Origin: Bacteroidales bacterium
Lineage (GTDB): Bacteria; Bacteroidota; Bacteroidia; Bacteroidales; GCA-2748055
NCBI GenBank assembly: GCA_029931975.1
Contig: JAOZQY010000033.1
Span: 1-40,728 of the forward strand
Direction: 5' to 3'
Length of the DNA: 40,728 nt
In this document: positions 1 to 40,728 of the stretch, piece after piece
How positions within the stretch are numbered: the first letter of the stretch is position 1
How the letters are laid out: every line of letters begins with the position of its first letter
Translations under genes and position numbers: made by a program
Notes under the pieces: model-generated
What the model was told of the DNA's origin: nothing
The model's input: the letters and a program-made list of their open reading frames with translations, nothing else
Database searches by the model: none

Positions 1-23
1 CTTTTAGAGGGTTGTGTTATTAA

Positions 24-473
24 AGCCACCTCCTCAGGGGGTGGTGGTTTACTTGCATGCTCCCAAAGATACCGCATTTTCTCTTTGCGAACATTCTTAT
101 GGAAATGCCTATTTTTAGGCTACCAACTCAGGAGTTCTGATGTTAGTGGTCAAGGGTATTGGCAGAAAACCAATGATGCTATTAAGCTCACTGGAGATAA
201 GCCCTGGAGAATATCAGAGTACTGAAATATGCCCGTTTGCAAAATATGATGGCATTACTTTTAGCAGTGTTTTATTTTGTAGCTGTTGTGCTCGATCAAA
301 CTATAATGGCCAGTCATATCCTCAAAAGTGCTAAACGGGTCTTTGGGATACCTGATTTTAAGTATTATGCACTCAGAGATGGATTAGGGAATTTTTTTTT
401 TCGTTTTCCGGGTCAATTGAAAAAACAAATCGGAATATACCAATCTCAGCTCAGCTTTGGCTTAGGCTAAATT
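24..473 (+). pseudogene. IS4-type transposase, 3' remnant, frameshifted
   Basis: Broken C-terminal part of an IS4-superfamily DDE transposase. Three frames must be joined to read it. Frame 3 from about 24 to 137 gives a piece ending PIFRLPTQEF then a stop. The frame starting at 140 gives LVVKGIGRKPMMLL. Frame 3 again from about 210 to 470 gives IRVLKYARLQNMMALLLAVF and, further on, KRVFGIPDFKYYAL. The motifs LVV(V)KG-G--PMMLL, RLQNMMAL and K-FGIPDF-YYAL are, from memory, a familiar C-terminal series in this transposase group. The stretch that normally holds YLTRWRIEE, with the catalytic Glu, is missing between the second and third pieces, so an internal deletion accompanies the frameshifts. 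The upstream part lies outside the window. It cannot make an active transposase. The family call rests on recalled motifs, not a search. Confidence 0.68.
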
Positions 474-748
474 TTGGGGTATGTCTAACGGAAAAATACA
501 TTGACGGTTCTCGAATCGTATGTGGGGAAAAGATATAAATTATCAGTTTATTATGCTAATATGTTAATAAATGGATAAATAATATCCATGAATAGATATT
601 TACTATCCAAATGCATGCTAAAAAGGTTAATAAATGGATAATATATATCTATTGTTGGTGATTTAGTGGGCCCGATGCCCCAGTAAGGACAGCATCAAAT
701 ATGCATTGATTATATTTGCATATAGAATTGGAATTAAACAACATCCTT
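474..748. other. AT-rich intergenic region upstream of the exported-protein gene
   Basis: No gene is seen here. The left part follows the transposase remnant. The middle, about 540-650, is very AT-rich and carries the repeats described separately. The right part is the 5' region of the small exported-protein gene. No convincing TAnnTTTG promoter box was identified. Confidence 0.6.
563..641. repeat. 16-bp direct repeat pair with internal palindrome
   Basis: GTTAATAAATGGATAA occurs exactly at 563-578 and again at 626-641, so the copies start 63 bp apart. The first copy runs into a palindrome: ATGGATA at 571-577, a 5-base spacer, then TATCCAT at 583-589. Another TATCC lies at 604-608. The arrangement could be operator sites for the gene starting at 749, or terminal debris from an insertion element next to the transposase remnant. 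Which one cannot be decided from the sequence. Confidence 0.6.
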
Positions 749-1150
749 ATGAAGCGAAAAACAATTTTGACTGCAGTTTTGCTTGTTCTCTTTGGGATAG
801 TAATATATGCCCAGGATCAGAAAGTTACGGTGAAGATCACCGATCTAAATAAAGTGACCACTACCATTCAGAATGCCTCCACATCATCCTCTAACTGCGG
901 CTCGTCGGAATTCCCCGTATATCAGGGTTCCAGCCTGACTAACCTGGAATTTGCCGATCTGACCTGGATCAGTGTCCGTCACGACCTCACTCCCAGCGAT
1001 CCGAATTATAAAAAAGTCGAGATAACTTTTAAGGATGGTAAAACAGCGATCTATGAGATGGTCAAATACATCCGTTTCACCGGCACAACAGAAGAGGGAA
1101 ACTTTGCCATAATGGTCAAGGAGATCAATACCATTGAGATTGTTCAGTAG
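749..1150 (+). CDS. Small exported protein of unknown function
   Basis: A 133-residue protein that I do not recognise as a named family. The start at 749 is preferred over an in-frame ATG-less upstream extension at 716, because residues 1-22 then form a clean signal peptide (MKRK, hydrophobic core, ending IYAQ). The mature part carries a polar Ser/Asn-rich stretch (ASTSSSNCGSSE), a DLTWISVRHD segment, and repeated beta-strand-like stretches with KDGKTAIYEMVKYIRFTG and a closing INTIEIVQ. It is probably a small all-beta periplasmic or surface protein. It converges on the acyl-protein synthetase gene with 14 bp between them. Only one Cys remains after cleavage, so a structural disulfide within the monomer is not possible. 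Confidence 0.6.
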   Translation: MKRKTILTAVLLVLFGIVIYAQDQKVTVKITDLNKVTTTIQNASTSSSNCGSSEFPVYQGSSLTNLEFADLTWISVRHDLTPSDPNYKKVEITFKDGKTAIYEMVKYIRFTGTTEEGNFAIMVKEINTIEIVQ

Positions 1151-1164
1151 CCTTAGTGAAAGAA

Positions 1165-2154
1165 TCAAATCACCATCAAATTGCAGCCCCTGATATCGGA
1201 ATGGTCAAACCGGCCTATCACCTCGAAACTCCCATCCGGGTATGCTTTTCCCAGATCGCCTGTGGCAATAAACGAACAGCTGTATAGATTGGTCAGATCG
1301 ATAATATTGATGCCGCCCGACTGACCTGCACAGAGCAGGGAGAATGGATCATTTGGATCGCGGATCAGGATCTTCATCCAGGGAGGAGAGTAAAAACGAC
1401 CTTCACCGCTGGAGTATGCCTGGGAGAGCAGTTCTGTCATGCCATATTCGGAGTGAATATTTTTGACCCCAAAGGCTTCTTTGAGTTGCTCATGAAGTTC
1501 TGTTCTGACCATCTCCAGCCGCCTTCCTTTCATCCCGCCGGTTTCCATGAGGATGATATGCGAACCCAGTTCCATTGCAAAAGACTCTGCCAGGTCCAGC
1601 AAAGCAAAGCTGACACTCACCAGGAGGGTGGCCTGCCTATCCAGCTTCCGTTTTTTCAGTATGGATGAAAGCTCCTCCAGGTTGTCCAGGTAAAAACCGC
1701 TTTCGGCGTGTCCCGACTGCCTGATCAGCTGGTCCATCATATGAACCAGGGACGAGCCTTTACGCTCCAGGTAAGAGGGAAGCAGTGCCAGGATACAGTA
1801 TTGGCCGGGATCACCGTAGAAGAACTGAAAGCCCCTTGTAAAACTCTCCCTGTAGAGTGAAGCATCTGCAACAAAATGCCGGGAAGGAGCCAAACCCGAG
1901 GTGCCACTGCTTTCAAAAATCACTTTGGCATTTTTATCTTCCGTCAGCACTGTATGTGATTTAAAAAATTCAATGGGAAGGAAAGGGATCTTTTCCACCT
2001 CTGTAATCCTTGAAGGATCCACACGAAGCGCAGCAAGGTAGTCGCGGTACACCGGAACATGCTTTGCCTGGTAATAAAAAACCTCCAGGGCGCTGGCCCT
2101 GAAGGTTCTTTCATCTTTGATATTAAAAATATCTTTTATTAAAGCCTGTTCCAT
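1165..2154 (-). CDS. LuxE/CapK-like acyl-protein synthetase (ANL-type)
   Basis: 329 residues resembling the LuxE acyl-protein synthetase domain (PF04443). In luciferase systems LuxE activates a fatty acid as acyl-AMP and carries it on a cysteine. Seen here: the nucleotide-binding loop FESSGTSG at about residues 79-86, HSEYGMTELLSQ at about 236-247, TGDLG at about 297-301 and GRFDHSDIRGCN near the C-terminus. These are ANL-type adenylating-enzyme signatures. No luxC or luxD partner is nearby, so a luminescence role is not supported. The gene starts 3 bp after the pgk stop codon, so it is very likely co-transcribed with pgk and translationally coupled to it. The natural acid substrate is unknown. 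A carboxylate-activating role in cell-surface or polysaccharide modification is possible but is inference only. Confidence 0.75.
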   Translation of the reverse strand: MEQALIKDIFNIKDERTFRASALEVFYYQAKHVPVYRDYLAALRVDPSRITEVEKIPFLPIEFFKSHTVLTEDKNAKVIFESSGTSGLAPSRHFVADASLYRESFTRGFQFFYGDPGQYCILALLPSYLERKGSSLVHMMDQLIRQSGHAESGFYLDNLEELSSILKKRKLDRQATLLVSVSFALLDLAESFAMELGSHIILMETGGMKGRRLEMVRTELHEQLKEAFGVKNIHSEYGMTELLSQAYSSGEGRFYSPPWMKILIRDPNDPFSLLCAGQSGGINIIDLTNLYSCSFIATGDLGKAYPDGSFEVIGRFDHSDIRGCNLMVI

Positions 2155-2157
2155 TTC

Positions 2158-3375
2158 TTATCCCCTGATGGCCTTGATGCCCGGGAGTGTCTTGCCTTCA
2201 ATATACTCCAGCATGGCTCCACCACCTGTGGATACATAACTTACCTGATCGGCCAGCCCGAATTTATTTACAGCTGCCACAGAGTCGCCACCACCCACCA
2301 GGCTGAAGGCTCCCTGAGCAGTCGATTCGGCTATGGCCTGTGCAATGCTTACGGTTCCCTTCTGAAAATTGGGCATTTCAAAGACTCCCATGGGACCGTT
2401 CCAGAGAATGGTTTTCGAGTTCATTATCACCTCACTAAGCAGCTTTATGGATTCGGGTCCGATATCCAGACCCATAAATCCTACCTTCCCGCTGTCAATG
2501 TCAGCACCCTCGGTATTGGCTTCATTATCAAATTTATCGGCCAGTACCTGGTCCACCGGAAGGATCAGATTGACTCCTTTGGCTTCTGCCTTTTTTACCA
2601 GCTCAGCGGCCACATCCAGCTTGTCCTCTTCGCAAAGTGAGTTTCCAATCTCTCCTCCGCGGGCCTTGATAAAGGTGTAGGTCATCCCTCCACCAATAAT
2701 CAGGTTATCTACTTTGTCGAGCAGGTTTTCAATGACCTGGATCTTATCGCTAACCTTGGCGCCTCCCATAATGGCTGTCATGGGCTTTTCAGAATTGTGT
2801 AGCACCTTGTCCATGGCTTCGATCTCTTTGTTAATCAGGAATCCGAACATTCTGGATCCTTCATCGAAGAAGTCAGCAATAACAGCCGTAGAGGCATGTG
2901 CGCGGTGTGCTGTACCAAAAGCGTCATTTACATAAACATCGGCATATTTGGAGAGTTTTTCAGCAAAGGCCCTGGTGGCCACTTTCTCCTCATCGGTCTT
3001 CACTTTGTTTTCGGCTGTGTAGAAACGAAGGTTTTCCAGGAGTAATACTTCACCGGGTTTCAGTGCGGCAGATTTGGCAACAGCTTCTTCGCCCACACAA
3101 TCATTTGCAAACTGGATATCAACACCCGCGAGGCGCGAAAGAGCGGGAATCACATGTTTCAGAGAAAACTTCTCTTCTGGTCCGGATTTCGGACGGCCAA
3201 GGTGGGACATAAGAATGGCTGAACCACCATCCTGTAATACCTTTTTTATGGTGGGCAGGGCTCCACGAATTCTGGTGTCGTCACTTACTTCGTACTGTGC
3301 TCCCAGTGGCACATTAAAATCAACTCTGATGATGGCTTTTTTTCCTGCAAAGCTATAATTGTCAATCATTTGCAT
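2158..3375 (-). CDS. pgk: Phosphoglycerate kinase
   Basis: Transfers the 1-phosphate of 1,3-bisphosphoglycerate to ADP in glycolysis, in the cytosol. With the start at 3375 the protein has 405 residues, normal for the family. A start at 3369 (MIDNYSF, 403 residues) is equally possible. The frame stays open to 3483, but those extra 36 residues match nothing in PGK and run into the divergent holB gene, so they are excluded. Seen: RVDFNVPL near residues 17-24, SHLGRPK, the LLENLRF segment, [11 protein letters not shown], the [11 protein letters not shown] loop and the C-terminal [10 protein letters not shown] phosphate-binding glycine-rich loop. It is the first gene of a two-gene operon with the LuxE-like gene. 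No Shine-Dalgarno sequence is evident, which is common in this phylum. Confidence 0.96.
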
Positions 3376-3440
3376 ATTATTATATTTTAAGTAACATTGT
3401 TCAGTTTCGATAAGGAATCCCAAAGGTAAAAAAGAAATTC

Positions 3441-3448
3441 TACATTTA
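3441..3448 (+). promoter_or_regulatory. Possible -7 box for holB
   Basis: TACATTTA lies 15 bp before the holB ATG and differs from the Bacteroidota -7 consensus TAnnTTTG at one position. No clear TTG -33 element is found at the expected distance. The short interval 3376-3463 must also hold the divergent pgk promoter. Confidence 0.3.
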
Positions 3449-3463
3449 CAGTTTGAAAGGACA

Positions 3464-4609
3464 ATGTTGTTTAAAGAGATCATAGGTCAGAGGGAAGTAA
3501 AACAGAAACTTCTAAGCTTGGTAAAGAACGACCGCACCCCCCATGCAATGATGTTATTCGGGCCCGGGGGAACCGGTAAGTTGCCCCTGGCGATTGCCAT
3601 GGCTCAATACCTGGCATGTACCAACAGGCAGGAGAATGATTCATGTGGAGTCTGTTCTTCCTGTATTAAGTTTGGCAAGCTTGTTCATCCGGATCTTCAT
3701 TTTGCGGTTCCGGTAATGAGAACCGGTTCTATGTCAACTCCACCGGTCAGTGATGACTATGCCGAAAGCTGGAGGGAAGCACTGCTGGGCGATCCTTACC
3801 TTACGGAAAACCAGTGGTACGAAGCGCTTGGTGCGGAGAACAAACAGGGTATAATTAATGTAAAAGAGAGTGAAGCCATCATCCGGAAGCTTGGTTTCAA
3901 ACCCTATGAGTCGGAGTACAGGATGATAGTTATCTGGTTACCCGAAAAAATGAATCAAAGTGCTGCCAACAAATTGTTGAAGCTGATCGAAGAGCCACCT
4001 GCAAAGACGCTGATTCTGATGGTTTCGGATCATCCGGATAAGCTTCTTCCCACCATTCTGAGCCGGACGCAGTTGCTTCATGTGCCACCCATTTCGGATG
4101 CAGCTGTCAGAGAGGGTCTGATGCAGATTGAGCAGAAAGACCAGCAAATGGTTGAAGATGCAGTGAGCAGAGCCAACGGCAATTTCAGCATGGCCCTGCA
4201 GACACTACGTCAAGACGAGATGGAACGCCATCTTTTCGATTTATTTACCGAGTTGATGAGGCTCTGTTATGCAAGGGATATTATTGAGATCAATGGATGG
4301 GTCGAACGCGTGGCAGGAGCGGGTCGTGAGAGACAGAAGCAATTGATCGATTATTCATTGCGCCTGCTTCGGGAAAATTTTATACTTCATTTGAATAATG
4401 AGACACTGAACTATATGTCGGCCAAGGAATTGGCATTTTCAACCCGGTTCAGCCCCTTTATCCATAATGGAAATGTTCACGCATTGGTAGAAGCCTTTAA
4501 TCTGGCCGGAAACCATATCGAGGCCAATGGGAATCCCAGGATCGTATTGATGGATCTTTCCATCGGGACAATCAAGTTGTTAATGCAGAAAGCTCCCTCT
4601 GCTGACTGA
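3464..4609 (+). CDS. holB: DNA polymerase III delta'/clamp-loader ATPase subunit
   Basis: A 381-residue clamp-loader AAA+ protein. Walker A GPGGTGK is at residues 33-39. A zinc-module cysteine set follows at C52, C61, C64 and C67. The sensor/SRC-like region reads [15 protein letters not shown], then [12 protein letters not shown]. The protein ends after a helical collar-like region, without the long C-terminal extension of tau. The role is loading the sliding clamp at the replication fork as delta' in the DnaX complex. The Walker A sequence being intact is not unusual for Bacteroidota HolB-like proteins, so the choice between HolB and a short DnaX paralogue rests on length and gene context. 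HolB followed by ricT and gldH is an order I associate with this phylum. Confidence 0.88.
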
Positions 4610-4637
4610 TCCTGTTTTGAATTAAGAACTGAATCTC

Positions 4638-4645
4638 TATTTTTG
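4638..4645 (+). promoter_or_regulatory. -7 box directly before ricT
   Basis: TATTTTTG is an exact match to TAnnTTTG, and its last base is only 4 bp before the ATG at 4650. If used, transcription would begin at or next to the start codon, giving a leaderless message. The alternative is that ricT is read through from holB, whose stop is 40 bp upstream. Confidence 0.4.
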
Positions 4646-4649
4646 CACT

Positions 4650-5798
4650 ATGGAAAGCCTGAAAGCGAGAGGTTGTTGTAATGAAAAGCAGTTGGAGGTC
4701 AATGAAGATAACCTGGAACGGATCGATTCCTATTTCAATGGTTGTTCCAAGCTGGAATCATACAACTGGTTAAGAGAAGTGTCGGACATGGATATCCCTG
4801 AACTTGTGGAAGTCCGGTTTAAAAATACAAGGAAGAGTTTTTACAGGAATGTAAATGAGCTGAGGCTTAAGCGGGGCGATATTGTGGCAGTGGAAGCATC
4901 ACCGGGACATGATATTGGAATTATATCCCTGGCCGGAGAAATTGTAGAAAAGCAGCAATATAGAGCCAAATACCCTGGAAGCAGGGAGGAGCTGAGAAAA
5001 GTATATCGAAAGGCAAAGCAGGCCGATATTGATAAATGGAAGGAGGCCATCTCCAAGGAAGAGGAAACCATGCTACAAAGCAGAAAGATGGCACATGACC
5101 TTGGCCTGAATATGAAGATCGGCGATGTGGAGTACCAGGGCGACAGTACCAAGGCCATTTTCTATTATATTGCCGATGAGCGGGTCGACTTCCGGGAATT
5201 GATAAAAGTGTTGGCCGAAACATTCAGGATCCGGATCGAAATGAAGCAGATAGGTGCCAGGCAGGAAGCTGGCAGGATCGGTGGAATCGGCACCTGCGGC
5301 AGGGAGCTTTGCTGTTCAACCTTCGTAAGTAATTTCGTTTCGGTTAGTACCCATTCGGCTCGTGTTCAGGAAGTAGCACTGAATCCGCAGAAACTGGCTG
5401 GTCAGTGTGGAAAACTGAAGTGCTGTCTCAATTATGAACTGGCCGGGTATGAAGATGCCAGAAAGCATTTTCCCGATACCAGGATTATATTGAAAACCAG
5501 GCAGGGAAATGCCTACCACCTGAAAACAGATGTTTTCCGTGGCATTTTGTGGTATGGAACCGGAGATGCCGGGGGGCAGGCTCTTATACCCGTTCCTGCC
5601 GAAAGGGTGGCGGCAATACAGGAAATGAACAGGAAAGATAAGCTTCCGGATGAACTTGTTGAGATAAGCATTCCTGACAGTGCAGAACGCCTGGAGTATA
5701 CCAATGGAGCAGGAGAAGAATCTCTTACCCGTTTTGAAAAGGACAGGCCAAAGAAGAAAAAGAAAAAACGACCCCCAAGGAATTTCCGGAGAAAATAA
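4650..5798 (+). CDS. ricT: PSP1-domain protein RicT/YaaT
   Basis: 382 residues with the PSP1 C-terminal domain. In Bacillus the homologue (YaaT/RicT) forms the RicAFT complex, which carries Fe-S clusters and affects RNase Y function; its job in Bacteroidota is not established. Cysteines seen in the core: C216, C221 and C222 (GTCGRELCCSTF), then C253, C258 and C259 (GQCGKLKCCLNYE). These are the expected Fe-S ligand region. The N-terminal ~50 residues are acidic and variable. The C-terminal tail ends in a run of lysine and arginine (about residues 366-382), probably RNA- or membrane-binding, though that is inference. Its stop overlaps the gldH start by one base, so the two are translated together. 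Confidence 0.9.
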   Translation: MESLKARGCCNEKQLEVNEDNLERIDSYFNGCSKLESYNWLREVSDMDIPELVEVRFKNTRKSFYRNVNELRLKRGDIVAVEASPGHDIGIISLAGEIVEKQQYRAKYPGSREELRKVYRKAKQADIDKWKEAISKEEETMLQSRKMAHDLGLNMKIGDVEYQGDSTKAIFYYIADERVDFRELIKVLAETFRIRIEMKQIGARQEAGRIGGIGTCGRELCCSTFVSNFVSVSTHSARVQEVALNPQKLAGQCGKLKCCLNYELAGYEDARKHFPDTRIILKTRQGNAYHLKTDVFRGILWYGTGDAGGQALIPVPAERVAAIQEMNRKDKLPDELVEISIPDSAERLEYTNGAGEESLTRFEKDRPKKKKKKRPPRNFRRK

Positions 5799-6265
5799 TG
5801 AGATATTCATTCCTAATTGTTCTTATGGTGCTTTTAATGCACACCCTGTCGTGCGATTCCGATATGGTCTACGACCGGTATGAATCTACGGAGCAGGGGG
5901 TGTGGAGCTGGAAGGATGCCATGGAGTTCAAAGCCGACATTTCCGATACGCTAAGCAAACATAACATATATCTGCAGCTTAGGCATACCGTAGAATACCC
6001 CCTGAGTAACCTCTACATGTTTGTGCATGTGAAAGGACCCGGGGGACAGCAACTGACCGATACCATCAATATGATTCTGGCGGAGCCCAGCGGGCAATGG
6101 ACAGGAAAAGGGAATGGTAATATCAGGGAGTTGATGTTTCTCTACAGGAAGCAGACCCGGTTCAGCATTCCGGGCACCTATGTCTTTACCCTTGAACAGG
6201 CAATGAGACAAGAGAAATTGCCTGTAACTAATCTGGGTGTCAGAATAGAACGTAGCAAGCCATAA
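5798..6265 (+). CDS. gldH: Gliding motility lipoprotein GldH
   Basis: 155 residues. Residues 1-18 form a lipoprotein signal peptide ending LMHTLS, with the lipidated Cys at 19. The mature part matches the GldH family: DMVYDRYE near the start, a YPLSNLYMFV strand, ILAEPSGQWTGKGNGN, and FSIPGTYVFTLEQAMR towards the end. GldH was found as a protein needed for gliding in Flavobacterium and is widespread in Bacteroidota, including species not known to glide, so its presence does not prove motility. The start codon shares one base with the ricT stop. A periplasm-facing membrane location is inferred from the lipobox. Confidence 0.88.
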   Translation: MRYSFLIVLMVLLMHTLSCDSDMVYDRYESTEQGVWSWKDAMEFKADISDTLSKHNIYLQLRHTVEYPLSNLYMFVHVKGPGGQQLTDTINMILAEPSGQWTGKGNGNIRELMFLYRKQTRFSIPGTYVFTLEQAMRQEKLPVTNLGVRIERSKP

Positions 6266-6270
6266 GTGTT

Positions 6271-6978
6271 TTGGGAAAGAAAAAATTATCCAGATTCAGG
6301 GAGCTGGAGAGCCTTGAAAGGGTTTATCAACCCCCTCTTGAAGACGTGTTTGAAAAGGATTTTCACCTTAAAGGGAAGTGGTGCAGGGATGTTTTTGGGA
6401 ACGACCATCCATTGATCCTGGAGTTGGGTTGTGGTAAGGGTGAATATACAGTGGGTTTGGCCAGATCTTATCCGGAACAGAATTTCATGGGACTGGATAT
6501 AAAAGGAGCCCGCATATGGACGGGGGCAAAAGCAGCCAATGATGAAGGTCTGGCTAATGTGGCTTTTCTGAGAACGCGAATCGATTTTATCAATTCGTTT
6601 TTTAGCCGGGATGAAGTTGATGAGATATGGATCACCTTCCCCGATCCACAGGAGAAGAGAAGGAGATTGAAAAAGCGTCTCCCAGGGCCCCATTTTCTTA
6701 ACAGCTACAGGGCATTTCTCAAAGACGGGGGGCGGGTTCATCTGAAAACCGATAACCGGCAACTTTATCTGGACACCCTTGAACTGATTCGTTTTAACAA
6801 ACTGGAAGTGGAGCGAAACTCAGCTGATGTTTACAGCGAAGAGTGGGACGATGAGATTGTTCATATCCAGACCTATTATGAAAAACGCTTCCTGGCCGAA
6901 GGCACAGAAATTAACTATATTCGTTTCAGGCTGCCTGCAGGAGGGGAGATCAGAGAGTTGCCCAATGGTTCGGAATAA
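6271..6978 (+). CDS. trmB: tRNA (guanine-N7-)-methyltransferase TrmB
   Basis: 235 residues. It methylates G46 in the tRNA variable loop using S-adenosylmethionine. The SAM-binding motif LELGCGKGEYT is at residues 50-60. The family motif near residue 122 is ITFPDPQEKRRRLKKRL, where the common F-PDPWPK--H-KRRL form has Gln in place of Trp; a PDPQ form is what I recall for Bacteroidota. The start is a TTG at 6271, 5 bp after gldH. It is chosen because MGKKKL-RF is the typical N-terminus and no in-frame ATG lies nearby upstream. The 3' end overlaps the alkyltransferase-like gene by 14 bases. It is part of the gldH-trmB-ATL transcription unit. Confidence 0.92.
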   Translation: MGKKKLSRFRELESLERVYQPPLEDVFEKDFHLKGKWCRDVFGNDHPLILELGCGKGEYTVGLARSYPEQNFMGLDIKGARIWTGAKAANDEGLANVAFLRTRIDFINSFFSRDEVDEIWITFPDPQEKRRRLKKRLPGPHFLNSYRAFLKDGGRVHLKTDNRQLYLDTLELIRFNKLEVERNSADVYSEEWDDEIVHIQTYYEKRFLAEGTEINYIRFRLPAGGEIRELPNGSE

Positions 6979-7303
6979 AGATTTCTTCCAAAGAGTATAT
7001 GATGTGGTGAAATCGGTTCCCGGTGGCAGGGTAACCACCTACGGGGCCATTGCACGTTACCTTGGATCGCCGGGAGCAGCCAGAATGGTTGGATGGGCCA
7101 TGAATCAGAGTTCCACTTTTTCGGAATATGTCCCGGCACACAGGGTGGTGAACCGCACAGGTCTTCTGACCGGGAAACACCATTTTGAAGGCAGCTCACT
7201 CATGCAGGAGCTGCTCGAAAACGAAGGTGCCATTATCAGGGAAAACCGTATCATGAACATGGAGGATATGTACTGGGATCCCATGGAAGAACTGGGGCTA
7301 TGA
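6965..7303 (+). CDS. Alkyltransferase-like (ATL) DNA-binding protein, MGMT family
   Basis: 112 residues with the C-terminal domain fold of O6-methylguanine-DNA methyltransferase. The acceptor motif normally PCHRV is PAHRV at residues 57-61, so the reactive Cys is Ala at 58 and the protein cannot take up an alkyl group. The helix-turn-helix region (TTYGAIARYLGSPGAARMVGWAM) is intact. ATL proteins bind alkylated bases and pass them to nucleotide excision repair, a role known for yeast and bacterial members and inferred here. The start at 6965 (MVRNKDFF) lies inside the trmB 3' end. A longer upstream reading frame exists, but it only mirrors trmB. Confidence 0.88.
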   Translation: MVRNKDFFQRVYDVVKSVPGGRVTTYGAIARYLGSPGAARMVGWAMNQSSTFSEYVPAHRVVNRTGLLTGKHHFEGSSLMQELLENEGAIIRENRIMNMEDMYWDPMEELGL

Positions 7304-7327
7304 ATACTTAATCTAAATAAAAAAAGC

Positions 7328-7335
7328 TATCTTTG
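7328..7335 (+). promoter_or_regulatory. -7 box upstream of mrp/apbC
   Basis: TATCTTTG is an exact TAnnTTTG match 23 bp before the ATG at 7359, in the short gap after the ATL gene. No strong -33 TTG was seen at about 20 bp upstream. Confidence 0.5.
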
Positions 7336-7358
7336 GGCAATTAAATTTTGAGTGAATC

Positions 7359-8459
7359 ATGGAGATACAAAAGGATAAAATTCTGGAGGTGTTGGAGAAA
7401 ATTCGACACCCTGAAACCAAAGTTGGAATAGTATCATCAGGAATGGTCAGCGATGTTAGCTATCGTGAAGGTGAATTGTGGATAGCTTTACAGTTTGAGA
7501 GGGCCAATGATCCCTTTATACAATCCATAAAGAAGGCTTGTATGAGAGCTATTAATGGAGAATTTGGAGAGGAGTCCCTTCAAAAGGGCCATGTCCAGGT
7601 ACAGGTTCCGGATCCTCCCCCTCAGCGTGAGGTTCTGCCCTTTGTAAAGAATATTGTAGCCGTGGCATCAGGAAAAGGTGGAGTAGGGAAATCAACCGTG
7701 GCAGCCAATCTTGCTGTTGCGCTGGCACAATCTGGTAAAAGTGTGGGACTCATTGATGCGGATGTTTACGGGCCCTCCATTCCCAAGATGTTTGATGTGG
7801 AAAATGTTCGTCCATCTGCACGAACAGAAGATGGTGTGGAATGGATCATTCCTGTCGAGAAGTACGGAGTGAAGTTATTGTCGGTGGGATTTTTTATCAA
7901 GCCCGAAGATGCAGTCGTCTGGAGGGGTCCCATGGCCACCAGTGCATTGAAGCAATTGATTACGCAGGGAGAATGGGGCGAGTTGGATTACCTTCTGATT
8001 GACCTGCCCCCTGGAACAGGTGATGTTCACCTGACCATGGTTCAGGAAGTCCCGGTTACAGGTGTGGTCATAGTCAGCACCCCGCAGGATGTGGCTCTGG
8101 CCGATGTAATCAAAGGAATAAACATGTTCGCCGGAGAGAAGATCAATGTTCCGGTGCTGGGTATTGTGGAAAATATGTCCTGGTTTACTCCCGAAGAATT
8201 ACCCGATAACAAGTACTACATTTTTGGTAAGGACGGTTGCAAGAACCTGGCCGAAAAGATGGGTATTGCCCTCCTTGGACAGGTACCCATTGTTCAGGGA
8301 ATCAGGGAATCAGGAGATACCGGAAAACCAGTTGCCCTTTCCACAGATAATCAATCCGGCGAAGCATTCCGGCTTCTCTCAGTGGCAGTTGAAAAAGCCC
8401 TTGAGCTTAGAAATGTTGAGCAGGGACCAACCAAGAAGGTGGAAATCACCATTAAATAG
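7359..8459 (+). CDS. apbC: Mrp/ApbC family iron-sulfur cluster carrier ATPase
   Basis: 366 residues. An N-terminal DUF59/MIP18-like domain occupies about residues 5-85. The P-loop ATPase domain follows, with the deviant Walker motif GKGGVGKS at 105-112 and LIDLPPGTGD further on. Family members bind and deliver Fe-S clusters to apo-proteins in the cytosol. The CxxC pair that many Mrp proteins place after ENMS is absent: the stretch reads ENMSWFTPEELPDNKYYIFGK, which I recall as the usual Bacteroidota form. Cluster binding through that pair is therefore not supported here. A NifU-type scaffold gene starts 19 bp downstream, which fits a joint role in Fe-S assembly. Confidence 0.92.
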   Translation: MEIQKDKILEVLEKIRHPETKVGIVSSGMVSDVSYREGELWIALQFERANDPFIQSIKKACMRAINGEFGEESLQKGHVQVQVPDPPPQREVLPFVKNIVAVASGKGGVGKSTVAANLAVALAQSGKSVGLIDADVYGPSIPKMFDVENVRPSARTEDGVEWIIPVEKYGVKLLSVGFFIKPEDAVVWRGPMATSALKQLITQGEWGELDYLLIDLPPGTGDVHLTMVQEVPVTGVVIVSTPQDVALADVIKGINMFAGEKINVPVLGIVENMSWFTPEELPDNKYYIFGKDGCKNLAEKMGIALLGQVPIVQGIRESGDTGKPVALSTDNQSGEAFRLLSVAVEKALELRNVEQGPTKKVEITIK

Positions 8460-8478
8460 TTAATCAAAACCCTGAGAT

Positions 8479-8715
8479 ATGGAATCGATTAAAGAGCGTG
8501 TTGAAAAAGCACTGGAAAAAATACGACCCTACCTGGTTGCAGATGGGGGTGATATCGCCATGGTTGATATTACAGATGATATGGTGGTCAAGGTAGAACT
8601 GAAAGGAGCATGTAACGGTTGTCCCTTCAGCGTGCAGACCCTGAAAGCAGGTGTGGAGACTGCTGTGAAACAAGAGGTTCCTGAGATTAAGGAAGTTGTG
8701 GATGTGAACAGTTAG
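8479..8715 (+). CDS. NifU C-terminal-domain Fe-S scaffold protein
   Basis: 78 residues, a free-standing NifU C-terminal domain (PF01106), as in Nfu proteins. The cluster-binding CxxC is at C45 and C48 (GACNGCPFS). The preceding RPYLVADGGDIAMVDI is the classic N-terminal part of the domain. It probably holds a [4Fe-4S] cluster between two subunits and passes it on, possibly with the Mrp protein encoded 19 bp upstream. The length is normal for a single-domain member. Confidence 0.92.
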   Translation: MESIKERVEKALEKIRPYLVADGGDIAMVDITDDMVVKVELKGACNGCPFSVQTLKAGVETAVKQEVPEIKEVVDVNS

Positions 8716-8806
8716 GTGGTTTTTTTATACCTGATAAAATAACTTATATCAAAACCAGTTAATTAGTTGTAAGAACCTGGCAAAAAATTGTCATAACTGG
8801 ATTTAT

Positions 8807-11491
8807 TTGCATTCTCGAAAAACCATATACGGGGTGATAAGTACCCTTGCTTTACTTGGCGGACTCATCTCATGTTCCGTGGAGAAGAATTCATCAATGT
8901 CCCGGAACTACCACAATCTCATCTCCCATTACAACATCTATTTTAATGGACATGAGAGTTATAAAAGGGGAGTTGAAAAAGCAAGTGCAGCAGCCAAGAA
9001 CGACTATAATCAGATTCTTCCCTTGTTTTTATATGAAGATGAGGCGGTGAATTCTGCTGTATCGGGAGATATGAAGCAGGCCATTGATAAGGCCACTAAA
9101 GTGATCACCTTCCACTCCATCACTGCCAAGCCAACAGTAAAAGAGGGAAATCAGAGTCCCAAAGACAAGGCGTTTTTTGAAAAGAACGAGTACAACAAAT
9201 GGGTGGATGATTCATATATGATGATGGGGAAAGCCTATATGTACCAGGGCGAGTTTTTCCTTGCAGGTGAAACATTTAAGCATGTAATCGTCACTTTTCC
9301 CAAAGAGGATATTCATTATCTGGCCATGATCTGGCTGGCCCGCTCTTATATCATGATTGATGAAATGAGAGAAGCTGAACGTATCCTGATGACGCTTTCG
9401 GACGAGGATGCTTTGCCGGAAGACTATCTCCTGGCCTATTGCACCACACTGTCACAGCTTAACCTTAAAAATAAGGAGTACCCGGAATCGGCCGAGCAAC
9501 TTGAGCTGGCCATGGAACAAAAAGGTATTTCGAAAAATGATAAAATAAGGTATACCTATATTCTGGCTCAATTATATGAAGAATCCAGCCAGAATAATCT
9601 TGCATTGAAGAAATACAAGCGCGTAACAAGATACAATCCTCCCTATGAGATGGCCTTCAACGCAAGGGTGAGTATGGCCGAAGTATTTGAATCTAGTGAT
9701 GTTAGCAGCAATGATCTGAAGAAACTACTCAGGAAAATGTTGAAAGACAGCAAGAACCTGGAGTATAAAGATCAGATATACTTTGCCCTGGGTAATATTG
9801 CCATGGAAGAAGGAGAACGTGAGCTGGCCATGGAATATTTCCAGTTGTCGGTCTCAACCAGCGTGCAAAATCAGTATCAGAAAGGTTATTCATCACTCAC
9901 TCTGGCAGAGCTCTATTACGAGGACCCTGATTATATATTATCTGCGGCCTATTACGATTCTGCTGTAAGTTTCCTGAACAGGGATTATCCTGGTTATGCA
10001 GGACTTGCAACACTTTCGGCCAGCCTGGGCGACCTGGTTTACAATGTAAGCACCTATGAACTGGAAGATAGTGTGCAGATACTGGCAGCCCTGCCGGAAG
10101 AGCAGCGCCTGGCTATTATCGACGGGATTATTGAGGAGGTGCGGAAAGAGGAGGAAGAGGCCCGTCTTGCTGAACTTCAGGCCATGGAGGATATGGCATT
10201 TAACCAGTCCATGTTATATGGAGGCAATCAGAATTCTCAGGGATCAGGGAACCAGCAAGGTGGCCAGTGGTATTTCTATAATCTGAATGCTAAAAGCTTT
10301 GGTCAGCCCGAGTTCAGGATGAAATGGGGTGAACGAAGGCTGGAGGACAACTGGAGGCGAAAAAGTAAAAGAACCATTTCTGATTTGACCAAGAGTCAGG
10401 GACTGGAAGGTGATAGCCTGAGTGTAGAGGGTGGCACTCCGATTCTGGATAATAAATCACGAGAGTTCTACCTGGTCACCATCCCCTTGACCGACTCTGC
10501 CATGGAGATATCTGACAGAAAGCTGGAAGAGGCGCTCTTTAACATGGGAGTGATCTATAAGGATCAACTTCTCGATTATGAAGAGTCCCTTAAAACACTC
10601 AAAGAGCTGGTGGAGCGTTATCCCGAATCCACACATGCACCTTCGGCATACTACTACCTGTACGAATTAAATAATAATCTTCAGAAACCCGATCAGGCCA
10701 GGTACTATGCAGATCAGCTGACGGCCCTCTATCCTGAGTCGCATTTTGCCATGCTGCTGAATAATCCCAACTATCTGAAGGAGCTGGAAGAAGAGGAAAT
10801 GAAAGTGGTGCGCTATTATGAGGAGGTTTTCGGGTTCTATCAACAGAAGAATTATGCCGCTGTGATAAACGGAGCTGATCGTGCTTTTACCCTGTTTCCA
10901 GAGGATCAGCTGATTCCCAAGTTTAAATATATACGTGCCATGGCACTGGGAGCGCTCGAGGGGAAAGAAGCAATGAAGGTGGCACTTGACTCATTGCTAT
11001 CACAGCATCCTTTGGCCGAGGAGAGCCTGCAGGCTCAGGAGATTGTTGATTATATGTACGTGGAGTTTCCTGAAATTCTGGAGGCCGATCAGGCCGCTGA
11101 TGCAGAAGAGATTTATGCTAAAATAGATTCCTCCCAGGAACACTTTTTCCTTCTGGCCATCCATACCACCCAGAATGCCAACCAGGTCAGTTTTGATCTC
11201 TTAAACCATAACCTGGACCATTACAATCAGTACGATTTGTCCATTGACCAGCTTGCCATGCTTGATTCATACAACATTCTGGTTGTGAAGCTGTTTAATA
11301 ATTTTGAATCAGCGTTCAGATATCTTGAGGATATAGAGGAGAACCGCGAGTCGATCCTTGCCGGTCTTGTACCGTCTCAATACAGAATGATGATTATATC
11401 ACCGGATAATTATGGAATTCTTACGGAAAGAAAGGAACTTACACCGTACTACCTGTTTTACCGGAAACACTATTTTAACCAAGAAGAATGA
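8807..11491 (+). CDS. porW: SprE/PorW-type TPR lipoprotein of gliding/type IX secretion
   Basis: 894 residues. The start at 8807 is a TTG, chosen because it gives a proper lipoprotein signal (hydrophobic core, LISC, lipidated Cys 23). No ATG in frame precedes it. After the signal comes the conserved YHNLISHYNIYFNG segment typical of SprE/PorW, then long helical TPR-like repeats through both halves, separated by a Q/G/N-rich linker near residues 470-495 (NQNSQGSGNQQGG). In Porphyromonas and Flavobacterium the family is required for type IX secretion and gliding. The porX start codon overlaps the stop by 4 bases (ATGA), so the outer-membrane component and the response regulator are made together. 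Confidence 0.87.
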   Translation: MHSRKTIYGVISTLALLGGLISCSVEKNSSMSRNYHNLISHYNIYFNGHESYKRGVEKASAAAKNDYNQILPLFLYEDEAVNSAVSGDMKQAIDKATKVITFHSITAKPTVKEGNQSPKDKAFFEKNEYNKWVDDSYMMMGKAYMYQGEFFLAGETFKHVIVTFPKEDIHYLAMIWLARSYIMIDEMREAERILMTLSDEDALPEDYLLAYCTTLSQLNLKNKEYPESAEQLELAMEQKGISKNDKIRYTYILAQLYEESSQNNLALKKYKRVTRYNPPYEMAFNARVSMAEVFESSDVSSNDLKKLLRKMLKDSKNLEYKDQIYFALGNIAMEEGERELAMEYFQLSVSTSVQNQYQKGYSSLTLAELYYEDPDYILSAAYYDSAVSFLNRDYPGYAGLATLSASLGDLVYNVSTYELEDSVQILAALPEEQRLAIIDGIIEEVRKEEEEARLAELQAMEDMAFNQSMLYGGNQNSQGSGNQQGGQWYFYNLNAKSFGQPEFRMKWGERRLEDNWRRKSKRTISDLTKSQGLEGDSLSVEGGTPILDNKSREFYLVTIPLTDSAMEISDRKLEEALFNMGVIYKDQLLDYEESLKTLKELVERYPESTHAPSAYYYLYELNNNLQKPDQARYYADQLTALYPESHFAMLLNNPNYLKELEEEEMKVVRYYEEVFGFYQQKNYAAVINGADRAFTLFPEDQLIPKFKYIRAMALGALEGKEAMKVALDSLLSQHPLAEESLQAQEIVDYMYVEFPEILEADQAADAEEIYAKIDSSQEHFFLLAIHTTQNANQVSFDLLNHNLDHYNQYDLSIDQLAMLDSYNILVVKLFNNFESAFRYLEDIEENRESILAGLVPSQYRMMIISPDNYGILTERKELTPYYLFYRKHYFNQEE

Positions 11492-13044
11492 GCAGGAAGA
11501 TACATATTCTTTGGACAGATGATGAGATCGACCTGCTTAAACCTTATATTCTTTTCCTTGAGGAGAAAGGTTACCAGGTAAGCACAGCGGCCAATGGAAC
11601 CGATGCACTGAGCCTGGCTCAGGAAATCGATTTTGACCTGATCTTCCTGGATGAAAATATGCCCGGATTATCCGGACTGGAGACCCTGGAAAAGTTAAAA
11701 GCAGATCACCCTTCCACGCCTGTGGTGATGATTACCAAGAGCGAGGAGGAAGATATCATGGATGAGGCCCTTGGGGGTAAAATTTCCGATTATCTGATTA
11801 AACCGGTGAATCCCAAACAGATCCTGCTAACCATTAAGAAGAACATTGATACCAAAAGGCTGGTTACTGAGAAAACAACTTCCGGTTACCAATCGCAGTT
11901 TGGACAGTTAGGGATACAGATTAATTCGGCTTCTACTTTTAAGGAATGGACAGAGATTTATTCCCGGCTTGTTTTCTGGGAACGGGAATTTGACAGCAGT
12001 GGTGCAGAGGGGATGGACGAGGTGCTGAGTATGCAGAAGACCGAAGCCAACAAAGAGTTTGCCAGGTATATTCGCAATCACTACGAAAATTGGTTCTCCG
12101 GAGAGGACGGTGATAGACCACTCCTTTCATCGGGAATCTTTAAAAACAAGATTTTCCCTCTGCTTGATAAGAGCAAGGTCATGGTGGTGATTATTGACAA
12201 CCTTCGCTACGATCAGTGGAAAATTATTGAACAGGAAATCAATACGCTTTACAGAACAGATGAGGAGACTATTTTTTCCAGTATTCTGCCCACCTCCACC
12301 CAGTATGCAAGAAACGCTATGTTTGCAGGAATAATGCCTGCTGAAATTGTCAAGCATTATCCACAGCTCTGGACCGATGAAAATGAAGAGGGAGGAAAAA
12401 ATGCCTTTGAGGAGGAGCTTTGCAGGATACAGATGCAGCGACTCGGAGTGCGGGCTTCATTTAATTATGAAAAGATCTCCAATCAGCGGGCAGGGAAAAA
12501 ACTGGTAGAAAACTATCAGGACCTACTCAACTACGATCTTAATGTGGTAGTATATAATTTCGTGGACATGCTCTCCCATTCACGGACCGAGATGGAAATG
12601 ATCAGGGAACTGGCCTATGATGAAGCATCTTATCGATCACTGGTCAACAGCTGGTTTCAACACTCCTATCTCTATGATTTACTGAAGTTGCTTAATCAGC
12701 ATGATATTAAGCTGGTTATTACCACGGACCATGGTGCGGTCCGGGTTTCTAATCCCGTAAAGGTGATTGGCGACAGAAAAACATCGGTCAACCTTCGATA
12801 TAAGCTGGGCAGGAATTTGAACTATAAAAAGAAAGAGGTTTTTGATGTGCTTCATCCGGAGCATGTTTTTTTGCCGAAAACCAATCTTACTTCCAGTTAT
12901 ATCTTTGCCATGAACAATGATTACCTGGTTTACCCTAATAACTATAATCATTTTGTAAATCTTTACAGGAACACCTTCCAGCATGGAGGAATCTCTCTGG
13001 AAGAGATGTTGATTCCCATCTCCATTTTATCTCCTATCAGGTAA
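11488..13044 (+). CDS. porX: PorX: response regulator fused to PglZ phosphatase-like domain
   Basis: 518 residues. Receiver domain residues 1-120: acidic pair D11/D12, phospho-acceptor D55 in LIFLDENMPG, T83 and K105. A helical middle part follows. The alkaline-phosphatase-superfamily PglZ domain runs from about 230: VVIIDNLRYDQW, the PTSTQYARNAMFAG motif with its catalytic threonine, and TTDHGAVRV near 410. In Porphyromonas, PorX with the histidine kinase PorY and sigma factor SigP controls type IX secretion genes; family studies report nucleotide-phosphodiesterase activity for the PglZ domain. All phospho-relay residues are present. No porY is adjacent. It overlaps porW by 4 bases, and tsaE starts directly after it, so the unit continues. 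Confidence 0.93.
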   Translation: MSRKIHILWTDDEIDLLKPYILFLEEKGYQVSTAANGTDALSLAQEIDFDLIFLDENMPGLSGLETLEKLKADHPSTPVVMITKSEEEDIMDEALGGKISDYLIKPVNPKQILLTIKKNIDTKRLVTEKTTSGYQSQFGQLGIQINSASTFKEWTEIYSRLVFWEREFDSSGAEGMDEVLSMQKTEANKEFARYIRNHYENWFSGEDGDRPLLSSGIFKNKIFPLLDKSKVMVVIIDNLRYDQWKIIEQEINTLYRTDEETIFSSILPTSTQYARNAMFAGIMPAEIVKHYPQLWTDENEEGGKNAFEEELCRIQMQRLGVRASFNYEKISNQRAGKKLVENYQDLLNYDLNVVVYNFVDMLSHSRTEMEMIRELAYDEASYRSLVNSWFQHSYLYDLLKLLNQHDIKLVITTDHGAVRVSNPVKVIGDRKTSVNLRYKLGRNLNYKKKEVFDVLHPEHVFLPKTNLTSSYIFAMNNDYLVYPNNYNHFVNLYRNTFQHGGISLEEMLIPISILSPIR

Positions 13045-13045
13045 T

Positions 13046-13459
13046 ATGAAAACCATCACAATTTCATCACTTCAGGAGCTTGATAGTGCTGCCAGGAGTT
13101 TTCTTGAGGCGGCGGCTGAAGTCGATGTTATTGCATTTTCCGGTGAGATGGGAGTCGGGAAAACCACCTTTATACAGGCACTGTGCCGGAATCTGGGTAT
13201 TATGGTGGAAGTGAGCAGTCCCACTTTTTCGCTGGTCAATGAATATTTTACCCCGGAAGGGGATTCCATATTCCATTTTGATCTTTACCGGATTGAGGCA
13301 AACGAGGAATTGTTTGATATGGGCTACGAAGAGTATTTTTATTCGGGGTCTCTTTGTCTGATCGAGTGGCCCGAAAAGGCCGGCTCTTTGATTCCTGAAG
13401 ATGCACTTTGGGTGAGCATTGAAATCGGGGAAAAGGAAAGCAGAATTTTACAGTTCTGA
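13046..13459 (+). CDS. tsaE: tRNA threonylcarbamoyladenosine synthesis ATPase TsaE
   Basis: 137 residues. Walker A GEMGVGKTT is at residues 33-41. VSSPTFSLVNEY follows near residues 55-66, the usual TsaE signature, then IFHFDLYR. The ATPase works with TsaB and TsaD to add the threonylcarbamoyl group to A37 of ANN-reading tRNAs. The start codon lies one base after the porX stop. tcdA, which cyclises the t6A product, is found 17 kb away in the same window. Confidence 0.94.
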   Translation: MKTITISSLQELDSAARSFLEAAAEVDVIAFSGEMGVGKTTFIQALCRNLGIMVEVSSPTFSLVNEYFTPEGDSIFHFDLYRIEANEELFDMGYEEYFYSGSLCLIEWPEKAGSLIPEDALWVSIEIGEKESRILQF

Positions 13460-13479
13460 TTTTCGGTTCATACAAAAAA

Positions 13480-13510
13480 TTGACATTGCTGACGAATTAT
13501 CTTATTTTAG
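13480..13510 (+). promoter_or_regulatory. Promoter for ald
   Basis: TTG at 13480-13482 (within TTGACATTG) and TATTTTAG at 13503-13510 are separated by 20 bases, the spacing expected between the Bacteroidota -33 and -7 elements. The -7 box differs from TAnnTTTG at one position. The ATG follows at 13535. Confidence 0.5.
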
Positions 13511-13534
13511 GCTTCCCTAATAACTGTTGGAGTA

Positions 13535-14758
13535 ATGGAAAACAAAGGATCATCTGCATTTAATATCCATAGAGAGGGTTTAATGCCCCAGGAGGAGACA
13601 CTGGAGATAGGGAGCAAAAAGAATCATTTAAAAATCGGAATTCCCTCGGAGAATCACCAGATCGAGAACCGGGTGCCCCTGACCCCTGAAGCAGTTGAAA
13701 TCATTACCGGGAATGGACATGAAGTGATGCTTGAGGCGGGCGCCGGAAAAGGAGCTAATTACCTGGACACGGATTACTCAGAACGGGGAGGGTTAATATG
13801 TGAGAACAGGCAGGATGTATTTCGGGATTGTGATATAATCCTGAAGATCAGTCCCCCGACCGAAGAAGAAATAGGATGGATGAAGGAACGCCAGGTTCTG
13901 CTTTCCTCTTTCCAGGTTTTTACACATTGCAGGGAAAATTACATCAGGAGCCTGATGCGAAAGAAGGTCACAGCCATTGCTTTTGAGAAGATACAGGACG
14001 AACACAACTGTTACCCTGCCGTTAGGAGCATGAGTGCCATTGCGGGTACCACCAGTATGCTTATTGCCGCTGAATATTTAAGCAACCAGCGTGGCGGCAA
14101 AGGGGTGATGCTGGGCGGGGTAACAGGGATTACGCCCACCGAAGTGGTAATTCTAGGCGCTGGTACCGTTGCCGAGTATGCAGTGAGGGCAGCAAAAGGA
14201 GTGGGTTCGGAAGTGAAGGTTTTTGATCATTCCCTGCATCGCTTGCGGCGCCTGCAATCGGAGGTTGGCCAGTTGATTCCCACTTCCATTTTTCACCCCA
14301 AAGTGATTTTAAAGGCCCTGCGATCGGCCGATGTACTTATAGGTGCAATCAGAAAAGGGGACAGAGATCCGGATTATTTTATCACAGAAGAGATGGTGAA
14401 GGAGATGAAAAAGGGTTCAGTGATTATCGACATCAGTATCGATCGCGGGGGTTGTATAGAGACCTCTGAACTACGGACTCAGATCGACCCGGTTTTTGTA
14501 AAACACGGGGTCATACACTATTGCGTTCCCAATATTCCTTCCAGAGTGGCACGTACTGCTTCCATTGCCGTCAGTAATGTTTTTGCTCCCCTGATCCTTG
14601 GGCTGGGTGGACTGGGTACCACCGGGAAACATTTGAAAAAAAATGTGGGTCTCAGGCGTGGTGTATATATTTATAATGGTACACTGACAAATGAGACCAT
14701 TAGTCGCCAGCTTGGCATTCCCTCCAAGGATATTGATCTTTTGATGGCTGCTTTTTAG
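13535..14758 (+). CDS. ald: Alanine dehydrogenase family protein
   Basis: 407 residues. The NAD-linked enzyme interconverts L-alanine and pyruvate plus ammonia. The core begins at about residue 32 (KIGIPSENHQIENRVPLTP) with the substrate-binding Arg of the RV-LTP motif. The nucleotide-binding Rossmann motif is VVILGAGTVAEYA at about 206-218. IDISIDRGGCIETS and VPNIPSRVARTAS are also typical of the family. The first ~31 residues are an extra N-terminal part that I recall in Bacteroidota members. The related transhydrogenase alpha subunit is ruled out by the absence of a membrane part and by the VPNIPSRVARTAS motif. Confidence 0.88.
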   Translation: MENKGSSAFNIHREGLMPQEETLEIGSKKNHLKIGIPSENHQIENRVPLTPEAVEIITGNGHEVMLEAGAGKGANYLDTDYSERGGLICENRQDVFRDCDIILKISPPTEEEIGWMKERQVLLSSFQVFTHCRENYIRSLMRKKVTAIAFEKIQDEHNCYPAVRSMSAIAGTTSMLIAAEYLSNQRGGKGVMLGGVTGITPTEVVILGAGTVAEYAVRAAKGVGSEVKVFDHSLHRLRRLQSEVGQLIPTSIFHPKVILKALRSADVLIGAIRKGDRDPDYFITEEMVKEMKKGSVIIDISIDRGGCIETSELRTQIDPVFVKHGVIHYCVPNIPSRVARTASIAVSNVFAPLILGLGGLGTTGKHLKKNVGLRRGVYIYNGTLTNETISRQLGIPSKDIDLLMAAF

Positions 14759-14779
14759 AACAGTATAAAGAAGCGAAAG

Positions 14780-15331
14780 ATGAACCATAGATATGTGTTG
14801 ATTGTGCTTATGATCCTGTTTTCAGCAGGATGTAAAATGTTAACCGGACCTGACAAAACAGGCGAATTCCTTTTGAGCTCGGAAAAGTCCGGCACGGAAG
14901 TTTACTACCTGTTTGGATATTCCTACGAGGACAGTGATTTTTACAGGTTTCCTTATGAGAAGGATCCTGTTCCCGATATCATTAATGAGGGTTTCAGGGT
15001 GCTGGTTGGAGATGGAACCCTTGAACTGCCTGGTTTTCAAACGCCCGGGCGGACAAATGGATTTGCTAAGCTGGGAGAATTTGAGAGCCTGAGTGAGGCC
15101 CGCACTTACTATAAGGGATATAAGAAGGTTGAAGCAAACCTTCAGTTTGTAGTGGAGAGCGATACGGTTGAGGCTTTCCAGGTATGGGTACAGAAAACAT
15201 CCACAGGTAATTATGCCAAGCTGCTGGTCAAGGAGGTCGCATCCCTTGAAAGTGAAGAAGGCAATAAATATAGTGAAGCACTCCTGGAATATACCTACCA
15301 GCCCAATGGATCCACAGAATTTCCTGATTGA
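14780..15331 (+). CDS. Lipoprotein of unknown function
   Basis: 183 residues. Residues 1-17 are a signal peptide with lipobox FSAGC, lipidated Cys 18. The mature chain is acidic, rich in Tyr and Phe, and shows no motif I recognise. Parts such as GYSYEDSDFYRFPYEKDPVPDI and EAFQVWVQKTSTG suggest a beta-rich fold. It lies 21 bp after ald and 27 bp before the symporter gene on the same strand, so it may share their transcript, but no shared function is evident. Confidence 0.65.
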   Translation: MNHRYVLIVLMILFSAGCKMLTGPDKTGEFLLSSEKSGTEVYYLFGYSYEDSDFYRFPYEKDPVPDIINEGFRVLVGDGTLELPGFQTPGRTNGFAKLGEFESLSEARTYYKGYKKVEANLQFVVESDTVEAFQVWVQKTSTGNYAKLLVKEVASLESEEGNKYSEALLEYTYQPNGSTEFPD

Positions 15332-15358
15332 TCTCCCATGTTTTTTCTATATTAGTGC

Positions 15359-16804
15359 ATGAATTTTGCGCTTATTGGTTTCATCTTTTACCTGGTAGTG
15401 ATCCTGGTGGTTGGATTCATTACCTACAACATCAACAAGTCACATAAAGACTTTTTTATTGCCGGCCGGAAATTGAATCCCTGGGTGGTAGCATTTTCCG
15501 AACGTGCATCCGGTGAAAGTGCCTGGTTGCTACTTGGTCTGCCCGGTGCAGCTTTTGCATCCGGACTGCTGGAGTTTTGGACCGCACTGGGATGTGTATC
15601 GGGAATTATTTTTTACTGGTTCTTTATAGCCAGGGCCTTGCGTGAAGAGACGGAACGGCTCGGCGCCATTACCCTGCCTACTTTCCTGGCTGCCAGGTTT
15701 GATAAGGGTCAGTCTGCCATTCGCGTGCTGGCCACTTTCATCATTATCTTTTTCTTTATTTTTTATCTCTCGGCACAGTTTAACGGGGCGGGAAAAATTA
15801 TGAATGTCACCTTCGGACTCAAACAGTCCACAGGGATGATTCTCGGAGCAGCGGTAATCATCTTCTATACCATGATGGGCGGGTTCTTTGCCGTGGCATG
15901 GACCGATATGGTACAGGGAATTATTATGATCGGCACCCTGGTGGTACTGCCGCTGGTGGGACTGGCCGAGTTGAAGCAGATTCATGAAGGCTCCCTTCTC
16001 ATTGCCGAACTTGTTACCAGTGAGGGACATCCCCTGCTTTCGTGGACAGGTGGTAAAACCGGATGGGCGGCGGCCGCTTTGATTGTTAGTGGATTGAGCT
16101 GGGCGCTGGGCTATATGGGTCAGCCTCACCTGCTTACCCGCTTTATGTCCATCCGGAGTGCGGGAGAGATTAAGATATCCCGGCGTATTGCCATTGCCTG
16201 GGTGATCCCTGCTTTTTCCGGGGCTCTTTTACTGGGTATTATTGGGGCCGGACTTTACGAGCAGGGCATGTTTGATGATATTGAGAAGTTGATGCCCCAC
16301 CTGGCCAATGAACTGCTTCCAGCCTGGCTGGCAGGCATCTTTGTGAGTGGGGCCATTGCAGCCATGATGTCCACAGCCGACAGCCAGCTACTGGTGATCA
16401 GCTCCTCCATTATCGAAGATTTATTTCACCGGACACTGGGCTGGGATGTGAGCGATAATGCTTTATTGAGGGGCAGCCGCTGGATTACCATTGTGGTTGG
16501 CCTCATCGGTTTTGTGATTGCCCTTACCTCCGATAAACTGATATTCTCCATGGTTTCCTATGCCTGGGCTGGATTGGGTTCTTCTTTCGGTCCCCTGGTC
16601 CTGTTGATGCTAAGTTGGAAAAAAGTGACCTGGCAGGGTACCATTGCCGGATTGGTGACCGGCTTTGTGACCACGGTTGTCTGGTCCGAAATCACCCTGC
16701 TCGATTCGGTGATCAGTGTCCGCTTTGTCTCCTGGGTCATCGCTTTCCTTGCTGTTTGGCTGGTGAGCCTTTATACCAGGAAAAAATCACAGGCAGTTCT
16801 ATGA
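15359..16804 (+). CDS. Sodium/solute symporter, PutP-like
   Basis: 481 residues, a sodium:solute symporter (SSS, PF00474) of the inner membrane with about 13 hydrophobic segments. Early motifs: DFFIAGRKLNPWVVAFSERASGESAWLLLGLPG, matching the PutP proline transporters closely (the S-ASG-SAWL pattern in TM2). The sodium-site helix near the middle reads AIAAMMSTADSQLLVISS. Proline is the likeliest substrate by similarity to PutP. A confident assignment would need the binding-site residues to be compared. The stop overlaps the waaA start by 4 bases (ATGA). Confidence 0.85.
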   Translation: MNFALIGFIFYLVVILVVGFITYNINKSHKDFFIAGRKLNPWVVAFSERASGESAWLLLGLPGAAFASGLLEFWTALGCVSGIIFYWFFIARALREETERLGAITLPTFLAARFDKGQSAIRVLATFIIIFFFIFYLSAQFNGAGKIMNVTFGLKQSTGMILGAAVIIFYTMMGGFFAVAWTDMVQGIIMIGTLVVLPLVGLAELKQIHEGSLLIAELVTSEGHPLLSWTGGKTGWAAAALIVSGLSWALGYMGQPHLLTRFMSIRSAGEIKISRRIAIAWVIPAFSGALLLGIIGAGLYEQGMFDDIEKLMPHLANELLPAWLAGIFVSGAIAAMMSTADSQLLVISSSIIEDLFHRTLGWDVSDNALLRGSRWITIVVGLIGFVIALTSDKLIFSMVSYAWAGLGSSFGPLVLLMLSWKKVTWQGTIAGLVTGFVTTVVWSEITLLDSVISVRFVSWVIAFLAVWLVSLYTRKKSQAVL

Positions 16805-18024
16805 GGTTTTTATATAACATAGGAATCCGGATCTACTGGTTGCTGGCCCTGATCATTTCCCCCTGGAACCGGAAAGCAAAGCTATGGCTGGAGGGCAGAA
16901 GGTTTTGGTATGATAAGCTGAAGGGCGTTTTTAATACTGATGAAAAGCTCATCTGGTTCCATTGTGCTTCTTTGGGAGAGTTTGAACAGGGACGGCCGGT
17001 GATTGAAGCGATCCGGGAGCGCCGGCCGGACCGCAAGATCCTCCTCACCTTTTTTTCACCTTCGGGCTATGAAAAACGAAAGGATTATAACGGTGCCGAT
17101 TATGTGATGTACCTGCCTCTTGATACCAGGAAAAATGCTAAAAAGATGCTGGAGCTACTCTCCCCTGAACTGGTTTTCTTTATTAAGTATGAGTTCTGGT
17201 ATCACTTCCTGAAGCAGCTAAAAAACGCAGCGATTCCTGTTTACCTGGCTTCAGGGAACTTTCGTTCCGGCCAGCTTTTCTTTCGTTGGTATGGAGGCTG
17301 GTACAGGAAGTTTCTGGATTTTTTCACCCATATTTTCGTGCAGACTGAAGATTCAAAAGTGCTCCTGAGCGGTATTGGTTATCATCATGTTAGCGTGGCA
17401 GGGGATACCCGTTTTGACCGGGTACATGAACTTCCGCTAAGTAAATTCAGTCATCCTGCTCTTGAAGATTTCGCAAAGGGTAAGCAGCTTATTGTTGCAG
17501 GCAGTACATGGGAGAAGGATGAACAGCTTCTTGCAGGTGCTTTTGAGGAGCTGTCCCGGGAAGTGAAGTGGATCATTGCACCCCATGAACTATCAGAGGG
17601 CCATATCCGAAGTTTGCAGAAGCGTTTCCCCGGCAGTGTTCTATTTACCGAACTGGGTGAAAAAGTTGCGGAAGGTACCCGGGTGATCCTGGTGGATACC
17701 ATAGGCATGCTCTCTTACCTCTACAGGTATGGAAGTATGGCCTACATAGGAGGTGGTTTTGGCAAGGGCATACACAATATCCTGGAGGCTGCCACCTACG
17801 GCCTTCCTGTGATCTTCGGGCCTGAATACGGGAAGTTTTCCGAAGCGCTTGAACTCACTTCACTGGGAGCCGCCTTTCCCATTGGGAGTGAAACAGAGTT
17901 GATATCCACCGTTCGTCAACAATTTGAGGATCCGGGCCTGTTGAAAACTACATCAGCGATCGCGGCAAACTTTGTGTCTACGCGGGTTGGAGCCACTTTG
18001 GCCATTCTCAAAAAATGTGAATAA
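16801..18024 (+). CDS. waaA: 3-deoxy-D-manno-octulosonic acid (Kdo) transferase
   Basis: 407 residues. It attaches Kdo from CMP-Kdo to lipid A precursor, at the inner membrane. The N-terminal ~20 residues form a membrane anchor. The Rossmann half begins near 45 (IWFHCASLGEFEQGRPVIEAIRE), the standard WaaA opening. LVAGSTWEKDEQLL is close to the mid-domain motif, and YIGGGFGKGIHNILEAATYGLPVIFGP is the CMP-binding C-terminal signature. The start at 16801 is chosen because it overlaps the symporter stop by 4 bases and gives the normal length. The frame is also open upstream, inside the symporter gene. Confidence 0.95.
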   Translation: MRFLYNIGIRIYWLLALIISPWNRKAKLWLEGRRFWYDKLKGVFNTDEKLIWFHCASLGEFEQGRPVIEAIRERRPDRKILLTFFSPSGYEKRKDYNGADYVMYLPLDTRKNAKKMLELLSPELVFFIKYEFWYHFLKQLKNAAIPVYLASGNFRSGQLFFRWYGGWYRKFLDFFTHIFVQTEDSKVLLSGIGYHHVSVAGDTRFDRVHELPLSKFSHPALEDFAKGKQLIVAGSTWEKDEQLLAGAFEELSREVKWIIAPHELSEGHIRSLQKRFPGSVLFTELGEKVAEGTRVILVDTIGMLSYLYRYGSMAYIGGGFGKGIHNILEAATYGLPVIFGPEYGKFSEALELTSLGAAFPIGSETELISTVRQQFEDPGLLKTTSAIAANFVSTRVGATLAILKKCE

Positions 18025-18157
18025 AAACAGGAGCGAATCAGTGTTAAATAGTTCTTCTGTGCAGAGATTTCTTTCTATTTTCGAGGTATCAAGTCTGGAT
18101 CTAAATATCACAACCATTTCTTAACAGTTTATTAATGTGAAGCTATTGATAATCACA

Positions 18158-18165
18158 TAATTTCG
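18158..18165 (+). promoter_or_regulatory. Possible -7 box for the TonB-dependent receptor
   Basis: TAATTTCG, one mismatch from TAnnTTTG, lies 25 bp before the receptor ATG. The 166-bp gap 18025-18190 is AT-rich and has no gene. No obvious regulatory repeat was seen. Confidence 0.3.
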
Positions 18166-18190
18166 TATCCAATATTAAAAACCAAAATCT

Positions 18191-21100
18191 ATGAAAAAAA
18201 TGAGAAGACTGGTGCTTTCCCTGGTAGTTGTGGCAATGAGTGTGGCCGCGATGGGACAGGGTACCACTACTTCCGAAATGAACGGAACCATTAAGGATGA
18301 CACCAATGCACCCCTTGAGGGAGCGACTGTGGTGGCTGTCCACAACCCTACCGGGTCCCAGTATGGGGCTATTACCAATGAACAGGGTTATTTCACCATC
18401 CCCCTGATGGATGTTGGAGGACCTTATACAGTAACTATAACCTATGTGGGTTATGCCGAATACAAAAAATCGGATATTTACCTTCAACTGGGTCAGGCGT
18501 ATTCTGTAAATACACAATTAAGCACCAGCGCTATGGACATTGCTGAGGTTGCCATTATTGGATCCCGTACCAGGAAGTATGACCTGTTTGATGGTAACCG
18601 CACCGGTGCCGAAACTGTACTTGACGAGGAAGACCTGAACAGGATGCCAAGCCTCTCGGGCGACATCAATGACTTTACCAGGTATACTCCCCAGGCAAGA
18701 GTTGTTGGTGACGGAATCTCCTTTGCAGGGATGAACAATCGTTACAATTCTGTGATGGTTGACGGTACGGTCAACAATGATGTATTCGGACTTGCAGCCA
18801 ATGGAATGAACGGCGGCCAGACTGGGGTGTCGGCTTTCAGTTATGAAACAATTGAGCAGTTCCAGATCACCCTGGCTCCCTATGACGTAAGAAATGGTGG
18901 ATTTGCCGGTGCTGGTATCAACGCAGTTACCAAGAGTGGTACCAACCAGGTTGCCGGTTCGGTATATTTCAAATACCGGAACCAGGGCATGGCTGGTATG
19001 ACCCCCACCGATGATGAGGACTATGAAAGGGAGAAACTTCCTGAGTTTTCTGCAAAAACTTATGGATTTAATCTTGGAGGTCCTATCATTAAAAACAAAC
19101 TGTTTTTCTTCGCCAACGTGGAGCTTCAGAACGATGAGACCCCCAGGCCTTATATCATGGAGGACTACATTGGTAATACGGATGCTGCGGGTTTACAGGC
19201 ATTGAGGGATTATTCAATTAACAACTACAATTATGACCCCGGAACTTTTGGGGACGTTACAGATGCCCTGAGGGGTCAGAAATTCTTTATTAAACTGGAC
19301 TGGAATATTAGCGACAAACACAAGCTGATGGTCAGGAACCAGTATACCTTTGGTGAGAGTACTTCTCCCGGTCATTCCGATTACAACGACATCTATTTTT
19401 CAAACGCTGGTGTTTTGTTCCCATCCACGACCAACACCACTGCCATTGAACTGAAAAGCAGGTTTTCACCCACCATGTCAAACAACCTGAAGGTGAGCTA
19501 TGCATATGTGCATGACAACAGGGAAGTGATGGGCGATAAGTTTCCCGGTGTGACCATCGATGACGGTAGCGGTACCATTCACCTGGGTGGCGAGGTTTAT
19601 TCCACTGGGAATGAGCTGACCCAGAAAATTCTGACCATTACCGATAACTTTACCATGAACATGGGTAAACATACTCTTACTGTTGGAACCCACAACGAAT
19701 TCTATGACATCTACAACCTCTTCATGAGAAGAGCCTTTGGTTACTATGACTTTGATGATGTTGCCAGTTTCGAGGCCGGGACTCCAGGGGAATACAGGAT
19801 AGGTTACTCACTGGTGGATGACATCAGGGGTGACGGATCAGCCGCCGCTGCCGATTTCAATGCCATGCAGCTCGGTTTTTATGTACAGGACGAGATCAGG
19901 GTTTCCGACCAGTTTAAGGTGACAGCCGGATTACGTTTGGATATCCCTATCTATTCGGACCAGCCATTGGAAATCGATGGATTTAATGAAACCACCATAC
20001 CAATTCTGGAGACCGAGCATGATCTCAAGGGTGCCCAATCAGGACAGATGCCATTTACACAATTGCTGCTTTCCCCGAGGATTGGTTTTAACTGGGATGT
20101 AAGCGGTGAAAAAACAACCCAGCTTAGAGGTGGCATAGGGATCTTCACTTCAAGGGTACCTTTTGTATGGCCTGCAGGTTCCTATACCAACAACGGACGT
20201 ATGGTTGGAGATTACAGGGACAGAACAGACTCGCCTGATAATCAGCCTTTTGAGCCAGACTGGCAAAATCAGTATGTTCCGCCTAAAGACGGATCAATTC
20301 CTTCCGGAAGCCAGGTTGACCTCTATACTAAGGATTTCAAGCTTCCCCAGATGTTGAAAATTGACCTGTCGGTCGACCAGAAGCTTCCAGGCGGAGTTGT
20401 TGCCACCCTGGAGGGAATCGTTACTAAGACACTGAACAATGTGCTCTGGCAGGATGTGAATATGAAACCTTCCTTTGGAAATGCCACAGGCACACCCGAT
20501 ACCCGTCCGCTGTACAGAACTTACCACAACGGACTTGATGGCGATTACGGTCAGATCATGTTGGGTGGAAATACCAACAAAGGTTATGCATACAACGTGA
20601 CCCTGCAGTTGAGGAAGAATTTTGCTATGGGTTTGAATGCCAATATTGCATACACCTATGGTACTTCCTACTCGATCTTCGACGGAACCAGTTCACAGAA
20701 CTCTTCTCAATGGAACTACCTTGTATCAAGTCCGATACCCAAGAACAGAGCAGAACTTGCTCGCTCTGGATTTGATCCCGGAAGCAGGATTGTGGGTAAT
20801 CTTAGCTATGCCAAGGAGTATATTGGCCACCTGAAAACCATGGTTTCACTTGCCTACATCGGACAGTCGGGTAGGGTTGTATCTTACATCTATAATGATT
20901 ACTACGGAAACTTCACCGGGGAAGCCTACAAAACTCCTCAGTTGATCTTTGTTCCTGCTACTTCATCTGATATTATTTTAGTAGATGGAGATGGTGTTGA
21001 AGATCCTGCCCAATGGGCTGAGCTGGATGCTTTTATTTCCGGAAATGAGTATCTCGACTCAAGAAGAGGCGATTATGCTGAAAGAAACGGTTCAAGGCTG

Positions 21101-21412
21101 GATTTCGAGCACCGTTTTGACTTCAGAATTGCCCAGGATATCTTCGTGAATGCTGGCGACAGGCGTCAGACCCTGCAGATCACCTTTGACATCTTCAATA
21201 TTGGAAACATGATCAATAAGGACTGGGGAAGGTCATATTATGCTTCCAACGGTAATCTGGATGTGATTACTTTTGAAGATTTTCAGGCCGATGGAACTAC
21301 ACCTACATTTTCATTTGACAGGCCTACCGATGACAGGCCGTGGAGAATCGATGATGCAGGGCTGAATAGCTCTCGTTGGCAGGCCCAACTTGGAGTTCGG
21401 TATATCTTCTAG
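18191..21412 (+). CDS. TonB-dependent receptor, Oar/CarboxypepD_reg-like
   Basis: 1073 residues. Signal peptide residues 1-23 (ending AAMGQ). A carboxypeptidase-regulatory-like domain occupies about 26-110 (MNGTIKDDTNAPLEGATVVAVHNPTG onwards). The plug follows from about 135 (LPS-like sequence EDLNRMPSLSGDINDFTRYTPQA). A 22-strand-type barrel fills the rest, closing with GVRYIF, an aromatic C-terminus as expected for outer-membrane insertion. The short spacing between plug and barrel and the NPTGSQYGAITNE repeat-like start fit the Oar group of large receptors. The ligand is unknown. It is not paired with a SusD-type gene, so a SusCD polysaccharide system is not indicated. A strong hairpin ends the gene. 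Confidence 0.93.
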   Translation: MKKMRRLVLSLVVVAMSVAAMGQGTTTSEMNGTIKDDTNAPLEGATVVAVHNPTGSQYGAITNEQGYFTIPLMDVGGPYTVTITYVGYAEYKKSDIYLQLGQAYSVNTQLSTSAMDIAEVAIIGSRTRKYDLFDGNRTGAETVLDEEDLNRMPSLSGDINDFTRYTPQARVVGDGISFAGMNNRYNSVMVDGTVNNDVFGLAANGMNGGQTGVSAFSYETIEQFQITLAPYDVRNGGFAGAGINAVTKSGTNQVAGSVYFKYRNQGMAGMTPTDDEDYEREKLPEFSAKTYGFNLGGPIIKNKLFFFANVELQNDETPRPYIMEDYIGNTDAAGLQALRDYSINNYNYDPGTFGDVTDALRGQKFFIKLDWNISDKHKLMVRNQYTFGESTSPGHSDYNDIYFSNAGVLFPSTTNTTAIELKSRFSPTMSNNLKVSYAYVHDNREVMGDKFPGVTIDDGSGTIHLGGEVYSTGNELTQKILTITDNFTMNMGKHTLTVGTHNEFYDIYNLFMRRAFGYYDFDDVASFEAGTPGEYRIGYSLVDDIRGDGSAAAADFNAMQLGFYVQDEIRVSDQFKVTAGLRLDIPIYSDQPLEIDGFNETTIPILETEHDLKGAQSGQMPFTQLLLSPRIGFNWDVSGEKTTQLRGGIGIFTSRVPFVWPAGSYTNNGRMVGDYRDRTDSPDNQPFEPDWQNQYVPPKDGSIPSGSQVDLYTKDFKLPQMLKIDLSVDQKLPGGVVATLEGIVTKTLNNVLWQDVNMKPSFGNATGTPDTRPLYRTYHNGLDGDYGQIMLGGNTNKGYAYNVTLQLRKNFAMGLNANIAYTYGTSYSIFDGTSSQNSSQWNYLVSSPIPKNRAELARSGFDPGSRIVGNLSYAKEYIGHLKTMVSLAYIGQSGRVVSYIYNDYYGNFTGEAYKTPQLIFVPATSSDIILVDGDGVEDPAQWAELDAFISGNEYLDSRRGDYAERNGSRLDFEHRFDFRIAQDIFVNAGDRRQTLQITFDIFNIGNMINKDWGRSYYASNGNLDVITFEDFQADGTTPTFSFDRPTDDRPWRIDDAGLNSSRWQAQLGVRYIF

Positions 21413-21437
21413 CCGTTATTAGTAATTTATTAATACA

Positions 21438-21473
21438 GGAGGCTGTCTCATTCTGATTGATGAGACGGCTTTC
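21438..21473 (+). terminator. Hairpin terminator after the TonB-dependent receptor
   Basis: Stem of 14 base pairs with an 8-base loop (left arm 21438-21451, right arm 21460-21473, a few GU pairs). It lies 26 bp after the stop codon and is followed by TGCATTTT. The left arm contains GCTGTCTCAT. Confidence 0.75.
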
Positions 21474-22019
21474 TGCATTTTAAGAGCTGTAAGCCTGAAT
21501 CGCTTTTTTCTACCTACAGGAAGCTTTTTTTTTCATCCAGTACAGGCCCTGTCAATCCCGCGTGAACAGTAGGATTGTTAAAAGCAACAAATATTTTAAA
21601 TATTTATAAAATACTATGTATCAATGAAATACATGAGTTTGCCAGGTGCTTTCTTTGAGATATTTCTCATCTGTCTGCCATTCATAGAGTTAGCCAAAAC
21701 GTTAATTTCTTGTTGATAAATGAAATTCAAAACGGCCATTCTGCTATTGAATTCTTCTTAATTTCATTTCCCAGAATCTGTATCAATTCAGGACCCCGTT
21801 TTCATCCTTTGTTAAGTAGAAAGATAAGTTGATTTTTACCATGTGAAGAGGGTTTCCCTCTCTCTAATTATGAGGACTGGCTTTGTAACAATCAGATTTT
21901 AATACGATTACGTGTTTGTTAATAGCTTATATTAATTATGGATTAATAGGCGCAAACCCAATGACTAATTTGTGTGTCTAAGTAGGCATGCTTGCTGAAG
22001 ATTAAAATTTAAGAGAAGA
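21474..22019. other. Long AT-rich leader/intergenic region before nrdJ
   Basis: About 550 bp without a supportable gene. A 30-codon ATG reading frame at 21624-21716 is hydrophobic but has no support beyond being open. TTAATAG occurs twice, near 21919 and 21943. I looked for the conserved blocks of a cobalamin riboswitch, expected before a B12-dependent reductase, and did not find them by eye. The last bases before the ATG (AAGAGAAGA) give a purine-rich ribosome-binding site. Confidence 0.5.
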
Positions 22020-24635
22020 ATGGCAGAAAAGGCTATACCGCAGAAGAACCTGATGTTTGTTGATCAAGCGCTCAAAGGAGAGAATGAAGCAATGAAATCC
22101 GAGAGGGCGAAGCATAAACAGACCTATGGTTTTGAAGAAGCCTTTAAAGCCTCCCTGGAATATTTCAAAGGAGATGAACTTGCAGCCAGGGTCTGGGTGA
22201 ATAAGTATGCCCTGAAAGATTCACAGGGAGTGATCTATGAGCTGACTCCTGACGATATGCACAGGCGACTGGCATCGGAGATCGGTCGCATTGAGAAGCG
22301 TTATCCCAATCCCCTTTCAGAAGAGGAACTCTTCGATTTGATGCAGGGATTTAAATACATTGTTCCCCAGGGTTCACCTATGACCGGGATTGGGAATAAT
22401 TTCCAGATGGCCAGTCTTTCTAACTGTTTTGTGATCGGGCATGAAGGAGTGGCTGATTCCTACGGTGGGATCATGAAAATAGACCAGGAGCAGGTGCAGT
22501 TGATGAAAAGACGTGGTGGAGTGGGTCACGACCTGAGTCACATTCGTCCTTCAGGAAGTCCGGTATTGAACAGTGCTCTTTCATCTACAGGGGTGGTCCC
22601 TTTTATGGAGCGATATTCCAATTCCACCCGCGAAGTAGCCCAGGATGGAAGAAGGGGTGCATTGATGCTCAGTATTTCGGTGAAGCACCCCGATGCTGAA
22701 CACTTTATTGATGCCAAGATGGAGTCGGGCAAGATCACAGGAGCCAATGTTTCGGTAAAGATTAATGATGAATTTATGAAGGCTGTGGTAGAAGGAACCA
22801 CCTATACCCAGCAATATCCAATCGATTCGGACAAGCCGACCCATGTAAAGGAAATTGATGCGGGAACTCTCTGGCAAAAGATTGTACATAATGCATGGAA
22901 ATCGGCCGAGCCGGGAATTCTCTTCTGGGATACCGTTATCAACGAGTCGGTAGCAGACAGCTATTCTGATCGGGGATTCAGGACCGTTTCAACCAATCCC
23001 TGTGGTGAGATACCCCTCTGTCCTTATGATAGTTGCCGCTTGCTGGCCATTAACCTATACAGCTATGTGGAGGATCCTTTTACGGCTGAGACCAGATTTA
23101 ACTGGGAGAAGTTTCGCAAGCATGTGGGTCTTGCCCAGCGCATTATGGATGATATTATCGACCTGGAACTGGAAAAAGTTGACGCCATCCTGAAAAAAAT
23201 CTATGGAGACCCGGAGGATGAAGAGATCAAAAGAGTTGAGATTAATCTCTGGAAGAATATTAAGAAAAAAGCACTTGAAGGCAGAAGAACAGGTGTAGGC
23301 ATCACTGCTGAAGGAGATATGCTGGCCGGACTGGGTCTTCAGTATGGAAGTGAAAATGCCATTGACTTTTCAGTTGAGGTGCACAAAGTCATCGCCCTGG
23401 AGGCATATCGCTCTTCGGTGAACATGGCCAGAGAAAGGGGCCCTTTTGAAGTATTTGATTTTAATAAGGAAAAGGACAATCCCTTTTTGAACAGGCTTGG
23501 GAAGGAAGATCCCGGACTAATTGAGGAGATGAAACAGCATGGAAGAAGAAACATCTCCCTGCTGACCATAGCCCCCACGGGTACCACCAGCCTGATGACA
23601 CAGACCACCTCAGGAATAGAGCCAGTCTTTCTGCCGGTGTACAAGCGTCGGAGGAAGGTTAATCCCAACGACAAAGATGCCCATATTACTTTTGTGGACG
23701 AGGTGGGCGACAGCTGGGAGGAATACAACGTGTTCCACCACAACTTCCTTACCTGGTTAAAGGTAAACGGAATGGATCCTGAAGAGGTGAAGGGTTTCAG
23801 TGACAGTGATGTGGAGGAACTGGTAAAGCAGAGTCCCTATCACATGGCTACCTCCAATGATGTGGACTGGATGAAGAAAGTGAAAATGCAGGGTGCCATT
23901 CAGAAGTGGGTCGACCACTCCATCAGTGTGACCATCAATCTGCCTGAGGATGCCAAGGAAGATCTTGTGGGCGATCTTTATGTGAAAGCATGGGAAAGCG
24001 GATGCAAGGGAGTCACCGTTTACAGGGATGGTTCCAGAACCGGAGTGTTAGTAGCCGCTGATAAGAAAAAAGAGGAAGAAACGAATTTCCCCATCAAACG
24101 ACCGGCCGAACTGGATGCCGAGATTCTGAGATTTAAAAATAACGAGGAGGACTGGATAGCTTTTATAGGCTTGCTGGACGGGAAACCTTATGAGATTTTT
24201 ACCGGTCGTAAGGAAGAGGATACCTTTCCCATTCCTTCAAAAGTAACCAAGGGTAAGATACTGAAAATCAAAGGTGAAGATGGTTTCAAGCGCTACGACT
24301 TCCAGTATGTGGATAAGTATGGCTACAAGGTGACCATGGGAGGTCTGTCGCACCAGTTTAATAGTGAATTCTGGAACTATGCCAAGCTTATTTCCGGAGT
24401 GATGAGACACGGAATGCCCGTGGTAGATGCGATCAATCTGATTAGCTCCCTACGACTGGATAATGAATCCATCAACACCTGGAGTGCAGGAGTGGTGCGT
24501 TCGCTTAAAAAATACATACCTGATGGTACCAAGGCCAAGCCAGGCTTAAAATGTTCAGAGTGCAATTCTGATAGTCTCATTTACCAGGAAGGCTGCCTGA
24601 TCTGTACGGAGTGTGGTCATTCAAAGTGTGGATAG
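22020..24635 (+). CDS. nrdJ: Adenosylcobalamin-dependent (class II) ribonucleotide reductase
   Basis: 871 residues. It reduces ribonucleotides to deoxyribonucleotides, using adenosylcobalamin to make the thiyl radical, so it needs no oxygen and no separate small subunit. Seen: SNCF with active-site Cys 136; the N326-C328-E330 finger-loop triad in STNPCGEIPL; IAPTGTTSLMTQTTSGIEPVF, the phosphate-binding turn; and the second redox Cys 662 in GCKGVTVYRDGSRTGVL. The last ~30 residues form a zinc-ribbon-like CxxC...CxxC tail. An intact cone domain is absent at the N-terminus, so ATP-cone allostery is not expected. It is followed by a terminator and stands as a single-gene unit. Confidence 0.95.
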   Translation: MAEKAIPQKNLMFVDQALKGENEAMKSERAKHKQTYGFEEAFKASLEYFKGDELAARVWVNKYALKDSQGVIYELTPDDMHRRLASEIGRIEKRYPNPLSEEELFDLMQGFKYIVPQGSPMTGIGNNFQMASLSNCFVIGHEGVADSYGGIMKIDQEQVQLMKRRGGVGHDLSHIRPSGSPVLNSALSSTGVVPFMERYSNSTREVAQDGRRGALMLSISVKHPDAEHFIDAKMESGKITGANVSVKINDEFMKAVVEGTTYTQQYPIDSDKPTHVKEIDAGTLWQKIVHNAWKSAEPGILFWDTVINESVADSYSDRGFRTVSTNPCGEIPLCPYDSCRLLAINLYSYVEDPFTAETRFNWEKFRKHVGLAQRIMDDIIDLELEKVDAILKKIYGDPEDEEIKRVEINLWKNIKKKALEGRRTGVGITAEGDMLAGLGLQYGSENAIDFSVEVHKVIALEAYRSSVNMARERGPFEVFDFNKEKDNPFLNRLGKEDPGLIEEMKQHGRRNISLLTIAPTGTTSLMTQTTSGIEPVFLPVYKRRRKVNPNDKDAHITFVDEVGDSWEEYNVFHHNFLTWLKVNGMDPEEVKGFSDSDVEELVKQSPYHMATSNDVDWMKKVKMQGAIQKWVDHSISVTINLPEDAKEDLVGDLYVKAWESGCKGVTVYRDGSRTGVLVAADKKKEEETNFPIKRPAELDAEILRFKNNEEDWIAFIGLLDGKPYEIFTGRKEEDTFPIPSKVTKGKILKIKGEDGFKRYDFQYVDKYGYKVTMGGLSHQFNSEFWNYAKLISGVMRHGMPVVDAINLISSLRLDNESINTWSAGVVRSLKKYIPDGTKAKPGLKCSECNSDSLIYQEGCLICTECGHSKCG

Positions 24636-24661
24636 AATTTAAACGCGCAGGATAAAACAAA

Positions 24662-24688
24662 GGGTGTCTCATAAGGGCATCCTTTTTT
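24662..24688 (+). terminator. Terminator after nrdJ
   Basis: Seven-base-pair stem (24662-24668 with 24676-24682, two GU pairs) followed by six T residues, 27 bp after the nrdJ stop codon. The left arm GGGTGTCTCAT shares the TGTCTCAT core of the hairpin after the TonB receptor. Confidence 0.8.
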
Positions 24689-24764
24689 CATTTAATATAC
24701 CCACTCGTCACTAAAAATCTTTACTGCGAAAATATTTATAGGCTTTCTCCCGGGTATAATAAAC

Positions 24765-24803
24765 AAAGGGACCATCTCAGAAGAGGCAGTCTCTTTGTTT
24801 TTT
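24765..24803. terminator. Second hairpin between nrdJ and the DUF6249-like gene
   Basis: Eight-base-pair stem (24765-24772 with 24789-24796) followed by G and six T residues on the + strand. On the - strand, a GTTTATTA run follows the stem, so it could also end the DUF6249-like transcript, whose stop is 20 bp away. A bidirectional role is likely. Confidence 0.6.
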
Positions 24804-24822
24804 GTACTAGAGCCGGAAAGAC

Positions 24823-25161
24823 TTATTCTTTCTCTTCCGCCTTCTTTGCAATGGTAAATGCGGCGAACAGACCTGCACCCCCGAAAAACAGTGCTGCGGC
24901 AAAATAGGCCGGCTCTTCCGGAATGCTGGTATAAGTCTCCAGAATACTTCCTATGAACAGTCCGAAGCCAAGACCCACCAGTAAAAGTGCCCATTTAAGA
25001 ATACCATAGGAGTTTGGCTTTCGATCTACCAGAAAATCCTTTGGGCTTACACCTTTTTCGATCATGGCCATGCGTTCCCGGTTCCTGGCCTGCGCCACAA
25101 CAAAAACAATCCCAAACAGTGCTGTGAAAATTATCAGTACTATAAATATTCCTTCATTCAT
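24823..25161 (-). CDS. Small membrane protein, DUF6249-like
   Basis: 112 residues. A first hydrophobic segment at about residues 4-24 is followed by a short basic cytoplasmic part (ARNRERMAMIEKGVSPKDFL), then two further segments at about 52-75 and 83-105. The REKMAMIEKG type of motif is what I associate with DUF6249 proteins found in many Bacteroidota. No catalytic residues are seen. The family is often found beside ECF sigma factors, and here it is divergent from one, 173 bp away. That makes a place in the same stress response possible but unproven. Confidence 0.7.
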   Translation of the reverse strand: MNEGIFIVLIIFTALFGIVFVVAQARNRERMAMIEKGVSPKDFLVDRKPNSYGILKWALLLVGLGFGLFIGSILETYTSIPEEPAYFAAALFFGGAGLFAAFTIAKKAEEKE

Positions 25162-25297
25162 GATGGTAAGAATTTGTTTAACATTTGTTTGTTGTCTCTA
25201 TGACGCTTCCTTTTGGGTCCGTGTTACATAAAATTCTATGTTTTTACCCGGGCGCTGATTCAAAGTATTGAACGTGGATTAAAAAAAGAAGCTTCAG

Positions 25298-25328
25298 TGT
25301 AACGTTTTTATTAAACCAGCGTCTTATA
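25298..25328 (+). promoter_or_regulatory. ECF-type promoter before the sigma factor gene
   Basis: TGTAAC at 25298-25303 and CGTCTTATA at 25320-25328, separated by 16 bases, resemble the -35 (AAC core) and -10 (CGTC core) elements read by ECF sigma factors. This differs from the TAnnTTTG boxes elsewhere in the window. The arrangement suggests that the sigma factor controls its own gene. The GTG start at 25335 follows after only 6 bases. Confidence 0.55.
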
Positions 25329-25334
25329 AATTGC

Positions 25335-25907
25335 GTGGATGTCCATGAAATAAAATACCGGGTCGAGCGGGTAAAGGCTGGTGACAGGGAAGCCTTTGGC
25401 GGATTGGTTGATGCCCATAAGGATATGGTTTATACCGTTTGCCTCAGAATGCTTAGTTCTGAAGCAGATGCTGAAGAGGCTGCACAGGATGTATTTGTAA
25501 AGGTCTTTCGTTCCATTGAAAGCTTTCAGGCCAGGGCAAAGTTCTCTACATGGTTGTACAGGATAGCTTATAATCACTGCATTAGTGTTATCCGCAAGAA
25601 GGTAAAGATGATCGATCTGGATGGTGAGGTCCCCGAAAGTGAAGTGGATGAAGTGGAGATGAACGGACTGGAAAGTATCTCGGCTCAAGAGCGAAGTCGC
25701 TACCTGAAAATGGCCATTGAATCGTTGAATGAAACCGAGGCAGTCGTGGTTACCCTCTTTTATTATGATGAAATGTCGCTGGAAGAAATTGGTGAAATTA
25801 CGGGCCTGACCAGCGGAAACATCCGAATAAAACTACACAGATCCAGAAAACTTATGTACCAGGTGATCTGTAAAAATTTAAAATCTGAAGTATCTTCAAT
25901 TCAATAA
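25335..25907 (+). CDS. ECF RNA polymerase sigma factor (sigma-70 family)
   Basis: 190 residues. Region 2 spans about residues 10-80 (GDREAFGGLVDAHKDMVYTVCLRML, then AQDVFVKVF-SIESF--RAKFSTWLYRIAYN). Region 4 is about 125-180 (LNETEAVVVTLFYYDEMSLEEIGEITGLTSGNIRIKLHRSRKLM), with a standard helix-turn-helix. The linker between them is acidic (SEVDEVEMNGLES). It directs RNA polymerase to a small alternative regulon, whose signal is unknown. The start is GTG, the only in-frame start before region 2. The next gene begins 1 base after the stop and encodes a membrane protein that may hold the factor in check. Confidence 0.93.
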   Translation: MDVHEIKYRVERVKAGDREAFGGLVDAHKDMVYTVCLRMLSSEADAEEAAQDVFVKVFRSIESFQARAKFSTWLYRIAYNHCISVIRKKVKMIDLDGEVPESEVDEVEMNGLESISAQERSRYLKMAIESLNETEAVVVTLFYYDEMSLEEIGEITGLTSGNIRIKLHRSRKLMYQVICKNLKSEVSSIQ

Positions 25908-25908
25908 A

Positions 25909-26301
25909 ATGAAAAGAGATCCTCACATATCAAAGCTTATCAGGGAATCAGGTGTGATTTTTGCACCCGATAACTTTACTGCTGCAGTGATGGATAAGGT
26001 CGAGGCTATACCTGAGAAAAAATCTTACAAGCCACTGATTGGCAGGGGTGGGTGTATTATAATCATCTTTTTCTTAGTCGCCCTGGTAGCGATTGCTGTA
26101 TTCTATACAGATCCCACAGGTGAATTATTTGGTGCTAAGATTACCCTGCCCCGGGTAGAGCGACAATGGCCGCAGATGCATTTTAACCTGGAATTTCTGA
26201 AACATGTAAATATCTCTAAAGGGGTGGTTTCAGCGCTGGTGGCTGTGTTTTTGCTGATTCTTACAGATGCCGGACTGAGCAAGCGCAGGCTTATTCAATA
26301 A
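25909..26301 (+). CDS. Two-segment membrane protein, possible anti-sigma partner
   Basis: 130 residues. The N-terminal ~40 residues are soluble (MKRDPHISKLIRESGVIFAPDNFTAAVMDKVEAIP). Two membrane segments follow, at about 46-66 (GCIIIIFFLVALVAIAVFY) and 105-122. No zinc-binding ZAS motif (HxxxCxxC) is present, so it is not a standard anti-sigma factor. Its start lies 1 base after the sigma-factor stop, so the two are co-translated. A role in binding the sigma factor through the N-terminal part is inference from position. The 3' end overlaps the convergent kbl gene by 11 bases. Confidence 0.6.
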   Translation: MKRDPHISKLIRESGVIFAPDNFTAAVMDKVEAIPEKKSYKPLIGRGGCIIIIFFLVALVAIAVFYTDPTGELFGAKITLPRVERQWPQMHFNLEFLKHVNISKGVVSALVAVFLLILTDAGLSKRRLIQ

Positions 26302-27481
26302 CTTTCAGCGCTTTCCCCACTTTTATAAATCCTTCTATGGCCCGATCCAGGTGCTCCTGTGTATGGGCCGCTGAGAGCTGTACCCTGATACGTGCCTGAT
26401 CGCGCGGAACCACCGGAAAATAAAAACCGATCACATAGATTCCTTCGTCCAGCAGCCTGGAGGCAAACTCCTGCGATAGCTTGGCATCGTAGAGCATGAC
26501 CGCACAGATGGCCGACTGGGTCGGTTTGATGTCGAAACCGGCCGACTGCATTTTTTCCATGAAGTAGTCGGTATTGTAATGAAGGCGATCCTGTAACTCA
26601 GAGGTCTCATTCATCATATCAAACATCCGGATACCTGCTCCAACAACAGAAGGGGGAATGGAATTGGAAAAAAGGTAGGGTCTGGAACGCTGTCTTAGCA
26701 TGTCGATGATTTCCTTACGGCCGGTGGTAAAACCACCAATAGCTCCACCGAAGGCTTTCCCCAGGGTGCCGGTGATGATATCCACCTGGCCCCTTATATT
26801 ATATAATTCGGTCACACCCCGGCCGGTCTCCCCCACTACGCCTGCCGAGTGGCACTCATCAACCATCACCAGAGCGTCGTACTTTTCGGCAAGTTTACAG
26901 ATCCGGTTCACCGGTGCCACATTTCCGTCCATGGAGAAGACCCCATCGGTGACAATAATGCGGAAGCGTTGCTCTTGTGCAGCAATCAGCTGGTGCTCCA
27001 GGTCCTCCATATCTGCATTCTTATAGCGGTAACGTTGTGCCTTGCAGAGCCTGACCCCATCGATAATGGAGGCGTGGTTCAGGGCATCAGAAATAATGGC
27101 ATCCTCGGCTGTAAGAAGGGGTTCAAACACCCCTCCGTTGGCATCGAAACAGGCTGCATAGAGAATGGTGTCTTCGGTGCCAAAGAAAGCGGCAATTTTT
27201 TGCTCCAGGGTAAGATGAATATCCTGTGTGCCGCAGATAAACCTGACCGACGACATGCCGAAACCATGACTGTCCAGGGCAGTTTTGGCTGCCTTCACCA
27301 GTTCGGGGTGGTTGGACAATCCCAGGTAATTGTTGGCGCAGAAGTTCAGCACCTTTTCACCACTCTCCAGCTCGATTTCTGCCTGTTGGGAGGAGGATAT
27401 AATGCGTTCCGCCTTAAACAGGCCGGCATCGTTTATGCTTTTTAGCTCTGTGGCCAGGTGCTCCTTGATTTTTCCGTACAT
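26291..27481 (-). CDS. kbl: Glycine C-acetyltransferase (2-amino-3-ketobutyrate CoA ligase)
   Basis: 396 residues, a PLP-dependent alpha-oxoamine synthase. It converts glycine and acetyl-CoA to 2-amino-3-oxobutyrate, or the reverse, in threonine breakdown. Seen: NFCANNYLGLSNHPEL near residues 46-61, SVRFICGTQDIHLTLE, the DGVFSMDGNVAP segment near 179-190, VDECHSAGVVG at about 207-217 with the PLP-contacting Asp and His, and the Schiff-base Lys 242 in TGTLGKAFGGAIGG. The length is normal. Related enzymes (BioF, serine palmitoyltransferase) are less likely given this motif set, especially IRVQLSAAHTQEHLDRAI near the end. No tdh gene lies beside it. Confidence 0.93.
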   Translation of the reverse strand: MYGKIKEHLATELKSINDAGLFKAERIISSSQQAEIELESGEKVLNFCANNYLGLSNHPELVKAAKTALDSHGFGMSSVRFICGTQDIHLTLEQKIAAFFGTEDTILYAACFDANGGVFEPLLTAEDAIISDALNHASIIDGVRLCKAQRYRYKNADMEDLEHQLIAAQEQRFRIIVTDGVFSMDGNVAPVNRICKLAEKYDALVMVDECHSAGVVGETGRGVTELYNIRGQVDIITGTLGKAFGGAIGGFTTGRKEIIDMLRQRSRPYLFSNSIPPSVVGAGIRMFDMMNETSELQDRLHYNTDYFMEKMQSAGFDIKPTQSAICAVMLYDAKLSQEFASRLLDEGIYVIGFYFPVVPRDQARIRVQLSAAHTQEHLDRAIEGFIKVGKALKVIE

Positions 27482-27584
27482 CTTCTATAAATTATGTGGG
27501 ATAATGTGTGCTTACGAAATTACATGTTTCTGTTTTCCCAAAAAAATGATAAATAGCATGATTTTATAAGTAATTTTCCGGCCC

Positions 27585-28325
27585 ATGATGAGGTACTTTT
27601 TTACACTATATATGTTATTAGTCGTGCTTGCAGCTGAGGCACAGGATTACAGAAAGTCAATCTACCAGGCTTACTTGCATGAGAAGATGGACCTCTGGAA
27701 AGAGCTAATGAAACAAATGGAATCGGAACTGTCCAGGACTTCCGATCCGAAGCTGATGTATGATCTCCTGGAAGCCGAGTATGGCTATACGGCATGGTTA
27801 ATCTCACTAAAGCGGAAAAAGGAGGCAGGAGAACTAATTAAATGTGCGGAAAGGCATATGGCCAGTTTGACCGATAATGGATTGGAAGATGCCAGAGTCT
27901 ACAGCCTGCGTGGAGCTTTTTACGGGTTTAAAATTTTGCTGGAACCACGAAAAGCACCTTCATTGGGTCGATTGGCCATGGAAGCCAGTGAGCTAGCCCT
28001 GGAGTTGGATCCGAAGGAGCCACAGGTATGGCTGGAAAAGGCCAATATGGAGTATTACAGGCCGGTGATTTTCGGTGGCTCCAGGCGTAAGGCGGTACTC
28101 ATGTATGAGAGAGCGGTCGAATTATTTGAATCATCACCGGGAGACAGCAGTGAGAATTGGGTCTATATGAATTGCCTGGCTGGATTGGGCATCGCCTATG
28201 AAAATACCAGGAAGATTTCAGAAGCCGGGGAGGTATACAGGAAAATATTAAGCCTGGAACCCTCATTTAAGTGGGTGAAAGAGGAGCTTTATCCCCGATT
28301 CCGGGAAAAGCATCCGGGGAAATGA
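27585..28325 (+). CDS. Exported TPR-like protein of unknown function
   Basis: 246 residues. Residues 1-19 are a signal peptide (hydrophobic core, ending AAEA, then QDYRKS). The mature part is helical with TPR-like units, clearest at about 133-160 (EASELALELDPKEPQVWLEKANMEY) and 200-230 (CLAGLGIAYENTRKISEAGEVYRKILSLEPS). GGSRRKAVLMYERAVELF links them. TPR proteins usually act as scaffolds; no partner is indicated. It lies 62 bp before gltX, which has its own promoter box, so it is probably transcribed separately. Confidence 0.7.
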   Translation: MMRYFFTLYMLLVVLAAEAQDYRKSIYQAYLHEKMDLWKELMKQMESELSRTSDPKLMYDLLEAEYGYTAWLISLKRKKEAGELIKCAERHMASLTDNGLEDARVYSLRGAFYGFKILLEPRKAPSLGRLAMEASELALELDPKEPQVWLEKANMEYYRPVIFGGSRRKAVLMYERAVELFESSPGDSSENWVYMNCLAGLGIAYENTRKISEAGEVYRKILSLEPSFKWVKEELYPRFREKHPGK

Positions 28326-28346
28326 CAGCACTCCAAATCCATTTTT

Positions 28347-28354
28347 TATCTTTG
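28347..28354 (+). promoter_or_regulatory. -7 box upstream of gltX
   Basis: TATCTTTG is an exact TAnnTTTG match 33 bp before the gltX ATG. A -33 TTG at the usual distance is not obvious. Confidence 0.5.
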
Positions 28355-28387
28355 TCCAATTGTTAAGCACAAAGTAATAAGCACTAT

Positions 28388-29914
28388 ATGAATCAGAATA
28401 TCAGGGTAAGATTTGCTCCCAGTCCAACAGGCCCTTTACATATCGGGGGATTGCGTACAGCTCTGTTCAACTACCTGTTCGCCAAAAAGTCAGGAGGCAC
28501 TTTCATTCTTCGAATTGAGGATACCGACCAGACAAGGTTTGTAAAGGGGGCAGAAGACTATATTATTAAATCCCTGGAGTGGAGCGGACTGATTCCTGAT
28601 GAAGGTCCCCGCCAGGGGGGTGGATTCGGACCCTACAGGCAGTCGGAACGTAAAAGTCAGTATAAGAAGTATGCCATGCAGCTCCTTGAGAGTGGTGATG
28701 CCTACTACGCATTTGACACGCCCGGAGAACTGGATCAAATACGAAAGGAGCATGACTCAAGGGGGGAGACCTTTGTTTATGATGCCCGGATACGCGAATC
28801 GTTGAAGAATTCACTGACCATGGAGCCTCAGGCTGTGGAAGAGTTGATAGCAGCTGGTACACCTTATGTGATCAGGTTCCGTTTTGAACCCAATAGGGAA
28901 ATTGAAATGCATGACATGGTCCGGGGTGAAGTGGTGGTAAACAGTTCCACGCTGGATGATAAGATTTTGTTTAAGTCAGACGGAATGCCCACCTACCACC
29001 TGGCCAATGTGGTGGATGATAATCTGATGGCCATCTCCCATGTGATTCGTGGTGAAGAATGGTTGCCTTCACTTCCGCTTCATATTTCACTTTATCGTGC
29101 CTTTGGCTGGGAACACCTGATGCCCGGATTTGCACACCTGCCGCTGATACTGAAACCCACCGGGAAAGGCAAGCTGAGCAAGAGAGATGGTGAAAAAGGC
29201 GGTTTCCCGGTCTTCCCTCTGGAGTGGAAAGATCCAGCTTCAGGGGAGATTTCTCCCGGGTACCGGGAAGAGGGATATCTTCCCGAAGCCTGTAATAACC
29301 TGCTGGCCTTGCTGGGGTGGAACCCCGGTACCGAACAGGAGCTTTTCTCCATGGACGAACTGATCAGTGAGTTTCAGCTGGAAAAGGTGGGCAGATCAGG
29401 ATCGAGGTTTGATCCTGAAAAATCAAAATGGTTCAATCATCAGCATATTCAGCTGATGGAGGATGAAAAACTGCTGCCTGCCTTTCACACTATACTGAAA
29501 GCAAATGGAGTAAGTGTGGAAAACAGCAGGCTTGCTATGCTGGTGCCGATAATAAAGCCAAGAATAAATTTTTTCCACCAGGTGTGGGAAGAGTCCTGGT
29601 TCTTCTTTAAGGCACCCGAAACTTACGATACGGGTGTGATAAAGAAACGATGGAAGGAGGATACTCCTGATAAAATGCAGCAGCTGGCAGAGGCCCTTGA
29701 ACAGTGTGAGCCATTCACTCCTGAATCTGTTGAGAAGCTTGTAAAAGACACCATCGCCAGCAAGGAGTGGGGCATGGGAGCCATTATGAATGCCTGGAGA
29801 TTGCTGCTGGTAGGAGCTGCCAAAGGTCCCGGACTTTTCGACCTGGCAGCTTTCCTGGGCCGGGACGAGGTAATCGGCAGGATGAAAAAGGGTATCGGTG
29901 AAATTACCCGGTAA
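28388..29914 (+). CDS. gltX: Glutamyl-tRNA synthetase
   Basis: 508 residues, class I synthetase charging tRNA-Glu in the cytosol. The HIGH-type motif is HIGG at residues 18-21 (RFAPSPTGPLHIGGLRTALFNYLFAK). The KMSKS-type loop is KLSKRDGEKGGFPVFP from residue 262. A C-terminal anticodon-binding helical domain follows. The EDTDQTRF segment is standard. The same window also encodes glnS, so direct charging of glutamine is available and gltX can be discriminating. No oddities. Confidence 0.96.
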   Translation: MNQNIRVRFAPSPTGPLHIGGLRTALFNYLFAKKSGGTFILRIEDTDQTRFVKGAEDYIIKSLEWSGLIPDEGPRQGGGFGPYRQSERKSQYKKYAMQLLESGDAYYAFDTPGELDQIRKEHDSRGETFVYDARIRESLKNSLTMEPQAVEELIAAGTPYVIRFRFEPNREIEMHDMVRGEVVVNSSTLDDKILFKSDGMPTYHLANVVDDNLMAISHVIRGEEWLPSLPLHISLYRAFGWEHLMPGFAHLPLILKPTGKGKLSKRDGEKGGFPVFPLEWKDPASGEISPGYREEGYLPEACNNLLALLGWNPGTEQELFSMDELISEFQLEKVGRSGSRFDPEKSKWFNHQHIQLMEDEKLLPAFHTILKANGVSVENSRLAMLVPIIKPRINFFHQVWEESWFFFKAPETYDTGVIKKRWKEDTPDKMQQLAEALEQCEPFTPESVEKLVKDTIASKEWGMGAIMNAWRLLLVGAAKGPGLFDLAAFLGRDEVIGRMKKGIGEITR

Positions 29915-29933
29915 GATACCAACAGCTCCTATC

Positions 29934-30623
29934 ATGGTGGTAGATAAGAGACGATATATCAATATTCATGCTCACCGGCAATCCAGCTCCATCGGGGAAT
30001 GGGTAATGATGAACCTGATGGCCGTAGATTTCCCCCCCGAAGATATTGAGAACGGCTTTTATTCGATAGGCTTCCATCCATACAATGTAGGCAAGGTAGA
30101 CGAAGAGGAGACCCTGGCAGGAGTTCGAATGGCTGTAGAGCATCCCCGTATACTGGCTGTGGGGGAAACAGGGCTCGATAAGTCTATAAAAATACCCATG
30201 GAGGATCAGCTGCGGATCTTTGAAAAGCAGGTAAAGATTGCCGAATCCTTTGACCTTCCGGTGATCCTGCATGTGGTTCGATCCTTCAACGAGATGATCG
30301 GATTTATGAAAGCACATCAACCTGTGGTACCCATGATTATACACGGCTACAATGGCAGTGCACAGATGGTCGAGGACCTGGTTGAAGCAGGTTTCCTGAT
30401 CTCTTTCGGGGAGGCCATTACCAGGGCACATTCAAAGATCATTGAGGCCCTTCAGAGGGTTCCCGTGGAGAAGATGTTCCTGGAGACCGATGAAGGGGAT
30501 ATGGATATCAGAGAGCTCTATGGTTTTGCAGCGGAAGTTAAGGACGTCTCTGAAGGCCATCTTCGTATGCAAATTTTTGAAAATGCCAGGACCCATCTTT
30601 CAAGGTTAAACAACTTTATTTGA
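29934..30623 (+). CDS. TatD-family metal-dependent hydrolase
   Basis: 229 residues from the ATG at 29934. A GTG at 29898 inside the gltX 3' end is a possible but less likely start. The TIM-barrel metal-site motifs are present but divergent: NIHAH for the usual DTH(C/A)H near the start, AVGETGLD for the first metal-bridging Glu, ILHVVRSFNEM for IH-R-A, IIHGYNGS for the third His, and ETDEGDMDI for the last Asp. The overall order matches TatD DNase/metal hydrolase proteins. The length is slightly short compared with the usual ~260 because the loop regions are small. The substrate is unknown. It lies 19 bp after gltX and 3 bp before tcdA, suggesting one transcript. Confidence 0.82.
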   Translation: MVVDKRRYINIHAHRQSSSIGEWVMMNLMAVDFPPEDIENGFYSIGFHPYNVGKVDEEETLAGVRMAVEHPRILAVGETGLDKSIKIPMEDQLRIFEKQVKIAESFDLPVILHVVRSFNEMIGFMKAHQPVVPMIIHGYNGSAQMVEDLVEAGFLISFGEAITRAHSKIIEALQRVPVEKMFLETDEGDMDIRELYGFAAEVKDVSEGHLRMQIFENARTHLSRLNNFI

Positions 30624-30626
30624 TCA

Positions 30627-31361
30627 ATGAATCATCCAGGTGCCCATCCAGGCTGGCAGGAACGTACTATTCAACTATTTGGGGAGGAGAAATTTGCCAG
30701 GCTTCAAAAATCAAATGTCTTTGTGCTTGGTTTGGGTGGAGTGGGGTCCATGGCGGCAGAGATGATCTGCAGAAGCGGAGTGGGCAGGATGACCATTATC
30801 GATGGTGATACTGTTCAACCCGGAAACATTAACAGGCAGATTCCTGCAACCCACAGTACCCTGAACAAGGTTAAAACAGAAGTTATGGGTGAGCGTCTGA
30901 TGGATATCAACCCCGATCTGGAGCTGACAGTGATGAAGGAGTATGTAACAGAAGAACGGATTCCGGAGATCCTGGAAACGCCCTTCGATTATGTAGTGGA
31001 TGCCATCGATACGCTATCACCCAAGATAGATTTGATCTACCACACCCTGAAGCTGGGATACCAACTGACCAGTTCTATGGGTTCGGGAGGAAGGGTGGAC
31101 CCTTCACAAATTGCCGTGGCCGATTTTGGCGACACCTACAACTGCCGGCTGGCCTACATTCTTCGTAAAAAGCTTCGAAAAATGGATGTTCATGGTGGGT
31201 TCAGGGTGGTCTTCTCCACCGAACAGGTCCCTAAAGAGGTGATTATCCCCGTGGAGGGTGAGCCCAACAAGAAATCGACCGTGGGAACTAACTCCTATAT
31301 TCCGGCCATATTCGGTTGTACACTGGCCTCCATAGTGATTAGAGATCTGGCCGGAGAATGA
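30627..31361 (+). CDS. tcdA: tRNA threonylcarbamoyladenosine dehydratase (TcdA/CsdL)
   Basis: 244 residues, a ThiF/MoeB-type E1-like ATPase. It activates the carboxylate of t6A37 in tRNA and closes it to ct6A. The ATP-binding motif is VFVLGLGGVGSMAAE from residue 31. DGDTVQPGNINRQIPATHSTLNKVKTEVM follows with the Arg/Asn that bind ATP in this fold. DAIDTLSPKIDLI is the cis-element of the active site. A ubiquitin-like partner (ThiS/MoaD) is not encoded nearby, as expected for TcdA. The start lies 3 bases after the TatD stop. Confidence 0.93.
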   Translation: MNHPGAHPGWQERTIQLFGEEKFARLQKSNVFVLGLGGVGSMAAEMICRSGVGRMTIIDGDTVQPGNINRQIPATHSTLNKVKTEVMGERLMDINPDLELTVMKEYVTEERIPEILETPFDYVVDAIDTLSPKIDLIYHTLKLGYQLTSSMGSGGRVDPSQIAVADFGDTYNCRLAYILRKKLRKMDVHGGFRVVFSTEQVPKEVIIPVEGEPNKKSTVGTNSYIPAIFGCTLASIVIRDLAGE

Positions 31362-31441
31362 ATTTTTCTCATCATAAGTGCAACCTATATATGCATCCTG
31401 CCGTTTAATAGCTAGATAATGTGTAACCAAACAAAAGAATT

Positions 31442-32074
31442 ATGAAAAAGCTGATATTAATTGTTGTAGTATCTCTCTTTATTGTACAGGTTTCAGATGC
31501 CCAAATATTCAAATACGGGATCAAGGCGGGGATAGGATTCTCTTCCATAAAAATGGATGATGTCACAGGGATTAGTGACGGATCTGATGTCTATGACCTT
31601 ATTACCGGTGATGGAGTGATGGGTTACCATGTGGGTTTACAAACCCGGATAAAAGTGGCTATGCTGGTCATTCAACCAGAATTATATTTTAATACCGGAG
31701 GTGGAAGTTTAGAGCAGGTTGTTGATGGCGGTGCCACCGAGGTACTGAATGTGAATTTTAATCGGATTGATATTCCTTTATTGGTAGGTGTCAAACTGGG
31801 ACCTGCCAGGTTTAATGTGGGTCCGGTTGGGTCTTTTGTTTTAAGTGAAACCACCGATCTTACTGAGATAGAACCAGATTTCGAGATGTTTACCAGCTCC
31901 ATGACCTGGGGGTTCCAGGCAGGAATAGGACTGGATATTAGTAAGATCTCTCTGGATGCCAGATACGAAGGGTCCTTAAGTGCTCTCGGAGAAACATTTG
32001 CTGTGGGAGGTGCCGACTTCCCGCTGGATGCAAGACCCAGCCAGTGGATTATTTCACTGGGTATATGGTTCTAG
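31442..32074 (+). CDS. Outer-membrane beta-barrel protein (PorT-like family)
   Basis: 210 residues. Signal peptide residues 1-20 (ending VSDAQ). The mature part is a series of amphipathic strands (YGIKAGIGFSSIKMDD, YHVGLQTRIKVAMLVIQPELYFN, INSERT-free IDIPLLVGVKLGPARFNVGPVGSFVL, WGFQAGIGLDISKISLDARYEGSL) and closes with ISLGIWF, an aromatic C-terminus of outer-membrane barrels. It belongs to the outer-membrane beta-barrel group PF13568, to which PorT also belongs. Being the type IX PorT itself is not supported. A clear terminator follows. Confidence 0.85.
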   Translation: MKKLILIVVVSLFIVQVSDAQIFKYGIKAGIGFSSIKMDDVTGISDGSDVYDLITGDGVMGYHVGLQTRIKVAMLVIQPELYFNTGGGSLEQVVDGGATEVLNVNFNRIDIPLLVGVKLGPARFNVGPVGSFVLSETTDLTEIEPDFEMFTSSMTWGFQAGIGLDISKISLDARYEGSLSALGETFAVGGADFPLDARPSQWIISLGIWF

Positions 32075-32099
32075 TATAAGGTAGAATAATTGATAAATG

Positions 32100-32131
32100 G
32101 GAGCCACCTTTTTTTGGGGGCTCCTTTTTTT
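32100..32131 (+). terminator. Terminator after the beta-barrel gene
   Basis: Six-base-pair GC-rich stem (GGAGCC at 32100-32105 with GGCTCC at 32119-32124, plus CC/GG inside) followed by seven T residues, 26 bp after the stop codon. Confidence 0.85.
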
Positions 32132-32215
32132 ATTCAAAATATTGGTTTTACGTACCCCTTTGATGGTGCGCCGGCGAAGAATCAGGAAGAGGATCAGGTG
32201 GAGGATCACAGCGAA

Positions 32216-32716
32216 CTACAGTATCCATTTTTTCTCATGGGTGCTAAAGTCCAGCACCCTGATCTGCAAATGTTCGCCCAGCCTGAGGGCTTCCTCGGTC
32301 ATTTTTTCCAGGGATCCCCTGCAAACACTCACATAGCGTTGACTGCCCTCCACCACCAGGTTCACCTTGAAGGCCCTGGCCCCCTTTTTGTCCTGCGGAG
32401 CCACCATGGGTGTAGGTCCGCTTCTGTTGCTGCTCACGTTGATCCGCACAAGGGTCACATAGGAAGCCTTTGGTAGCGGCTTCCACGCGCCGATTTTGAA
32501 ACTCAGAAAGCGATCATATCTGATATACTTTTTTTCAAGAGGATCGATTATAACGCCCTGGTAGGAGAAGGCAAACAGTACTCCAAGGACAAAGGTGATA
32601 GCTCCGCCAATATATACTCCGTTAACCAGGAAGGCTATGGTCATCAGGGCCATAAGCGGTGTAATGACCTTGAAGGAATACTTTTCGTAGCTGTATATTA
32701 TTGTAGGGCTTTCCAT
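32216..32716 (-). CDS. Membrane protein of unknown function
   Basis: 166 residues from the ATG at 32716; a TTG at 32725 would add three residues. Two adjacent hydrophobic segments at about 17-33 and 36-53 (TPLMALMTIAFLVNGVYI, then GGAITFVLGVLFAFSYQG) look like a membrane hairpin. The rest is a soluble beta-rich domain that begins VIIDPLEKKYIRYDRFL and resembles the PH-like domains of small bacterial membrane proteins. I recognise no family. It sits head-to-head with the pseudogene cluster, with only about 50 bp between its start and the first pseudogene ATG. Confidence 0.6.
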   Translation of the reverse strand: MESPTIIYSYEKYSFKVITPLMALMTIAFLVNGVYIGGAITFVLGVLFAFSYQGVIIDPLEKKYIRYDRFLSFKIGAWKPLPKASYVTLVRINVSSNRSGPTPMVAPQDKKGARAFKVNLVVEGSQRYVSVCRGSLEKMTEEALRLGEHLQIRVLDFSTHEKKWIL

Positions 32717-32764
32717 GGAGATCAAGTTAGTAAACTTTGACTTATATTTAGGTCAGCAATAGAC

Positions 32765-34448
32765 ATGCAGCTCTGAAACATCATTTCACTTTTTTCGTCC
32801 TCCTGTTTCTTTTCGTGGGACAGGGATTACCAGTGGTCGGCAGACAATTCCAAACTGCTGCTCTTCACCAATACCCGCAGGGTGTGGAGGTATCATACAC
32901 GGGGCGATTACTGGGTGCTTGATCTTATATCGGGACAGTTGCAGCAGCTGGGTACAGCGCTGAAATCCGCTACCCTGATGTTTGCGAAATTCTCACCCGA
33001 CGGAGACCGGGCGGCTTATGTGAGTGAAAACAATATTTTTGTGGAGGAGCTCAGTAGCAGCACCATCACTCAGCTTACAGAGGATGGCAGTGAGCGCTAT
33101 GTGAACGGAACCTTCGACTGGGTTTATGAGGAAGAGTTCGCTTGCAGGGATGGTTTCCGGTGGAGCAATGACGGGGAAAAGATTATCTACTGGCACTCCG
33201 ATACCGAAGGGACCGGGACTTTTTATCTGATCAATAACCTGGATTCCATCTATTCCATACCCATGCCCTTTCCCTATTCCAAGGTGGGGACCACCAATTC
33301 GGATGTGAAGATTGGTGTGGTTCCGGTCGTGGGTGGAAGCACCTTATGGTTTGATGTCCCGGGCGATCCCAGGAACAACTACCTGGTCAGAATGGAGGTG
33401 GTTCCCGGAGCGGATGAGGTGATTTTCCAGCAGCTGAACAGACTGCAGAACACCAATCGGGTGTGGATCGGCAACCTGGAGACCATGGAGCTGGAGAATA
33501 TACTTACTGAAACAGACGAAGCTTTCCTGGATGTGCATGACGACCTGCTCTGGTTGGAAGGGAACCGGTATTTTACCTGGACCAGCGAGCGGGATGGATG
33601 GAGACACCTGTACAGGGTAAGTCGCGATGGCAAAGAAATCAGCCAGGTGACCCGGGGCGACTTTGATGTGGTGTCGCTGGATTGCATCAATGCCAAAACA
33701 GGATATGTTTACTATATCGCTTCCCCGGACAATCCCACCCAACGCTATTTGTATCGCAGTCGGCTCGACGGAGAGGGAAGTCCCGAACTCATCTCACCCG
33801 ATGAACAAAAAGGACAGCATTCTTATGTGATGTCGGGCGATGCAAAACTTGCTTTGCACACTTTCGAAAATGCTACTACCCCCCCGGTGACTTCCCTGGT
33901 GGAGGTCAAATCACATAAGGTTATCAGGGTGATGGAAGACAACCGGAAAATTAAAGAGATCTATGAAGCACTGGACCTGGCTCCCAAGGAGTTTTTCAGA
34001 GTCGATATCGGGGAGGTGGAGCTGGACGCCTGGATGCTTAAACCAGCAGATTGGGATCCTGGCTTCGGAGGACCAGGCAGCAGCGGCACAAAAGATACTG
34101 GAGGCCTATCCCTTCCTGGACAGGGAGAAGGTGGGAATCTGGGGCTGGAGCGGAGGTGGTTCCATGACTTTGAACTGTATGTTCCGTTTCCCTCATATCT
34201 ACAAGGAGCAGGGTTCGCCCATTAGCCATGCATCCGGACTGGAAGGAAAGCTCTTACTGATTCATGGAACGGCCGATGATAATGTACATTACCAGAGCTT
34301 TGAGATGATGGTGGACGAGCTCATAAAACTGGATAAACTCTTTGATATGTTTTCCTACCCCATGCGTACCCATGCCATCCGTGAACGGGAGAATACCAGT
34401 CTGCACCTGAGACGTACCATGGCCAGGTACTGGAAGGAGAACCTGTAA
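32765..34448 (+). pseudogene. S9-family dipeptidyl-peptidase IV-like gene, decayed
   Basis: Remnant of a secreted prolyl (DPP-IV-type) serine peptidase. The ATG at 32765 reads MQL then a stop. One frame over, KHHFTFFVLLFLFVGQ is the original signal-peptide core, so a 1-base loss lies near 32772. At about 32824 the frame shifts into DYQWSADNSKLLLFTNT, skipping roughly the first 80-90 residues of the beta-propeller. The propeller then reads cleanly (FDWVYEEEF, TSERDGWRHLYRVSRDG) to ADWDP at about 34059. There a deletion and frame change join it to LASEDQAAAAQKILEA. The catalytic Ser motif GWSGGG, the Asp in HGTADDNVH and the His in RTHAI are kept. A further in-frame deletion near 34206 removes about 35-40 residues (FPHIYK then EQGSPIS). 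The frame ends KENL. Confidence 0.85.
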
Positions 34449-34506
34449 AAACAAAAAATGAAATCAGTGAATACGCATATTCCCAGCCCGGGTGGAAGCT
34501 CCCTGT

Positions 34507-34634
34507 CTGGGTAGGAATATCTCTTCGGCCATGAATGCCCTTTCAAGTGCCAACATGGCTATTGCCGGATACGATCACCTTATCCCCCTGGATGAAGTAA
34601 TTGAAACAATGGACAAGGTGGGAAGGAACATGCC
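34507..34634 (+). pseudogene. L-serine dehydratase, C-terminal fragment
   Basis: About 42 residues (GRNISSAMNALSSANMAIAG, then DHLIPLDEVIETMDKVGRNMP) match the C-terminal alpha-domain of iron-sulfur L-serine dehydratase, where S-MNA--AA--AL-G---IP-DEVI--M--VG---P is the recurring pattern. The normal end of the protein (ETGLGGL and beyond) and everything upstream are missing. The next base begins a different gene remnant, so a deletion joined the two. The short stretch 34449-34506 is not assignable. Confidence 0.65.
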
Positions 34635-35028
34635 TGGCCTTACCGAAAGGATGATGTGGCGGCGCTTTTCAGGTTCCACCGGGCCGATATCTTCTGCGTG
34701 CAGGAGGCCCTGCCCGAGCAGATGGATGATCTGGAAGCAGCTTTCCCCTATTTCACCTACGACGGAATCGGTCGGCACAACTGATTCTGGATAAGATTTA
34801 GGAAATTTCCGGAGACAATGGTGCGGTGGTTTTATGTGGGGGTTTTAACCTGCCACCCACCTCAGAACCCATTGAACTGATCAGTACCAGTTTAATTGAT
34901 GCCTTCCGGGTTTCGGAGCAGGCTCCTTATGCTTCTGTGGGCACCTACCATGGATTTAGCTACGATGATCCAGTTAAAGAACGGATCATCTGCCCGTGCT
35001 GGTGACCCTGCAGTTTGTCAACAGATAG
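34635..35028 (+). pseudogene. Endonuclease/exonuclease/phosphatase-family gene, decayed
   Basis: Three pieces of one EEP-fold protein. 34635-34781: WPYRKDDVAALFRFHRADIF, then CVQEALPEQMDDLEAAFPYF, with the family Q-E motif; it runs into a stop at 34782. 34778-34980: QLILDKI, an in-frame TAG at 34799, then EISGDNGAVVLCGGFNLPPTSEPI. Here the GDFN motif is GGFN, and codon 34841 is GGT where GAT would encode the catalytic Asp. 34984-35028: DHLPVLVTLQFVNR and a stop, the SDH-P signature. The central part of the protein is deleted between pieces one and two, and a shorter part between two and three. It cannot be active. Confidence 0.75.
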
Positions 35029-35102
35029 GACTCATCCATGTAAAAACAGGAACACCTGACGGCTCAATTCGTAAAAATTCTTTAAAGACTGAACCGATCC
35101 CT

Positions 35103-35888
35103 ATGAAGCTCTACCCTTTTATTGCCATCCTGTCACTATTCCTGGTCCTTATGTCCTGTGAACCCATCGAAGAAGAAGAATCCATTTGTCTGCCTGTGAA
35201 TATGTCCATCACCCTGGTTCAGGGTTCCAATACTTCCAAAATTATTGCCGATTTCCATTACATTCCTGAAACGGAGCAACTGGATCACATTACCTGGAGC
35301 AATCACCAGACCCACTATTTTGAGTATGACGATTCACAGCGGATCCTCGTAGTCAGGGTTATGAAGGTGGATGCCAAAGTGCAGGAGGAGAGATGGTTTG
35401 TGTATGATGGCACCCTGGTGGCGCGGGTCGATCGGGTGAAGCGGAATCTCCATTATACTACCCTGGAGCCCCTCGATTCGGCTTATACCGGATATGTGGA
35501 GTTTGAATATGAGGGAGAGAACATCATTGAGGAGTCGGAGTATGAAATTTCAGAAGACGGATACAGGGAGGACTATATCAGGAATGTATCCTATGAATAT
35601 GATAGCAAGGGAAATCTAATGACAAGCACAAGCCTGGATCCCAAAAGTGGTGAAACACAGCATAGGAACATGAGCTATGATCAAAGTAAACACCCCTTCT
35701 CTGCATTGCAATATTACTTTTCAGGAGAGTCCTTTGTTAATAATATGCTTAGCAGGTCGGAGGAAGAGGCTGAGCTGGATTACACCTATGTGCTTACGCT
35801 TAACGATCTTGAATACCCGGAGATCATTCATGAGAAATTGGGCTCAGCCTATACCCGTATCATCAATTATTCTTATCTGGTTCAATAG
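35103..35888 (+). CDS. Lipoprotein of unknown function
   Basis: 261 residues. The start at 35103 gives a lipoprotein signal with lipidated Cys 19 (LVLMSC). The frame extends upstream into the EEP remnant, but that part is not credible as protein. The mature chain has a run of YD-type repeats: YFEYDDSQRILVVRV, VEFEYEGENIIEESEYE and VSYEYDSKGNLMTS. These resemble the YD/RHS-like two-stranded repeats found in many Bacteroidota surface lipoproteins. An acidic stretch (EPIEEEESI) follows the lipid anchor. It has no obvious operon partner and lies directly after the pseudogene cluster. Confidence 0.7.
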   Translation: MKLYPFIAILSLFLVLMSCEPIEEEESICLPVNMSITLVQGSNTSKIIADFHYIPETEQLDHITWSNHQTHYFEYDDSQRILVVRVMKVDAKVQEERWFVYDGTLVARVDRVKRNLHYTTLEPLDSAYTGYVEFEYEGENIIEESEYEISEDGYREDYIRNVSYEYDSKGNLMTSTSLDPKSGETQHRNMSYDQSKHPFSALQYYFSGESFVNNMLSRSEEEAELDYTYVLTLNDLEYPEIIHEKLGSAYTRIINYSYLVQ

Positions 35889-35900
35889 GAACATCAAGGA

Positions 35901-36269
35901 TTACAGGTCTTTTTGTTTCCGGCTCATTTTGATTCCCACCGATTTGATGGGTCCGCCCATAGGTGGATTCAGTTTCCGCACCCTGATGGTGGCTTTTTTG
36001 ATGTCATGCATCTCTGTAAAAAGAGCATCCAGAATCCGCTTGCCTATGTTTTCCAGGAGATTGGATTTGGTGCGGCGCATCTCATTTTTAATGATCTGGT
36101 AAGCCTGCTGATAATTCACTGCATCGTCGAGATTATCTGAATCGGCTGCTGCTGAAAGATCCGCTTCCATCTCCAGGTCCACCAAAAACCTGTTTCCCAC
36201 AATCTGCTCTTCCTGGTAATGTCCGTGGAAGGCGTAGAATTCCATCTCTTCAATAATTATTTTTCCCAT
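35901..36269 (-). CDS. folB: Dihydroneopterin aldolase
   Basis: 122 residues, normal size. It cleaves dihydroneopterin to 6-hydroxymethyl-dihydropterin and glycolaldehyde in folate synthesis. Seen: IIIEEMEFYAFHGHYQEEQIVGNRF, with the FHG(Y/C)xxEE active-site and substrate region, NYQQAYQIIKNEM near residues 52-64, ENIGKRI near 73-79, and the conserved Lys in VRKLNPPMGGPIKSVGI. Its 3' end faces the lipoprotein gene with 12 bp between stops. Confidence 0.95.
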   Translation of the reverse strand: MGKIIIEEMEFYAFHGHYQEEQIVGNRFLVDLEMEADLSAAADSDNLDDAVNYQQAYQIIKNEMRRTKSNLLENIGKRILDALFTEMHDIKKATIRVRKLNPPMGGPIKSVGIKMSRKQKDL

Positions 36270-36508
36270 AAGCGAACATTTCAGATTTAGCCGACAGTAA
36301 CAAATTTAGCACATTTTCACTTTTATATATCACCCCCGCAGCTTACATTTGGAAATCAGCAAATTATTAGAAACTGTTTTGTGTTCAAAAGCCTGTTAAA
36401 GAACGCTTTCCGGAATATCACAAACAAGTTTGGCTACATTTTTTGATTATCCTGGGGATGACCCTGGGGATTACAGGTGCCCTGTTCCTGTAAGTCCGGC
36501 AGAATTAC

Positions 36509-36516
36509 TAATTTTG
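36509..36516 (+). promoter_or_regulatory. -7 box upstream of glnS
   Basis: TAATTTTG is an exact TAnnTTTG match 19 bp before the glnS ATG. A -33 element is not clear. The 266-bp gap 36270-36535 otherwise holds only a start-less open frame of 40 codons ending at 36493. Confidence 0.55.
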
Positions 36517-36535
36517 TGGACTTTAACAGGAAAAT

Positions 36536-38224
36536 ATGACAGAGCATAAAGAAGATAGCGCAGAAAAGAAGAGCCTCAATTTTATTGAGGCCATGGTTGA
36601 GGAGGATATCCGCAGTGGAAAGAACCATGGACGGGTACATACACGCTTTCCACCGGAGCCCAATGGCTACCTTCATATAGGTCACGCCAAGGCCATCTGT
36701 CTCGATTTTGGAATCGCAGAACGCTATGGTGGCAAGTGCAACCTGCGTTTCGATGATACCAATCCCACCAAGGAAGATATAGAGTTTGTGGACTCCATCA
36801 AGGAGGATATTCACTGGCTGGGATTTGACTGGGAGGACCGGGAGTATTTCGCGTCAGATTACTTCGGAAAGCTCTACGATTTTGCCACTGAGCTGATTAA
36901 AAAGGGATTGGCCTATGTGGACGATCAGTCGTCCGAGGTAATGGCAGCACAAAAGGGCAGCCCCACAGAACCAGGCACACACAGTCCGTTCAGGGAGCGT
37001 AGCGTGGAGGAGAACCTGGACCTTTTTAAGCGTATGAATGAAGGGGAATTTCCCGAGGGTTCGAGGGTGCTGAGAGCCAAGATCGACATGGCCTCTCCCA
37101 ATATGCACATGCGCGACCCGGTGATCTATCGCATCTTGTTTCATCCCCATCACCGCACCGGCGACCGGTGGAAGGTCTACCCCATGTACGACTTTGCACA
37201 CGGACAATCCGACTTCTTCGAAGGGGTTACCCATTCGCTCTGTACATTGGAATTCGAGGTGCACAGACCCCTCTATGACTGGTTGGTGGAGCACCTGAAA
37301 GAGAATGACTACAGGCCCCGACAAACAGAATTTAACCGTCTGAACCTGAGCTACACCGTACTGAGTAAAAGGGTATTGCTGGCCCTGGTAAATGAAGGTC
37401 ATGTGAATGGCTGGGACGATCCCAGGATGCCAACCCTCACCGGACTGCGTCGCAGGGGCTATACCTCCGAATCGATCCGGAACTTCAACGACAGTATCGG
37501 CTATACCAAGGTGATGGCCAATAATGATGTTGGACTGTTGGAATATGCTGTTCGGGAGGATTTGAATAAAAAGGCTCCCCGCGTGATGGCAGTGCTGAAT
37601 CCCCTGAAACTGATTATTACTAACTATCCGGAGGATAAGACCGAGGAGATGGAAACCATCAACAACCCGGAGGATGAATCCATGGGCAGTCGCACCATTC
37701 CTTTTTCCAGGGAGATCTATATTGAACGAGAGGATTTTATGGAAGATCCGCCAAAGAAATTTTTTCGCCTGGGTCCCGGACGTGAGGTAAGACTGAAGTC
37801 GGCCTACATCATCAAGTGCGAGGACTACAAGAAAGATGAAAACGGGGAGGTCTGCGAGGTGTACTGCACCTACGATGAGGCTACCCGCAGCGGAGGCCCC
37901 GAGGCCGGACGAAAGGTAAAGGGAACCCTGCACTGGGTATCGGCCAAACATGCTGTTGAGGCGGAGGTGCGTTTGTACGACAGGCTCTTCATCGATCCCG
38001 AACCGGCAGGTCACAAGGACAAGAGCCCGGTGGATTTTCTAAACCCCGACTCATTGAAAGTGATCACCGGCTACGTGGAGCCCTCCCTGAAAGATGCCAA
38101 AGCACTGGACCATTTTCAGTTCCAGAGGCTGGGTTATTTTAATGTGGATCCCGATACTACTCCGGGAAAACTGGTGTTTAACAGAACCGTCACATTAAGG
38201 GACAACTGGTCGAAAAGAAAGTAA
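36536..38224 (+). CDS. glnS: Glutaminyl-tRNA synthetase
   Basis: 562 residues, class I synthetase charging tRNA-Gln. HIGH is at residues 47-50 ([21 protein letters not shown]). The KMSKS-type loop is VLSKR near 278-282. A C-terminal anticodon-binding beta-barrel domain runs from about 340 (KVILNP-like [13 protein letters not shown] onwards). The [14 protein letters not shown]-type segment [18 protein letters not shown] is characteristic of GlnRS rather than GluRS. The length is normal. The 3' end abuts the convergent mscS gene, one base apart. Confidence 0.95.
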
Positions 38225-38225
38225 A

Positions 38226-39050
38226 TTACTCCTGGTGTTTGTACAGGTGGACATCCTGTTGGGGGAAGGGAATAGAGATGCCAGCTGCATCAAACTGTTT
38301 CTTCACACCCTCCTGTGTATCGCACCAGAAGCTCCAGTAGTCTTCTGATTTCACCCAGGTACGCAGTTTCAGGTTCACCGAACTGTCGCCCAGTGATTCC
38401 ACCATCACTGCAGGTGGGTTTTCATCCTTCAGCACCCGGTCATCTTTCTGCGCCATTTTCAGCAATATTTCCTTGGCCTTATCTATGTCGTCGCTGTAAC
38501 CAATTCCGAAAGCAAAGTCGATTCGTCGCGTAGGCATGGCCGAGAAGTTGGTCAGTGAACCTGTGGCCATTGGAGAATTGGGGATCACAATTTTCCGGTT
38601 ATCGGGCGATAACAAGATGGTATTAAAAATCTGGATCTCTTTGACGGTACCCATGAATCCTTGTGCTTCGATAAAGTGCCCCACCTCATAGGGTTTGAAC
38701 AACAGAATCATCACCCCGCCAGCAAAGTTCTGAAGGGTTCCCTGCAATGCCAGTCCAATGGCCAGACCTACAGCACCTAGTATGGCAATAAAGGAGGTCA
38801 TTTCGACTCCCACCATTCCCAGAACACTGATTACCAGCATTGCCTTTAGCAAGATGTTGGTCATTGATCTCAGGAAGGGAATCAGGGACTCGCTGACCTT
38901 TCCCTTTTTCATCATGCGGACTAGTGTTTTTGTGATCCACTTGATCACAATTAAACCGACAATCAGAACCACAAGGGCCAGGACGAAGTTCATTCCGTAC
39001 CTGATAATCAATGCATACATTCTTTCGAAAACTACCTGGAATTTTTCCAT
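38226..39050 (-). CDS. Small-conductance mechanosensitive channel, MscS family
   Basis: 274 residues, a minimal MscS. Three membrane segments lie at about 15-40, 60-80 and 85-110. The third is the pore helix, IAILGAVGLAIGLALQGTLQNFAGGVMILLF, with the Ala/Gly spacing typical of MscS TM3. The upper vestibule beta-domain follows (FEAQGFMGTVKEIQIFNT and IPNSPMATGSLTNFS) and then the C-terminal alpha/beta domain. It releases solutes on membrane stretch. It is a single-gene unit, tail to tail with glnS. Confidence 0.94.
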   Translation of the reverse strand: MEKFQVVFERMYALIIRYGMNFVLALVVLIVGLIVIKWITKTLVRMMKKGKVSESLIPFLRSMTNILLKAMLVISVLGMVGVEMTSFIAILGAVGLAIGLALQGTLQNFAGGVMILLFKPYEVGHFIEAQGFMGTVKEIQIFNTILLSPDNRKIVIPNSPMATGSLTNFSAMPTRRIDFAFGIGYSDDIDKAKEILLKMAQKDDRVLKDENPPAVMVESLGDSSVNLKLRTWVKSEDYWSFWCDTQEGVKKQFDAAGISIPFPQQDVHLYKHQE

Positions 39051-39135
39051 AGTATTTTATTTTAGGAATAAATCTAAACGGTAAACCATCTTCATGATGA
39101 AATGTTGAGAGAAGTTAAAGAATTTCGACCACTCT

Positions 39136-40434
39136 CTAAAAAGAAAAGCCAAGTTTTTGCAATCCCTCTCCAACTTCAGGAGCAGACATAAACAGATCCC
39201 ACAGTAAGCCGGTGCGATAATTCTCGATCATGATCACTATGGGGCCCTGGTCGATAGCCAGGTAGGAATCGGTCCACCATTTCTGACTCTGGTTAAAGGC
39301 ATCGTAGAAGCCATAGTCACCCCACAGCCTATCCCCCAGCTCGTAGTAAAAGTGTCTGATGGCCTGCAGCGATTGTTCCGGAGTGTAGGGGATGGATGAA
39401 ACAGCCGCCGTGGGAGTAATGACCCCCAGGTCGTTGGTGGGGGAATGGGCCCCGTAGAACTGGTGGTTATCACTGGCAGTCAGGCCCCAGCAATCGGCGC
39501 CATAGCCTTCAAAGTTGTTTGGATTCTCAATGCAGTACTGCCGGTTGATCAGGGAGTGGTTGACATTTTGTTCCCAGTAATTGGCGTATCGGTCAGATAG
39601 GTTCCGTGGATCGAGCCCCAGAAAGGAGTAGTGCGAAAAGAAGAGCGGACCACCCAACTCCTCTCCCAATGGAAGTTTGATCCCATAGTAGTCGACCCCA
39701 TTCACAATCTCCCCGTTCCGGGCATAGCCCTTATGATAGACCGATGAATCGATGGAGTGTGTAGGCGAGGAGGCTGCCAGCACGTAGGTAATCAGGGTCT
39801 CGTTGTGCCCACGAATGGCATGGTTCATCTCCCAGTCGAATTCGGGCGACCAGTGCCAGTAGAGGACCTCTTCCCCTCCACGGGTAAACCAGTCCCACTC
39901 CACTTCCTCCCAAAGAGTGTTAATCCGCTCCTTCAGCTCCTCTTCCCCGGCAAGCCCATCATTCAGGTACTGTCTCACGGTAATCAGTCCCTGTACCAAA
40001 AAGGCCGTCTCCACCAGGTCGGCCCCGTTGTCTTTGGGACTAAAGGGAACCACCTCTCCGCTTCCCCCATTGAGCCAGTGGGGCCATACGCCGTGGTAGC
40101 GGTCGCATGTTTCAAGGAAAGTCACCATCCGCTCCAATTGTTCCAGGCCTTCCTGGCGGGTAATGAATCCGCGTTCCATTCCCAAGATAAGAGCCATCAG
40201 GCCAAAACCCGATCCTCCAGAGGTGACAATATCTCCCGAAGTGTTCCGCTCCAGGACCATGCCCGAAGCCGGATGGGCAAAATCATAGAAGTACTTAAAG
40301 CTCTGATGCTGCACCAGGTCCAGCAGTTTCTCATCGGTCAGCTGGATTTCCACTTCTGGTTTGCATCCGCTTGCCGTTCCGGCCAGAAGCACAGTTCCTG
40401 TCAATACACAAATAGCTAGTGATTTCATAGCCAT
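39136..40434 (-). CDS. PF10091 glucoamylase-like (GH144-type) lipoprotein
   Basis: 432 residues from the ATG at 40434; a start at 40428 would remove two residues. Signal peptide with lipobox TASGC, lipidated Cys 24. The chain has the (alpha/alpha)6-type motifs of PF10091: HQSFKYFYDFAHPASGMVLERN, TSGGSGFGLMALILGMERGFI, FSPKDNGADLVETAFLVQGL, YWHWSPEFDWEMNHAIRGHNETLITYVLAAS, and DCWGLTASDNHQFYGAHSP. Known members act on beta-1,2-glucans (GH144) or related glucans, so the annotation 'glucoamylase' is probably wrong for substrate. It would act at the cell surface or in the periplasm. No SusCD pair or other glycoside hydrolase is adjacent. Confidence 0.86.
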   Translation of the reverse strand: MAMKSLAICVLTGTVLLAGTASGCKPEVEIQLTDEKLLDLVQHQSFKYFYDFAHPASGMVLERNTSGDIVTSGGSGFGLMALILGMERGFITRQEGLEQLERMVTFLETCDRYHGVWPHWLNGGSGEVVPFSPKDNGADLVETAFLVQGLITVRQYLNDGLAGEEELKERINTLWEEVEWDWFTRGGEEVLYWHWSPEFDWEMNHAIRGHNETLITYVLAASSPTHSIDSSVYHKGYARNGEIVNGVDYYGIKLPLGEELGGPLFFSHYSFLGLDPRNLSDRYANYWEQNVNHSLINRQYCIENPNNFEGYGADCWGLTASDNHQFYGAHSPTNDLGVITPTAAVSSIPYTPEQSLQAIRHFYYELGDRLWGDYGFYDAFNQSQKWWTDSYLAIDQGPIVIMIENYRTGLLWDLFMSAPEVGEGLQKLGFSF

Positions 40435-40591
40435 AAAGTTAAACAATGGAGCATATAAAACCTATTGAGCGTTCAGCTGGACTTGGACCACACCCTGCTG
40501 GCATTGATTTTAGGAGGGAGCATAACCGTTCACTATTTGGTTTCCTACAATCGTATTGCCTGGCTGCTGAAACAGAAGTGAATTTTTTTAC

Positions 40592-40599
40592 TAATTTTG
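40592..40599 (+). promoter_or_regulatory. -7 box for tRNA-Cys
   Basis: TAATTTTG is an exact TAnnTTTG match 18 bp before the first base of tRNA-Cys. No TTG at the standard -33 distance was seen. It is the same octamer as before glnS. Confidence 0.45.
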
Positions 40600-40617
40600 C
40601 GGTGAATTCTAGACCAT

Positions 40618-40691
40618 GGTCGGTTTGCCGAGTGGCTAGGCGCTGGTCTGCAAAACCAGTTACAGCGGTTCGAATCCGCTACCGACCTCCA
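40618..40691 (+). tRNA. tRNA-Cys (GCA)
   Basis: Folds as a cloverleaf by eye. Acceptor stem GGTCGGT (40618-40624) pairs with ACCGACC (40681-40687). The anticodon stem CTGGT/ACCAG encloses the loop CTGCAAA, with anticodon GCA. The T arm is AGCGG-TTCGAAT-CCGCT. The discriminator base is T at 40688, as expected for tRNA-Cys, and CCA is encoded at 40689-40691. Total 74 bases. Confidence 0.95.
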
Positions 40692-40699
40692 TATAAAAA

Positions 40700-40728
40700 C
40701 CGAACTTTCTGATAATAAAGAAGTTCGG
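40700..40728 (+). terminator. Hairpin after tRNA-Cys, cut by the window end
   Basis: CCGAACTT at 40700-40707 pairs perfectly with AAGTTCGG at 40721-40728, with a 13-base loop. It starts 9 bp after the tRNA and is probably its terminator. The T run that would confirm this lies beyond the window. Confidence 0.55.

Follow-up and report, generated by a model that had tools for sequence, protein, structure and literature searches.

The stretch of DNA analysed here (the window, 40,728 nucleotides) is contig C215 of G000, the draft genome of an uncultured Bacteroidales bacterium (4.76 Mb, 366 contigs, 96% complete). It carries the remains of a gene block that we compared with 17 other genomes of the genus. 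All of these genomes are drafts (2.1-6.2 Mb across the genus) and many are incomplete, so some absences may be gaps. The order of the 139-aa membrane-type protein gene mem139(-), PadR(-), the 169-aa gene(-), DPP-IV, L-serine dehydratase (SDH), CPBP protease and EEP is intact or nearly full length in G002, G013 and G012, where a permease lies farther along (cut by the stretch examined in G013 and G012); G008 and G003 show the same gene order up to their contig ends. Relatives of G000 carry the intact orthologues at the syntenic place, as expected for bacterial unitary pseudogenes, and these are the intact ancestors that the first-pass annotation had proposed to look for by synteny. The 169-aa gene has matches in eight of nine relatives, and the contig of the ninth, G009, stops short of it. 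All pieces in the window preserve their order and orientation relative to these genomes.

Between 32.77 and 35.03 kb, pieces of a DPP-IV-type peptidase, SDH and EEP follow one another directly, as that annotation had stated and as Pfam and the syntenic orthologues agree (Table 1). The DPP-IV pieces match DPPIV_N (E 4.9e-80) and Peptidase_S9 (E 3.2e-23), the SDH piece matches SDH_alpha (E 3.0e-12, profile 200-248 of 260), and the EEP pieces are matched by intact EEP proteins from within the genus, of which that of G013 is an Exo_endo_phos protein (Pfam, 1.9e-23). The count of three broken genes, all on one strand, has to be revised: six genes are broken and two are gone (PadR and CPBP), and the mem139 stub lies on the minus strand. 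The borders had been described as intact, which is true of the 169-aa gene, the 35.1-35.9 kb ORF, the 122-aa gene and the tRNA synthetase, all open, and untrue of mem139, the permease and the 123-aa protein, which survive as stubs. The last 113 bases of the contig (40616-40728) share 97% identity with G002, much more than the sequence around them does, and perhaps represent an RNA gene.

Table 1. Features of the block in window coordinates, with the deletion junctions J1-J9 placed between them
Feature	Position	Strand	Observation
mem139 C-terminal stub, 24 codons	32138..32209	-	tblastn 114-137 of 139, 87%; 1-bp gap
J1			about 847 bp; 817-848 bp in 5/6 relatives (G003 817); 377 bp in G005, itself without a PadR match
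169-aa gene	32216..32725	-	open, retained within the decaying block; without Pfam match
Probable DPP-IV signal-peptide end	32765..32821	+	hydrophobic reading frame; weak similarity, tentative; severed by J2
J2			about 257 bp; 256-257 bp in 5/5 relatives; 255 by gaps vs G002
DPP-IV piece A (propeller domain)	32822..34046	+	open; Pfam DPPIV_N; 73.7-83.8% aa identity, 9 relatives
J3			200 bp; equal in 6/7 relatives; 202 in G003
DPP-IV piece B (part of peptidase domain)	34047..34204	+	follows J3
J4			99 bp; equal in 6/7 relatives; 97 in G003
DPP-IV piece C (C-terminal end and its stop)	34209..34448	+	follows J4; 87-96% aa identity, 9 relatives
Gene spacer and first SDH codons	34449..34486	+	up to J5; 21 bp of the G002 SDH frame left of the break
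J5			1193 bp; equal in 4/4 relatives with both sides on one contig; G003 (two contigs) excluded
SDH alpha-domain piece, 46 codons	34486..34626	+	flanked by J5 and J6
J6			870-930 bp; 5 relatives; spans SDH 3' end, whole CPBP gene, EEP 5' end
EEP piece 1	34626..34771	+	follows J6
J7			241 bp; equal in 6/6 relatives
EEP piece 2	34772..34983	+	follows J7; in-frame TAG, DFN to GFN (aligned residues)
J8			85 bp; equal in 6/6 relatives
EEP C-terminal end	34984..35028	+	follows J8
ORF	about 35.1-35.9 kb		open
122-aa gene	35901-36269		open
N-terminal stub of 734-aa MacB/FtsX-like permease	36381..36490	+	frameshift inside; remainder lost (J9)
J9			about 2115 bp vs G002; leaves the permease stub
Glx-type tRNA synthetase	36536-38224		open
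C-terminal stub (36 codons) of 123-aa protein	40471..40578	+	58% over residues 88-123, vs G002 only

Deletion junctions

Alignment to same-genus relatives sized J1-J8 as eight deletions of about 85-1193 bp. Compared with its syntenic orthologues, DPP-IV has lost about 257, 200 and 99 bp; SDH has lost 1193 bp internally in addition to its 3' end, and EEP its 5' end followed by 241 and 85 bp. CPBP has no match within the window, the entire gene being lost, and PadR has none there either, having been deleted with the rest of mem139 at J1. The PadR alignments at G008:C58:6243-6635 and G006:C140:131-526 contain one stop each, possibly just because the G002 frame was given a wrong start.

The deletions and frame changes claimed at first pass are borne out by the sizes of J2-J8: among J3, J4, J5, J7 and J8, only J4 (99 bp) is divisible by three, a degree of frame disruption that is typical of pseudogenes. 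Small indels are very few in the kept pieces: the mem139 stub shows a 1-base gap, and the permease stub has its reading frame shifted. The 1.2-kb piece A of DPP-IV aligns with zero gaps to G008, G005, G013, G009 and G003, and with balanced gaps of 2-6 bases to G012, G002, G017 and G016. Strict consensus homology at the junctions amounts to 0 bp at J1, J2, J3, J4 and J7, 2 bp at J5, 3 bp at J6, 4 bp at J8 and 8 bp at J9, raw short-repeat figures, uncorrected for chance and limited by the 20-27% divergence of the relatives. No Ku gene (PF02735) was found in any of the 18 genus genomes, with the control positive in 1/14 (Bacillus subtilis), and Ku-dependent end joining was rejected on this ground.

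Age of the decay and its traces in sister species

We fitted a codon model with a separate omega for the G000 branch to the DPP-IV pieces (534 codons, 10 taxa), on a tree in which several nodes are poorly supported (36-52). Omega is 0.098 on the G000 branch against 0.096 in the background, and 2lnL drops by 2.59 at an omega of 0.13 and by 4.14 at 0.14; the same test on five sister branches returned 0.080-0.100. For SDH plus EEP, with the EEP stop codon treated as missing data, omega is 0.135 against a background of 0.094, which is compatible with no change since all values from 0.08 to 0.25 lie within 3.4 2lnL units. Five intact nearby genes have an omega of 0.053-0.199 on the G000 branch, the upper value belonging to the 169-aa gene (0.173 elsewhere), and four of them are lower there than in their respective backgrounds (2lnL 6.6 for the OMP gene).

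Omega gives no more than a bound on the time spent without selection. With 0.096 as the baseline and about 0.14 as the upper value, the unselected share of the branch would be under about 5%. Because four of the five control genes are lower on the G000 branch, the baseline of G000 may itself be below 0.096 and the age bound perhaps looser; by our own arithmetic, a lower baseline would bring the unselected share to about 7%. On these fits the decay of the block can be taken to be recent, in line with the reading given at first pass. The in-frame stop in EEP, together with the change in its DFN motif, which we take to be catalytic, suggests that EEP may have decayed first.

Decay of the same block is seen in sister species. 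G005 keeps DPP-IV and CPBP while its SDH and EEP are fragmented, with deletions of 1037, 150, 91 and 72 bp relative to its sister G009 and one of 282 bp relative to G013, and its breakpoints differ from those of the window. The two sisters are 94% identical over 1765 bp (DPP-IV end included); the kept pieces of G005 show a single 1-bp gap against G009, adjoining a junction, and at three junctions the aligned flanks overlap by 4-12 bases, mismatches counted in. In G009 itself the block is intact as far as the contigs extend, with EEP visible from residue 166. G015 retains only the EEP end and G004 has an internal CPBP deletion, the locus having no DPP-IV or SDH match in either genome, and the CPBP matches of 18 and 21 residues in G016 and G010 are perhaps stubs. 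No sister genome shows an arrangement identical to that of the window, in a set that includes one genome of this species.

A close DPP-IV is present in just 9/17 other genus genomes and SDH matches in 10/17 (one of them the G005 remnant only), and the genes look dispensable on account of these counts; EEP has matches in 15/17, two of which are remnants only. Within the G000 draft, DPP-IV has only paralogues at 28-30% elsewhere, and searches for a second SDH or EEP copy returned the window fragments only. For SDH and EEP, this result led us to reject replacement by another genomic copy.

Broken genes along the genome

The loss had initially been judged local, a view that some clustering favors, whereas 11 further G002 ORFs are partial or broken at syntenic places on four other G000 contigs (1, 4, 5 and 1) and the sister species are damaged too. 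In four collinear chains comprising 274 G002 ORFs, 58 are absent or broken and 15 broken; the C121/C26 pair (2 and 4 anchors) was left out of this test. At most 5 broken genes occur in any 10 consecutive ORFs, a maximum that falls in the window and that 132 of 20000 shuffles reached; 845/20000 reached 4 broken in 8 ORFs, and 276/20000 reached 7 absent or broken in 8. The scan sizes were picked after seeing the data, and the absent-or-broken run includes one probably spurious 167-aa ORF. Nowhere in the four chains are broken genes packed more tightly than in the window, but runs of absent genes are equally dense in C73 and C262, so that the absent-or-broken measure does not set the window apart. 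Fragment matches exceed chance, and there is modest support for a clustering of broken genes beyond chance.

With C121 included, 16/285 G002 ORFs are partial or broken in G000 against 6/262 G000 ORFs in G002. This asymmetry toward G000 is no more than suggestive; it counts anchors plus non-anchors between anchors under a lenient score that still includes G002-specific gains. Outside the window, G000:C73 is rich in deletions at about 88-97 kb, where a 933-aa G002 gene, one of the 11 above, is cut by several deletions (96.6-97.0 kb) into pieces of about 120-130 bp. Inside it, a 316-aa NAD-epimerase gene carried by G002, G008, G005 and G015, and in part by G013, is absent at 27494|27505 with no remnant, and further clean absences are found at 24759|24826 and at 38220|38235 (a 759-aa patatin-Omp85). 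Such clean absences were kept out of the cluster count because gene-sized presence/absence is common in both directions.

Interpretation and known systems

The intact order in G002, G013 and G012, together with deleted lengths that are nearly equal across relatives at each junction, argues for ongoing gene loss. We consider it very probable that the genes of this block were inactivated recently and have been trimmed by repeated separate deletions after loss of selection. Selection on the peptidase and the serine-catabolic genes would have been lost, and DNA would then have been removed sequentially, in separate events that each took out about 85-2100 bp between ends sharing hardly any homology (0-8 bp). 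The underlying process would likely be RecA- and Ku-independent illegitimate recombination, by strand slippage at short direct repeats or by alternative end joining.

A G000 assembly in 366 contigs could have joined pieces that are not adjacent in the organism, creating deletions that do not exist. We judge this very unlikely: window positions 1163-18261 align continuously to G002 as a single 17-kb piece, the strict shared sequence of at most 8 bp at the nine junctions seems too short for k-mer joins, and EEP carries a stop and a motif change besides its deletions. The damaged genes are likewise missing or broken in G005, G004 and G015, and the separate genome G005 displays a similar style of damage at other breakpoints, although an error type common to drafts is conceivable. 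A single complex rearrangement, for instance a multi-deletion event by template switching, might instead have made all or most of J2-J8, and DPP-IV, which carries several deletions but few signs of point decay, fits such an event. We hold it to be improbable, if less so than an artefact, because EEP was already damaged by point mutations, which suggests different ages, because all pieces retain their order and orientation, and because the few lesions in G015 and G004 and the five in G005 SDH and EEP are what stepwise loss predicts. The open frame of 447 aa at 32882-34225, whose omega is near background, could also be imagined as a shortened gene retained for a new use, a propeller without its peptidase domain. 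Its GTG start is internal, no signal peptide is in frame, its last codons, just under 60, are out of frame after J3, and the period before inactivation accounts for the low omega; we rejected a kept function for this frame, which appears scarcely credible.

Recent inactivation followed by separate deletions is a known form of reductive decay, mildly unusual here for several mid-size deletions ahead of point mutations. In Salmonella, PMC2916853 describes young pseudogenes rapidly removed by deletional processes, as appears to happen in the window; it also gives 346/378 pseudogenes with a single inactivating mutation and only a small fraction that lost more than 20% of their length, whereas in the window three deletions interrupt DPP-IV, and most of SDH and EEP is lost. 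Against this Salmonella record, the number of mid-size deletions relative to small indels in the window is unusual. In Streptococcus agalactiae ST260-261, the same loci are found at differing decay states in two sublineages (PMC3637634), much as one set of loci is found here at several stages across relatives. There, 136/193 indels over 4 nt involve repeats, with mostly RecA-independent recombination proposed, and the junction homology of 0-8 bp and the absence of Ku would fit such deletions, allowing for the divergence of the relatives. Indels of 1 nt are common in that comparison (358, with 621 simple indels), unlike the window remnants, which mid-size deletions dominate (PMC3637634). Variable segments with multiple pseudogenes are also described for Rickettsia (PMC2374718); Rickettsia is intracellular, while the drafts of this genus reach the sizes given above. 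Among the titles listed by the literature searches, none concerned this pattern in Bacteroidales, which does not prove absence.

Could the genus itself have an unusual deletion spectrum, with several Ku-independent deletions of 70-1200 bp in an inactivated gene preceding point mutations and small indels? We think this unlikely, and the number of mid-size deletions relative to small indels merits a genus-wide count. What the window shows is ordinary reductive evolution, at a stage where it can be seen unusually clearly. Related species display different degrees of gene loss at a single locus for which intact ancestors are available, and the locus could serve to quantify deletion size and rate relative to substitutions across the genus. 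Related species lose the same genes, each in its own way, and in the G000 bacterium these genes are apparently no longer needed. Going by their family names, this suggests that the organism makes less use of peptides and draws less on serine as a substrate.
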